A stretch of 64,000 bases of DNA. Origin: Apoda limacodes (Eukaryota; Arthropoda; Insecta; Lepidoptera; Limacodidae). Shown piece by piece: positions 1 to 64,000 of this stretch. The stretch covers positions 6,324,001-6,388,000 of the forward strand of contig OX291545.1 of NCBI GenBank assembly GCA_946406115.1, in the 5' to 3' direction. The notes beneath the pieces are model-generated. The model was not told the DNA's origin, did no database searches, and was given only the letters and a program-made list of their open reading frames with translations. A program made the translations under genes and the position numbers. Numbering within the stretch: position 1 is the first letter of the stretch; the number at the start of each line of letters is the position of its first letter.

Positions 1-2039
1 AAACAAAAAATGGCCACTAGTGGCGCAGCAGCTTTGAAAGTCTATGCGCAAAATGACAGATGAAACAAAATGAGTATGAGGAATTGAAACCTCAACATAG
101 TAAGAAAAGAAGATGTGACATTACTGAATCTGAGTCAGGCAATGGTGCAAGTACTAGTATGAAGAAAATAAAATTAAAACAAACTACTCTTTCAAACATT
201 TCAACAAAGTCAATTATTTTGGATAAATTAATTGTGAACTTCATAATTGATATGATGTCACCTATCTCAATTGTTGAAAATAAGTCATTCCGAGCACTTA
301 TCGAAGGTGCTCAGCAACTGTCAACTCCGCCAAAAGTAATGTGCCGCTGTATATGCAATAACAAAATTAGTAACACATACATAGAATATAAAGAAAATTT
401 GAAACAGACATTGAAAACAGTTGATTATGTTTGTACCACCGCTGATATTTGGTCCTCATCCAAAAGAAGTTATTTAGGTATGACAGTACATTGGATTGAT
501 GCTACCACATTTGCAAGAAATAGCTCACCACTCGCCTGCAGAAGATATAAGGGATTAAAAACCTTCGACAGGATAGCAGAACTCATTATTGATATTCATT
601 CTGAATATGATTTAAGGCTACCTAAAATAACAAAATCTGTAACTGATAATGGTTCAAACATGTCGAAAGCTTTCAAAATATTTGGAAAGCCAGACTTACC
701 AGACTCAGAATGTGCTGGAATTTTGAATGTAGATGACTTTCTTGATAAAAATAATGAGCAAAGTAATGATGATATGAATAAAGATGAAATGTTATTGTTG
801 AAAGAGTTTCCGGAATCCAATGATAGTGATATATATCAACTGCCCAACCATGAGCGATGTGCCACACACACTTTGCATTTAATACCTTCTCGGGACATAG
901 ACAAAGCCAGAAGTAACAATAACTCATACCGAAAAGTACATGATGCGGCCATGGCTAAATGTCAGGCTGTTTGGAATTTATGTGCTAGGTCTCCGAAAGC
1001 TTGTGAAACTTACTTGGAAATCACTGGTAAATCTCCAACAAGCCCCTGTACAACCAGGTGGAATTCCTATTATGATTGCATAATTGATATCCTGAAATTC
1101 CAAGAAACCATCAATGAAGTTCTGATAAAACTAGGATTGGCCGTCTTAAAAGAGATGGAAGTACAGTTTTTGATTGAGTATATTCGCACATCTAAGCCCA
1201 TAGCTGAAGCCATGCGAAACTTAGAAGGCGACATGGAGACTTTTTATGGATGCCTGCAGCCAGAATTGTATCGAATGCAAAAAATTTTGGACTTATTAAA
1301 GCAAGAAATCCAGTATATTGTGGTGGTTTAGTTGATACAATTAAAGAAAGTATAGAAAATTGGTTTGAAAAATATAAGTTGCATGACACTCGTGCCAAAC
1401 ACAGCATTTTAGCAGCTGTGTCATATCCCTTCTTTAAGTTAAAGTGGGTACCAAGAGCTGAAAAGGAGTATGTGAAGGAATTGTTCATTGCGGAAGCGTG
1501 AGGATTCAAACACGACGATTTTAAAAGTGTACACCCACAAACATCAACATTGAAAAAGAAGCAAAAAAGTGAGTCTTACTATATGTTCAATGATTCAGAC
1601 TCCTCGGAAACCTCTACAGATAGCAACAGCAGCGCCTGCACTGATTCTGAGACCCTCCAATATTTAAGAGATGAAGACACAAGTTTGAATATCCTCAACA
1701 CATATCCAACTATAAAAAAAGTGTTTTTACGGTACAACACTTGTCTCCCGAGTTCAGCACCAGTGGAAAGGCTATTTTCGTATGGTGGTATGATTATGCG
1801 TCCACACAGACGCAACATGTCAAATGCTCTTTTTGAAGAGCTTGTGATTTTAAAATCTTTAATAAATAAAGAAAACCAGTAATTTTACCATAAAGTATTT
1901 TGAAAATACATATTTTGTATTTAGTATTTAAATACAAAAGGCAAAAGTATTTTGTATCTTGCATTTGAAATACTATATTAAAAAAGGTATTTGCATTTTG
2001 TATTTAAATACTTTTCGAAAAGTATTTTGTACATCTCTG
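1..2039 (+). mobile_element. hAT DNA transposon, copy 1 (left end cut off by window)
   Basis: This segment matches positions 4,899-6,937 base for base apart from a handful of substitutions (for example G to A at 1502 versus 6400, and A versus G at 1832/6730). The right terminus ends ...TACATCTCTG at 2039 and is followed by ATTAAGAT, the same 8 bases that follow copy 2. The roughly 215 bp of left end, including the left inverted repeat, lie outside the window. It sits in 104-bp satellite DNA. Shared flanks beyond the terminus show that this is a duplicate of the copy 2 locus, not an independent insertion. Confidence 0.93.
60..1882 (+). pseudogene. hAT transposase (zinc-finger BED-type family), broken, copy 1
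   Basis: The product would be a hAT-superfamily transposase, which cuts and pastes its own element in the nucleus. Frame 1 (60-1331, 423 codons) holds the N-terminal and catalytic part: a DNGSNM motif that carries a probable catalytic Asp, a CATHTLHL motif and an RWNSYYD motif, all typical of the hAT RNase H-like fold. A frameshift near 1,310 moves the reading into another frame (1250-1501), a TGA at 1499-1501 interrupts it, and 1550-1882 carries the C-terminal hAT dimerisation region (VERLFSYGG...MRPHRRNMS). The N-terminal BED zinc finger is reduced to a short remnant, and a stop precedes the used ATG. Copy 2 has the same frameshift and stop, so the gene was dead before it was duplicated. 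Confidence 0.93.
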
Positions 2040-2455
2040 ATTAAGATCTTAGTTTTGGATGACAGCTCTCAAACTAGAAAGTGCTATATCCTTGTAATTA
2101 TTGATCACAAAATAGTAGTTTCTTTACAGAAATGGTAGGACTCATCAAAGTCTTTATTTCGGATGACAGCTGTCAAACTAGAAAGTGTTACATCTCCATA
2201 ACTATTGATCGTAGACTAGTTGTTTCTTTACAAAAGTGATAGATCTTATCAAGCTGTTCGTTTCGGATGACAGCTATCAAACTAGAAAGTAGTGCTATTT
2301 CTTGTAATTATTGATCACAGCATAGTATTCTTTTCACAAAAATTATAAGACTCATCAAAGTCTTTATTTCGGATGACAGCTGTCAAACTAAAAAGTGCTA
2401 TATCTCCATAACTATTGATCGTAGTCTAGTAGTTTCTTCACAAAAGTGAAAAATT
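2040..2455 (+). repeat. 104-bp satellite, array A (about 4 monomers)
   Basis: Monomers begin with GGATGACAGC at 2057, 2161, 2265 and 2371, a period of 104-106 bp. Each carries a near-perfect TGACAGCTGTCA palindrome, a CTATTGATCGTAGACTAG segment and an AGATCTCATCAAGATC-like segment. Monomers differ by roughly 5-12 percent by eye. Confidence 0.9.
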
Positions 2456-2659
2456 CAAATTAAAATAGTTTATTGCTCAAAAAAAGGATACAATATCACT
2501 CTTTTGACGATAGTTTCATATGCAAGGAATTTATAAACTACTACCGTTACATCGCTAATCGAGATGGCGTTCTGGGGAGAAGAAACGGCGGAAGTAACTC
2601 TCAAGCTGTCGCTCTTTTAAATATTAATTATATAACGATTGGTACACTTTCAATATTTG
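2456..2659. other. Unassigned spacer
   Basis: AT-rich, no recognisable gene. An open frame at 2473-2670 has no similarity that I recognise. Confidence 0.5.
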
Positions 2660-3195
2660 TACGTTCATAACATCATTTTAGTAATTCCCATGCGTTTCTA
2701 TAAGTTAGTCTTTAATAGAATAGTAAGCTTTTTTGACTAGTTTCTGCTTATCAAAAATTTCAAACTTTTTCAATTCAGTTTACATACTTATGCAGGGATT
2801 TTGTTGTAAAAATGGACACATTGTCCTTTAAATGATCTATTATTTTTTCAAGCCTTGTGTGGATCAGAGCCAGTTTATGTATATTTCTTGTATTTCAATT
2901 ATGACATCACTTTTTTAGAAAAAGACATCGTTCATAAGATATAAGTATATCATTTGCGTGTCCCCATAATAGGATACCATAGGACATCACCATATGAAAG
3001 TAACTAAAGTATACTAACTGGGCTGCCGCTTCGTCTGTAAGTTGACGAATTGTTTTAACCGCAAAAGCTGCCGAACTATTCGCCAATCCAGCTATGTATG
3101 GACCCCATCGAAGTTTTGCATCTAAAGTAATGCCTAAGAATACAGCACTATCTACAACATCTAATTGTGTATTTTTTTAATTAAGTGCAGTCGGT
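2660..3195 (-). mobile_element. Non-LTR retrotransposon (Jockey/CR1-like) 3' fragment
   Basis: Read on the minus strand, this encodes the region just after the reverse transcriptase palm: FLGITLDAKLRWGPYI, then VYFSYFHMVMSYGILLWG. These are hallmark C-terminal LINE motifs and closely parallel those in the LINE at 34,032-34,844. It is 5'-truncated and broken by frameshifts. Confidence 0.8.
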
Positions 3196-4255
3196 ACTTA
3201 TGAGTAACTTCATAACCACTTGTATTAACTAGAATTTGGAGGAGTACTAAAATAATAAATTAATTGTAACTTAATAGATAATAGTGCGTGGTCTCCTCTC
3301 GCTACGTGCATATATTTGTTTGTTTGTGATGTAATAGTGAAGGTCCTATATAGTCAGGCCTTGCAATTGTTTATAATTTTATTTCCTGGTGTGCATACGA
3401 TACGTGCTAATATTTACAATACTTCCTTCTATAAATTTTATTACAAACAAAAACAAAATAAAAACTCTTTATTATTTTAAGTCTACACATAAGTATTACT
3501 TACGATGCATATTTTATGTCATTATTTCGTTATTGTCTGTCGCTATCTGATCTGCGTAACATTTATTAATAACATAATGAGTTCAATGTCGCTATTCGTT
3601 TGCTACGTTAACTTTTATCCTTGTATTCATCATTAAGTAATGTTATTACCTTATATTGTCTACATTTGTTCAACATTAACATACATATAATTGAAAATGT
3701 TTTATCTTACTGTTGACTGTAATAATAAAAATATTACTTATTTATTGATCTTTTTACTTAGATAAAATCTTATCTCTATGTTAGGACATGCTTATTTTAT
3801 TATACGTGTCCTGTTTCTAATACTTTAATCTATATAATTTTGTATATTATGTATCTATTTTGCTTAATAAATTAAAATATTAAAATGTGCTTTATACCAA
3901 TTATATTCACTGCATAACCCTAATTTTGATATCGTTATCTTCCGCTGACTGAGGATTTTCATGCGGTCAGTGATATATTCCTTTCGCTTACTATTCAATC
4001 TACGTATTACGTGTTTAAACAAGTAAAATAAAAAAAAACCTATTTTTATTTAAAAACAAATTACTGGTGAAGGTTTTTTAATAAACTAAACACTATTCCT
4101 TTTTATTTGTTGTAGTTAAAAAAACGTCAAGTGTAAATCGGATAAGCGCACTGAAGATTTATTGAGGAATATAAATATCAAAGCTTTTTAACCAAGTTCA
4201 ATTGAAGACAGAGTTTTGCACTCAAAATTTTAAAGCTTTATTCCAAGTGGTAGTT
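3196..4255. other. AT-rich spacer without recognisable genes
   Basis: I see no coding similarity, no array and no clear terminal repeats in this stretch. Confidence 0.5.
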
Positions 4256-4261
4256 TTAAAA

Positions 4262-4683
4262 TGGCTACCTATATCTCGAAAACTATGGATCGTATACTAG
4301 AAGTTTTTTTACAGAAGTGATTATTGATCACAGAATAGGAGTTTCTTTACAGAAATAATAGGACTCATCAAAGTCTTTATTTCGGATGACAGATGTCAAA
4401 CTAGAAATAACTATATCTCCAAAACTATTGTTCCTAGTCTAGTAGTTTCTTTACAGAAGTGATAGATCTCATCAAGATCTTTGTTTCGGATGACAGCTAT
4501 CAAACTAGAAAGTGCTATATCTTCGTAATTATTGATCGTAGACTAGTTTCTTTATAGGAGTGATAGATCTCATCAAGATCTTAGTTTTGGATGACAGCTG
4601 TCAAACTAGAAAGTGTTTTATCTCCATAACTATTGATCGTAGTCTAGTAGTAGCTTCACAGAAGTGATTGATCTCATCAAGAT
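4262..4683 (+). repeat. 104-bp satellite, array B
   Basis: About four monomers of the same satellite as array A, with GGATGACAG starts at 4384, 4488 and 4589 (periods 104 and 101). The last monomer is interrupted by hAT copy 2 at ATCAAGAT (4676-4683). Confidence 0.9.
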
Positions 4684-6937
4684 CAGAGTTGTGACATATT
4701 TGAAATACTTGTATTTAAAATACAAATACAAAATACGTATTTTGGATTTTGTACTTAAGTACTTTTTTTAAAAAGTATTTTGTATTTTATTTGAAATACT
4801 ACTCGAGACGTATTTTGTATTTTTAAAATGGTTTGTAATATTCAAAATACTTTTTTATTCTTAGCTTCATTTTTCTAAAGCATTCCGCGATTCAGTAAAA
4901 ACAAAAAATGGCCACTAGTGGCGCAGCAGCTTTGAAAGTCTATGCGCAAAATGACAGATGAAACAAAATGAGTATGAGGAATTGAAACCTCAACATAGTA
5001 AGAAAAGAAGATGTGACATTACTGAATCTGAGTCAGGCAATGGTGCAAGTACTAGTATGAAGAAAATAAAATTAAAACAAACTACTCTTTCAAACATTTC
5101 AACAAAGTCAATTATTTTGGATAAATTAATTGTGAACTTCATAATTGATATGATGTCACCTATCTCAATTGTTGAAAATAAGTCATTCCGAGCACTTATC
5201 GAAGGTGCTCAGCAACTGTCAACTCCGCCAAAAGTAATGTGCCGCTGTATATGCAATAACAAAATTAGTAACACATACATAGAATATAAAGAAAATTTGA
5301 AACAGACATTGAAAACAGTTGATTATGTTTGTACCACCGCTGATATTTGGTCCTCATCCAAAAGAAGTTATTTAGGTATGACAGTACATTGGATTGATGC
5401 TACCACATTTGCAAGAAATAGCTCACCACTCGCCTGCAGAAGATATAAGGGATTAAAAACCTTCGACAGGATAGCAGAACTCATTATTGATATTCATTCT
5501 GAATATGATTTAAGGCTACCTAAAATAACAAAATCTGTAACTGATAATGGTTCAAACATGTCGAAAGCTTTCAAAATATTTGGAAAGCCAGACTTACCAG
5601 ACTCAGAATGTGCTGGAATTTTGAATGTAGATGACTTTCTTGATAAAAATAATGAGCAAAGTAATGATGATATGAATAAAGATGAAATGTTATTGTTGAA
5701 AGAGTTTCCGGAATCCAATGATAGTGATATATATCAACTGCCCAACCATGAGCGATGTGCCACACACACTTTGCATTTAATACCTTCTCGGGACATAGAC
5801 AAAGCCAGAAGTAACAATAACTCATACCGAAAAGTACATGATGCGGCCATGGCTAAATGTCAGGCTGTTTGGAATTTATGTGCTAGGTCTCCGAAAGCTT
5901 GTGAAACTTACTTGGAAATCACTGGTAAATCTCCAACAAGCCCCTGTACAACCAGGTGGAATTCCTATTATGATTGCATAATTGATATCCTGAAATTCCA
6001 AGAAACCATCAATGAAGTTCTGATAAAACTAGGATTGGCCGTCTTAAAAGAGATGGAAGTACAGTTTTTGATTGAGTATATTCGCACATCTAAGCCCATA
6101 GCTGAAGCCATGCGAAACTTAGAAGGCGACATGGAGACTTTTTATGGATGCCTGCAGCCAGAATTGTATCGAATGCAAAAAATTTTGGACTTATTAAAGC
6201 AAGAAATCCAGTATATTGTGGTGGTTTAGTTGATACAATTAAAGAAAGTATAGAAAATTGGTTTGAAAAATATAAGTTGCATGACACTCGTGCCAAACAC
6301 AGCATTTTAGCAGCTGTGTCATATCCCTTCTTTAAGTTAAAGTGGGTACCAAGAGCTGAAAAGGAGTATGTGAAGGAATTGTTCATTGCGGAAGCGTGAA
6401 GATTCAAACACGACGATTTTAAAAGTGTACACCCACAAACATCAACATTGAAAAAGAAGCAAAAAAGTGAGTCTTACTATATGTTCAATGATTCAGACTC
6501 CTCGGAAACCTCTACAGATAGCAACAGCAGCGCCTGCACTGATTCTGAGACCCTCCAATATTTAAGAGATGAAGACACAAGTTTGAATATCCTCAACACA
6601 TATCCAACTATAAAAAAAGTGTTTTTACGGTACAACACTTGTCTCCCGAGTTCAGCACCAGTGGAAAGGCTATTTTCGTATGGTGGTATGATTATGCGTC
6701 CACACAGACGCAACATGTCAGATGCTCTTTTTGAAGAGCTTGTGATTTTAAAATCTTTAATAAATAAAGAAAACCAGTAATTTTACCATAAAGTATTTTG
6801 AAAATACATATTTTGTATTTAGTATTTAAATACAAAAGGCAAAAGTATTTTGTATCTTGCATTTGAAATACTATATTAAAAAAGGTATTTGCATTTTGTA
6901 TTTAAATACTTTTCGAAAAGTATTTTGTACATCTCTG
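4684..6937 (+). mobile_element. hAT DNA transposon, copy 2 (complete, 2,254 bp)
   Basis: The termini are CAGAGTTGTGAC at the left and the inverse of CAGAGATGTACAAAATAC at the right. They are flanked by 8-bp duplications, ATCAAGAT (4676-4683) and ATTAAGAT (6938-6945), matching at 7 of 8 positions; 8 bp is the size expected of hAT. Subterminal regions are dense in GTATTTTGTATTT-type repeats in both orientations, a plausible transposase-binding region. The insertion site lies inside a satellite monomer. Confidence 0.95.
4958..6780 (+). pseudogene. hAT transposase, broken, copy 2
   Basis: Same product and same breaks as the copy at 60-1882. The catalytic half is open from 4958 to 6229, followed by a frameshift near 6,210, a TGA at 6397-6399 and the dimerisation region at 6448-6780. 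One visible amino-acid difference is Asn (copy 1) versus Asp (copy 2) in the RRNMS-N/D-ALFEELV segment. Near-identity over 2 kb shows recent duplication. Confidence 0.94.
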
Positions 6938-7672
6938 ATTAAGATCTTAGTTTTGGATGACAGCTCTCAAACTAGAAAGTGCTATATCCTTGTAATTATT
7001 GATCACAAAATAGTAGTTTCTTTACAGAAATGGTAGGACTCATCAAAGTCTTTATTTCGGATGACAACTGTCAAAATAGAAAGTGCTATATGTCCATAAC
7101 TATTGATCGTAGACTAGTTGTTTTTGTACAGAAGTGATAAATCTTATCAAGGTCTTAGTTTTGGATGACAGCTGTCAAACTAGAAAGTACTATATCTCTA
7201 TAACTATTGATCGTAGACTAGTATGCTCTTCACAGAAGTGATAGATCTCATCACGATCTTAGGTTTGGATGACAGCAATCAAACTAGAAAGTGCTATATC
7301 TTTTCAATTATTGATCACAGAAATGATAGGAATCATCAGTCTTTATTTCGGTTGACAGCTGTCAAACTAGAAAGTGCTATATATCCATAACTATTGATTG
7401 TAGACCAGTAGTTTCGTAACAGAAGTGATAGATCTCACCAAGATCTTGGTTTCGAATGACAGCTTTCAAACTACAAAGTGCTATATATCCATAACTATTG
7501 ATTGTAGACTAGTAGTTTCTTAACAGAAGTGATAGATCTCATCAATATTTTAGTTTAGGATGATAGCCGTCAAACTAGAAAGTGCTATATCTCCAAAACT
7601 ATTGATCGTAGATTTGTAGTTTCTTTATACAAATGATAGGAATTATCAAGAGCTTTATATCGGATGACAACC
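6938..7672 (+). repeat. 104-bp satellite, array C (about 7 monomers)
   Basis: Continues directly from the hAT right end. GGATGACA-type starts recur about every 100-105 bp from 6955 to 7664, some with TGACAGCTGTCA intact and some decayed. The first about 110 bp match the flank of hAT copy 1 essentially exactly; after that the two arrays diverge by about 8 percent. Confidence 0.88.
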
Positions 7673-7762
7673 GAACATCAAGGATTCTAATGCTCTTGGA
7701 CATAGAGAGGGAGTGTTCTGGAATTGTGAGACCACAGTGAATGAGGTTTTTTTAGCGGTAAC
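7673..7762 (-). mobile_element. Small CR1-like LINE fragment
   Basis: On the minus strand, it matches the stretch of the LINE at 24,790-24,900 that encodes the end of the palm and the following ILGVDISSD region, with an internal loss of about 18 bp. It caps the satellite array. Confidence 0.75.
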
Positions 7763-9305
7763 ATGTTAAATCAAAAGGCTGTAACAAGAATATGTAAATT
7801 AGAGGAACAAATAAAGGAGTTAATGAGGAAACAGGAAGCGTCATCAGTTAAAATCATGTGAAAACTTCACTAATTTCTAGAGCCAAGCCAAGCGTAGAGA
7901 ATAAAAAACAAAGAGAATCCTATAGTCGCAGAATACCAAACACCTTCAATCAGCAAAACAGTAATGCAAGCGGCGGAACAAGCCAGCAAATGAAAAATTT
8001 AGATAAAAAAAAAGCAAGACCTATTTACATTAATGAAAAACTGACACCATAATGAGTAAAATCTGTTTTTTGGCAGGTAATATGGTAAAGAGTTATAGGT
8101 ATAGATTTCACTGGATATATAAAAGAGTGTTTTTAAGGAAAGCAGAAGGTAGCCCAGCTATAATTGTTAATACTGCTGAACAAATTGTGGAACTTCAAAC
8201 AGCTAATTCCGCGGAAAAAAAGAATAGGCTATCAACAAGTCGTTACTATTCTGGACAAGGCCTTTAATCGAAAAATTGAATCTCAAAATATCATAGTCAA
8301 GTTCAACGTAACTTACATATTCACAAATTTACATCTACCACACTATTTTATTCTATAGTATCAAATGTATTAACAAATAGGGCAAAAAATAGTAACATTT
8401 GTATCAAATTAGTGTATCGTGATCTGCTTCAAATAAAACCAAAACATTTTTAATGTCTTGCTATTACAGATTTGAATAATTTTTGTTACGACACTGACAC
8501 TACTGTCAATGTAGACACAGCAGTGATGGAGGATATGCCTGAGTGATGCAAATGTCTAAAAGATCGCTCTGTAAATAAATTCAACGTAATAATTCAGAAT
8601 ATACGTAGCATTAATCATTACTTAGAAGATTTAAAATGTTATTAAATAGACTAAATATTGATGAGGACCTAATTATATTGACCGAGTGCCGGCTATCTAA
8701 AACTAACAATATTCTAACCATTAAAAACTTTAATGCTTATGCCACAAAGCGACATATAAATCAGAACGATGGCGTTGTTGTACTGCTTTTATATTTATGT
8801 ATAAACCTCCATCTTTTTTAAATATAGACAGATTCTTAAGTTCTTTAAAGAATATCCTTACTAGCTAAAATATTTTAAACAAATTATTTTTACGAGAGAC
8901 CTAAATTTAGACATTATACGTTCATTATACGACAATTCATCGTTCTTCAAATTACTTAAATTTTTTAGCTTCTCCAATGCTAGATGTCTAGATCATTTCT
9001 TTATTAAAACGAAAACCAATTTTAAAACTATTGCTTGCACCGCTACAGTAACGGTACATTATTGTTAGATTTTATCGCTTTACAATGGACCATATGAAAT
9101 TCTGTTCAACTAACCGAGTTTATCAAAGTGGATTATGAGGCTGAAATAAAAGATCTCAGAAAAGTTGACTGGGAATATATTCTCTTGGACCATGAACCTA
9201 AAGAATCAACAAATACGTTTATCAATACTATAAAATCTATTATGAAAAAATTTATTAAATCTGTATCCTTACCACGTAACAAACGTAATCTTAAGCCATA
9301 AGCCG
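7763..9305 (+). mobile_element. Jockey/CR1-like LINE fragment: ORF1 remnant, endonuclease, linker
   Basis: Several short open stretches read as one degenerate non-LTR element. At 7,770-7,860 there is a coiled-coil stretch (ICKLEEQIKELMRKQE). At 7,858-8,360 there are ORF1-like fragments. At 8,580-8,820 there is the N-terminal part of the AP-like endonuclease (IIQNIRSI, then LIILTECRLS, the Glu being a conserved catalytic position). At 9,120-9,300 there is the endonuclease-to-RT linker (DWEYILLDHEP). No RT domain follows, because an LTR begins at 9306. Confidence 0.75.
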
Positions 9306-9467
9306 TGTAATATTAGGCTTTATCTGTAGCATCCAAAACAGGCTACGTAAAAAGAAAAAGAACCCTGATAATTTTGTGATGTATGTACCTATGCATTGAC
9401 TAATAAACAGTCACAAATCAACCGTTGTTTGATTGCAACGCCTCTCCCTCGTCTCACTGACGTTACA
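9306..9467 (+). repeat. Candidate LTR (5' LTR of a Ty3/Gypsy-type element)
   Basis: The segment starts TGTAA and ends TTACA, an inverted terminal pair of the TG...CA type. It contains a polyadenylation-like AATAAA at about 9,401 and is followed immediately by a primer-binding site. At 162 bp it is short for an LTR. I found no second copy in the window, so the left boundary is provisional. Confidence 0.6.
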
Positions 9468-9481
9468 TGGCGACCGTGAAC
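9468..9481 (+). promoter_or_regulatory. Primer-binding site for a tRNA primer
   Basis: TGGCGACCGTGAAC lies directly after the LTR end. TGGCGACCGTGA-type sites are known in 412/mdg1-type Gypsy elements, where they pair with the 3' end of tRNA-Arg. The tRNA assignment rests on family knowledge. Confidence 0.65.
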
Positions 9482-10479
9482 ATTAAGACGTGCCGTGCAA
9501 AGCGAGCGATACGATGACACAGAAGAGAGAGAACTGTAGCGCCTTCAGGCCGCCTTCGGGCGAGCCTGATAGCCGCGCATAGCAGCCTCGTGCCAAATAA
9601 ATGCAATCGCGACACAAAATATTCCACGAACTTTGAAAGCACAAAGTGTTATTTTATTTTATTGTGAAATACTTAAAAAAAACATAACATTACAAGAACA
9701 CTATTATTTAGTGAAAATTTGTGTATTAAAAAATTCATTACATAATTGAGAAGTCAGGAGAATATAAATTTAGAATTACGAAGATTATTATTAACTTGTT
9801 ACTTCGTGGGAAAACGACTGCATGATTGTTATAGAAAATCAGTTAATAGACATATAAACCTATATATATAGACTAGCTGAGCTGTACGTGACGCCACAGG
9901 CTGCTGCTCTAAAAAATTAAAATAAATTGAATTTAGTGGAACCTAATGCAAAATACATTAAAAACAGAAACTTTGTGTAGTGATACTAGTGTGTTATTGT
10001 TATCTAGTGAAAAATCAAAGTGTAAGCTATGGATACATCACAAATAAAAATACATCCATACAAAAAAAAAACAATCAACAAAGTTACTTCTGATCAATCA
10101 TTGATGTGTTGAAAATGTTGTCAAACCTATAATTTCTTACGTCAGGCGTGTTAATATTAAAAAAATACAAAGATTACTCATACTCTTTATTCATAAATTT
10201 AAATTTACAAGTCAATTTGTTACATTAAATATGTTAAATTGGTAGAATTAAATTAATATGGTTATTTCTTGAAGTTGAAATACATTAATTCATTATGAGT
10301 TATTTATTACAAATTTTTAATGTCAAAAATTCATTTATTTCATAAAAAGCGTGTTCAGTTAAAAATAATTTAAGTTTTTTTTTTTCAAAATTGATGATAA
10401 ACATTCTAAAATCTCATATCAGATAATTGTTATAATATTTGAAAGTGAAGTGAGTTTAAAGAAGTGAGTAGGTAGATAC
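9482..10479. other. AT-rich stretch, possible retrotransposon leader
   Basis: The first 130 bp are GC-richer (9,480-9,610), and the rest is AT-rich with many stops. It would be the untranslated leader if the LTR and primer site belong to the Gypsy element whose gag is at 16.5 kb. I recognise no coding motif. Confidence 0.35.
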
Positions 10480-10595
10480 GTAACCTACCCACGATAAGTC
10501 ATTACGCTCATCACAGTTGATAATAAAAACTGTTGAAAACTCATACAGTGCCTATTTTATTCAGTGAAATATTGAATTAAAACATGGAATCTGTA

Positions 10596-10622
10596 CGCCT
10601 TCTCGTAATTTACGAGAAGGCG
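10596..10622. repeat. Perfect hairpin, 12-bp arms, 3-nt loop
   Basis: CGCCTTCTCGTA, then ATT, then the exact reverse complement. It lies just inside the first ATG (10584) of the LINE's 5' region and upstream of the longer ORF1 frame that starts at 10648. Confidence 0.9.
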
Positions 10623-10647
10623 ACACAAAACAATCCAAAACGAATCA

Positions 10648-10860
10648 ATGAACCTGTCTTTTACATCGATACAATCAAGTCCGAGAAGACACAGTTTACC
10701 GAACTTGTCAACAGTATACAACAGTGACGAGGAAGATTTAAAGGAGGAAAACAAAGATCTCAAAATGCAACTGGAATCCGCTCCTGCAGAAGTGGATAAT
10801 CTTCTTGCTGAGAATACAAGTTTGGAAAATATTATCAAAAATCAACAGAAACAAATTTAA
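10648..10860 (+). pseudogene. LINE ORF1 protein (coiled-coil RNA-binding type), fragment
   Basis: The 70-codon frame begins MNLSFTSIQSSPRRHSLPNL, an arginine/serine-rich head found in ORF1 proteins of insect LINEs, and runs into a coiled coil rich in Glu, Leu and Asn (EEDLKEENKDLKMQLE, ENTSLENIIKNQQKQ). ORF1 proteins trimerise and coat the element RNA. The frame stops at 10858-10860 (TAA), and lysine-rich remnants continue in frame to about 11,000, followed by a Gln/Asn-rich tail. A shorter frame from 10584 overlaps it in another phase and may be the original start. Confidence 0.75.
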
Positions 10861-11339
10861 CAATTGAAAAAAATTTGCACTGCACCCGTAAGTACATCAA
10901 AAAAATCATTAAAGAAAAAAAACAAAAAAACCATCCGTAAAAGTAAACAACAGGAATTAGTTATCGAAAATAATGATTTGAGCATAAAAGACCAAATCTT
11001 TTAGTCAAACAAGCACAATGCAGCCATTGATGAGTCCCCCGCAAACAATGAATTTGAGTTTAGCTCAAACAAATAACTACTCGACAACAGATGATACCCT
11101 GATACCCCAAAAACTAGCTGCAAATCTAAAACACATATTGAAATCTTGACTCTCCCCTACTTATCGACAGAGGGCACTGGTCACGAAACAGAACATCTAA
11201 TAAACAATTCAGGTAAAAAATGGAACATAAATGACAAATTTTTATCTTCGGTAGCCATCAATGGAATACAGATTATGAAGATTTTAGGGTCTCTGCATTC
11301 GTACAACCATATGCGAAAACTGAAGACATTTTAAAACCG

Positions 11340-12158
11340 TGTTATAACATCAACCTCAACCCTGACAATTATGTGATATTTTCAAACAACGACATCCAAC
11401 TAGACATTCTTTGTTTCTCAGGAACTTTTGTAAAATCATGTGACGAATTAAATATTAAAATAAATGGTTTCAGACTTGCTACTTATTACTCCAGAAAAAA
11501 TTAAAAACGTGGTGGTGTTTGTATACAACTTCGTGAAGATCTAGAATTCAAAAATATACTTTTATGTGACAACTTAGCTACCGAGAAAGAGTTTGAATGC
11601 TGCGGGATAGAAATCCCTGAACATCACTGTATAGTTATTTGCCTCTATAGAACGCCCGATGCCAACATATCATCATTTTTCGGGAAACTAGAAACACTTT
11701 TGCATAACATATGCACAAAGCAAAACAAAAAAATTGTATTAGCTAATGATTTGAATACCGATACTTGCAAAATGACAAAATCTTCTTCTGACTTTAACGA
11801 TATTCTGCTTAACTACAATTTAGAAGCTCACATAAAGTCCCCAACGAGGCTAAACTCTTGCATAGACCACATTATAAGTAATATTTCAGATGCTGTTGGT
11901 ACAACTCATGAACTGCAGCTCTCAGATCACAACATTGCCCAACTATTAGAATTCAATATTAAAACAGATTCCCAAAAAATAAAACATTTATACATTTTTC
12001 AAAGAAATTATAGTTTAGAAAATGTAGAGAAATTTAAGAAATGCCAATCATCTCTTTCGTGTTCTGATGTGGTAAGTGATATCGATCTAAATTCAGCTGT
12101 TATGGGGTTTCATGATTTGTTTTATTTTATAAATTGTGTTTCCCCTTGCATAAAATAA
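11340..12158 (+). pseudogene. LINE AP-endonuclease domain
   Basis: This would nick chromosomal DNA to prime target-primed reverse transcription. Visible pieces are NDIQLDILCFSGTFV, RGGVCIQLREDLEF, CLYRTPDANISSFF, KKIVLANDLNTDT (normally GDFN/GDLN; the Gly is Ala here), RLNSCIDHIISNI and the terminal SDHNIAQLL with the catalytic Asp-His pair. The 152-codon frame 11700-12158 holds the C-terminal half. Earlier parts are in other frames with stops, so the domain is inactive. Confidence 0.85.
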
Positions 12159-12599
12159 AAATCAATACAGAGCAAAAAACGTCAATGTGAATTAGCAAAG
12201 AAATAAATAAATCCTGTGTGAGCAAAAGAAAGCTTAAGTTTCAGTACTATAAAAACAAATCAACAAATAACAAAGTAGCTCTTAAAGAATATGAAAAAAA
12301 AATTAAAAACATGTACAAATTACTCTAAAAAAACATGAACAATAAATTCGTGCAAAGATCTAAAAATAAATATAAGGCTACGTGGAATAAAATAAGCAGT
12401 CAATGTAATTATAGTGAAATACATAAAGGCATAAAAAGCATAAAGACTAATAATTGAAATTCAGTAAAAAAACCCGGTTGTAATTGCAAATAAATTTAAT
12501 AAACATTGTATAAATTTAGAAAATTCATTGAAGCAGTCAACCTCTCCTACTGAAAGCAATAAAACAAAACAAAAAATAAAAACATGCAACAGCCTAATT

Positions 12600-14080
12600 T
12601 TGGGGCCCTAAACAGAAAATGAAGTACTGAAAACTATAGCATCGCTCAACAACACTTAAGTCTGTGGGTTTTGATGGCATCTCTACTCATGTTTTGAAAA
12701 CATGCGCCAAAGAAATAGTATATGACCTAACATACCTCGTTAATTTTTCTCTCTACAACAGTAAGTTTCCACAAATACTAAAAAAGTCAATTGTCAAACC
12801 TCTTTTTAAGAAAGGAAACAGACTAGATTATAGACCAGTAACATCAATTTCTATATTTTCTAAAATCTTTGAAAGAATTATGTATGATCGTATAAACACA
12901 TTTCTTACAAAAAATAATATTATAATTCCCGAAAAATATGGATTCCAAAATAGAAAATCCACAACACTAGCTAATTATATGTTACTCAAAAACATAACTG
13001 AAAATATTGACAAAAACAAAGAAACAACAGCGGTGTTTTTTGATATGAGCAAGGCATTTGATATGGTGAATCATGAGCTTCTTTTACATAAATGTGAGTG
13101 CTATGGAATACGAGGACCCACACTTAAGTGGCTAAAAAGTTATTTAAAAGATAGAGAACAAAGCGTTGAAATATCAAGAACAAACAGTAAACTACAAATC
13201 ATCTTACAAATACAAAAATTTAGGAGTGCCACTGGGCAGTATATTGGGTCTTTTAATGTTCCTTTTATATGTTAACGATTTACCAGCATCTACTAGAAAT
13301 CGCTGTATATTATTCGCGGATGACATAGCAGTAATCAAACCGAAAAATAACGACACAATACTATTTGAAAAATCTGTAAATGAAACAATTGACGAGATCC
13401 TTCATTGGCTAAAATACAATCACCTGAATGTAAATCTATCAAAAACTCTCACACTACAACAGAAAATGTCCTGATCTGAACATAGTAGGCGATGAAATAA
13501 ATATAAAAATACCGTGGAGAATAAATTTTTAGGATTGACATTAGACAATAACTGTAACTAGAAAGCTCATATTAATGAAATATGTAAAAAAAATAATAGA
13601 TTTGTCTTTGCGCAGAGAACACTTCGCAATACAGTAAGTAAAAACGCTGCCTTAACAGCATATCATGGCTACGTAGGCTCCATACTTAGATATGGTGTTT
13701 TACTTTGGGGAATAAAAAAGTTTTTTGACAAAAAAAATGCATCAGGGCAATATTAGGCATTGGCCCACTTGAATCATGTAAACCATGTTTTAAAAAATTA
13801 AATATGATTCTAGTCTCCCTTTACATATTCGAAATTGGTACTTTCTTTAAAAAAATATCCCGAGTTATTTAAAAAACTGAAAGACAACAATGATAAATAC
13901 TGTTTAACAAGACACCGTACAATTATAAAATTTCCAGACTGCAAGACTTCTCTGCTAGAAAAAATTGCACAATTATGTGTTTAAAAATATATAATAGCAT
14001 TTCCAGAGATGTTAGAGAATTACCATTAAATAGATTCCAAACAAAACTTCAAAAACTACTTTTAGAAAAAAACGAGACTA
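12600..14080 (+). pseudogene. LINE reverse transcriptase
   Basis: The polymerase of the same LINE. The N-terminal part has GFDGISTHVLKTC, the IVKPLFKKGN block and the YRPVTSISIFSKIFERI block. The palm has FFDMSKAFDMVNHELL (first catalytic Asp), LGVPLGSILGLLMFLLYVND and FADD (second and third Asp) near 13,316. A frameshift falls between 13,190 and 13,230. The thumb follows in pieces (FLGLTLDNN, GYVGSILRYGVLLWG near 13,660-13,710). The gene is dead through frameshifts and stops. Confidence 0.9.
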
Positions 14081-14194
14081 GATAGCACAGCAAAATTAAA
14101 ATTAAGCGATTAAACATTAATTAATTTAATACAGGATATTAATTTGATAATAATAAGCCTTTAATTCGGACAAAAAATACATAGCTAACTTAAA

Positions 14195-16480
14195 AATATA
14201 GTTTATATCCTATATTCCGCTGTCTGTTTGTCCTTCAACAAAGGCCTCCCATCTTTTTACACTTGTGTCTATTATGTGTTATTCTAGACAATGTTGTTCC
14301 TGCCAACTTTACAAAGTCGTCTTCCCATCTTTTTTACGGCCGACCCTGTTTACACTTCAGATTTATAGGATACCAGAGTGTGATAATTTTGCTCCATTTT
14401 TCTTTTCCTCTTAGCATATGGCCGGTCCAACTCCATTTAAATTTTTTGTTTTTTTATATGCTTTCAAATTTAGTTTTACCCTAATTTCCTTGTTTTTCTT
14501 ACACTCAGCATACTTCTTTCCATTGATCTCTGGCAGACTTTTAGTTTTTTAGTTTAATCTTTAGTTATAGCCCATATCTGGCATCCATATTAGAGTTTTG
14601 TTTTAATGTTTATTTCCTTATTCTTCATTATTTCCTTAAGTGACCAATATCTTTTCCAACCACTTGTTAGTCGTTTGTCTATTTCTTTTGACGTTAGTTA
14701 TCATCGTTAGATCTTCCATTGAGATGGTCTGGCCTAGGTAATTGTATTCCGATATGTATTCTATTTGTATTTCTCTGACCTTGCTTGTCTGCTGTGGGGC
14801 TGTTTAATATAATCTTTGTTTTGTCAGTGTTAATTGTAAGGCCAACCTTTCCGCTTTCTGAAAAAAGTTGTTTTGGCATAGTTTGTAAGTTTAAAGCAGA
14901 GTTAGGGAACAAGACTATGTTGTCTGCAAGTCTTAGGAGTGACAAAGTTTTCCTAATCAAATGCCCGAAAGATATGTTCGAGCACTGCTAAGAATAGTTT
15001 CGGTGATAGAGACTCTCCTTGGCGTACCCCTCTGCGAATGGTGATGTACCAGCCTTTGCTCTTTAAGCTAATTCTCGCTTTGCTACCCACATAGATGTTC
15101 CTTATCAGTCTGATGTACTTTTCAAAGACCCCCTGCTTTTGAAGTGCTGTCCATATTGCTTCGTGTTTTATAGAATCAAAAGCTTTGTTAAGGTCCACGA
15201 TATTGGTACCCCACAAGGGGTTAAGTATATTCGTACTTTGTATTCCTTATGTTTTTCTATCAGTCGTTTAACTACATGCATGTAGTCTAGTTCTGAGAAG
15301 TCACTTCTGAACCCAGCTGTTTCTATCTATTGTCTTCTAAGTAACGTTTTGGCAAATATTTCGTAGATGTTCGACATCAGACTGATAGGTCTGTAATGAC
15401 TGATGTCATAAATATCTCCCTTTTTGTGTATTAATATAATGTTTGATTCAACCCACTGTGTTTTTAGAATTTCGTTGAACAAACTTGTGGGGTAAACGGG
15501 TTATTAGGTCCACAGGTGTGTATGAGTAATTCATTGGAAATGCCATCGGGCCGGGTGCCTTGTCTTTGTTTTGCGTTTGGATTGATTTCTCAACTTATCC
15601 CTTTAATAGTGGTGGTATTGATTATTTATCTAACATGTTTTTGTGTTTTTGAGTGTTATATAGATTTTTGTAAAATTCCGTTTCTGTATGTATCATATCT
15701 GTTCTTCTTGTTTTCTGCTGTCCTGACTGGTCTTTAAAGACACCAAGACGTTAGGATTGATGAAATGAGATAAGACTTACGAGGATGTTGGGAGATGTGT
15801 CCTGAGGATTGAGCTGAGGTCCTTTTCCTTCTTTCAATGGGCTGGATGTAGTGCTGGAAGTTGGTGGCGATGAGTGCTGATTTCAGGAGGCAACAATTTT
15901 TGTCACTGAGTTTACTGCGGAGTTCCTAAAATTAAATATATATTGAAACTTTGAGCTAAGAAAATCTTTGAATCAACTGACACTTCAACTCACCATAGAT
16001 AACACAGTCTATGCGGGCGTGTTCAAAGAGCTGAAGTCGTTCGCGTTGCGTTTACGAATCTGTCACGACATTTTACGTCAATTTTCTTATCATTTAGGTT
16101 TTTTTGTGCCTTTTGTATTCCTTTACATTTTATTATATGTTGTTTCATTATTTTAAGCCTGTTGTTTTTTCTGTCCTTCCGCATTTGTTTTTTTATTGTA
16201 TTGCTGATAATTGCATTTTTTCCCTTTGTTCTTAAGTTTTATGGCTTATCTCGAACATTTTTTTTCCATTAGCAATTCATTTGTAATTTCTGAAACTTTT
16301 TTCTTAAGGTGTTGTTGTCAAGATACTAGATATTTTTTAAGGTATATTCCAGACGGTCATACTTTTCTTGGATATTATTTTTTCCTTATAGTTTGCAGAT
16401 ATTTCAATAATGCGTACCAAAAAAAAACAAAGTATTATCCAATATGGCACATAACTCGAAACTTTATTTTTTGAGTTGAA
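14195..16480 (-). mobile_element. RTE-clade LINE, 5'-truncated, decayed (family 1)
   Basis: Minus-strand reading gives the RTE-type reverse transcriptase: VDLNKAFDSIKHEAIW, then IRRGVRQGESLSPKLFLAV (14,953-15,216), LADNIVLF (the FADD box decayed) and GLTINTDKTKI (14,694-14,960). Degenerate thumb and tail run to about 14,200. Upstream, 15,230-16,480 carries linker remnants (FYKNLYNTQKHKN, NKDKAPGP, lysine-rich segments). The endonuclease is absent. Long plus-strand open frames here (15,516-16,474) are hydrophobic antisense artefacts. Confidence 0.82.
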
Positions 16481-16514
16481 AAATAGATGGTAATACAGAC
16501 TTGCATAAGGTTTA

Positions 16515-16960
16515 ACAACCAATTAACGAAAAACTAGCACTGCAAAAGTTTGCAGACGGATTAAGAAATAGGAAGCTAGGAACAATTATTGCAGCCTGAA
16601 ACTATACACAGCTCAAGGACGCAGTCCGAGCTGTGGAAGATGAACAACAAGCGTCAAGTTCATCTTACGGAACGTCGAAGGGTGACGTCATAAATATGCG
16701 CTGAGGCCATGGCCATGGAGCCCCGACCAGGTTTACGCAACACCAATTTGCCAACCAGGGTAAGTCGTATGATAGTTACAATAGAAAGTTTTATAATAGT
16801 GGAGCACCAGCTGGCAGGAGCCCAAATCGGCACTACATACAAAGGGAAGGCAACCGTTTTCCTAATCATTCGCGTTCGAATTTCGCAAAACACCCGCAAT
16901 ACGCGAACTACGTCGTCGGCGTGCCATGTACGCAATTAAGGAGATAAGCCCATACAATCG
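16515..16960 (+). pseudogene. Ty3/Gypsy gag, C-terminal part
   Basis: Plus-strand frames give KLALQKFADGLRNRKLGTII followed by YTQLKDAVRAVEDEQQ, the end of a Gypsy-type capsid domain. An Asn/Arg/Gly/Ser-rich tail follows. Frames shift and at least one stop lies between them. No CCHC knuckle could be read with confidence. The protease follows at 17.0 kb, in the expected order. Confidence 0.72.
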
Positions 16961-16984
16961 AAGTACGCTTTTATGACACAGAAT

Positions 16985-17182
16985 GTTATGTAATTTTTCA
17001 GAGTTAGGATACCATTTAAATATAGACATAAATGGATATAGCTATAAGTGTCTTTCAGTTACAGGTGCATCAATTAGTTTTTACTACACAAACTGACAAT
17101 AATATAAGGAATTTTCCTATGTTCCGGGAATACACAAGCATTTTAGGTGTAGGAGATTTCCAGTAAAACATAAGTTCAACGT
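16985..17182 (+). pseudogene. Ty3/Gypsy aspartic protease, part 1
   Basis: The frame reads YHLNIDINGYSYKCLSVTGA near 17,020-17,076. The active-site D-T/S-G triad has become V-T-G, so the Asp is lost. The frame continues to HKFNV at 17,180, where the piggyBac element interrupts it; the rest is at 19,293-19,496. The protease would have cut the Gag-Pol polyprotein. Confidence 0.7.
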
Positions 17183-19292
17183 GCCTTGGGGTGCCTGGTG
17201 GGTCTGACAGACCCATCGGTTACAGGAATCGACAATATTTCAGAAAATTCATAACTCCCGCCACTGTGTGCCTGAGTAGCTTCGTGCTATAGACTGGCGG
17301 CTAGATTACCGCCCCTCCCGCAGTCTGCAACGCGCACGCGTTCGAGTAACACGTGTTTATTTGCGCTCGGGCCTCGGCATTATGAAGCAAGTAGTGACAG
17401 TGATGATGTGATGTCTCAGCCTTTGAGCAACTTTGCTCACAGATCAATATATAAAGGAAAAGATAATACAATATGGTTCCGTAATCGTCCGAGTGCTCGC
17501 GTTCGTACTAGAGCAGAAAACATTTTTACTGGAACACCTGGAGTGAAGCCTCATGGAAGACATGCGCATTGATCGCTTTCATCTGTTTGTAACTGAAGAC
17601 GTGTTGAATGTAATTATAAAACATACTAATAGGAAGATCCGCAATACGAGGTAGTAGTAGTAGTAGTAGTAATACATCAAACACACACAATGATCGAACT
17701 AAAAGCAGTTATTGGATTACTCTTCTTAGCCGGATTATTCAAATCTGGAAGGCAAAATCTGAAAGATTTATGGACAAGTGACGGAACCGGCATAGATATA
17801 TTTCAAATACCGATGAGTTTAAGACGATTTGTGTGTGTTGTAAATTGTATGATAAATTGGCACCTATCAGACCTATTTTTGGATACTTTGTAAGAAACTG
17901 CCAATCCGTCTATGTTCCACGTGAAATTTAACCATTGATGAAGAATTGGTAGCATTTCGTGGTAGATGTGGGTTCCGCCAGTACTTACCCAGCAAACCAG
18001 CAAAGTATGGGATAAAGGTTATAGCCCTCGTTGATGCCCATACCTATTATTCTTTGAATATGGAGACATACAGAGGAAAACAGCCAGAAGGTTAAGGTGA
18101 GCAATAAGCCGCGTAGCCATAGCCGTAGTAGATCGTATAATACAACCCATCTCTCAAACAGGAAGAAATGTCACCATGGACAATTGGTTTACGAGCTATC
18201 CCACGTACGAACATCTACTGAAAAATCATAAATTGACTGCTGTGGGGACAATGAAAAGCAGCAAAGCAATACGGTGGCGGTAAGCAAAAAGGTGGGATAC
18301 AGCCCACCGAGTTTTTTGAAAAAACGTGACATAAACACCACAATTTTCGGATTCCAAAAGGATTTGACAATCCTTTCTTATATTCTAAAACGAAATAAGA
18401 ATGTTTTCATGTTGTCGTCACTTCACCACGATTGTGAAAAAGATATTGAAACAGGTGATCAACCAAAACCGGCAGTTATAACCTTCTATAACCAGACAAA
18501 AAGTGGTGTGGATAACGTAGACAAATTAATTCGTACATATGATGTGTCTCGATATTCAAAAAGATGGCATCTGACATTTTTTTTCTGGATTCTCAATACC
18601 GCTGGTATACATGCCAAAATTTTTCACATGTTGAACAATACCGGTGCTACCAATGAAACTAGAAGAGATTTTATAAAAAAATTGGGCATGCCATTGATGG
18701 CCCCATATCAAGCTGAATGTCTTAACAATTTGCGTCTTCCGATTAACCTAAGGAAGAGAATTAGCTCTCATATAGAAGAAACCTCAGAGCCACCAGCTAA
18801 AAGAAAAGATACTGCTATAAAAAGACGTTGTTACATATGCCCTGCTAAGAAGGATCGTAAGTCTAAGTACACTTGTATTTCTTGCACGAGTCACATTTGC
18901 TTGGAACACGCAAATTTTGTATGTGAAAATTGTCGCACAAATACCGAGTAGTTATTGATCGATATTCTTATTTTAGTAACCAAAGTTAATAACCTGTAAG
19001 TTTATTTATCTGTGCATTATAATAATGCGAAGTCTGATTTTGATCTCAATAAAAAAGAGTTTAATATTGTTGATTTAAACATGAGTGCTAATTATTGTTT
19101 CCTAAGTATGAGAGATTTTTTAATTTGTCTTATTTTTCCCCTTTTTATTTAGAAACAATGTTGAATATAAATTAAAACTTGTTATTTTTTTTGTAACACA
19201 TCTAAATAAATAAAAATAACCAATTATGTTTACGGGTCTGTCAGACCCACCAGGCATGCCGTGTGATTTTTATCCACCAGGCTCTCCAAGGC
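17183..19292 (+). mobile_element. piggyBac DNA transposon (2.1 kb)
   Basis: Left end GCCTTGG-GGTGCCTGGTGG and right end (inverted) GCCTTGG-AGAGCCTGGTGG form imperfect terminal inverted repeats. A TTAA follows the right end at 19293-19296, the target used by piggyBac; the left TTAA is not preserved. Mirror 15-bp palindromes, GGGTCTGACAGACCC (17,200-17,214) and GGGTCTGTCAGACCC (19,234-19,248), lie just inside the ends. The element interrupts the protease of a Gypsy element. Confidence 0.88.
17385..18951 (+). pseudogene. piggyBac transposase, frameshifted
   Basis: A DDE-type transposase (DDE_Tnp_1_7) that cuts and pastes at TTAA. Visible pieces in order: YKGKDNTIWF at about 17,450; the helical domain MIELKAVIGLLFLAGLFKSG (17,690-17,893); the first catalytic region FTIDEELVAFRGRC (about 17,930) and ALVDAHTYY (about 18,030) with conserved Asp residues; TMDNWFTSYP (about 18,176) with another conserved Asp; then an open frame of 225 codons (18,274-18,951) with KSGVDNVDKL and the C-terminal CxxC...HxxC zinc finger (CYICPAKKD, CISCTSHICLEHA, CENC). 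Frameshifts near 17,890, 18,090 and 18,250 make it inactive. Confidence 0.93.
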
Positions 19293-19496
19293 TTAACGGC
19301 TGCCATGCGAATATCAAGTTATACTAAGCATGGACTTCTTTAAGTCATATTCAGAAAGCCTTAACTTTGAAACTAATGAAATCATTCTTAATAACAGAGG
19401 CATATATAATAACACAAATGTATTAGTTATACCAGCCCTCACAGAAGACACGTATTTTGTTGTCAAAGCATAAACTAGCGTAAGCGACAAACACCT
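19293..19496 (+). pseudogene. Ty3/Gypsy protease, part 2, and linker
   Basis: Resumes directly after the piggyBac element: LPCEYQVILSMDFFKSYSES (normally LGMDFF) marks the end of a retroviral-type protease, followed by LNFETNEIILNNRG and LVIPALTED. The frame stops at 19470-19472. Together with 16,985-17,182 it makes one split protease gene. Confidence 0.68.
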
Positions 19497-19534
19497 CAAT
19501 TTCTTGTTTAATCTACAAAACTTGAGCGTGCGTA

Positions 19535-20165
19535 AAGTCAGTCAAAATGGTTTATTCAAATTAGGATTTTACAATCACTTTTGAATCGTCAAAGTTATAC
19601 AATACTATTTTTTGAAAACTCCCACCCTCCCTCTGGTTCACAATGTTGTTGATGTCTACCGAGAAGAATCCGGCAAGAAACTCGATAGTTACTCTTTTAA
19701 AAAACATCATAAAAACAAAAAATACAATCAATGTTTTAAATAAAAAATGTAAGCCGTACAATTTTATATAATTTCCATTTTAATTTGGTTTACCTATGCA
19801 TCTTGTAATTGAGCATCTTCAGTCCCAAGGATTTTTATCATTTACATAGTCTGAAATATTGTAGTATGCTTTTTTACAAAGTACTTGTTTGACAAAAGAT
19901 TTAAATTTACCAATTGATAGCTTTAGAATATTATTGGGAACTTTGTTGTAAAAGTGTACACATTGCCCCAAAAAGGTACAAAATACCTATTGCTATTGTT
20001 AACACCACTGAGTGTGATGATACTTTAACAAATTTCAAACCAAATGTAATTTAAGCATAAAGTTGTCACATTTCTAATTTCTCACAAACCGAGAAGGATG
20101 CCAAGAGTACAACGTGTTCTTAAACTATTAGAAACAAAGTCCCTAAATTTCCGGACGTATTTTTA
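19535..20165 (-). mobile_element. LINE 3' end, truncated
   Basis: The first about 450 bp match the minus-strand LINE end at 33,740-34,190 at about 90 percent by eye, beginning with a GTCAAAATGGTTTATTCAAA tail. It separates the Gypsy protease (to 19.5 kb) from the Gypsy reverse transcriptase (from 20.17 kb). Confidence 0.85.
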
Positions 20166-20169
20166 AGAG

Positions 20170-21000
20170 GGTGATAAACTCACAACTACAAATATATATT
20201 CAATTAAAACTAGACACTCAGGAAATGATTACAAAACCTTATAGGCTTCCATATTCCCGAAAACAAGAATTACAAAACCAAATCAATAAAATGTTAAAAG
20301 TAGGTATAATAGAGCCTGCTAATAGCAATTACAGTAGCTCAGTGTTGTTAGTTCTGAAAAATCTGATACAGACGAGAAAATATGGCGTTTGGTAGTTGAT
20401 TGTAGAAAATTAAATGAGTGTAAAGTCAACGAGAAATTTCCTTTACTGAATATTACCGGTGTGTTAAACGCACTTTCATGTAGTGTTTATTCAAATCAGT
20501 AAGATCTTTATTCAGAGTTTTATCAATGTTATTTAAATGAAAGTAGTAGGAATTACACTGCTTTCCAAAATGGCCGATATTTTCTTACTAGGCTTCCGCA
20601 AGGATTGTGAGCTTCCCTATCATCGTTTTCTCGTATGATGAACATTGCATTATCAGGGTTTTGTTTTGAAAATGTTTGGTTTACCAATATGGCAATAATG
20701 ATATAGGAAAATCATTGGTAGACCACAAAAAAAATTACTAGATGTTTAAAAGCGACTTCGAAAAGTAAATTTGAAATTAACCATAAAATGTGTACATATA
20801 TTATATTTAGGTCATGTCGTTTCTAATCTCCCGACTCAGAAATAATTAGAGTTTTAAAAAAATATTCAGTACCCAAAAACGCAGACGAAGTCAGAAGATT
20901 CGTCGCGTCTACTAATTGTTATAGGAAATGTATTCCAAATTTTGCCGACGTAACAGTACGCAACAATGTCAAAATTCATTTGAGATTTTAAAGAATAAAT
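20170..21000 (+). pseudogene. Ty3/Gypsy reverse transcriptase
   Basis: Frame 20171-20395 has YRLPYSRKQELQNQINKMLK and VGIIEPANSNYSSSVLLVLK, the N-terminal RT blocks of Gypsy elements. It continues with VVDCRKLNE, KFPLLNI, DLYSEFYQ (the catalytic Asp position), TAFQNGRYFLTRLPQGL and LYLGHVVSN. The FxYxDD box region (about 20,690-20,720) is deleted or scrambled. RNase H and integrase are not seen. Orientation and order fit the gag/protease pieces upstream. Confidence 0.85.
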
Positions 21001-21094
21001 TTATGAAGTAAAAGAAATATGTTATACAGGAGAATGTTCTAGGTAATAATAATATTTTTGAGCAGATAAGAGCAGTGTAAAAATAATAGAAATG

Positions 21095-21122
21095 TAATAA
21101 TAATAATAATAATAATAATAAC
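21095..21122. repeat. (TAA)n microsatellite
   Basis: Uninterrupted TAA/AAT repeat, a likely 3' tail of a minus-strand retroposon. Confidence 0.85.
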
Positions 21123-21384
21123 GTTTATTTCTCACCATAAGTGTTACATTACAAATCACGTATTATCATGTATTAGGTAACTATGCATTTTAAAAACGAA
21201 AAAAATCTAAACACTTAATTGCTAAATTTGGAACCTAGCCCTCTGAAATCTGTCAACTATATTAATTCATATTTTACTATTAGTAAATTATCTACGGGAA
21301 TAATCAAAATAAATGAGAAAAAGAAAGCAACGTCTACATAAATAGCATCGTACATAGCGGGTGTCTAATTTCCTTTGTTCTTTT

Positions 21385-21550
21385 ACCGACAGGCAAATAC
21401 GAAGTGATTGAAATTATAAAATCTTTAAAAAATAGCCTAACGACGCGATGGGATACAATTCCATTAAAGTTACACAAACTCGGTATCGAAATTTTGGCAA
21501 CAGCTATAGCTACTATCTGTAATCGATATTTTGGGCGAGATATTTTCTTA
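21385..21550 (+). mobile_element. LINE reverse transcriptase fragment
   Basis: KYEVIEIIKSLKNSLTTRWD followed by TIPLKLHKLG and IATICNRYF correspond to the first conserved blocks of Jockey/CR1-like RTs. The fragment is short and truncated on both sides. Confidence 0.6.
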
Positions 21551-21769
21551 TATTTTATTATTCAATAAGCTTAAGAATATTAAGGTTAGAAAAATTAAAC
21601 AAGCAACATGATAATATTCATATTCATAATACAATACATATACTGAACTTGGCAAGTCGAAGAACCAGTTCATATTTCTGTTGTTATCCTAGCGAAGGCA
21701 TAAATATAAGGCGAAGTCGACGACCACCAACGGTCGTAATAAAATTTATTAATAAGTTCGACCCGTGGT

Positions 21770-22540
21770 GTACTCGTACTTATTTTTCGAAGGCTTCTTC
21801 TGTCCTATTATTCCATTCTATTGCAGTTTTATCTTTTTTCTTCCTACTGTGTAAAATTTTATCTAATTCGGCTTGTGTTCGTGCTGCATACGGAATGTAT
21901 GATAGATAGAGATTTAAAATTCCATAAAATATCCTTAACTGATCGACCGTTTTGGGTTTTGGAAAGTTTTTAAAAGACTTAATTTTGTATTCCAGCGGTT
22001 TTATTCCTTCTGGTGTAACCTGGTATCCCAAAAACTATGTTTTTCTGACCGAGGCTGCACTTTGATAAGTTTTTAATTATACCGCATTCCTGGAATCTTT
22101 TGAAAATGGCTTGCAAGTATTTTCTATGTTCCGCTTCGCTTTTACTAGCTATGATGATATCGCCTAAGTAACAGACATAAAAGATGCTGTCGTAGTTTTA
22201 TTTCTTCCGTGTAAGACTGCCTGTTCTTCTCTCAATCTATGTAAAACTGTATGGTTCTTGAATCTCTGGAATATTTGAGCTCCATTCCGGAAAACAAACC
22301 CTAATTTCGGAAACTCAAAGGAAACTCATAAGCCAAAGGGCGTGCTTATAGCGGTTTTCTCTATGTCTTCCGGTGCAATTGATATATTATGGTACACTCA
22401 ATTGAGATCTAAACGCGGAACTATAGTTTTTAACTTTTTTGAGGGACGTTATTATAAAAGGTCTGTTTATTCCGAAGTCCGTGAATCTAAAATCTGCTAC
22501 CTTATGTTTAATTAGTTTGACTAAACTTGTGGCCGCCTTT
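21770..22540 (-). pseudogene. Ty3/Gypsy reverse transcriptase, second element
   Basis: Minus-strand reading gives YLGDIIIASKSEAEHRKYL (the catalytic YxDD has become YLGD), then FLGYQVTPEGIKPLE, FPKPKTVDQLRIF and WNNRTEEAFEK (21,780-22,031), the RT-to-RNase H connection of Gypsy elements. Upstream, RPFIITSLKKVK and LHRLREEQAVLH remnants lie to 22,540. It is oriented opposite to the Gypsy at 20 kb, so it is a separate insertion. Confidence 0.85.
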
Positions 22541-22736
22541 CTCGACGGTAAAGGGTTACGGTCCGTATGTCCTACCGTCAGAGGGATTTACTTTTACAAA
22601 CAGATGGGAAATAAGAGAAATTAATAATAAACTGTTATTATTCGTAGTCACCGTAACGTCGCCGCAAGCCACCGTTGGTAGGCCCGACGTGTACTACCAA
22701 AATCCAGATCCAAAGGATCGTCCAAACTTCAGTCGT
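22541..22736. other. Flank of the BEL/Pao element, unassigned
   Basis: No clear coding signal; possibly more of the Gypsy pol region upstream of RT. It abuts the BEL/Pao 3' LTR. Confidence 0.35.
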
Positions 22737-23050
22737 TAGTTAAAAGCCCGACGAGCAGTATGGTGTGCACCTAATCCACTTCAGTGACGACTCTACTCAC
22801 ACCGATGTCCAATATATGTCCCCGTGGACAATAGTTCAATATAAATCAATGAACAAATCCAAAACCGTAGTCACCAACTAGGCATCGAAGTACGAATGTC
22901 GCTCCGTAAGATCCGCGTAAGACCCTTTTGGCCAAGCCCGAGACGCAAGCGAACCGAATGCCGACCGTGCATCGTGCGTTCCGTGCAAGCCTACACCAAG
23001 GTCAATGTCACAGCAAGAGTGCGACGTAACACACTTATCTTTACCAAACA
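22737..23050 (-). repeat. BEL/Pao 3' LTR
   Basis: Matches 37,536-37,894 along its length (for example TATGGTGTGCACCT versus TATGGCGTGCACCT, and shared AATCAATGAACAAATC, GACCCTTTTGGCCAAGCCC and AACAC-CTTATCTTTACC). It lacks about 45 bp present in the other copy. Similarity stops near both limits. On the minus strand the LTR starts TGTTTGGTAAAG. It lies 50 bp from the C-terminal polyprotein region, as expected of a 3' LTR. Confidence 0.85.
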
Positions 23051-23100
23051 ATCCCCCGGCCCAGCCAGATCGAATCGGAGACTCCTGAAAGGCGAGAATC

Positions 23101-23385
23101 CTAAATAACAGGGAGACGGGACGGTGACCAATACCTCAGCACCTCGAGGAACTCCACCCTGCCCTGGAAACAATTGCAATATACAACCCAACTTAGTGGC
23201 AGAATATAAACCTCCTTCACTAAGACAAGGTCTCCAACCTTAGGAGGTTCTGTTTTATCCGACAACCAGATGCGCTGCTGCAGAAGATGAAGATGCTTCA
23301 ATGAGAATCGTATCCAAAACGATTGTGACATCTGCTGCAGTAGTTCAAAACGCGTCAACCTGTTACGGTGGTATCGCTTCATGTA
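23101..23385 (-). pseudogene. BEL/Pao polyprotein C-terminus (DUF5641)
   Basis: The frame 23101-23382 reads RLTRFELLQQMSQSFWIRFS, LLQQRIWL and PPKVGDLVLVKE, the DUF5641 domain that follows the integrase in BEL/Pao and related polyproteins. A short disrupted tail follows toward the LTR. It is cut at its N-terminal side by the LINE starting at about 23,386. Confidence 0.9.
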
Positions 23386-23499
23386 CTTCTAGTGTATAAC
23401 ACACCGATGAGCACTGGCCATTGAGAGTCAGGGGGAGGCATTGGCATGTAGCCTGAACATAGCCATAAAAACATAACCTTGATTTGGTATGGAATGCTA

Positions 23500-25456
23500 T
23501 ATTCCTAACCCGCGAGTAGCTGCCGGCGTTAAAAAATGACCGTGGTTTAATAGGTCTTGCAGAGAAGCCAAAATTCTTAAGCAAACTGCATATGAGGACC
23601 ACGGCTCGTAATAATAAGGATCCAAATATTTGTGAGGTAAAACGCAAATTAAATGCTGCCTCGAGTTTCAGTAAGAACGCAACTGCCAGAGCAAAATTCC
23701 AATTCATCGGCAAAATACGTGGGCGATTTGCAAGCTATCCTTCTGGGAGCCGAGCTTTCTGGTCGCTTGCCAAAGCTGCCGAAGGTAACTTTTGCCAGTC
23801 GTCGTTACCACCACTGCGAAAGACCGATGGTGACTTGGCCCATAGTGCTAAAGAGAAAGCCGATCTACTGGGAAGTATCTTTGCCTCAAACTCTAATAAG
23901 AACGATGAAGGCGCTTTACCACCTACTATACCGTGGTGCGGTAAGACCATGCCGGAAACCTCCATAACACAGCGGGGGGGTCCGGCGGGTGTTGCTTTCT
24001 CTAGACGTTCATAAGTCGAGTGGGCCAGACGGTATACCAGCAGTGGTGCTGAAGCAGTGTGCTCATGAGTTATGTCCTGTACTCACGCGCCTCTTCGCGC
24101 TTTCCTACCACACTAGGCAATTTCCGTGTTCATGGAAGACTGCGAATGTGCACCCGGTGCCCAAAAAGGGCGATAGATTACAAACATCGAATTACAGGCC
24201 TATCGCTATTACCTCTCTCCTCTCCAAGGCGATGGAGCGTGTGATCAACACACAGCTTCTAAGATACCTAGAAGTACACGACCTGGTCAGTGATCGTCAA
24301 CATGGCTTTCGCCACGGTCGCTGAACTGGTGGAGGCATTGGCATGTACCCTAGACATAGCGAAGGCGTTCGATCGAGTCTGGCACCGGGGTCTTCTATCG
24401 AAGTTGCCATCTTACGAAGTGCCCGAGGGTTTGTGCAAATGGGTAGCTAGCTTTTTGTCGGGCAGAAGCATACGAGCCGTAGTTGACGGTAGTTGCTCTG
24501 ATAGCATGGACATTAATGCTGGTGTCCCGCAAGGCTCTGTGCTGTCTACTACGCTGTTTCTACTGCACATCAATGATATGTTGGACATTAACAACATACA
24601 TTGCTATGCAGATGACAGTACTGGAGACGCTTATTACACGGGCCGTGCAAGCATCCCACGTTCCGTTGTGGAGGAAAAGCGTAAAGAACTTGTGTCTCAA
24701 ATCGAGATCGGCCTGTCCAAGGTCTCTGACTGGGGGCGGGAAAACTTGGTCCGATTCAACCCTTCAAAGACACAAGTCTGCGCGTTCACCGCTAAGAAAA
24801 CCCCATTCACTGTAGTCCCACAATTCCAGAACACTCCCCTCTCCATCTCCAAGAGCATTGGGATCCTTGGCGTTGACATCTCCAGCGATGTTCAGTTCCG
24901 AGATCATTTGCTAGACAAGGTAAAGCTGGGGTCCAAAAAACTTGGTGTACTCAACAGAGCGAAGCAGTACTTCACGTCAGGGCAAAGGTTGCTACTTTAC
25001 AAGTCGCAAGTCCGGCCCCATATGGAGTACTGCTGCCATCTCTGGGTGGGTGCACCCGGATACCAGCTTGGCCCTTTTGACTCGGTTCAACGACGGGCTG
25101 TGAGAATTGTCGACGATCTCGAACTCACTTGCGGTATCGAGCCCTTAAGTCTGAGGAGAGACTTTGCCTCCCTGTGTGTGTTCTACCGCTTGTACAATGG
25201 ATTGTGTTCTAAGTAATTGTTCGAAATGATGCCCACGGCTACTTTCTACCATCGCACCGCTCGCTATCGACAGGGAATTCATTCTCACACTTTGGAACCA
25301 AAATGGTCGCGTACAGTGCGGTTTCAGAGAAACTTCCTCCCGCGAACCCTTGGGTTGTGGAATGAGCTCCCTGCCAAGGTTTTCTCTAAGGGCTACAGTA
25401 TGAGGTTCTTCAAGAAAGAAGATTACATTTTTGAAGGGTCGTCAACGCGCGAGTGA
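23500..25456 (+). pseudogene. CR1-like LINE reverse transcriptase
   Basis: Pieces in order: ATARAKFQFIGKIRGRF (23,592-24,014 region), HKSSGPDGIPAVVLKQCAHE (23,989-24,324), VHPVPKKGDR, NYRPIAITSLLSKAMERVI, then one frame of 308 codons (24,290-25,216) with LDIAKAFDRVWHRG (catalytic Asp), AGVPQGSVLSTTLFLLHIND and CYADDSTGD (the YADD catalytic box intact), and the thumb with KSQVRPHMEYCCHLW. A TAA at 25214-25216 precedes the C-terminal part (25,217-25,456). Frameshifts near 23,960-24,000 and a 52-bp deletion near 24,320 disable it. Confidence 0.92.
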
Positions 25457-25465
25457 TACCCCTGG

Positions 25466-26565
25466 GGGCCGTTCAAAAACCGACTGAGTCGAGTAGAGTT
25501 ATGACTCGAACCGTTCATAAACTAACTGAGTTCCAACCCTAATCCGTTCAAAAACGCGTAGAGTTCTTACCCTAGGGTTGGCTTAAGTGAACCGTACTCG
25601 ACGCGGGTTCGTCGGAGTAGGCGGCCATATTTGATTAAAATGGTCAAAGCAATGTTTCCGTATTAAGAAAATTAGTAAATTATTTTGTTGTTTGTTTTTG
25701 TATTTAAGTATTTTTCGATGACTTTTGTATTTGGGGTTTGACGTGACAACGTCTTATAAATTGGTTTGCCGGGTGACACTTCAAGAAACTGCGTTACGCT
25801 CCGCTCACGTTATGCGCTCACAATGAGAGCGAGTGAGAGGCACGCGCCCGCCTAAGAGCGAGAGAGACAGACATAAAATCATTGTCACGTAAAACTTTCG
25901 CCCGTATACCGACTTTATTAGTAATAAAAGATTTTTAAGTATTTCCACTCCACTACTAGGGTTCAGTTTTTTCTTAGAATCTTTAGTGAATAACCCTAAA
26001 TGCCTTAAAATAGTGTTAAAATATTGATTTTAGCCGTAAATTTTAGCTGTTTAGAAATACTCCTATTTTCATTTTATTTTTTGTTAAATAAAATCTAACA
26101 ATAAAATAAACCGCGATTCAAGTGTTTACAATGAAAACACAACGCTACAACTACAAAAAGGTAAACATTGGTAACATACTGATAAATAAATAGTATTATA
26201 ATATACTTAATAATATTGGTAAGTTTTATTAAAATATATGTATAATCAAAACAAAAGAATTCACCAAGTTCCCACCTAGTTTATGAAAACTTATTTCAAA
26301 AAAGCAAGAAGGAAATTATTAGTTTGTTCTCACTCAAAGTCAAAAAAATAGCCTAAAACTTTATTTAAATTTTAGTTTTCCGTAGGCCTTACATAGGTAT
26401 TTCAAATAAAAAAAATGCCCCTACAAGGTCGAAATTCCTAAAAGTGGAAACATTGATTAAAACTTGACAGATGTAACTCGGTTAGCCGTTCAAAAACTAT
26501 AGGGTAGAGTTAGGAACCCGATGACGTCATTTTTTACTCAAGTTACTCGTTTTTGAACGCAACCC
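25466..26565. mobile_element. Nonautonomous DNA transposon (1,100 bp), Harbinger-like ends
   Basis: It splits the LINE 3' sequence ATACCCCTGG|TGTTACAAG. Left end GGGCCGTTCAAAAAC and right end (inverted) GGGTTGCGTTCAAAAAC share an 11-bp core plus GGG. TGG is present on both sides (25463-25465 and 26566-26568), a 3-bp target duplication. A 6-bp reading (CCCTGG) is also possible if the final CCC is excluded. GTTCAAAAAC recurs internally at about 25,545 and 26,488. No transposase frame is seen. GGG...CCC ends with 3-bp duplications suggest PIF/Harbinger, by inference. Confidence 0.85.
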
Positions 26566-26658
26566 TGGTGTTACAAGCGTCCATCGGTCATGGTGGCCGC
26601 TTACCATCAGGCGGACCGTGTGCTTGTTTGCCACCTTAGTGGTATAAAAAAAAAAACT

Positions 26659-27235
26659 CAGTGTTCGGACAAAGAGGACGTAAATTGAGTACAGCTTCAA
26701 TTTTACAAAACACTGTAGCCAACTCCTAAAAGGTCAATGACGTCTCACTAATTACCCGATGCACCGAGGCAAAAGTGTTTTTGCAACTTTGACCACTGCC
26801 TCAAAGATACCACCCTACCAAGTGGAGGCAGAAGGGTCGAATTTCCATTTAATTCCTGGCCTTGAATAGAAAGCCATATACAATTTGGGTGTTATTTGTC
26901 TTAAGTAATTCACAAATTTCCGTCATCTTACTACTAGCGCCCTTATAATTAGTTCCACAGTCGGACCGAATTTGATTCGGCAAAACTCGACGACTGACAA
27001 TCTGAGACAAACAGGCCATAAATGCTTCCATTGACAAGGCAGAAACTACATCAAAATGGAGGGCCGTGGTCGACAAACAAACGAAAACATACAGGTAAGT
27101 TTTTACAAAGAAGGGTCCGGCGAAATCTTTACCGACTACCGAAAAGTTCTTAGAGCCTTAGCGCGATCAGCAGGCAGGTCTTCCATTTAAGGCTGAACCA
27201 GATTAGCCTTCAGTCGATAACAGAGCTTATTACAT
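26659..27235 (-). pseudogene. BEL/Pao integrase
   Basis: Minus-strand reading: DFAGPFFVKT, STTALHFDVVSALSMEAFMA, CLSQIVSRRVLPNQIRSDCG and TNYKGASSKMTE (26,849-27,076), then GGIFEAVVKVAKTLL, FCKIEAVLNLRPLCP to 26,660. The second catalytic Asp (IRSDCG, usually SDNG) is visible, and the Glu region (KIEAVLN) is recognisable. The C-terminal side ends exactly at the A-tail of the inserted LINE. Confidence 0.9.
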
Positions 27236-27480
27236 TCCATGTGGCCTTTATTTTGTTATCAGAATTTTTGATTTTATTACTTAAATGTATTGATTTTGCA
27301 ACCCTGCACACTTTTTTAAATATTTTTGAATACATTTTGACACAGTAGTTGAACGTGGGGCTGTGGTTATATTGTTTTATTTTATACAACCTAGTTCGAC
27401 TTCGGTGTATTCCTGCAGTAGCCCAGTCCTTAAATTTCTCTCTATCATTTAGCCTTAAAGTTTTTACTTTAAGCACTTGC
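27210..27480 (-). mobile_element. LINE ORF2 fragment (endonuclease-RT linker)
   Basis: The frame 27210-27476 reads FKDWATAGIHRSRTRLYKIK, then SNKIKNSDNKIKATWNVI, the linker between endonuclease and RT in Jockey/CR1-like elements. It lies between the BEL reverse transcriptase and integrase pieces. Confidence 0.8.
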
Positions 27481-27484
27481 TCGA

Positions 27485-27796
27485 ACTCATTACTTAAGAA
27501 ATCAAGAAATCATGTCATAACCGCCAGCTTTCAAAAGTTCTAAAAAATCATTACGGGGCAATAAGGCCTCTTCTTCGCTGGCGGCTCCCGTACAGATGTC
27601 ACCAACATAGACATCTGTCGACAAAATGACCGAAACCCTCGGGAAACTAAGACGCTCACGTTCAGAGAGTTCTAAGAGGGCACGAATGGCGACGAAGGGA
27701 CTTGACCGTAAACCGTATGTGTGGTATCCAGCTCAAAGATCGTGACTGGATACGAGGGGTGTTCTCGCCAAACAATGAGCTGATACCTTTTCAGAG
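27485..27796 (-). pseudogene. BEL/Pao reverse transcriptase, middle part
   Basis: Minus-strand reading: KRYQLIVWREHPSYPVTIFE, THTYGLRSSPFVAIRALLEL (with a small frameshift near 27,710), then ILSTDVYVGDICTGAASEEE and LLKAGGYDM. YVGD replaces the usual YVDD catalytic box. The N-terminal side breaks at about 27,796, where the full-length LINE begins; the preceding residues are at 31,421-31,690. Confidence 0.9.
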
Positions 27797-28401
27797 AGGA
27801 AGGGCACTGCAAGTACTCGCTCGAATAAGCCACCCGAACAACTAAAGCAGGGCATAGCAAGTACTTGCTCGAATGAGCGGCCCGAACTGGGGAAGTACCT
27901 CCACCTTACAGAAAACCGCGGCCATAATAACACTAACATTGAGTAGTGTTGTGTTCCTGGCGATGAGTAAGGTTGCCAGAGCTCTTTGAGGATTCGCTGC
28001 GCGGACAGCGGAGGACCGGCGGTTCTTGTTGCTGTCATGCTCGGCGTAGACGCGGCGTGCTGGTTCGGCGGTCAGGGAGACCTGATGAAACGGCTGACCG
28101 CTGGCCGCCCGCAGGTTGAACGGGATCCCGAACCCAGGGATCACTTAATCTCCGCCCTGGGAGGCTGATTCGCCAGCCTGTGTAAAGTATCTGAAGTGGT
28201 AGTCGTGCCGGAGAAGGAGACCGGAGTGGACCCGGCTACTACAACAGAGGGGGATCAGGGGCCCTTCCGCCCGCCGTGCCAGCAACCGTATCATCTGTGG
28301 CAAGCTTGGGCAGTTCTAGTACCGCACCTTTTGTCCTCTAAGCTGTCAGTGCAGTGAATCCTCATCTTTAATCTAAATAACCCTTTCAAAAAAAAAAAAA
28401 T
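27797..28401 (+). promoter_or_regulatory. LINE 5' untranslated region with a diverged tandem repeat
   Basis: GC-rich relative to the window. Two diverged units, GGGCAC-TGCAAGTACTCGCTCG and GGGCATAGCAAGTACTTGCTCG, each followed by AATRAGC-CCCGAAC, lie at 27,807-27,890. LINE promoters are internal to the 5' region, so this is the probable promoter; no initiator was identified. Confidence 0.55.
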
Positions 28402-29232
28402 ATGGCAAGAAATAAAAGAAAAAGAGTTAATTCAGCGGCCGCTCCATCCACATTTAATGTGGACTTTTGCAACATTAGGGGCATTCACGCAAATCTTGAC
28501 GCAGTCCACTCCATCTGGAGACTGCGCAGCCGACCATTCTTTTTCTAACGGAAACGCATCTCAGGATATCTATCCTGCCCGGCCGATACATCATACCTTC
28601 ATTATCCCGGTTACAAACTTGAGCACAATTTTGTGAGTCGTGCCGGTGTATGTATGTTCGTCCGGGAGGATATCTGCTGTCGCCGCCTTCATAGCCTTGA
28701 AGACAGGGACCTGTCGATATTGTGGGTGCGCGTAGATTACGGCGGCCACACTCGTATCTATGCGTGCCTATACAGGTCTCACAGCGGTGACACGGACGTA
28801 ACTCGACTCTTCACGCACCTGAGTTTGACGACTGACAAAGTTCTGGAGCAATATCCCACAGCAGAACTTATTATTTTGGGAGACTTTAACGCCCACCATC
28901 GCGAGTGGCTCAGTTCTCGAACCAATAACTATGCTGGGATATCTGCTCATGAATTTGCTCTGACCTATGGATTCTCTCAGCCGGTACTTTCTCCAACGAG
29001 AATACCAGATATAGAGGAACATACGAGCTCCTTACTGGACCTTCTGCTGACTACTCGTCCGGACGGATACTCCGTCTCAGTGGATGCGCCTCTTGGCTCC
29101 TCAGACCACTGTCTAGTTCGGACTCAAGTGTCATGCACACAACCTGATCCTTCTGGGCCAACTAATTGGCGTCGTGTGTGGCACTATAAGTCGGCAGACT
29201 GGGATGGATTGCAAGAATTTTACGCATCGTGA
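28402..29232 (+). pseudogene. CR1-like LINE endonuclease
   Basis: The ATG at 28402 follows an A-rich tract and opens MARNKRKRVNSAAAPSTFNV, then VDFCNIRGIHANLD. A frameshift near 28,545-28,560 is followed by an open frame, 28633-29232: GVCMFVREDICC, YACLYRSHSGDTD, LIILGDFNAHHREWL (GDFN catalytic box), LLDLLLTTRP and LGSSDHCLVRT (Asp-His pair). It would nick target DNA. The stop at 29230-29232 (TGA) separates it from the RT frame, although in intact relatives the two are one ORF. Confidence 0.9.
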
Positions 29233-31340
29233 CCGTCGCCGCAGTCACTGAGAAAATCCTTGCTGGTATGGAATGCTATATTCCTAACCCGCGAGTAGCT
29301 GCCGGCCTCAAAAAACGACCGTGGTTTATTAGGTCTTGCAGAAAAGCTAAAATTCTTAAGCAAAATGCATATGAGGCTTGGACCACGGCTCGTTTTAATA
29401 AGGATCCGAATATTTCTGAGTTAAAACGCAAATTAAATGCTGCCTCGAGGTTCAGTAAGAAAGCAACTGCCAGAGCAAAATTCCAATTCATCGGCAAAAT
29501 AGGTGGGCGACTTGCGAGCTATCCTTCTGGGAGTCGTGCTTTCTGGTCGCTTGCCAAAGCTGCCGAAGGGAACTTCTGCCAGTCGTCGTTACCACCACTG
29601 CGAAAGACCGATGGTGACGTGGCCCATAGTGCTAAAGAGAAAGCCGATCTACTGGGCAGTCTCTTTGCCTCGAACTCGAATATGAACGATGAAAGCGCTG
29701 TACCACCTACTATACCGTGGTGCGGTAAGACCATGCCGGAAATCTCCATAACGCAGCGGGAGGTCAGGCGGGCGTTACTTTCTCTAGACGTTCATAAGTC
29801 GAGTGGGCCAGACGGTATACCAGCAGTGTTGCTTAAGCAGTGTGCTCCTGAGTTATGTCCTGTACTCACGCGCCTCTTCGCGCTTTTCCACCACACTAGG
29901 CAATTTCCGTCTTCATGGAAGACTGCGAATGTGCACCCGGTGCCCAAAAAGGGCGATAGATCAGATCCATCGAATTACAGGCCTATCGCTATTACCTCTC
30001 TCCTCTTTCAGGTGATGGAGCGTGTGATCAACACACAGCTTCTAAGATACCTAGAAGTACACGATCTGGTCAGTGACCGTCAATATGGCTTACGCCACGG
30101 TCGCTCGACTGGTGACCTTCTAGTGTATCTCATACACCGATGGGCACTAGCCATTGAGAGTCAGGGGGAGGCATTGGCATGTAGCCTAGACATAGCGAAG
30201 GCGTTCGATCGGGTCTGGCACCGCGGTCATCTATCGAAGTTGCCATCTTACGGAGTGCCCGAGGGTTTGTGCAAATGGGTGGCTAGCTTTTTGTCCGGCA
30301 GACGCATACGAGCCGTAGTTGACGGTAGTTGCTCTGATAGCATGAACATTAATGCTGGTGTCCCGCAAGGCTCTGTGCTGTCTCCTACGCTGTTTCTACT
30401 GCATATCAATGACATGTTGGACATGAACAACATACATTGCTATGCAGATTACAGTACTGGAGACGCTTTTTACACGGGTCGTGCAAACATCCCTCGTTCC
30501 GTTGTGGAGGAAAACCGCGGAGAACTTGTGTCTCAAATCGAGACCACACTGTCCCAGGTCTCTGACTGGGGACGGGTAAACTTGGTCCGATTCAACCCTA
30601 CAAACACACAAGTGTGCGCGTTCACCGCTAAGAAAACTCCATTCACTGTAGTCCCACAATTGCAGAACACTCCCCTCTCCATCTACAAGAGCATTGGGAT
30701 CCTTGGTGTCGACATCTCCAGCGATGTTCAGTTCCGAGATCATTTATCAGATAAGGTGAAGCTGGCGTCCAAAAAACTTGGTGTACTCAACAGAGCGAAG
30801 CAGTACTTCACGTCGGGGCAAAGGTTGTTACTTTACAAGTCGCAAGTTCGGCCCCATATGTAGTACTGCTAGTACTGCTGCCATCTCTGGGCAGGTGCAC
30901 CCGGATACCAGCTTGGCCCTTTTGACTCGGTTCAACGACGGGCTGTGAGAATTGTCGACGATTCCAAACTCACTTGCGGTATCGAGCCCTTAAGTCTGAG
31001 GAGAGACTTTGCCTCTCTGTGTGTGTTCTACCGCTTGTACAATGGGTTGTGTTCTGAGGAATTGTTCGAAATGATGCCCACGGCTACTTTCTACCATCGC
31101 ACCGCTCGCCATCGGCAGGGAATCCATTCTCACACTTTAGAACCTAAATGGTCGCGTACAGTGCGGTTTCAGAGAAACTTCCTCCCGCGAACGCTTAAGT
31201 TGTGGAATGAGCTCCCTGCCAAGATATTCTGCAAGGACTACAGTATGGAGTTCTTCAAGAAAGAAGTTATTAGATTTCTGAAGGGTCGGCAACGCGCAAG
31301 TGATACCCCTGGTGTTGCAAGCGTCCATAGGCTACGGTGA
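29229..31340 (+). pseudogene. CR1-like LINE reverse transcriptase
   Basis: Frame 29229-30863 (544 codons) covers the linker, RT fingers, palm and part of the thumb: KSSGPDGIPAVLLKQCAPE, VPKKGDRSDPSNYRPIAIT, SLDIAKAFDRVWHRG, NAGVPQGSVLSPTLFLLHIN and CYADYSTGD. The catalytic YADD has become YADY, which alone should abolish activity. The TAG at 30861-30863 and a duplicated TAGTACTGC near 30,862-30,878 break it; 30,945-31,340 (131 codons) carries the C-terminal part (GIEPLSLRRDFASLCVFYRL, WNELPAKIF). Confidence 0.93.
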
Positions 31341-31420
31341 CGGCTTACCATCAGGCGGGCCGTAAGCTTGTTTGCCACCTTAGTGGTAAAAAAAAAAAAA
31401 AAAAAAAAAAAAAACCTACG

Positions 31421-31692
31421 ATCGTCTCGGTGAATCTATGTATGCCGAAACTTCATCTTAATGTCTGCAATCATTACGACCTGATGTCGACGGAGATTAG
31501 TAATGACTTTAGCAATATCACGATGAAGCATGGGACCCATATACAAACACTGATTTATTGACACGTCCGTAAAACAGGGAGCAGAACCATCAAAATCAAC
31601 ACGTATTTTATCACCCTTAAAAACCGCATGGTGAGGGATAAAATAATATTTTCGATTCCGCCAATCGAACTTAGATACGGACATGTGTCCCA
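31421..31692 (-). pseudogene. BEL/Pao reverse transcriptase, N-terminal part
   Basis: The frame 31436-31684 reads LGHMSVS, then YYFIPHHAVFKGDKIRVDFD, GSAPCFTDVSINQCLYMGP and VVMIADIKMKF, with IHRDDRR after a stop. This is the characteristic start of BEL/Pao RT; ADI-x-KMF carries the first catalytic Asp. Its continuation is at 27,796-27,485, beyond the LINE. Confidence 0.92.
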
Positions 31693-33722
31693 GCTGAAAT
31701 GTGTAAAAATTTTAATTTAAAACTAGACTTCGATAAGCCGACAAGATTGAAATCATGTATTGATCTTTTTATCAGTAATAATGACAAAGCTTCAGCTGAT
31801 ATTTATCAAACAGGTCTGTCAGATCATGAAACAGCACAGGTCCTTAAATATCCCGTAAAAAAGGAAATAAACATTATCAAACACTGGTATATAACTAAGC
31901 GAGATTACAGTAATAAAAATGTAGATTTCAAAATTGTATGAAGAGCCTGACTTGGAATGAGGTCTATAATGCAACAGATTTAGAATCAGCGTTTAATTTA
32001 TTTTATTCCAATATTCGACTTGTTTATGATCTTTGTTTTCCAAAGATAAGGGTTAAAATAGATAATAGACCGAAATCTAAAATCAAATGGCTTACAGCAG
32101 TCATAAGAAATTCATAAGTGGTAAGATTCGAATATTATTCTCCGAAAAATAAAACAATCCTACAAAAATACAAAAGTACTCGAAAACGTTAAAAAAATGC
32201 ATTGAATGCACACAAAAGAAACAAAACAGTGGTTATTTAAATAAGGCCAAAATAAGGTCCGTACCTCATGGAATATAATAAAAAATAAAGATAATAATAA
32301 AAACAATGACTGTGGTATAAAAAAATAAAAAATTGGTAACAAAATTATAACAAACCCAGAGGAATTAGCTTTAATCTTAAACGAGCATTTCATTGGATCG
32401 GCGACAAATAATGCCTATGATTCCAATTAAAGTGCGTTTAAAATTAACAATGTAGACAAGAACATCTATTTTTACCCCTGCATTGAGCATGAAGTAATTA
32501 AAACCAAAGAGTCATTAAATAACACTAAATCGACAAGGTATGACGAAATTGATACGAACATAATTAAAAAATCTGCAAAGGAACTAGCTCCTGTCTTGTT
32601 ATGTTTCATACAAGGTAATTTACCTTCAGCATTGAAAATATAGTAACTAAAAGTAGCAATAACGAAGACATAAACAATTACCGCCCAATAACCTTGATAC
32701 CTATTCTCGCTAAAATATTTGAAAAAATTATACATAACAGGCTAGCTTCATTTTTAACAAAATTCAATATCATATTTCACCACTAAAATGCGTTCCAAAA
32801 AGGGAAATCTACAACTTTAGCAGGGTTTTTTTAGTCAAAGAAGTTTCATTATTTATGGCTACCAGCAAGCCAATATCTTCTTTGATATGTCTAAAGCCTT
32901 CGATTTTGTCTGTCACCAAACACTGCTAAATAAATGTTATTGGTACGGCATTCGAGGTGTTGCACACAACTTGATAACAGCCCACCTCAGTGATCGCCTG
33001 CAGTACACAGAAACAGAAGTAAAACGGAAACATACAGGCGTGCCACAAAAAAGTATTCTTGGACCTTTATTATTTTTTATTTATATTAATGGCATTCCTA
33101 ACATAATAAATCATCACGTGACATTATTTGCGGATGACATATCTATTTCTATTAAATGTAGTGACATTAATAATTATGAAAATGACTTAAATAATACAAT
33201 TAGTGACGTAATAAAATGGCTTGACATAAACAATTTAAAAGTAAATATTGAAAAAACCAAATGTATACAATTCATAAATAAAAATGGTATTTACACAATT
33301 TTAATTGATTATGGTAGATTTTATTGGTTGATCAAAAAACTAATACTAATAAACTAATAGCATACCATGGTTACGTTGCATCTACTCATCATCATCATCA
33401 TCATCATCGCGCGTCCGGGTTATTAGTTAATGAGGTGCTTCATACGCCTAAACCCCGTAATGGGCCTTAGCGCGTGCAAGGGGTTAAGATATGGAGTCAT
33501 ATTGTGGGGAAATTCAGTTGACGTTAACCGAGTATTCTTGGTGCAAAAAAAGTGTATCAGAGCCATCTGTGATGCTGGACCCTTAGACTCAAGTAAACCT
33601 TTGTTTATTAAGTTAAATACTTTTAGTTTCCCCAGCCTCTACATTTACGAAATTTGCACATTTGTAAAACTTAACCTAAGTTTGTTTTTTAAGAAAAGCT
33701 CACATTTAAATTTAATACCCAA
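31693..33722 (+). mobile_element. Jockey/CR1-like LINE, 5'-truncated, first part
   Basis: Begins within the endonuclease domain, immediately after the BEL LGHM codons. Its 3' part lies at 35,158-35,540, with another LINE between. The 3' end abuts the BEL linker (FMWEYFEK), so the whole LINE sits between the two codons of BEL that would join them. Confidence 0.82.
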
Positions 33723-33855
33723 AGTCAAAGTCAAAAAGTCAAAGTCAAAATGGTTTATTCAAATAAGGATTTTACAATCACTTTTGAATCGTCAAAGTTA
33801 TAAAATATTATTTTTTGAACCCTCCCACCTTCCCGCCGGTTCACAATGTTGTTGA
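31699..33855 (+). pseudogene. Jockey/CR1-like LINE endonuclease C-terminus and reverse transcriptase
   Basis: Pieces: RLKSCIDLFISNN and GLSDHETAQVLKY (endonuclease end, 31,699-31,941); linker to 32,400; HEVIKTKESLNNTKSTRYDE (32,480-32,560) and NYRPITLIPILAKIFEKII (32,680-32,730), RT fingers; FFDMSKAFDFVCHQTLLNKC, TGVPQKSILGPLLFFIYING and LFADDISISI (palm with FADD, 32,887-33,357); GLRYGVILWGNSVDVNRVFL (33,430-33,600), thumb. A (CAT)n tract at 33,388-33,408 interrupts the thumb. Minus-strand hydrophobic frames here are antisense artefacts. Confidence 0.9.
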
Positions 33856-35157
33856 TTTCTACCGAGAAGAATCCGGCAAGAAACTCGATAGTTACTCTTT
33901 TAAAAACACTATCAATAATACAAATAAACTAAAATACAATTAATGTTTTAAATAAAAAATTTTTAGTCGTACAATTTTATGTTATTTCCATTTTAGTTTG
34001 GTTTACCTATGCATCCTGTAATTGAGCATCATCAGTCCCAAGGATTTTTATCATTTACATAGTCTGAAATATTGTAGTATGCCTTTTTACAAAGTACCTG
34101 CTTGATAAAAGATTTAAATTTACTTATTGATAGATTTTGAATTTTATTGGGAACTTTGTTGTAAAAGTGTATACATTGCCCCATAAAAGAGTTACTTATT
34201 TTGTGTAGACGTGTATCATGCACCAACAGCTTATTTTTACTTCTAGTATTTACTTTGTGAACGTCACTTTTCTTGCTGAAACTATTGATATTTTTATGTA
34301 CATATAAAAGATTTTCATATATGTACTGCGACACTAAAGTTAAAATTTTTACTTCCCTAAACCTATCCCTCGGAGATATCCTAGATCCTAATTTATAAAT
34401 AGCACGAATTGCCCTTTTTTGTAACAAAAATATTGTATTTACATCAGCAGCGCTACCCCACAATAGGATACCATATGTCATTAAACTGTGGAAATAGCTA
34501 AAATATACTATTTTTGCAGTGTCGACATCGGTCAATTGTGTATTCTTGATCGCATACACAGCGGAGCTAAGTTTTTTGGCTAGGTTATGAATATGGGGAC
34601 CCCATTGAAGTTTGGAGTCCAGCGTTATGCCAAGAAAGACTGTTGAATTAACAAGTTCTAATTGCTCGCCATTAATATTAATACATGTCTGTCTCTGACT
34701 AACATTTGGTAATGTAAATTTAACACATTTGGTTTTTTTTTCATTAAGTAACAAATTATTAGCGTTAAACCAATTTACAATTTTAGAAAGGGCATAATTT
34801 AATTCATTATAATATGTCTGTCGTCTCTTAACTTTAAAAAGCAAAGAGGTGTTATCAGCAAATCAGACAATGTCATGGTTTTTTACATAATATGGGAGAT
34901 CATGAATGTAAATAAGAAATAGAAAAGGACCTAAAATTGAGCCCTGGGGGACTCCCATAGTGACTGCTGATCCCGGAGATCTTTCACCGTTGACATCTAT
35001 TTTCTGTACTCTCCTACTCATATAGGATGTCAAAAGGTCGAGAGCTTTGCTTCTAATACCATAGTGATAGTGATTTTCATGTTGAACACAGTCAAATGCC
35101 TTAGATAAATCACAAGGCGTCATGCGAATCCTCCCAGGCTTTTTTTTTTTTTTTTTC
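33721..35157 (-). mobile_element. Jockey/CR1-like LINE, minus strand, nested in another LINE
   Basis: The 3' end carries repeated AAAGTC/AAAGTCAAAG units (33,721-33,750). The truncated 5' end abuts a T-tract (35,140-35,157). It interrupts the plus-strand LINE of 31.7-35.5 kb, giving three levels of nesting: LINE in LINE in BEL/Pao. Confidence 0.82.
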
Positions 35158-35159
35158 AT
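34032..35159 (-). pseudogene. LINE reverse transcriptase C-terminal half
   Basis: Two frames in order: 35159-34863 with MTPCDLSKAFDCVQHENHY (palm, catalytic Asp) and TMGVPQGSILGPFLFLIYIH, and 34844-34032 (270 codons) with the thumb: VNSTVFLGITLDSKLQWGPH, AKIVYFSYFHSLMTYGILLW, FLLQKRAIRAIYKLG and the C-terminal CIHFYNKVPNKIQ. The FADD box would fall in the 18-bp gap between the frames (34,844-34,862), where the sequence encodes LFADxTSLLFKVK-like remnants with one stop. Among the better preserved LINE C-termini here. Confidence 0.92.
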
Positions 35160-35543
35160 GCCAAATTACAAGACAACAACTTTTTCGAAAAACAACTATT
35201 GTATGGCCATAAAAGTGTATGCATAATAAACTTCACCGCAAATAAAAGCATTACCAATAAATATATTTAAAAGAAAATGTTTTAAATGGTTGGTACAAAA
35301 ATGATTTTACTCTATAAATGAATACCTAATGTTGAAGAAAGTAGACATAAAGTAAAATATAGTTGTGAAATGTGTAACTAAGTATTGTATCTTAATATGC
35401 CTTATGTAATAAACTGTAATCAATAATTTACCTTCTAAATCTTTGCATGCCCTGATAATGCGGAATCATGTAAAACCTCTAGTAATAATTACAATACCTC
35501 TGTAACGTACCATGTTCCTAGCAAATAAATTTTATTTTATTTC
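35158..35543 (+). mobile_element. Plus-strand LINE 3' untranslated region and tail
   Basis: AT-rich, ending CCTCTGTAACGTACCATGTT, then AGCAAATAAATTTTATTTTA, a typical 3' end of insect Jockey-like LINEs. It completes the element that starts at 31,693. BEL/Pao coding sequence resumes at about 35,545. Confidence 0.72.
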
Positions 35544-35544
35544 T

Positions 35545-36165
35545 CAAAATATTCCCACATGAATGCAACATATTTCTGTTAAATTCCGAACTTGAGGTCA
35601 TACGTCTGGAGAGACGCTACGGATGCTAGTCTGATTACGGCTAGCTTTCTGGAGTGACTCAAAGAAGGCATGTCGGGACGGAATGGCAATCTTGTCAATT
35701 AGAGCCTGGCTGTGTTATTCGCAAAAAACGCTTCACAGTCCTAGTCTCCAGGGTTCTGACGAGATGCACTTGAGGGCTCTTCTACTTCCCAGAAGCGCTG
35801 AATCGCTTTAGCGAGTGAGAGACCCACACAAGTTGTAGGATCTGGCGAACGTACAGGCACTAGTGGTTGTGCTGGGTCTATTATAATGTGTCCCACATCA
35901 ATCGGAACCGTGACCAGTCCACCTGGCTGAAGCTATTTTCCTGCTCCCAAAGTCAACATTCCCAGGACATCAGCACCTAAAAGCAGCTCTATGGGTTCCG
36001 AAACATAGAAGCTAGGATCCACAAGGGGCAATCCCGAAGTCAGTTGCACAATACCTGGAGGTAAGCTGACCTGAGGATGATTACCTAATATGTTTTCTAA
36101 AACAATGGCCGATACATAAACATACAACATAAACATACATAACATATCTATGCAGAATAACAAGT
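35545..36165 (-). pseudogene. BEL/Pao protease and protease-RT linker
   Basis: The frame 36163-35933 reads LVDPSFYVSEPIELLLGADV, the end of the BEL/Pao aspartic protease. Downstream on the minus strand: VGLSLAKAIQRFWEVEE, DCEAFFANNTARL, LTRLPFRPDMPSLSHS and VAFMWEYFEK, the conserved stretch before RT. Several stops and frameshifts are present. The RT N-part follows beyond the LINE at 31,690. Confidence 0.88.
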
Positions 36166-36239
36166 TAATGATAATAATAACAACTGTTAACTAGATTGTA
36201 ATGTTGATAATGTTATTTATTGTGCAATAAAAGTGATAA

Positions 36240-37515
36240 TTATTTTTGTTATTATTATTAATTATTCCCATCATTTTTACTATTCATCATATTCATTCAT
36301 ATATGGATGTTCCATAGTTTCTTTGAGCGTTTTTGTGATGTTATTCTTATATTTACCAATATTTAGGTGACATATGTCTACTGAGTGAAAGTATTTGTTA
36401 TAAGACTGTGTAAGCCAGTACATGGGAGATCGCAATCCAGCGTTCGTTCTGACCTTAACTGCAGGAAAAGGATAGTGAGAATTTAATTGTCTCATCATCA
36501 AGTGATCGGCATCATTTAAAATGCAAGTACCTATCTAGGATTTTTTTTTTGGATTACTTATTTATCATTGCTATATTTTTTATAGAAAGGATTGTTTTAT
36601 AAAGATGGATAAGTGTTCTAGGATTCTTAAAGCATCTACTACTTTGTATAACAAATCCTATCATTCTATATGCTTTATTGATTATATTACTAATATGTAG
36701 GTTTAAATGCAATTTTTCGTCTAGTGTTACACCTAGATCGCGGATATTTTACACTCTATTTAATATATTACTACAAAGGATATATGAGTAATTACTTTTG
36801 TTTATTTTTTTAGTGGACGATATAATTTTACATTTACCTAAACTTAGATGTAGGTTGTTTTTATCACAGTATGCGGTAAAAGGGTCTAAATCTGATTGTA
36901 ACTTAATTTGATCATCTATGCCATTATTGACTTTGTGTAATTTCAGATCGTCAGCATACAGTATGAAATTACTATGATAAAAACAATCACGTATATCATT
37001 TATGAATAATATGAATAGAAGAGGGCCAAATATCGAGCCTGGTGGCACACCAGAAGCAACAGCAATTGAATCAGACTCATACCCATTGACGACCACTCTT
37101 TGGGTGCGATTGGCCAGATACGAATTAAACCACCGCCACAGGTTACCCCTTAATTCCATTGTGGGTAATATTTTGTAACAACACTAAATGATTCACTCTG
37201 TCAAAGGCCTTTCGGAAGTCTGTATAAATACTGTCTGTCTGTTTGTTCATGTCAACATTTTCAAACAAATTGGACGTGTAAGCAATTAAATTAGTAATTG
37301 TTGATCTACGCTTTACAAAACCATGTCGATATAAAGTGGTATTGCATTATGAACTAGTCTTACAAAAACTTTAGCAAGAATGGGCAATATTGAGATAGGG
37401 CGATGGTTCTCGATGCCTTTATTGGTTTTACATTTATTTACTGGTACAATCCCAGCACATTTCCAGATCTTAGGGAGGACACCCTCTGCAAGACATTTAT
37501 TATGTCTAACTGGTC
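36240..37515 (-). mobile_element. Jockey/CR1-like LINE, minus strand, 5'-truncated
   Basis: It replaces the gag region between the BEL 5' LTR and protease. It ends with AT-rich sequence near 36,240 on the 3' side. Confidence 0.82.
36280..37510 (-). pseudogene. LINE reverse transcriptase
   Basis: Minus-strand pieces: GVLPKIWKCAGIVPV and HRPISILPILAKVFVRLVHN (37,500-37,313), RT fingers; GNLWRWFNSYLANRTQRVVV, VASGVPPGSIFGPLLFILFI, LYADDLKLHK (palm, YADD intact) in frame 37159-36749; IRDLGVTLDEKLHLNLHISN-like thumb to 36,600 and a C-terminal frame 36501-36280. Different family from the 34-35 kb LINE by motif details. Confidence 0.9.
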
Positions 37516-37535
37516 GTGGACGACCTTCCGTTGTT

Positions 37536-37894
37536 TGTTGACAATCCGACGACAGTATGGCGTGCACCTGATGCACTTCAGTGACGACACTACTCACACC
37601 GATATCCAATATATGTTCCCGTGGACAAAAGTTCAATATAAATCAATGAACAAATCTAAAACCGGTCACCAAACTAGGCGTCGAAGTATGAATGTCGCTC
37701 CGTAAGATTTGCGTAAGACCCTTTTGGCCAAGCCCAAGACGCAAGCGAACATATACCGAGTACATCTAATGCCGACTGTACGTACATCCGTAAGAACTAG
37801 AAAATAGACAGTGCCGACGTGCGTTCCGTGCGAGCCTACACCAAGGTCAATAACACAGCAAGAGAGTAACGTAACACGCTTATCTTTACCGAAA
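37536..37894 (-). repeat. BEL/Pao 5' LTR
   Basis: Matches 22,737-23,050 over its length, with an extra about 45 bp near 37,750-37,815. On the plus strand it begins TGTTGACAATCCG; read with the opposite end of the other copy this gives TGTT...AACA termini. Beyond 37,894 the two copies have nothing in common. Confidence 0.83.
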
Positions 37895-38240
37895 AAGGTC
37901 TGAAAATCGAAATCGCAAAATTTGCGTTTTCTTTGCGTTTGAGACCTGGGGAATCGTTTGCCATCATTTTAGAGTGATTTCTTTGTGTGCGTGCGTGTGT
38001 TTGTGTGCGTGTGTGTGTATGTATGTATGTAGGTTAGCTTTCCTTTGCTTCTCCATATCTCAAGAACCAATAGACCAATTTGTCTCGTGACTATATCAGT
38101 CGATACGCAATGTCATGACTGAGATGTTGAAAGAGTTTGAGCAAATCGGTTTGTTTCTTATCGCTAAGCAACTGGTTTTTTTTAAAGACGCAAAAAATAT
38201 TCTCAATAGAAGTTTCTCGTGCGGTTCTTGCTACTGATTT
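37895..38240. repeat. Region with a (GT)n/(GTAT)n microsatellite
   Basis: A GTGTGC/GTGTGTGT/ATGTATGT tract lies at about 37,984-38,032, followed by GC-neutral sequence that may be the end of an unidentified repeat. No gene seen. Confidence 0.6.
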
Positions 38241-39480
38241 TTTTTTTTATTTGTGTTATAGTTAAAATCCAGTAATCACGGTATCTGATACCTACTGGTT
38301 TTGTGATTGCATTAGGAAAAGTACAAGGTTAAAAGAAATTCGAAAAACAGACAAAGTTTATAATTTAGAAGACTTAAATAGTCCTTATTTGGTAACTCTT
38401 CATGAGATTTTTTTAATGTGGCCAAATATTCAAAATTATATCTACCACACTAATATATGTACTTTGAAAAATGTATCATGTTTGTATACATGGTTTTAAG
38501 AAAGAAATAGTTCATAGTTATAATAACAAATATTATTTTAGTTATGTATAAAGACCTGTAGACTATTTAGTTTGAGAAATCAAATTTAATAACAATAGAT
38601 CAAAATATCAAAAAATATTTAGAACCAGAAACGTAACAAATATTTTTTGATTTTATGCGCACGTGCCCTAAAACACTACTTGAGCGCTCACGCGGGCTAT
38701 ATTTACAAATGTTTTTAATGTGTTTTTTTTTGCAAAGTAAGGAAAAAAATAAAATCAAATATATAAAGAAGTAATTTACTTTATTTATAGCAAACAATAA
38801 TATTTTTACATTTTACATTAACAGTTTTAGTCCTTCATTGATAATTGAGAACAAAATTATTAACTTCTACATAATAGACATTACTTCTAGAGTAATACGT
38901 CTTTGTATATTTTGCAAAGATATGCGATGCTCAATAGAAGTTCAAATCTAACTTCTTGCAAATAAAAGAGTAATTTACATGTGAGAACTATTCATCTGAT
39001 ATATTATGGTAGCCTTTGAAAGCCAAATTGTAATACAGAGTCACAGGCCATCCACGATTGTTACGGGATACATTATGCTGCCTGCACATTTTATCTCGCC
39101 ATCTTAGTAACTTTCAGACATGTGAGTGTGATAAACTTCCTCTTCTTTCTCGTTTTCGCTTGAAACACACCTACTATCTTCTTCTTTTTCCATCAACCAA
39201 CGTTTCTCTTGCCTTTTAGTATTCGCAGCCATAGTTAGTCTAAATGTTATGTGGTCTTCATTCAGTCAAAGTGATAAATGATGATCAGTATGATTGTCCT
39301 TTAATAATATCTAATAACTAAGCAAGACCCTGGACTCGAATCTACTGTGATGGGTTTATCGATAACTAATATGTAGACCTAGCACCGGTATAGTAATGAC
39401 TAGAGTTAACTGTATATACAAAATAAGATACAACATATATTTATTGTTTTATTCTCTTTTGCATTAAATTTTATAATAAT
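38241..39480. other. AT-rich stretch without recognisable genes
   Basis: Only short frames rich in Phe, Ile and Lys. No element motifs found. Confidence 0.5.
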
Positions 39481-39483
39481 ATG

Positions 39484-40080
39484 CGTAAATTCAAGCTGAT
39501 AGTTTTATTTATAACCTTTACCCCCTCATGAATATAAGCTGATAGTTTTATTTATAACCTATACCCCCTCACGAATTTAAGCTGATAGTTTTATTTATAA
39601 CCTATACCCCCTCACGAATATAAGCTGATAATTTTATTTATAATCTATTCCCCCTCACGAATATAAGCTGATAGTTTTATTTATAACCTATACCCCCTCA
39701 CGAATTTAAGCTGATAGTTTTATTTATAACCTTTACCCCCTGACGAATTTAAGCTGATAATTTTATTTATAATCTATTCCCCCTCACGAATATAAGCTGA
39801 TAGTTTTATTTATAACCTATACCCCCTCACGAATTCAAGCTGATAGTTTTATTTATAACCTTTACCCCGTCACGAATAGAAGCTGATAGTTTTGCTTATA
39901 ACCTATACCCCCTCACGAATTCAAGCTGATAGTTTTATTTATAACCTTCACCCCCTCACGAATAGAAGCTGATAGTTTTATTTATAACCTATACCCCTTG
40001 ACGAATTCAAGCTGATAGTTTTATTTATAACCTTAACCCCTTCACGAATAGAAGCTGATAGTTTTATTTATAACCTATTT
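39484..40080 (+). repeat. 43-bp minisatellite, 14 copies
   Basis: AAGCTGATAGTTTTATTTAT recurs exactly every 43 bp, with AGCTGATA at 39494, 39537, 39580 and so on to 40053, and no insertion or deletion anywhere. Units also contain ACCCCCTCACGAAT. Variants fall into patterns: a GATAATTTTATTTATAATCT variant in copies 4 and 7, and alternating GAATTC/GAATAG starts in copies 9-14. Confidence 0.97.
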
Positions 40081-40475
40081 TTATATATATATTTCATTTT
40101 TTTTAATATAAATCGAATTATTTGCGAAGTATAATTAGGTATCTATTCAACGAGATCTTGTTAAAAAGTAAAAAAAAAAAGGTTCTGTTAAAAACATTCC
40201 CATTCTAGTTATATAAAAATACAGAATTTATTTTGAAGGTGATGAACTTAATGTTTAAAAAGTATTAGTTAGTTATTAGTATTTAGTTAAATAGATTAAT
40301 ACTTTCGATTGAGGCATCAATTACAACTTACTTTTAAATCGATTTATATTACACTGATTGCTTTAGTATTTCTTTTTCTAAATAAATATTTATTTATTGT
40401 AGGAGTACTTGTAGAATGTATGATTTCTTTTAATTAATTTTTGCTTAAATTTTATTTACTTATATAAGTATATTG
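40081..40475. other. AT-rich stretch without recognisable genes
   Basis: Nothing identified. Confidence 0.45.
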
Positions 40476-40477
40476 AT

Positions 40478-40960
40478 TTAAACATATTTTTTCAATTGCT
40501 TCTTACTACATAACAATGTTTGTACTGAACGAGACTCATTTTGTGGTAAATTGTTAAGTGGGTGAGTGAGACAGAGAAAGATCAGCTCACCTAACAACGA
40601 CTGAGACTGGGACACCTTGAGGTCATTATTTTTGGATTCTAGAGTACTAATTTGTTTGAAAGTGTCACATAGTTCTTGATTCAATTTAGAAATGCCTCTG
40701 AGGGCATCCTTAAAACGCACTGCTGCTTTGGTAGAATTCCTGCACCATTCACTAAAGCTAACCTTTCACTTCAACCAAAAGAGAATGGATTTCTACCAGC
40801 TCACTTTTAATTCTTTTGTAGTTACCTAATACATTCAACGATTGTCTCTCCCGTAACAGTTGCTCACATTCTGTCCTGGATGTTTTTAGCTCAGACACTA
40901 AAGCCTGAAAAAGCTAGTCTTCCACTTGACGGCCACTTACTTTGCGAGTATTCATATTTA
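40478..40960 (-). pseudogene. Coiled-coil protein fragment of unknown identity
   Basis: Minus-strand reading starts MNTRKVSGRQVED near 40,955, then LVSELKTSRTECEQLLRERQ, LNVLGNYKRIKSELVEIHSL, and after frameshifts the frame 40720-40478 (GISKLNQELCDTFKQISTLE and more). The heptad-like spacing of Leu/Ile with many Glu/Lys suggests a long coiled coil. It may be a gag-like or ORF1-like protein of an element, but I do not recognise the family. Stops and frameshifts show that it is decayed. Confidence 0.5.
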
Positions 40961-41223
40961 ACACTATCAACACTATTCACTGCTAAGCGGACAAATTTTT
41001 AAAAATGATACTTAAGTTAACAGTCTCACATCAGTTTTGTAAAATAAGAAAAGTCAATTTAAACAACACATACACTTGTAAACTGTATTATTCAGTAATA
41101 TTTATTGCTTTTATATCAGTAATGAGAAAGGGTTTGATCCTTTCAATGGTTTTTATTATTATTTTGATTCAAAATAATCAAATATATATGCATATATATC
41201 ATGTGTTTGTGTGTGTATTTCAG

Positions 41224-41434
41224 CGTGGGACTGATAAAGTCATGCTGGCAGCGAGAGGCGCGCGCGCGTCCAACTGCCGCCGCCGTGGTCGCTTTCCTGG
41301 CGGACTCACCGCGTCTCCTGTCGCCATCACTGGACGCACCCGCCCCGACGCCTGCTGACTTCATAGACCTGCACACCGACGCTGACGCTGCGCCGCCCGA
41401 TCTCGTCGCTCTCTCAACTCCAACCTCCAACCAA
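41224..41434 (+). CDS. Host exon: end of a protein-kinase-like domain
   Basis: A GC-rich block in AT-rich surroundings, bounded by a pyrimidine-rich acceptor (GTGTGTGTATTTCAG at 41209-41223) and a donor GTAAGA at 41435. The exon is 211 bp: one base of a split codon, then 70 codons with no stop. It reads VGLIKSCWQREARARPTAAA, then VVAFLADSPRLLSPSLDAP and an Asp/Pro/Ala-rich tail. C-W-x6-RP is the signature of protein kinase subdomain XI, common in tyrosine kinases (conserved Arg and the last helix), followed by a C-terminal tail. The exact kinase cannot be named from one exon. The other exons are not visible in the window, so the surrounding elements may lie in its introns. Confidence 0.72.
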
Positions 41435-41744
41435 GTAAGAGCTTAAACTGTTGCTAGATTATCATAATTATCATATTAATAGCTAAACATTTACTTCAGG
41501 TTAAGGGCCTCGTTTTAAGGGATTCCACCGTCTTTGCATAAATTCTTACGAAATTTTAAGGAAAGATGTTTTTTACGAACCGCCATTTTACCGCCTATAC
41601 TATAGGCTGTACCGATTTATAAAAATGGAGAAAAAACATTTTAGGGGTTGCTTGCTATCCACCCATCGAACTAAGGGAGGAAAAAACCAGCACAAAGACG
41701 AACTCAGTAAACGACAGTGAAAGATAATGACCTTACACCTCCGT

Positions 41745-41930
41745 ATCACAAGGACTACAGTATGGAGTTCTTCAAGAAAGAAGTTATTAGATTTCTGAAG
41801 GGTCGGCAACGCGCAAGTGATACCCCTGGTGTTGCAAGCGTCCATAGGCTACGGTGACCGCTTACCATCAGGCGGGCCGTAAGCTTGTTTGCCACCTTAG
41901 TGGTATAAAATAAAAAAAAAAAAAAAAAAT
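41745..41930 (+). mobile_element. CR1-like LINE 3' end, heavily truncated
   Basis: Nearly identical to 31,236-31,400: the last about 25 codons of the RT frame (FFKKEVIRFLKGRQRASDTP), the 3' untranslated region and an A-tail (41,909-41,929). It lies in the presumed intron just downstream of the kinase-like exon. Confidence 0.93.
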
Positions 41931-43689
41931 CACAGCTCTGCATTCCCAACTGTTGTACTCTGCTATGTTAAATGTTTGATTTTTGTAAACCTGAATCAAA
42001 TAAAGCCCTAGTTGCTACCTGCTTTTCGTTGAATACAATTTTAACAAATACAGTCTGTACTAATGTGCTATTATTTTTTGACATAGCATGACTTCAGTCG
42101 AATTACTGTTATTTATGTTTTGTTGAGTTGATTCCTAGGCACATAGCAACCGTGTGTCGTTTTCCGCAAACGAGGCATTTCACGTAACTTCGACTTCGAT
42201 TAGCTGTGTGTCCGCCTTTTAGGGCCACTTGCGCTCGTTAAGGTTAGCGCCATTTTTGTCAAAATATAAAGTTAACCGGAGTTAAATTCATATCTGTCTT
42301 GCGTTACTACTTAACCCGAGTCAACTGCCGAGTTAATAATTAAAAATTTAACCCGCATCCATCGGAGGGTTAAGTCACTAATTCCGCCATATTGCGCCAA
42401 CATTTTTAAGTTAAATTCGTTTTGATATCGGTTTTCTGGTTAAATTGATATTATTTTTCAACTATGAGTAGGTTCCTATAACTATAAATATGTAGGTAGA
42501 TAACATTTAATTTTCTGACGAATACATTTACTCAAACCATTTTAATAGAACTGTGCAAGAACAAAGTGTTTAGGTATTGTAAAAGTATGAAAGACGACAA
42601 AAATTACTATTCTCAGATAATTATTCTCAGAAAATTAGATGTAACACTGAATTACGAGGCTTATTATTTTTGCTTCTGTTGCAGGCATTCTAGGTACCCC
42701 GGTTTTCTTTTTATGTTCAACACATACACATAGGCAAAGACTCCACCCTAGAAAAATTGGAGCTAGAACGAATGAATGAATGAATGGACAACGCAAGATT
42801 TTTAGTAGGTCCATTTTTAACACTTTCCACTTGCACAATTCAAATTAAATAAATATTTAGTAAATAAACCGATAGAGTACCTACGTACGCGTATAATGCA
42901 AAACATGAAATAACTCAAGTTTTTAAAACATCTTCCATTCCTAAAGCATCATTCATAAACATCTAGCGATCGGCTAGATGGCATCACGAAGGAGTTGAAG
43001 GACGACATAATAAAGTATTATTTTTGAAAGTTCATTTTAAAAGAATAACACAGATTGTAAAAACAGATAGATTTCTTGTTTCTAACAAGAGAGAGCGAAA
43101 CCTATATATGTTTATGCAGGAATTTCTTATTTAGGCGGTTTCTAGCAGGATGCACACATATTATTGTTATGTTGTCACTTCTGTGGAATAGTTAACTTTC
43201 TGATTCTTCAAGAAAATTGACGAGTTATCTTGTTATACAATTGACTCACTTAAGTTATTTAGCTAGTTATTTATTTAACCCTGAATCTTCAGCAAGTCGT
43301 AAAGCATTTTTTCTTTTCTTTAAGGCTTATTTCCCTTACTCTAAAACATTCTAAGTTTAGTTTTGTCGCACCAAATACATATATTACTCTTTACAATCAC
43401 CTTTTTTTCGTTCGTTGATATCATAGAATATGCTGTAGGCTCATTGTATCTAGTGCTTGGTGGTTTATTAACGCCTTTTCGACAATACAAGTGAGTAGGT
43501 GTGCTAGAGTGTACTACAAAATTGTTTCAATAATTACTTTTAAAGATATAATTGATTTATTTTAAATATAATATACATAAAGTAAAAGTTTAGGGTACTC
43601 TTCCTACCAGCTATCATTATCTCCAGTTTTTAAACACTCAGTACAAAACTACCAAAGCATAGTTAAAAAGTCATACAATCTAAAATGGA
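41931..43689. other. Mostly unassigned; possible DNA-transposon remnant
   Basis: At 42,220-42,420 AGGGCCACTTGCGC and several GTTAAC/GGGTTAAG-type motifs resemble ends of a common insect nonautonomous DNA element, but no paired terminus could be fixed. The rest is AT-rich with no coding signal. Confidence 0.3.
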
Positions 43690-43975
43690 GTCCATTGTTT
43701 CTCCTATCTGTCCTATTTGTTCTTTATAACTTCCTGTTCAACCATAAATCACCGGTATATTTAAAAGAATGCTTCAGTTTTATTGCTTCTCGTTTACTTC
43801 GTGACTCCACAAGCCTGTTGTTGAAAACTCCAAGGCACAATTTACAAATGTATGATCACTCATTTACTGTAAAAGCGATCAAGTTGTGGAATACATTACT
43901 TTTGGACATAAACCGAGCGCAGTCCTTGAGAACATTCAAAAAACTAATAATTGACCATTTGAACAAATAAATAAA
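43690..43975 (+). mobile_element. LINE C-terminal fragment
   Basis: The frame 43695-43970 ends SFTVKAIKLWNTLLLDINRA, then QSLRTFKKLIIDHLNK, the conserved C-terminus of Jockey/CR1-like ORF2 proteins. It is 5'-truncated, followed by (TA)n and AT-rich sequence. Confidence 0.82.
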
Positions 43976-44324
43976 TATTAACATATATATAGTATTTTTT
44001 ACATTACGTATTAGTATATATACAATTTCTAAATGAATATATATATATATATATGACATATTTTACATATGTTTATTTAATTATGTATATGTAGGTATTT
44101 ATAGTTATTTAATTGATATTTATGTATATATTTATAATATTAGATTGTTTAGTAATAATTTACACTTATGTTTGATTATTTATTTATTTCAACGCTCACA
44201 CTATCCTAAAACTTTTAACGTTTTTTTAAATTCCTTCACCTAAAGGTTATATAAGATTGCCATTGGTACCTGTATAGTAAATACTGTTTATTTTTGATAT
44301 TGGGCAAAAAATTGTTTTCATAAT
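43976..44324. repeat. AT-rich sequence with (TA)n microsatellite
   Basis: A (TA)n tract lies at about 44,038-44,054, with flanking TATATGTA-type sequence. No gene. Confidence 0.6.
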
Positions 44325-45065
44325 TTATTTAGCGTTTCTAATGCTTGCAGTTGTGTAGACAACTTGTAGTAAATATTTCTTAATGACATACATCTTCTTA
44401 ATGACATTCCGTATTTCGAGATAAGACCAGCTCTAGTAGACCTCTAATATAATTTTCAATTAGCAGATCATCCCGTGCAAATCTTCGTTTTAATTTATTC
44501 ATTCCCTTGCGCAGTATTCACCCGAAGGTGGAAAACTGTCTAATAATTGTCGTGCTCTAAAGCCTGATACTGTAGCCTGTATTAAGTATTGAAATTTGTC
44601 TCTACTTTCTATTTCAGTATCTTCACGAATTTTATGGAACTTGCCTCAAAAAGTTAACCAATTTTTGATAGCTCCATCAAACTGCCGGAGCTCTATTCTG
44701 GGCAAAGTAAACCTTTTACGCATACCTTTATATTTCTTATAATCATCGTTTTAAGATTGTCTCCGTCTAACTTCTCAGAAGTAGACTCTGATATAAAACC
44801 TTCATACCTTGTAGTTATTTCTACCACCTGCATGTATACTTCTGCTTCTGCAGATTCCATGTCTGAAAATATGTCTTCCTCTGTTGCTTTGGTGTGGAAA
44901 GTTCACAGATCCTCCATTTGAATATCCATATAATACAAGGCATGAATATTAATTAACTTCGTTTTCAAAGCTTCTTCCAAATCATTTTTCGCTTATGTGT
45001 AAAATTGCCGTAAAAGTGACCTTTCTTTTTTTAATTTTTCCATAACGGCCTGCAAGTTCTTTTAT
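44325..45065 (-). pseudogene. BEL/Pao-type gag fragment (DUF1759)
   Basis: Minus-strand reading starts MEKLKKERSLLRQFY near 45,040, then AKNDLEEALKTKLINIHALY, IFSDMESAEAEVYMQVVEIT and toward 44,340 the segment KLSTQLQALETL. These match the layout of the DUF1759 gag of BEL/Pao and related elements. It has several stops. It lies outside the LTRs of the 22.7-37.9 kb element, so it belongs to a second insertion. Confidence 0.68.
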
Positions 45066-46110
45066 GATGAAAACCAACTAATTACGACGAAAACATATAT
45101 TTTAAATAAATTCAAAGAAAATCACAGCTTTTTCTTTTTTATGACATTATCGATATTCACTGATAAAAACGCATATATTGCTACCATGGTGGTTTCCTAA
45201 CACCCGTTCCACTACGTACACTGAATTACTACATTTGGAATGTTAAATACCTAATATAAATCACATCACTCAACTTGACACTCAGACATGTAAGTGGTAG
45301 TTACATGACACAAGACACAAAAACACTACTGAACTGACCTGTTTTATTTCGATTATTGACATTTTCAAAGAGATCTCTAGCGCCGCGCCGCGCCGTCCTA
45401 AAAAGGTGTTGCCATACTTAGTTATTTTTTTACTACATACATTACTGTATCTTAATTATCTTTACTTATTAAATATACAATTTTTATCGTATATAATTTA
45501 TATTATTGTCTTATATTATAATAGTAGCCTTAACTATTATATGTTCGCATTTCTTTGCCACGACATGTTATTCCGCTTATTCATATTGCCCTACCTTCTC
45601 CTCTTCCGGGAAGGAGGTACCGATATGCCTCGGCCCGCCCGCCTACGTGCTGCTGGCAAAATGGCAGTTGTTGATAAGTGGTGTGACTTCGATTAGAAAA
45701 GATTATCGATATTTTTTTTTTTATTTATTATTTTTTGTTTCGATTTATTTATTGATATTGTGTTTCATTTGATCGAGAACATTTTAAACTCTCATTCGAA
45801 ATAATAAAAGTAGATACTAAAGGTACTCACCTTAGTTTAAATTACCAATTTCCTTAATTATTGCCACTATAATTTTAATAAACTTTATTTGTTAATCAAT
45901 GATAAAATGTCACATTAAAATTTTAAGTATACTTCAGTAAAACGAATTGCAATTTATTTAAGGGTATAACTTGTATGTGTGTGTGTGTGTGTATGTATGT
46001 ATTTATACTGCTTTAGCGTGAGAATAAATTGAACATTATGTCTGCCTGTACATATAAATGTGTAAAAACAAAAAATATGTATTTAACCTCTATAATATAT
46101 CATAATTAAA
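45066..46110. other. Unassigned, with a GC-rich patch
   Basis: Mostly AT-rich. A GC-rich patch at 45,590-45,690 has no convincing frame or splice signals. It could be part of an LTR for the neighbouring BEL-type gag, which would read away from it. A (GT)n tract lies at 45,976-45,991. Confidence 0.35.
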
Positions 46111-46129
46111 TATTTATATCTTATTTTTA

Positions 46130-46790
46130 GATTTATGAGAGATCCTATTTTAATGAAGAAATGGATTAATGCCGTAAAGAAAGCAGAATGGGAACCAAAC
46201 ATATGGAGTAAAATATTTTTCTTACATTTTTCTGAGTCTTAATGTACGAAACCAACAGTGGGCTCTGAAAGCTAGTTATTAACGCTGTTCATACGCTTTT
46301 TCTGCCTTCATGTCATAAGTACTCACATTCTAGCCAGTCAAACTTGTCTGTTCGTACTTGTTCATATATGGTATAAGAGGTGTCCATTGATGACAAAATT
46401 AGCTCCGACCCGCATTTTATGGACACCCCAAGAGAAAAAAGTTAAAAAAACAAATAATCCCCATAGACGTTTAAAAAGAAAGTGGAAGATGTCTCCCGGA
46501 TACTTAATGAGCTGAAAGAAAAAAGATTAATCAATCAAGAGATCTTCTCTAAGTGTGGAATGTATCAGCGGCAGCTGTTATCAATAGAACGATAAAGAAA
46601 ATAAAACAATTTTCACCTGAGCTGCGTACGTTTGCACTCACCCTCCACTTTTACTCGCCAAAGGCCTATTCGTACATTAAAAGTACATTTAACACGAGCT
46701 TGCCCCATTCAAGCACGTTCAGAAAATGGTACCAGTGCATTGACGCTGCTCCAAGTTTCACTGCTGAAGCATTTAATCTAACCTGTGTAT
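46130..46790 (+). pseudogene. P-element/THAP9-like transposase, N-terminal part
   Basis: After an acceptor-like TTATTTTTAG (46,121-46,130), the frame reads FMRDPILMKKWINAVKKAEW and IWSKIFFLHFSES, the second half of a THAP C2CH DNA-binding finger with its final His. A linker with stops follows. Then LNELKEKRLINQE and the frame 46553-46792 with FSPELRTFALTLHFYSPKAY, LPHSSTFRKWYQ and FTAEAFN, the P-element transposase domain seen in THAP9 and P transposases. The catalytic RNase H-like domain is missing, so this is a truncated remnant of a P element or a domesticated relative. Confidence 0.82.
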
Positions 46791-46799
46791 GAGTATGTC

Positions 46800-47645
46800 G
46801 AGTTTATGTGTGAGTGAGAGTTGCGGCACACTCAGAGTTGGGCCGCAGAGGGGAACATTTTAGGGGTAGGTAATAATTAAGTATCTGATTAGTGCCTACA
46901 GTTCAAACATAGTACACATTACTTATTCTTATGGTTCAAATTTAAGAAATACGAGTAAGAAGTTGTTATCACTGCAGTTTCTGTCGAACGTCAATAGTTC
47001 GAAAATAGGAACAGACTTTTTGTAATCAGCTTTTTCAAGGCTGTCGCTGCAACGTTTTAGGTAGGGTAATACCCGCTAGTACACCCAATTACTTCAAACG
47101 TCGAACTAATAGGAATTTTTTGTTGCAGTAGTTCAACTATGTATAATTTATTTTTAAGAGTTGAACTACTGGGACAGTCTAGTTGAACTAACTCATAGGA
47201 GCTAATTTAGTTAGTTTAAAAGATGAAATTTAAATATTTGTACTTTATATATTTGGTAAAAATATTGAGCGTGTTTGACAAACGTCACAGAATTGTTGTG
47301 AAATCGTGGCATTCAAAGTTAATAAGAATTTGAAAAAACCTGTGACGCTCATACATCTGTTAAAAACATTAAAAAGCGAGGCGACGCGACGAGAGGTGTC
47401 CGTAGAAACTTCAAGCCAACTAACGAACAATAGAAGTTAACGATACATAAAAATAGACGACAACATGAGAGGTATTCAAATACAACTTGTAAACAATTAT
47501 TAGAGCTCGCTTTAGAAAAAATTGCGTTAAAAAATTATGGAAATTACTAGCTTTTGCCCGCGGCTCAGTCCGCCCTAAATTTGCTAATAGGAATGTAAAA
47601 AAAAGTGTGTGGAAATTCCGTTAAATAACCCATGTTACAATGAGC
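46800..47645. other. Unassigned AT-rich stretch
   Basis: It contains a hairpin (47,128-47,169) and, at 47,540-47,575, a CTAGCTTTTGCCCGCGGCT motif resembling the 3' end of insect RTE/SINE-type retroposons. No gene recognised. Confidence 0.4.
47128..47169. repeat. Perfect inverted repeat, 11-bp arms
   Basis: GTAGTTCAACT and AGTTGAACTAC separated by a 20-nt AT-rich loop. No associated gene seen. Confidence 0.85.
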
Positions 47646-47649
47646 TAAA

Positions 47650-47935
47650 GGAGTTTTGGTACTGAATAAATTTGGTCATATACTATTCTTTCAAACGCTT
47701 TGGCTATCTAACATAACTTAGGCATAGGTCTACAGATATATGACTGGTAGCATTTTTTTTGTGCACAGGTATTATAAAGGTAAACTTCCAAATGTTTGGT
47801 ACAACTAGCTCATCTAGGGACTTCTTAAAGAGAAGAGTAATATGGTAGTGATATGGTCTCTGCAGTAGCAATGAGTAAGCGATGGTCTCTGCAGTAGCAA
47901 TGAGTAAGCTGGCAGGAAGTTCATCAGTATGAGTA
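47650..47935 (-). mobile_element. LINE reverse transcriptase fragment with a 29-bp tandem duplication
   Basis: Minus-strand pieces LPASLLIATAETI, LLFKKSLDELVVPNIWKFTF, IIPVHKK and AKAFERIVYDQI are RT finger blocks. Within it, GGTCTCTGCAGTAGCAATGA plus GTAAGC occurs twice, starting at 47,855 and 47,884. Confidence 0.68.
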
Positions 47936-48289
47936 GGTTAAAATTCGGGTTTCTGCATCAGTATCCTCGCTTTGCTCGACGCCTGATGCAGAACCCACCA
48001 ATTTTATTTACCCCACTGATTTATATCAGTTCGCTGATATACTATAACCAATTGACAGAGTCCATACCAATTATTCCAAATACGATACCTTTACTATAGG
48101 TTGATAAGGCGATTGCTAATGCAGATTCTAAATGATACTTCGGTAGGTTATCATCTAAATAGACAGACAGACAGGGTTTATTTGTCATATAGAGATAATA
48201 TTTTAGCCAAGTATTGAAGTATTCATTGCACTTTGTATTTTGGGTTTAGGTTAAGTTATTAGTTTATGAGGTAAAAATTTTATTATCTA

Positions 48290-48745
48290 TAAACCATTTT
48301 TTCAAACAAGTTACATTTTTCAAGGCTCATATTATAGGATGATAAATACAATTAAAAATAACACTATTATTACGATATTCTTCATATAAACTGAGTAAAT
48401 TAGGACAGTTTATATTTTCTAAATTCATCACATCATCAGTATTATAAATATTTTAAATCCACCGTGCTTTTTCAACACCTTTGCAAAAGATCATTTTGTC
48501 TGCTAAAAAATTATTAATTTACCATTAAATGTTTCCATATGGAAGAAAGCCATCGTTCCATAAAATTTTTCTATTCCTTTTTACCCAATTAACAAGTTTT
48601 TTTCTATTGTAAGATTTTTGAAAGGGAATGGAGGTTGAACAAGAAGAACTAACATTTGATCATCAGAATAGATTGCAATTTCTTTTACAATAAACTCATT
48701 ATTTTCGATCTTAAACCCTTGCACACCAACAATGACTGATTTCAT
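48290..48745 (-). pseudogene. Polinton-associated gene U3, unknown function
   Basis: The start ATG at 48743-48745 opens MKSVIVGVQGFKIENNEFIV, followed by AIYSDDQMLVLLVQPPFPFK and, after a frameshift, KVLEKA-like remnants down to about 48,300. It starts 10 bp after the end of the large capsid gene, as if in the same gene cluster. A VGVQGF...KE start with later aromatic/Trp-rich segments recalls a small protein commonly found beside insect Polinton genes. It might be nuclease-like, but I cannot support a function. Confidence 0.5.
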
Positions 48746-48754
48746 TATAGATAA

Positions 48755-49490
48755 TTATAATGTTAGTTTTCGTACAATGTTGCTTAGAGGTCTGTATTCT
48801 ATCTGACGCTCGTTTATAATTAAACAGTAGGCGCTGGTATAATCAGGAATATCTTTTAAAGTTTCTATTTCCAAGCAAACATCAACAGGTCCTGATTTTA
48901 AGTTTTCGTTTTGCCTTGAAGAATGGTTCACAAACAATGACGCCTTTTCTTTAAATTCATAAAGATCAAGCAAATCATGCATACATGTCGTATAATATAC
49001 TTAACTTATTCTCTTAAAATTTTAAATAAGTGCTTCATAGAATTAATTAAGAAATAAGGTGACATTTTTAACATTACAATGATAAAATAAAGTATTATCT
49101 CTTTCTTTAGTAGTTTTTCTATTTGTTTGTTGTCCAAATATAACATATCTCGGTTTTTCTAATTGTGAGGCAGTTTTTACAGACCATGAACGTTTAGTAG
49201 TGTTGGGTAATAGTGGATACTCATAAAGATCCCAATTTCTAAATGCTATTTGAATAGGCTTATCTTTTTTGAAATGTTTCAATATAGCAAGCCTTTGAGA
49301 ATCGGACACTTTTACAAGCGGCATACGCCAATGTATCCTTTGAATACCTTATTCTACATAATCTTTATTGTCTGTGATAATACTGTTGAAATTAGTACAA
49401 CGTCTGTTAAATATAAGTTCATGTTTACAGTTAATGATAATTTTTCGAAAATCTTCAGCAAAACTTGTTTAAGGGTAAAATAATACAAAA
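48755..49490 (-). pseudogene. Polinton large capsid protein gene, C-terminal part
   Basis: Two well-preserved frames: 49324-49043 (MPLVKVSDSQRLAILKHF, LPNTTKRSWSVKTASQLEKP and ending NVTLFLN) and 48982-48755 (SGPVDVCLEIETLKDIP, TSAYCLIINERQIEY, PLSNIVRKLTL). These are conserved blocks of the major capsid-type protein of insect Polintons. The N-terminal part lies beyond the RTE insertion at 53,420-53,880. The two frames are separated by about 60 bp with stops. Assignment to the double jelly-roll major capsid protein is inferred from position and size. Confidence 0.72.
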
Positions 49491-49588
49491 TCCTCCTTCA
49501 TTATTAATAATTATAATAATAGTAATAATAATAAAGCCCTTTATTCTGGGGTTAGAGTTGGTGTACACGTTTTTTTATCATTTGTAAC

Positions 49589-52264
49589 TTATAAAATGTC
49601 TTTAATCCCAATGTGCCTCTTGGCATAGGCCTCCTCCAACATTTTCCACTGTGGTCTATCCTGGGTTATCCGTCTCCACCTTGGGCCAGCAGTCAATTTG
49701 ATGTCATCCTCCCATCTTATACACTGTCTTCCACGGCTTCTCTTTCCATCTCTTGGGTACCACTCTGTAACTGCCTTACACCATTTTCCTCGTTTGTCAC
49801 GCATCATATGTCCGGTCCACCTCCATTTTTGTTGGTCAATGCGTAGCAGGATATCAGTTAGTTTGGTTTTCATCCTGATGTCGGTATTTCTGACTCGGTT
49901 TCGAAGTTTTGTCCCTACTATGCTGCGCTCCATTGCTATTTGGCATTTGGCAAGTTTGTCTCTTAGAGATTTGGTGAGTGCCCATGTTTCACACCCGTAA
50001 GTTAAGCATGGTAGGATGCATGTGTTAAAAGTTTTTCTTTTCAGTGCCATGCCCAGGTCCAATTACTTCATGATTTCCCTAAGTGACCAAAACTTCTTTC
50101 AGCCATTGGCGATCCTTGCATTTATTTCTTTTGCTATTAGTTCTTTTGGAGAGATAAGCTGGCCTAGGTAGGTATATTCGTTAACAAACTATAGGATCGC
50201 TCCGTTAACAGTTATATCCACCTTTGTAGAATTTGTCATTACTTTGGTCTTAGTAAGATTCATTTTCAGTCCATCTTTCTCACTTTCCTTGTTGAGGCTT
50301 TGTATCATTTGCTCTAAAATTCTTCTCTTCAAAAAGAACTAGGTCATCCGCAAATCTGAGATGGTTTAGCCTGTATCCGTTTATATTCAGACCAAACCCC
50401 TCCCACTTCAGGTTGCGAAAGATGTTTTTAAGGACTGCTGAAAACAGTTTTGGTGATAAGGGGTTTCCTTGTCGGACGCCTCTTCTTATTGGGAAATCTT
50501 TTCCCAGTGTTTCTAGCTGTATGCAGGCCTGACTGTGCGCATAGATATTTTTGATAATGTTAGTGTAGATAGCGGGTATCCCTTGGTGTTCTAGAGTGTC
50601 CCATATGTAGTTGTGACTCAAGCCAACAAAGGCTTTAGCGTAATCTATGAAGGAAGACATTCTTGTTGTATTCATTATATTTTTCTAGTATTTGTTTGAC
50701 AGTATGGATATGGTCTATCGTAGAAAAGCCCTTCCTGAATCCAGCTTGCTCCACTGGTTGCTATTCAAATAACATGTCATCTTCTTTATCGCCTTTTTTG
50801 TGTATTAAGATGATGTGGGATTTTACGCATTGTTTCGGGATGCTGCCACTTTTCAAAATGTTTTTAAATATGTTTGTAAGAATGGGACCTAGCTCTGCTA
50901 TTGTCGCTTTCATCAGCTCATTAGTAATGTTGTCTGATCCTGGTGATTTCTCCATTTTCTAGCTCTTTATCGCTTTTTCAACCTCACATAGTAAAATTTC
51001 TGGAACAGGGTCAGTTTTGGTTTTAGGAGTTGTAAGGTTGTGGGTGTTCGCAGTATCTGTATTGTCTGTATTTTTTTCCTTATCTGCATAGAGTTGGGTG
51101 AAAAAGCGGGTAGCTAATTCGTTTATATTCTTCCGGTTTGTGATTGACTTTTCTTTTCGCTTTAGTTTTGGTATTCATTATTTTCCTACTTCACGTAATT
51201 GCTTAAAAGCATTTTTAGTACCTCCAGTCTTTTGAATATGGAATTCCAGTGTTTTTAGCCGCTTGGTTTTGCGATCATTTCTAATACTTGCTCAGAGCTT
51301 TTCTTGCTGATTTCTGCTATCCTCTTGATGTTTTCTTTTTTAGCTTGCTGTGTTATGTACTCTTTTCTCTCGTTTATAAGTAGTAGAGTTTGATCGCTTA
51401 GCTGGTGTTTCTGAGTCTTCGTGCTTTTGTTTGCAGTGCAGTAATTTGTTAGGTGATTTTCCAAGATTTCATATTTCTGTATCGGGTCTGTTGTTTCGTT
51501 TATTTGTTTTCTAATCCCTTGGTAGTTGGTTTCGCCTTGTCTGTATGGTATCGTTAATTTATTGCGTACATTATATGTTTCCGTGACAGTTTTTCTGGTG
51601 CCTTCTTAAATGAGCTTCGCACCATACGATGGTTTGTATAAAAGTTCAGCTTTGTAATGATATTAGTGTCTGTGAAAACTTTTGGGTGGTTGGTTATCAT
51701 GTAGTCTGTCTCGTTCTTTTATGTTCCATCAGGAGACATCCAATTCCATTTGTAGTTGGACAACAAATGGACCTGGATGTCTGGTTGAACAAGAAAAAAC
51801 TCCTTAAATATGGAATTAAGTATTATTAAGTCGTGTTCCATAAGAAATTCAACCAGTCTCTGTCCGTTGCGACTCCTTTTCCCGTGACCAAACGTTTCCA
51901 GTGCATATTCGTCGAAGTTTAGTCTTGCTCCTACTTGTGCATTAAAGTCACCCATTAAGATAATGTGATTCTCCATATATTTTCGTATTGTTAGTGATAA
52001 GTCTTCGTAAAATAAATCTAAGATAGATTGTTCTGCTTGTTCTGTAGGCGCGTAGGCTTGTATTATCGACCACGGCTTTTTATAGTTTGGTAGTTTCACA
52101 TTGAGTAGTTTCACTATTCTATCAGAGATTCCTATTATTTCTTGGATATACTGTTTCAGGTGTCGTTTAATTAGGAAGCCGACTCCATACTGCTTAGCTG
52201 TTTTTCCTTTTTGATATAAGATGTAGTCTGTGCATTCCTCTATTGTTTCTTCTTGTCTCCGCAT
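49589..52264 (-). pseudogene. RTE endonuclease-reverse transcriptase
   Basis: In order: endonuclease frame 52264-51719 with YGVGFLIKRHLKQYI, PWSIIQAYAPTEQAEQSILD, ILMGDFNAQVGARL (GDFN box) and the C-terminal YKWNWMSPDGT; linker 51464-51255; RT fingers 50955-50761 (SPGSDNITNELMKA, IILIHKKGDKEDD); palm 50675-50280 (FIDYAKAFVGLSHNYIWDTL with the catalytic Asp, FPIRRGVRQGNPLSPKLFSA, LRFADDLVLF with the FADD box intact); C-terminal frame 50062-49589 (MDLGMALKRKTFNTCILPCL, YGCETWAL, WRWTGHMMRD, WEDDIK). Each junction contains a stop or frameshift. Confidence 0.93.
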
Positions 52265-52580
52265 TTCACTTATACCTAAAATATCAAACTTTATGAGCTA
52301 TAGGGCATTTTCAAGCTCCAGCAAGCTTCCATGGGTCCGAAGGGTTCTCGTGTTTAATGTAGCGATGTTATATACTTTGCATCTTTTGGTTAGAGGGTGG
52401 CGGTCTAAATCTCCCGCGGGGACCAGCCGTGGTGGGAGATGTTTTATTTGTTGTGGTTTATATAGTTGTTTTGAATATCCGGTTTTTGGTAACAGTGTGT
52501 TAGTCTCTATAAGTGTTCTTGTGTGACAGTGAGTAAGTCTTTAACGCATGAGCTGAAATGCATTTTTCCTTTGGATTTTA

Positions 52581-53288
52581 TTAAGGGTTACCAGGACTTG
52601 GTGTTTCAGATCTTTTTCTTTGCTCATTTTTGTATCTGTTTTTTTCATCCTTTTTTGATTGCAAGACTGATTTTGGCAAATCTTGAGTGATATAAGAGTT
52701 GGGCTTAATTTTTTGTTTATTTTTAAGTATCTGAATTTTTTTCTGCCCAGTGGTTGTGGCTAGTAGGATTGGTCTAGTTTTGCCTGTTTTGTCACCCTTT
52801 TTTCCCAGTCGCTGCAGTCTATCGATTTCCCCTTTTTCAATATCCTCAAAAATTCCCCTAAGAGTTGATCTAACAAGCGTATTTAGATCGTCGTGATTTT
52901 CTTCCTCCGTTTCTGGGAGTCCATGGAGTATGACATTGTTTGTTCTACTGTTTGTTTCGAGGTCTTGTATTTTTTTGTTCAATTTTTCGACATCACCTTC
53001 TAATTTTGCATTTTCCTCTATAATTGGATGTAATTTTTCGTCTACCTTTTGTAGGACGGCAGCAGTAATGTTTTCGGTTATGGTTTTTGTTTGGAGATTT
53101 AATTGTTCCGTCATTTTTGTCAAAAGTAGCGACATCTCTGGTGACAGTTGAGTCGTCATATTATTACCGTGAAACGGAACGAAAGAGAAATAAATTTCTG
53201 AACGTGGTTTGTTGTGTTGGTAGCACTGCGTTTGCCGTCTGTGGTAGTGTTTGTCAGCGTATAGTATGACAATAATCTGTGATGACAA
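52581..53288 (-). pseudogene. RTE-associated ORF1 (coiled-coil RNA-binding protein)
   Basis: An open frame of 235 codons; a better start may be the internal MTTQLSPEMSLLLTKMTEQL. It has a coiled coil (VDEKLHPIIEENAKLEGDVE, KLNKKIQDLETNSRTNNVIL) leading into an RRM-like segment (NNVILHGLPETEEENHDDLN, RPILLATTTGQKKIQILKNK) and a basic C-terminus. The layout matches L1-type ORF1/transposase_22 proteins, which package element RNA. The frame is uninterrupted, so this is the best-preserved gene of the RTE; whether RTE clades of this kind normally carry such an ORF1 should be checked. Confidence 0.82.
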
Positions 53289-53419
53289 TTAAATAGGATA
53301 ACCTTCAAAGACACGGATCAAATTGATTTATCGGAATTAGATCGCATTTTGTTCTTAGTTACTGCGGATTTCGGTTGTTTTTGATGAACACACGCGCAAG
53401 GAGGATTCCGAGTGGTACT

Positions 53420-53880
53420 ATAGTACACAATGATTGTTGTTTAGAGAGCGTTTTTACGCTTGTTTAGTAATTACACCATTAACATTTCCATCCCCACATT
53501 TCAGCAGCTTTGCTTTCACCACCATTCATAGAAACCAAAGATTTCATTGTCGTCATGATTCCAGCATTTCTAATCCTTTCTATTTCAATACCATTAATTT
53601 CATATCGCATACCTTGGAAAAGAAAAGTGATGGTATTGTTAACTAGTTTAACTTCTTTCTGCTTCTTGCTAGCGGTAACCGCATCTTTAGTTGTTATAAA
53701 AAAAAATCCTTCAATATAAAATGCGCTTGCCGAAGGAAGTAAATAAATATCTTGCTGATGAAGGGTATTCTTATTTCATCATTTTCATTGTAGCTGTTAT
53801 TGTATGGATTATACGTATGAATTTCATAACTTTCAATAGAGTTATCAAATTTTGGACAATCTTACTTGAAGAAAATTCAT
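53420..53880 (-). pseudogene. Polinton large capsid protein gene, N-terminal part
   Basis: Minus-strand reading near 53,850-53,740 gives DNSIESYEIHTYNPY and NENDEIRIP, the N-terminal signature of the large Polinton capsid-type protein. Remnants follow in shifting frames to 53,430, where the RTE insertion begins. The continuation is at 49,490-48,755. Many frameshifts; plus-strand frames at 53,434-53,719 are antisense artefacts. Confidence 0.68.
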
Positions 53881-54030
53881 AATTTGAATCCAAGTGCTTT
53901 TAGAAATTCTTTATTTTCTTCGGTAATATTGTTAGATTTCTTACGTCTTGCTCGCTTGACACTACGTTTTGTAATGGTGTGTTGTTTTTTTGTACTTTCA
54001 ATTTTATGTTTTTGAATGTTATAATTATAA
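53881..54030 (-). pseudogene. C-terminus of a small basic Polinton protein
   Basis: Minus-strand reading HTITKRSVKRARRKK, then NNITEENKEFLKALGFKL and a stop at about 53,881, immediately before the large capsid gene start. The Lys/Arg-rich stretch suggests nucleic acid binding. Identity unknown. Confidence 0.45.
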
Positions 54031-54059
54031 TTAAATACTATTATTTTATTTTTCTAAGA

Positions 54060-54707
54060 TGAAGACACAATTGTATATTTTCTTTATTAAAATTGATAAG
54101 ATTTCCGTCTAAATCAAATATTTTTATCGTAATAGATGAATTTTTTTTTTTCTTATTGGAAAGTATATAATAATTTTAGGTACTTCAATTAGACGATGCA
54201 CAGGGAGAGTATTTAGGACAAATTCATGAATCATGTGTGTTGGTAAGCCGTGTTGTACAAGTCTTGAATAAAATCACATTCAATTCTTATGACAGACAGA
54301 CAATGCTAACAAGAAGGTCTGACACATGCCATTTATTTGGATCTAATATTGTAGGGGAGAATCCTAGCAATGAGCCCACACTGCTTTTTACTGTAAAATT
54401 AATTTGCTGAGAACAGTAGAACGAACATTTTGAATGTATTGTTATTAGATTTCAAATTTATTTTACATTCTTCAAAGACTTTTTGAGATACTCATTTATA
54501 TCTAAAAACTCGTATGTACCACTAGGTATTTTTATTTTTCCTTTTTGACCGTAAGCAGAAACATTATTACTGTCATGAATATTCGGTATTGAATTATATG
54601 TTGAGAATAAAGTAAACCACACTCATATTACCATCCAATATTAAAAGAGGAATAAATTCCTTATGTAGCACTGATTTATTCCCGTTGATGGTTAATGTTA
54701 AAGACAT
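54060..54707 (-). pseudogene. Polinton capsid-like protein (candidate minor capsid/penton)
   Basis: ATG at 54705-54707 opens MSLTLTINGNKSVLHKEFIP. Then FILNIQFNTEYS, GQKGKIKIPSGTYEFLDINE (54,540-54,490) and, after frameshifts, SVGSLLGF, LDPNKWHVSDLLVSI, PTHTIHEFVLNTLPVHRLIE and SSITIKIFDLDGNLINFNKE, ending near 54,060. These are the conserved blocks of a protein of about 200 residues encoded beside the large capsid gene in insect Polintons; a single jelly-roll minor capsid role is inferred from that context. At least three frameshifts. Confidence 0.65.
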
Positions 54708-55029
54708 TGTAGTAAACTGAATATTTTTTTATAACTTATTCCTTTATATTCATAATCCAAAAATTTTTCAAAAAGTTTATACATAAATGCCCGCATACAT
54801 AAAGATTAGTTTTTGTTCATTATCAAAGTTATAAAATATATCAGATCCAATGTATTTAATTTAAGGGAAAAAAGGAGGTGTGAAAATGGTGTGATTTTGT
54901 AGGAACATAAAAAAAATAATTTCAGTATGTATAGTGTATGTGTCAAAGAATTTGAATGTATAACAGGTGAGATAATATTAAATAACCGTAGGGTAGGTTT
55001 GACCGCAGTGTATCGGGGCCGCCTCACTT

Positions 55030-55500
55030 ACAAAAGACACGATTCACAAATGAATTATGTGACGTTATCGGCATATGTTCGAGTAAGCTAGACTATATAG
55101 TTATGGGTGATATGAACATAGATATAAAGCAAATCGACACAGCTGCAACTTATTACCTGAACTCATTGAGTGAGCTGGGACTTGAGTGCAGCCTAAACCA
55201 GTACACACGTATAGAGATAAGAGATAAGCACACATCTAAATCGTGTATAGACCACATCTTTAAACGTAACATAAAGGGCACACAGTGATAACTACTACAG
55301 TGAGCATTGCAAATTTAAGAAACCTAAGCTATTTGAATTATTACGTAAAACCCAAATATAACAATGTATACGGTTCAACAACGTAAGAACTATTCAATAT
55401 TTGATCCCAAAAATAATTAATGATTTGCCAGGTGAAATACAAAACATGTATGTAATGAATTAGAAATCATTAAAAAGATATCTCACTTGTATTTTGTAAG
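55030..55500 (+). mobile_element. LINE fragment: endonuclease fused to the ORF2 C-terminus
   Basis: The frame 55103-55288 has VMGDMNIDIKQIDTAATYYL and KSCIDHIFKRNIKG (endonuclease blocks). About 100 bp on come RFNNVRTIQYLIPKIINDLP and EIQNMYVMN, which belong to the C-terminal end of such proteins. The whole RT domain is missing between them. Confidence 0.75.
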
Positions 55501-55544
55501 ATGTTTAGTATCGGAAGCATGTACTTTTATAGACATTATGTATG

Positions 55545-55665
55545 TAACATATAGATTGTATATGTATTTGTATATATATATATATATATATGTGTGTGTA
55601 TGTAGATATATATATATGTATGTATGTATGTGTATATGCATAAATATATTTAGATTAAAATATAT
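55545..55665. repeat. (TA)n/(TATG)n microsatellite
   Basis: Long (TA)n, TGTGTG and TATGTATG runs at 55,565-55,640 following the LINE fragment. Confidence 0.9.
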
Positions 55666-55789
55666 ATTTAGTATAATAATGAATAAAATGGACTCTCACA
55701 CCATAGTTGAACCCATAGAGTTTTATTGATGTGAAACACTGTAAACATTGTATGATACTAGAAATGCAATGGATAAGTAAATAAATATA

Positions 55790-56065
55790 TAAATATATAT
55801 TAATAAATTCGTCAGGTGGTTTAAGATTACCGTAACTATCAAAGTATTTAACATAATTATTAATTTAAGCATAGGCTTTCCAATGAGTTCCAGGGTTATT
55901 AGAACTATCGAGGTTAATAATACCGCATTCCTTTTTAAACGGGCGTTTTGGAAGTGTATCTCTCATAAAAACCCCTCTGAAAAATGGGAAGTCATCACTG
56001 AAATTAAGAATATCGATGTTTGTCAATGCTCTTTAGGTAGCTTTTTCATTAGTTTTTTTTATTCG
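55790..56065 (-). pseudogene. Polinton adenovirus-type cysteine protease
   Basis: Minus-strand reading (frames shifting) gives HFRGVFMRDTLPKRPFKKEC, GIINLDSSNNPGTHWKAYA and YVKYFDSYGNLKPPDEFI. The GTHW His and the YFDSYG Asp are catalytic residues of the adenain/Ulp1-like fold (clan CE). The Cys-containing C-terminal segment is lost where the microsatellite/LINE sequence begins. In adenoviruses and Polintons this enzyme matures capsid proteins. Confidence 0.82.
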
Positions 56066-56125
56066 TTCTGAAAATGACTAATCCGTCCTTGTGTTCTCGA
56101 AGACATATATATAATTATTCCATTT

Positions 56126-56440
56126 TCTTATTATGCCTTTTAAGATCTTGTAAGCGTCGTTTTGCAGATTTAATAGCGTTAACTGCTCTAGCTATTCCAG
56201 CAGCTCCTCCAGCTATACCTCCTGCTGCAGTTAGCCCGCAAATATAGGTATTAAGGGCAAGATTCCTCCAACTTCAGGAACTGGTATTACACGAGGTAAG
56301 TTCACAGATGCATTTGAATCTGTTTCTTTTACAACAGCAATACCTTAATCTATTGCAGCCTTTTTGCATTCTGGCCTAAATTTTTTCAGATGATCGTTTG
56401 TAATGGAGACAATGTTTCTAAAAGTTTTTTTAAGCCAGCC
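56126..56440 (-). pseudogene. Polinton pX-like capsid-associated protein
   Basis: Minus-strand reading: LKKFRPECKKAAID, then a Gly/Ala-rich hydrophobic stretch (LTAAGGIAGGAAGIARAVNA, near 56,240-56,180) and a basic C-terminus (KSAKRRLQDLKRHNKKME). A Gly/Ala membrane-like segment followed by a basic tail is characteristic of the small pX-like protein encoded between protease and capsid genes in Polintons. Two stops are present. Confidence 0.65.
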
Positions 56441-56713
56441 CCGGCCTTAACTTTTCCTTGTTTTGTTTTCCTTTAACATTGCTTCTTAGTTTTCCTCACT
56501 ATTTTCTCATTATCTTTATAAAAATAAAAGTAAAAACAAAAGGTTGGTTAAAAACACTGTTTCTCGAATGAAATACAGACTAAGAATGTTAGTAAAACAA
56601 TAATAGAATTGCTTATAAAACTTCCAACTTATCTATCTAACTATTTTCTTCTGAAGGAGAACCCAACCATTTTATAAATAACTTTCTTTCCTTTCTCTTA
56701 ATAAATTTTTCAA
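56441..56713. other. AT-rich intergenic stretch of the Polinton
   Basis: No further gene recognised; probably 3' end of the integrase gene and spacer. Confidence 0.4.
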
Positions 56714-57536
56714 CTAGGTAAATATTTGGATTCTTGGTTTTTTGTAATTCCTCAGAGTAAAAAGAGCCCTTGATAGGTCTACGTCTCTCAACTTGGTGAT
56801 ATATGTGACAGGGCTCATTTTCTGCACTTTAGCTATTGAAAATATTTCAGTTGACCAATTTGGTGTATATTCTTTCTCAAATGTCCCTTTATACTTACTA
56901 ATTCGAACATAATCTTTCAATTTAACTTTTTAGGTTTTTAATTTATAGTTAGACATTGCTTTATACCTTTGTTAAGTTTGTTTCTTATTGTTATTATTGA
57001 CTTGGTTTGGTTTTATACCAATATAGTTCTATGTTTTATGTTGTTATATGTAATTATTAAATTAAAAAGTGTGCTATTTATCCATTTTTAGTTTCCCTGT
57101 AGGCTAAATTGCTTATACAATCTAGTTTCTAATGTTCTTATAAATCTTTCTAATATTGACGCTTTTTTCGTTGAAAAAGCTGATTAATTATTTATTTTAT
57201 GTAAATCTAATAAATGTTTATTTTTTTTATTGTAGAATTCAGTTCGTAAATCAGTTTGCAAATTTTTAGGAATACGACCTTTTTGTAACAAGTCTTTAAA
57301 GGTATTTAAGGACAGTCTTTACTTTTTTGTTTGAGAGGATATACCCATGCATATTTTGAAAATGTATCTTTTACAGCTAAAATATATTTGTAATTCGAAT
57401 TTTCTTTATTAATTAACTGACTATCAATAAAAACAGCTTGCCATAAGTCATGTACATCTTTCATCACTACATGCCTACGTATAAAGTTTTTTCTTGCTTG
57501 TTTGTGTATTTCATTTACTACAATATCTTTACTCAT
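56714..57536 (-). pseudogene. Polinton retroviral-type (DDE) integrase
   Basis: The frame 57536-57306 starts MSKDIVVNEIHKQARKNFIR and has DVHDLWQAVFIDSQLIN and YKYILAVKDTFSKYAWVYPL (rve core start, first catalytic Asp region). Downstream in shifting frames come NLQTDLRTEFYN (second Asp) and STKKASILERFIRTL (Glu). The frame 56920-56714 carries the chromodomain-like C-terminus (DYVRISKYKGTFEKEYTPNW). It would insert the element into the genome. At least three stops. Confidence 0.88.
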
Positions 57537-57539
57537 TAT

Positions 57540-57835
57540 TTTCTGATTTTTTGAGATAGTGAATCTATTTTGTTTTGAGTTCCAGTAACTTCCGCTCCTA
57601 ATTGATTTAAAGTTTGATAAATTGATTTTAATTTTTTTTATATATCTTTAATAACATTGTCAACATATTCTTTTGTAGCACAGTCCCCTAAATCAATTGG
57701 TTTTCTTATATTTCTGGTAACCCTATTCCTAGCATTTAAAGTACTTCTTCTGAAAACACAATAGTTGGTTCTTCATATTGCCTAATTTTATGCTTTTTGA
57801 ACACATGTATTCCAAATTTGTCAACATTCATATTT
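57540..57835 (-). pseudogene. Polinton-associated small gene U2
   Basis: ATG at about 57,828 opens MNVDKFGIHVFKKHKIRQYE, and the reading continues through remnants to LGAEVTGTQNKIDSLSQKI (57,600-57,545) just upstream of the integrase start. The end is a short coiled coil. Proteins of this size with an MNVDKFG start are found near Polinton integrases; the function is unknown. Confidence 0.5.
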
Positions 57836-57888
57836 GACTTCTTTTATGCAACTGAGTAAAAAAATATTTTTGCACGTTATTTATTTCT

Positions 57889-58735
57889 TAACAATTCCAG
57901 CTTCTTTTAATTCTTCTATAATGGAGATAATTTCATTGTCATGACTTGTATTACCAGCGTCTTTAGAGGCAATTAAACCTTTCAATCTATCTATAAGTTC
58001 GTTAGGATCGTCCCAGTATATTAAATATGTATTTTATTTAATTTTTTTTGTGTTGGTAATGTTCTTCTTATATGTTTTTAGTTTCGAATTCATTAAATAT
58101 AATTAAACAGAATCCTCATTTATGAGCATTTGTACTAATCAATATAATTTTTTACACTAGTTTATCTTTTTCTGAAATTAGCTGTGTATTAGGTTTACTT
58201 TGAAACAGTAATTCCTATAGTCCTGGAGTAACGTCATAACTTTTACCATTAATTGTCATCAATGATATTTTGGTTGATGAATCGTCTTCAAATTGGAATG
58301 TAATATCAAAAAGGAGCATTCCCTATCATTCAGTTATTACCTTTGCGTCTCACATAAAAAGCAACATTCAAAGCTTTACGTTCACCATGTTCTTGCTTTG
58401 AAGTGGAAGTTACTATTTATGCCACATAATCTTGTGTTTCAAGAGTTTTAAGTTCCTCATTAGCATCGTCTCTTATCTTATAATCATCATCATCATTTAA
58501 ACTGTTATCTACATCACTTTAATAAATACTAGCAGTATCTGACTACTTCTTATCTTTATAATCTCTACATGTTTTACCAAAGGTAACCATAGCTTCTAAT
58601 GCATCTCTTATTGGTTTGGACATTTTAGAACTTATTGTTTGCATGTCATACTCTACTTGTCGCATTTGCTTTAATTTATTTTTAATGTTTTTACCCGACT
58701 GTATTCACTGTTTTTTTTATATTTGGTTCCATGAT
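57889..58735 (-). pseudogene. Polinton-associated gene U1, unknown function
   Basis: Minus-strand pieces: MRQVEYDMQTISSKMSKPIR and DALEAMVTFGKTCRDY (58,670-58,560), an acidic stretch (NSLNDDDDYKIRDDANEELK), SLMTINGKSYDVTPGL then LFQSKPNTQLISEKDKLV (58,270-58,150) and a C-terminus YWDDPNELIDRLKGLIASKD with IISIIEELKEAGIVKK (58,020-57,889). A coiled-coil N-terminus is followed by a conserved globular region seen in insect Polinton-like loci. I know no function for it. Four or more stops and frameshifts. Confidence 0.6.
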
Positions 58736-58789
58736 AACTACCTTAAACACATCTGGTGATAGTTGTAGGATAAGACTGAATGGCTTTGG

Positions 58790-58974
58790 CTTATATCGTT
58801 ATTAGTATTTGTGAGATACGGTGTTAATCAAAATTTAATTATTCAGTTCACAATCTTTATTTATAATCGAACAAGTGTAAGGGTCTGACCATATTTGTAA
58901 TGCTAATTATATGAAATTATTCCAGCTCATTTCTGAATTAACATGTTCTTCATAAAAATGTTTTAAATTTTATT
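58790..58974 (-). pseudogene. Polinton packaging ATPase gene, C-terminal part
   Basis: Immediately after the LINE tail, minus-strand reading gives LKHFYEEHVNSEMSW and, after a frameshift, WSDPYTCSIINKDCELN, the C-terminal blocks of the A32-like ATPase. The N-terminal part is at 61,861-62,364, on the other side of the LINE. Confidence 0.65.
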
Positions 58975-58999
58975 TGTTTTCTATACCACTAAGGTGGCA

Positions 59000-59670
59000 A
59001 CCTAGCACACGGTCCGCCTGATGGAAAGCGGTCACCGTGGCCTATGGACGCTTGCAATACTAGAAGTATCACTCGCGCGTTGCCGACCCTTCAAAAATCC
59101 AATAACTTCTTTCTTGAAGAACCCCATACTGTAGTCCTAAGAGAAAACCTTGGCAGGGAGCTCATTCCACAACCTAAGCGTTTGCGGCAGGAAGTTTCTC
59201 TGTAACCGCACTGTACGCGGTTCTAAAGTGTGAGAATGAAATTGGAAGTGGGCATCATTTCGAACAATTCCTCAGAACACATCCCATTGTACAAGCGGTA
59301 GAACACATACAGGGAGGCAAAGTCTCTCCTCAGATTTAAGGGTTCGATACGGAAAGTGAGTTTGAGATCGTCGACAATTCTCACAGCCCGTCGTTGTACC
59401 GAGTCAAAAGGGCCAAGCTGGTATCCGGGTGCACCTGCCCAGAGATGGCAGCAGTACTCCATATGGGGCCAAACTTGCGACTTGTAAAGCAGCAACCGCT
59501 GCTCCGACGTGAAGTACTACCTCGCTCTGTTGAGTATACCTAGTTTTTTTGGACGTCAGCTTCACCTTATCTAGTAAATGAGCTCGGAACTGAACATCGC
59601 TGGAGATGTCAACACCAAGGAACCCAATGCTCTTGGAGATGGAGAGGGGAGGGTTTTAGATTTGTGGAAC
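59000..59670 (-). pseudogene. CR1-like LINE RT, thumb and C-terminus
   Basis: The frame 59495-59223 reads MLLYKSQVWPHMEYCCHLWA, GAPGYQLGPFDSVQRRAVRI and IEPLNLRRDFASLYVFYRL. The C-terminal part (ELPAKVF-like) continues to about 59,060. It corresponds to 30,660-31,330 of the intact copy. Confidence 0.9.
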
Positions 59671-59674
59671 TTAG

Positions 59675-60670
59675 GTTATATTAGTATACTCTTTCATTAT
59701 ATAGTAACAGCTTTTAATGCACAATATCCTAATCACATAGGGTGATTCTTAACACTTAAATATCTAGATCACAGCTACCTAATTCACAATCAAATAGGAC
59801 TACCATAATAAATAGAAAGATAGCCAAACGCAAGCCTGCCTACACAGATTTTAAGTGTAGTTTTAAAAGCCTTTATTAGGGAACTAGTACACTCAGGTAC
59901 CTCTTCGGCCTAGAGCCCGATTCGATGTCTTGCTCGCTGTAGGCACCCCTAAGGTCAGCACCGCCGTAGAAAGAAGACGCGGATGGGACTGATTTTACGT
60001 GGCCTAACAGCGTGTGGTGAGTAGTGAATATGCCGCCCGTGGCAGGCACAAGATAAGGCCGCACGTGAACGTAGCTCGCCAGTAGCTTCGGCGTAGAGCA
60101 GGTCGCCCCGTAACCTTCGTGTGTAGCGGTGTTCAAGATAGCACCCCTACTGCACAGGCCGAAGGTTTGGAGTCAAGGAGACTCCGGGCAGGCCGAGGAT
60201 TTGGAGTTTAGTAGACTCCGGCCTTCCCCAGTAAAAGAACAGCAAAGCAGCTGCCTTGCGCCGTCGTTAGACAACAAACGTGCACCCGCATACAAAGACG
60301 TCTTCTCACGGACCTCAGTTTAGGCGTAGAGCCGTAGTAAAGCAATATATAAACGTGTATATATATACTAAGAACTGTACGAGGACGGTTTTCTTTTATA
60401 GCATAGAAGTAGATATGCAGCAATTTGTAATTTAATAATAGAATCCGTGAAAATAATTATCAAAAGAATATTTTCACGACTACGTCAAGTATCTACGTAA
60501 AGTGAACTGTTTTGACTTAGCGATGTCAAACATCTAGAGATTCTTTGATCTCTAAATTTATATTACCACAGTGGTAATGGACCTAAGAGCGAATGCCCAG
60601 AAACTTCTATCGTTTCCTACATCATCCGGTCCTTTACCGGAGACGGACCACCGGAAACGGTCGTTCCGTT
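59675..60670. other. Unidentified 1-kb insert within the LINE
   Basis: Absent from the other copies of this LINE; it replaces about 350 bp that carry the RT palm. It contains a frame of 86 codons on the minus strand (60136-59876; MNTATHEGYGATCSTPKLLA and so on) that I do not recognise, an AATAAA-type signal read on the minus strand near 59,868-59,873, a 34-bp tandem repeat and a cluster of hairpins at its right end. It may be an LTR-type or other element; ends are not defined. Confidence 0.5.
60155..60222 (+). repeat. 34-bp tandem repeat, 2 copies
   Basis: CAGGCCGAAGGTTTGGAGTC...AGACTCCGG and CAGGCCGAGGATTTGGAGTT...AGACTCCGG. Each unit contains a GGAGTC/GACTCC-type inverted pair. Confidence 0.9.
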
Positions 60671-60680
60671 ATAACGGTTC
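60446..60680. repeat. Cluster of short hairpins
   Basis: Inverted pairs in quick succession: CGTGAAAATA/TATTTTCACG (60,447-60,479), AGAGAT/ATCTCT (60,537-60,556), TACCAC/GTGGTA (60,566-60,578), CCGGTCC.../CCGGAG and CCGGAAACGG/CCGTT (60,627-60,675). It ends at the LINE junction. Confidence 0.65.
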
Positions 60681-61860
60681 GTATGCGTCTGCCGGACAAA
60701 AGCTAGCCACCAATTTGCACAAACTCTCGGGCACTCCGTAAGATGGTAACTTCGATAGAATACCCCGGTGCCAGACCCGATCCAACGCTTCGCTATGTCT
60801 ATGCTACATGCCAATGCCTCCCCCTGACTCTTTATGGCTAGTGCCCATCGGTGTATGAGATACACTAGAAAGTCACCAGTCGAGCGACCGTGGCGAAAGC
60901 CATATTGACTGTCACTAACCAGGTCGTGTTCTTCTAGGTATCTTAGAAGCTGTGTGTTGATCACACGCTCCATCACCTTGGATCTGATCTATCGCCCTTT
61001 TTCCGGTGTACATTCGCAGTCTTCCATGAAGACGGAAACTGCCTAGTATGGTAGGAAAGCGTGAAGAGGCGCGTGAGTATATGACATAACTCAGGAGCAC
61101 ACTGCTTAAGCACTACAACTGCTGGTATACCTTCTGGCCCACTCGACTTATGAACGTCTAGAGAAAGCAACGCCCGACGTACCTCCCGCTATGTTATGGA
61201 GATTTCCGGCATAGTCTTACCGCACCACGGTATAGTAGGTGGAACAGCGCCTTCATCGTTCATATTCGAGTTTGAGGTAAAGAGACCGCCCAGTAGTTCG
61301 GCTTTCTCTTTAACACTATGGGCCAACTCAAAAGTTTCTTTCGCCAGATTTGACAAGTGACCTTAAGGCATGACTCACAGAAGGATATTTCGCAAGTCGC
61401 CCACCTATTTTGCCGATGAATTGAAATTTTGCTCTGGCAGTTGCTTTCTTACTGAACGTCGAGGCAGCATTTAATTTGCGTTTTACCGCAGAAATATTCG
61501 GATCCTTATTATAACGAGCCGTGGTACAAGCCTCATTTGCAGTTTGCTTAAGAATTTTAGCTTCTCTGCAAGACCTATTAAACCACGGTCGTTTTTTGTC
61601 GCGGGCAGCTATTGGCGGGTTAGGAATATAACATTCCATACCAGCGAGGATTGTCTCAGTGACTGCGGCTGTGCAGACGTCAGGATCTTTTGAGCTAAAG
61701 CAGATCTGCCTCCTCGGGTACCATGCATAAAATTCTTGCAATCCATCTCAGTCTGCTGACTTATAATGCCACACACGACGCCAATTAGTTGGCCCAGATG
61801 GATCAGGTTGTGTGCATGACACTTGCTTCCGAGTTTTACTTGTTGTGCCCTACCTCTCTT
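60680..61860 (-). pseudogene. CR1-like LINE linker and RT fingers
   Basis: The frame 61741-61328 gives the linker (MQEFYAWYPRRQICFSSKDP, TILAGMECYIPNPPIA, ATARAKFQFIGKIGGRL). The frame 61170-60973 has LSLDVHKSSGPEGIPAVVVL, and 60976-60617 has MERVINTQLLRYLEEHDLVS and GRSTGDFLVYLIHRWALAIK. A frameshift follows ACSIDIAK. It ends at about 60,672, before the palm boxes. Confidence 0.9.
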
Positions 61861-62364
61861 TTATTTTTCATCTTGTCTAAAAATAATTAAAATGTTTGAA
61901 TTTTGTCGTATAACTTGTTTAGGTATCTTAGAGTAAGTTTGTGATAGATAAAAAAAATCTATCTCTTTATGCTTACCCATCGAAAAATAACTACGGATAT
62001 TAATCTGATTTTCACAAGTAACATCATCAAAAATAAATATGGATTTGTTTAAAGCTTCACTAGGCATTATAATATCTCTGTCATCTTGGAACAGGAATAA
62101 ATTTGTTGCAGGTATTTTATTGAGGACATTCTGTAAAAACTAATATTTAGGCTGAAATGTTGTTTTAGAATCAATGTAGACATTTTTAAACTTTAACCCA
62201 TTTTTATGAAGTAAGAGACTGAGCATTATATTGGTTTTTCCGCAATTAGATCGACCGCAGATAATACACTGAATAGAATTTGGTAAAAGAACGCTATGTT
62301 TAATTTTATTATTATTTCCTAAAGAAACGGGTTGCTTGACTAACTTCATCTTTCCGTCTAACAC
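61861..62364 (-). pseudogene. Polinton packaging ATPase gene, N-terminal part
   Basis: One frame with a single in-frame TAG at 62140-62142. The first segment (62364-62140) begins MLDGKMKLVKQPVSLGNNNK and has the Walker A motif GRSNCGKTN. The second (to 61861) has the Walker B motif FIFDDV and FFYLSQTYSKIPKQVIRQNS, where the conserved Gln/Asn sensor region lies. This is the A32-like/FtsK-HerA ATPase that Polintons, adintoviruses and large DNA viruses use to load genomes into capsids. It is cut at the C-terminal side by the LINE at 61,860. Confidence 0.87.
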
Positions 62365-62536
62365 TGGATTTCAATATTAATTTATTAAATATAAAAACAT
62401 TAAATAAGTTTCACTTCCAATTCCTACTTTTTTGTTATAATTAATTTATTTGACCTACTAAACAAGTTATAACAAGTATTTAAATACTTATGTGAGAGTG
62501 TAGTTGATTAATATCTTAGCAACGTCACAAACCCTT

Positions 62537-62610
62537 AAACAGAAGTAAATTGAAACCAATCTACCTAGCACACATAAACGTATTAGATTGGTTTCAATTT
62601 ACGTCTGTTT
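62537..62610. repeat. Long near-perfect inverted repeat (26-bp arms)
   Basis: AAACAGAAGTAAATTGAAAC plus CAATCT (62,537-62,562) and its reverse complement at 62,585-62,610, with one mismatch in 26 and a 22-nt loop. It lies 170 bp upstream of the ATPase gene start on the minus strand. Confidence 0.95.
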
Positions 62611-62853
62611 ATTGTGTTAATTATGCATTAACTTTCAAGCTGAATAGTTATTTTATTCTACTTTTATTACTTCGAATATTAGTAACTGGTAAGTAAAAAC
62701 ACTAAAAATATTTAAATTTTTATTTAATTATTTAAAATAATTTTGAAGTAGTGAGTTAATTGTTGAAAATAAATAAATATTATTTTACTATCTAACTATA
62801 TTATAGCTGCGTCTAATTTAATTTGACTTTTATTTTTTTTTTTGTTTTAGATC

Positions 62854-63000
62854 ATGCAGACTCCTAAATTTGACATCTATAATGTTAGCCAGGATTTTAA
62901 AGTTGAAACTGATGCTCAAAATGTGAACGGCTGGCTCGAAAAAGTTGAAAAACGAAAACTAGACTTGGTCAAAGCTACTATGGAACAAGAAAAACATTAA
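62854..63000 (+). CDS. Unidentified small frame after a splice-acceptor-like site
   Basis: ATG at 62854 opens MQTPKFDIYNVSQDF, continues NVNGWLEKVEKRKLDL and stops at TAA 62998-63000 (48 codons). It is preceded by a T-rich tract ending TTTTAG (62,845-62,850), which looks like a 3' splice site. After the stop a second frame (SSSFIYKIGDKRKGRYII, then IDIEAIGESDRDRA) is open to about 63,150, so the true gene may be longer with one frameshift. It is on the strand opposite to the Polinton genes. I do not recognise it. Confidence 0.4.
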   Translation: MQTPKFDIYNVSQDFKVETDAQNVNGWLEKVEKRKLDLVKATMEQEKH

Positions 63001-63154
63001 AGAAGAGGAAAGGAAACGATGAATCAAGTTCATTTATTTATAAAATTGGTGATAAAAGAAAGGGAAGATATATTATCAAAATTGACATTGAAGCCATCGG
63101 CGAAAGCGATAGAGATCGAGCTGCAAGTGCCCAGTATGCAGTGATGGACCCGTA

Positions 63155-64000
63155 AGACGAAAAATTAGATAATACAGAAAAAAATATTCAAAAAAAATTG
63201 CAATACTCAATGTTGATCTTTTAATAAAATATATTAAATAAGATATTTTTGTTCTTTTTCTAATTGTTATTCCCCGTTACGTTTTAATATAGAAGTTATG
63301 TTACTGTTTTTAAAACCAATAACTGGTGGAATTTATAAAGTATAACCCTAAGACAAAGAGAGTGGACAGTGCATTTTCTAACCAGCTGTAAAACGGGCTT
63401 ACAAGTGTGACGGAGCCGAAGATTGATTTACAATATGTTCTGTTCTGACCATTTGTTTTTCTTTTTCTTTGTAAAAAGCGACAAAGGATCGCAGATTAGC
63501 TTTATCTCTTCCTAAAGAGTGGTGATCGTGTTAAGGGCGTGATCTTTTAGCTGTTACAATTGCAAATGCATTCGTGCCGTCTCTTACTGTTTTGTGGAAA
63601 AATCTATTTGCTGTCCTGCTAAATTTGCGAGTAATTGCAAGCTACAAAAATAGGCCCTTAGGAAGCTTCTTGCGCAGTCCATAGCACAGATTACAGAACT
63701 CGAAGTCTGTGATATAAGCTATATTGATTTTAAAAAATACCGTCGCTATTTTTTTTATATTTTTAAAGACAATTCTTATGAATCCTGAGTTACTTAAATA
63801 ATATTTGGTTTGCACTATCTTCTAAATCATCTTCATTTGTTATTAAACTAAATGAAATAGGGTGCATATACGGGGCAACTAAGATACTTACCACCCTAAG
63901 ATACTTAGATTGAATTTGAATTAATTTGCACCTAACCTATCAGCATACTATGAGGGTCAAGTGGTTATGACGTCTTCCTATCATTCAAAGGGTAGGAGTC
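63155..64000. other. Unassigned right end of the window
   Basis: AT-rich. A Cys-rich reading (SCYNCKCIRA) at about 63,550-63,640 is in a frame with stops and is not convincing. No element ends or genes identified. Confidence 0.4.

What the first reader, a model, noticed from the sequence alone, without database searches (positions are those of the whole stretch)
48290..62367. Decayed Polinton (virus-like DNA transposon) hidden under later insertions
Minus-strand fragments of a packaging ATPase, retroviral-type integrase, adenovirus-type protease, pX-like protein, capsid-like protein and large capsid protein lie in one orientation over 14 kb. Seen: motifs such as GRSNCGKTN, FIFDDV, GTHW and the DDE integrase blocks. 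Known: this gene set defines Polintons/Mavericks and adintovirus-like elements. Inferred: all pieces come from one insertion. Automatic annotation would see only LINEs here, because most genes are in pieces.
Basis: partly seen in the sequence, partly recalled or inferred. Interest (0 to 1): 0.88.

Follow-up and report, generated by a model that had tools for sequence, protein, structure and literature searches.

The report
Dead virus-like transposon under later insertions
This stretch of an insect genome (likely a moth or butterfly) holds the broken remains of one virus-like DNA transposon, a Maverick/Polinton, cut up by three later insertions; dozens of sister copies lie elsewhere in the same genome, which also carries many near-identical relatives with unbroken genes and so has likely been invaded again recently.

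Summary
One decayed Maverick/Polinton lies on the minus strand from 47,932 to about 66,375 (past the window edge). ATPase, ORF2, integrase, PLA2-type CAP ("pX-like"), adenovirus-type protease, ORF6, double-jelly-roll capsid and ORF8 are present as broken pieces, in the order published for Spodoptera frugiperda Mavericks. The capsid piece has 37 other matches of at least 75% identity in the same genome. Fetched sister copies lack the inserts at 49,509-53,458, 54,861-55,791 and 58,970-61,865, so one insertion was broken up later. Sister copies share the left terminus; of 9 examined, the 3 whose two ends could be read all have perfect 6-bp target duplications. PolB lies beyond ATPase in sister copies but is almost entirely deleted here. 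The locus is an ordinary fossil, a new member of a known kind. Less ordinary: the genome holds at least two other Maverick lineages with many unbroken capsid or integrase frames; 20 fetched copies of each, picked among equal-scoring matches, show 99.5% and 99.7% median pairwise identity, pointing to recent bursts.

The parts
47932..47947 (.). left terminus of the element, AGTAGGTTAAAATT...
   Evidence: same 16-mer (up to 3 changes) at the edge of 6 of the 7 other loci L002-L008, with unrelated DNA outside it; also in 9 of 9 loci (up to 4 changes; L002 is in both sets)
47966..48014 (.). left arm of terminal inverted repeat; partner at 66327-66375 beyond the window
   Evidence: 49 bases, 90% identical, inverted, E 3.6e-13
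48282..48751 (-). ORF8 (function unknown), broken
   Evidence: intact 160-aa relative maps over residues 1-159, E 9.8e-27
48761..49508 (-). major capsid protein, C-terminal three fifths, broken
   Evidence: PF21738 E 1.5e-31 and 6.2e-14; residues 165-415 of an intact relative, E 1e-64
49509..53458 (-). LINE inserted in the capsid gene, 13-bp duplicated target
   Evidence: absent in L003, L004, L005, L006, L007, L081, L082, L084 (13-base overlap of flanks) and, with slightly shifted edges, in L008 and L083
53488..53855 (-). major capsid protein, N-terminal part, broken
   Evidence: PF21738 E 1e-10; residues 22-141 of an intact relative
54053..54713 (-). ORF6, broken; possibly the minor capsid (penton) gene, fold untested
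   Evidence: residues 13-235 of an intact relative, E 2.6e-22
54757..54813 (-). protease, C-terminal piece with CGHLC
   Evidence: residues 115-133 of a Peptidase_C5 relative, 68% identical
54861..55791 (.). insertion in the protease gene (looks like a LINE endonuclease fragment with a microsatellite; label from the translation), 12-bp duplicated target
   Evidence: absent in L081, L082, L083, L084; 12-base overlap in three of them
55802..56062 (-). protease, N-terminal piece with GTHW and FDSYG
   Evidence: residues 10-98 of a Peptidase_C5 relative, E 6e-27
56052..56428 (-).
   Evidence: residues 71-201 of a relative with PF08398 in its residues 2-43
56616..57536 (-). retroviral-type integrase, frameshifted, with a C-terminal part that is chromodomain (PF00385) in 3 of 20 relatives; an Asp invariant in 20 of 20 relatives (first of the catalytic triad by recalled spacing) is Val here
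57560..57832 (-). small unnamed frame between ORF2 and integrase, broken
   Evidence: frames; open 93-aa version in sister copy L083
57884..58732 (-). ORF2, broken
   Evidence: frames; collinear with sister copies at DNA level
58838..58969 (-). packaging ATPase, C-terminal piece
   Evidence: residues 171-214 of relatives
58970..61865 (-). LINE inserted in the ATPase gene; an 82.7% identical stretch lies at 29118-30316
   Evidence: absent in L010, L011, L012, L081, L082, L084; self comparison
61867..62349 (-). packaging ATPase, N-terminal piece, one in-frame stop
62536..62611 (.). 28-nt inverted repeat (hairpin) between ATPase and the plus-strand frame, shared by sister copies
62854..63152 (+). 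small divergent plus-strand frame, broken here
   Evidence: open 123-134 aa versions in sister copies L019, L023, L024
63153..64000 (-). right part of the element leading to the PolB gene, which is almost all deleted just past the window (junction 64421/64426)
   Evidence: matches to sister copies up to 64421; PolB in sister copies

Best explanation
The region is one dead copy of a Maverick/Polinton DNA transposon whose genes are broken by stops, frameshifts and deletions and split by three later insertions. Shown: eight minus-strand genes collinear with sister copies; a shared terminus and inverted repeats; 6-bp target duplications in sister copies; loss of almost all of PolB here. Inferred: when alive, the element was likely copied by its own protein-primed PolB, inserted by its integrase (6-bp stagger), and probably packaged by its ATPase, protease and double-jelly-roll capsid. 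Also inferred: after a burst it stopped spreading and its copies decayed without selection, since pairwise differences among 20 sister copies in a 300-base capsid stretch are nearly even over the three codon positions (0.036, 0.037, 0.045). The host is likely a lepidopteran.
For: Homologues of ATPase and integrase with collinear mapping. Capsid Pfam matches in three pieces. Intact relatives in the same genome identify protease, CAP and capsid by Pfam and map onto the window pieces. Sister copies give the empty sites of all three inserts, two with 12-13-bp duplications. Left terminus common to copies with different flanks, inverted repeat E 3.6e-13, 6-bp target duplications in 3 of 3 copies with both ends readable, of 9 examined. 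PolB (PF03175, 3.2e-6 and 2.3e-8) in sister copies on the same strand next to ATPase. Gene order as in Table 2 and text for the Sf Mavericks in PMC5803895.
Against: This copy has no usable PolB and its outer right terminus is cut by a LINE, so its own target duplication cannot be read; in 6 of 9 sister copies the right terminus was not found either. Pfam alone did not find the protease, CAP, ORF6 or ORF8 pieces; a sister protease and a five-sequence profile of sister proteases matched no viral protease in the PDB. The PLA2 end of CAP was not matched here. The 58,970-61,865 LINE shows no clear target duplication. Host order rests on the names of a few relatives.
Confidence: 0.97

Rival explanations
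1. Several unrelated virus-derived fragments accumulated here independently, and their order is a coincidence.
For: The pieces are short, in different frames and separated by LINEs.
Against: Sister copies carry the same pieces contiguously, mostly at 82-93% DNA identity, without the LINEs. For 7 of 20 integrase relatives the listed longest-contig length equals that of an ATPase relative, suggesting one contig.
Confidence: 0.01
2. A polinton-like virus or other DNA virus (not a Maverick) integrated by chance through host repair.
For: Capsid, ATPase and protease are shared with such viruses (passages of PMC11071308).
Against: It carries its own RVE integrase, sister copies carry PF03175 PolB, and they have fixed termini and 6-bp target duplications.
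Confidence: 0.02
3. Part of the locus has been kept for a host use, for example as a source of piRNA or antiviral small RNA.
For: None found here; small RNAs from viral elements are described for arthropods (abstract start of PMC10675110 in the listing).
Against: The coding pieces are broken, and differences among copies are nearly even over codon positions; neither excludes a non-coding role.
Confidence: 0.05

Closest known systems
Sf Maverick 1 and 2 of Spodoptera frugiperda (PMC5803895; outline, whole Maverick section and passages read; figures not held)
   Same: Genes ATP-ORF2-INT-CAP-PRO-ORF6-ORF7-ORF8 listed in the same order; ATP 228 aa, INT 310 aa with chromodomain, PLA2-type CAP; a large PolB, on the same strand in Sf Maverick 1
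   Different: This copy is dead and has lost PolB. The paper says the eight small ORFs are followed by PolB in Sf Maverick 2; in the sister copies here PolB lies on the ATPase side, so its place may differ. The paper reported no PY (double-jelly-roll) protein; here the gene in the ORF7 place matches PF21738, so ORF7 is likely the capsid gene there too (not tested on the Sf sequences). A small plus-strand frame next to ATPase is not in its list.
Polinton/Maverick elements of other animals (passages of PMC4028283 and PMC11071308)
   Same: pPolB, RVE integrase, packaging ATPase, cysteine protease, double-jelly-roll capsid
   Different: 3 of 20 integrase relatives are annotated with a chromodomain; CAP relative with PLA2 domain; no phylogeny was made here
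Adintoviruses (named in PMC11071308's reference list; the paper itself is not held)
   Same: Animal-associated Maverick-like gene set (recalled)
   Different: Not compared; membership untested

Membership tests
[quoted passage not shown]
   Met by the element family: PF03175 at 3.2e-6 (L019) and 2.3e-8 (L022) in sister copies. This copy has lost it: about 2.0 kb missing at 64421/64426; what remains is a 50-aa match (64575-64426) to the frame next to the PF03175 frame of L019, which has no Pfam match itself. Primer function not testable.
Maverick/Polinton | retroviral-type integrase | tested here: met
   20 relatives, all rve; collinear over 57536-56616; an invariant Asp lost
Maverick/Polinton | A32/FtsK-type packaging ATPase | tested here: met
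   PF04665 in sister L082 at 3.4e-5
Maverick/Polinton | adenovirus-type cysteine protease | tested here: met
   PF00770 in an intact relative that maps to the window pieces; direct searches with window or sister pieces were weak or negative
[quoted passage not shown]
   PF21738 in three window pieces, in a 306-aa frame of L004 at 9.8e-81
Maverick/Polinton | minor capsid (penton) protein | tested here: inconclusive
   ORF6 is a candidate by place; no meaningful Pfam match
Maverick/Polinton | terminal inverted repeats and 6-bp target duplication | tested here: met
   Inverted repeat in this copy; 6-bp duplication in 3 of 3 sister copies with both ends readable, 9 examined; this copy's right end is cut, so its own duplication is unread
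polinton-like viruses (PLVs) | mostly lack pPolB and RVE integrase | tested here: not met
   both present in the family
adintoviruses | placement with adintoviruses in PolB/capsid trees | not tested
   no tree built

The most novel reading that the evidence does not exclude
The host genome is in the middle of a new invasion: at least two further Maverick lineages, with unbroken capsid and integrase frames and 99.5-99.7% median pairwise identity among the scattered copies compared, have spread within it very recently and may still be moving, while the window shows what an earlier wave of the same kind looks like after death.
Probability: 0.6. Interest if true: 0.65.

Novelty: new member of a known kind. 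Interest (0 to 1): 0.42.

Why it matters
As a locus it is a fossil of a known kind. It is a clean demonstration of how a virus-like transposon disappears from view under LINEs and can be read back from sister copies, with exact empty sites and target duplications. The setting matters more: old and very young Maverick lineages in one genome make it testable whether these elements still jump. Published counts seen here are modest: 14 for Maverick in the Helicoverpa armigera table (PMC7764229, passages) and 1,741 copies in a table of a ten-species noctuid study (PMC10298559, passages).

Tried and rejected
A 21-base inverted pair (45794-45814 / 62657-62677) looked like a terminal repeat but does not extend and lies away from the real ends, so it is rejected. 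PolB was first sought by Pfam in 75 frame pieces of the flanks (41.5-48.3 and 62.4-64 kb) and in 79 of the 103 listed pieces of 8-41.5 kb (the other 24 lie in two large LINE stretches): no PF03175; region 1-8 kb was not scanned. Five scans of viral contigs and one of prokaryote genomes found no relatives. PHROGs gave nothing significant. A structure model of a capsid relative was poor (mean pLDDT 53.7) and was not searched. ORF8 of the young lineage also hit 38362-38502 weakly (E 0.002); taken as chance.

Full report
What was checked. The finding names six virus-like gene pieces in one orientation. Pfam finds the double-jelly-roll capsid domain (PF21738) in three separate frame pieces, at E 1e-10, 1.5e-31 and 6.2e-14, covering profile positions 1-56, 119-218 and 250-315 in order. 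The ATPase stretch has 353 relatives at E up to 1e-3 among 371 candidates, the best at 73% identity over 95% with a Pox_A32 domain; among the 120 rows shown, those named after an organism are from Parnassius mnemosyne and Plutella xylostella. The integrase piece has 20 relatives among 21 candidates, all with an rve domain and 3 with a chromodomain. Two of 7 capsid relatives are named, both Parnassius mnemosyne. The host is therefore likely a lepidopteran; no tool names it.

One gene, two pieces. Mapping the relatives back onto the window, ATPase residues 1-169 fall at 62349-61867 and residues 171-214 at 58969-58838, on either side of a LINE. Of 120 ATPase relatives tested, all hit the first piece, 117 hit both and 104 leave a gap of one residue; none hit anywhere else in the window. 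Integrase relatives (18 of 20 over the full stretch) map to 57536-56616 with changes of frame and internal stops. An aspartate invariant in 20 of 20 relatives, the first of the catalytic triad by recalled spacing, is a valine here, so the integrase is dead on several counts.

The window in its genome. The own-genome search was usually busy but answered three times. The window is contig C5:6324001-6388000 of an 800-Mb, 31-contig assembly. The capsid piece gave 150 scored matches of 422 candidates; counted by hand: the window itself, 37 at 75% identity or more (two of them 1.5 kb apart), 15 at 60-71% and 97 at 54-58%. DNA right of the ATPase (62371-62870) matched at 40 scored places of 53 candidates, itself included, most at 84-91% identity. 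So the window copy is one of a lineage of dozens.

Empty sites. Sister copies show the three inserts as later events. The LINE at 49509-53458 is absent in L003-L007, L081, L082 and L084, with a 13-base overlap of the flanks, and, with slightly shifted edges, in L008 and L083. The insert at 54861-55791 is absent in L081-L084, with a 12-base overlap in three of them. The LINE at 58970-61865 is absent in L010-L012, L081, L082 and L084, without a clear duplication. L081-L084 run from ATPase to ORF8 in order at 85-92%, apart from deletions or insertions of their own and one 173-base piece at 71%.

Ends. Copies stop matching at the same left edge. The 16-base terminus AGTAGGTTAAAATTGG (up to 3 changes) starts at 47932 here and marks the edge of L002, L003, L004, L005, L006 and L008, with unrelated DNA outside; L007, which overlaps L006, shows none. 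The left repeat arm (47966-48014) pairs inverted with 66327-66375, 49 bases, 90%, E 3.6e-13. A LINE then cuts the right end, so this copy's target duplication is unread. Of 9 sister copies examined, all show the left terminus and 3 also the right one; all 3 have perfect 6-bp duplications: ACTGAC, GGTAAG, TATAAC.

PolB. In sister copies it is there, on the minus strand like the other genes: PF03175 at 3.2e-6 in L019 and 2.3e-8 in L022. In the window copy positions 64421 and 64426 are nearly adjacent, while L019 and L022 hold about 2.0 kb between them. What remains is about 150 bases, a 50-aa match at 84% to the frame next to the PF03175 frame of L019, and a 43-base tandem array whose units match the same frame. 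PolB was thus lost from this copy.

Protease, CAP, ORF6, ORF8. Direct searches were weak: Pfam gave nothing credible; the window protease piece had only two PDB hits at E up to 10, adenovirus proteinase (0.77) and cysteine protease S273R, an African swine fever virus protein by recall (1.3); a sister protease and a five-sequence profile matched no viral protease. Intact relatives of a younger lineage in the same genome settled it: the protease is Peptidase_C5 (1.7e-5), CAP has a phospholipase A2 domain (7.7e-6), the capsid is PF21738 (1.6e-106), and all three, with ORF6 and ORF8, map onto the window pieces in order. The PLA2 end of CAP was not matched in the window copy.

Known relatives. The order ATP-ORF2-INT-CAP-PRO-ORF6-ORF7-ORF8 with PolB, ATP of 228 aa, INT of 310 aa and a chromodomain integrase is that of Sf Maverick 1 and 2 (PMC5803895: outline, both parts of the Maverick section and passages; its figures are not held). 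That paper found no PY protein; the PF21738 match here sits in the ORF7 place, so ORF7 is likely the capsid gene.

Age and neighbours. Twenty old-lineage copies (all 20 fetched) differ pairwise by a median 4% over the 300-base capsid piece, nearly evenly over codon positions (0.036, 0.037, 0.045), and the window copy by a median 6.3%: consistent with decay without selection. In contrast, 51 capsid matches have open frames of exactly 413 aa (hand count); 20 copies of that group (19 with 413-aa and one with a 414-aa frame) have a median pairwise identity of 99.53%, range 98.65-100, over about 1.26 kb. Of 150 scored integrase matches (745 candidates), 71 have 315-aa frames at 59-60% identity and 19 have 310-aa frames (hand count); 20 of the 71 have a median pairwise identity of 99.74%, with 23 of 190 pairs identical and all 20 frames open over the fetched stretch. 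Both sets of 20 were picked among matches of equal score, which biases identity upward. Two copies of the second lineage differ at 4 of 2,597 bases around capsid and ORF8; an unbroken protease frame was seen in the one copy looked at. The counts are lower bounds. Recent bursts are the likely reading; that the elements still move is not shown.

Literature. Searches listed no title or abstract start reporting such young Maverick bursts in a lepidopteran. The library holds open-licence papers only, the lists were capped, and only passages of PMC7764229, PMC10298559 and PMC6327564 were read. PMC10298559 reports a Maverick peak about 40 million years ago in S. frugiperda.

Verdict. The finding is real and rightly interpreted, with wider borders. 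As a locus it is a fossil of a known kind; the young lineages found on the way are the more interesting lead.

Noticed in passing
own genome G000, many contigs (e.g. L025-L044, L085-L087, L088-L107): At least two other Maverick lineages with unbroken frames: 51 capsid matches with 413-aa frames (20 copies of the group fetched, median 99.53% identity) and 71 integrase matches with 315-aa frames (20 fetched, median 99.74%); both samples picked among equal scores.
   Followed up: partly
own genome, e.g. C20:25839077 with C20:25841975: A further small lineage of six capsid/integrase pairs at 61-63% identity to the window pieces; two have 417-aa capsid frames and four have 311-aa integrase frames.
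   Followed up: no
62854-63152 (+): Small lysine-rich plus-strand frame divergent from the ATPase, open at 123-134 aa in sister copies L019, L023 and L024; the L019 version has no Pfam match.
   Followed up: partly
63299-63709 (-): Minus-strand stretch matching 139-151 aa open frames of sister copies L019 and L023; nature unknown.
   Followed up: no
64484-64827 (beyond the window, L013:984-1327): A 43-base tandem array whose units match the PolB-side frame of sister copies.
   Followed up: partly
1-2420 and 4899-7316: Two 97.9% identical direct copies of a 2.4-kb stretch, each with an open 424-aa frame and a 126-aa frame that look like a hAT-type transposase (label recalled), beside 104-base tandem repeats.
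   Followed up: no
41505-48300 or 62371-64000: A P-element-type transposase piece (PF12017, 1.6e-19) and a THAP match among the 75 flank frames scanned; which frame was not identified.
   Followed up: no
39493-40078: A 43-base tandem array, 13.6 copies, 90% matches.
   Followed up: no
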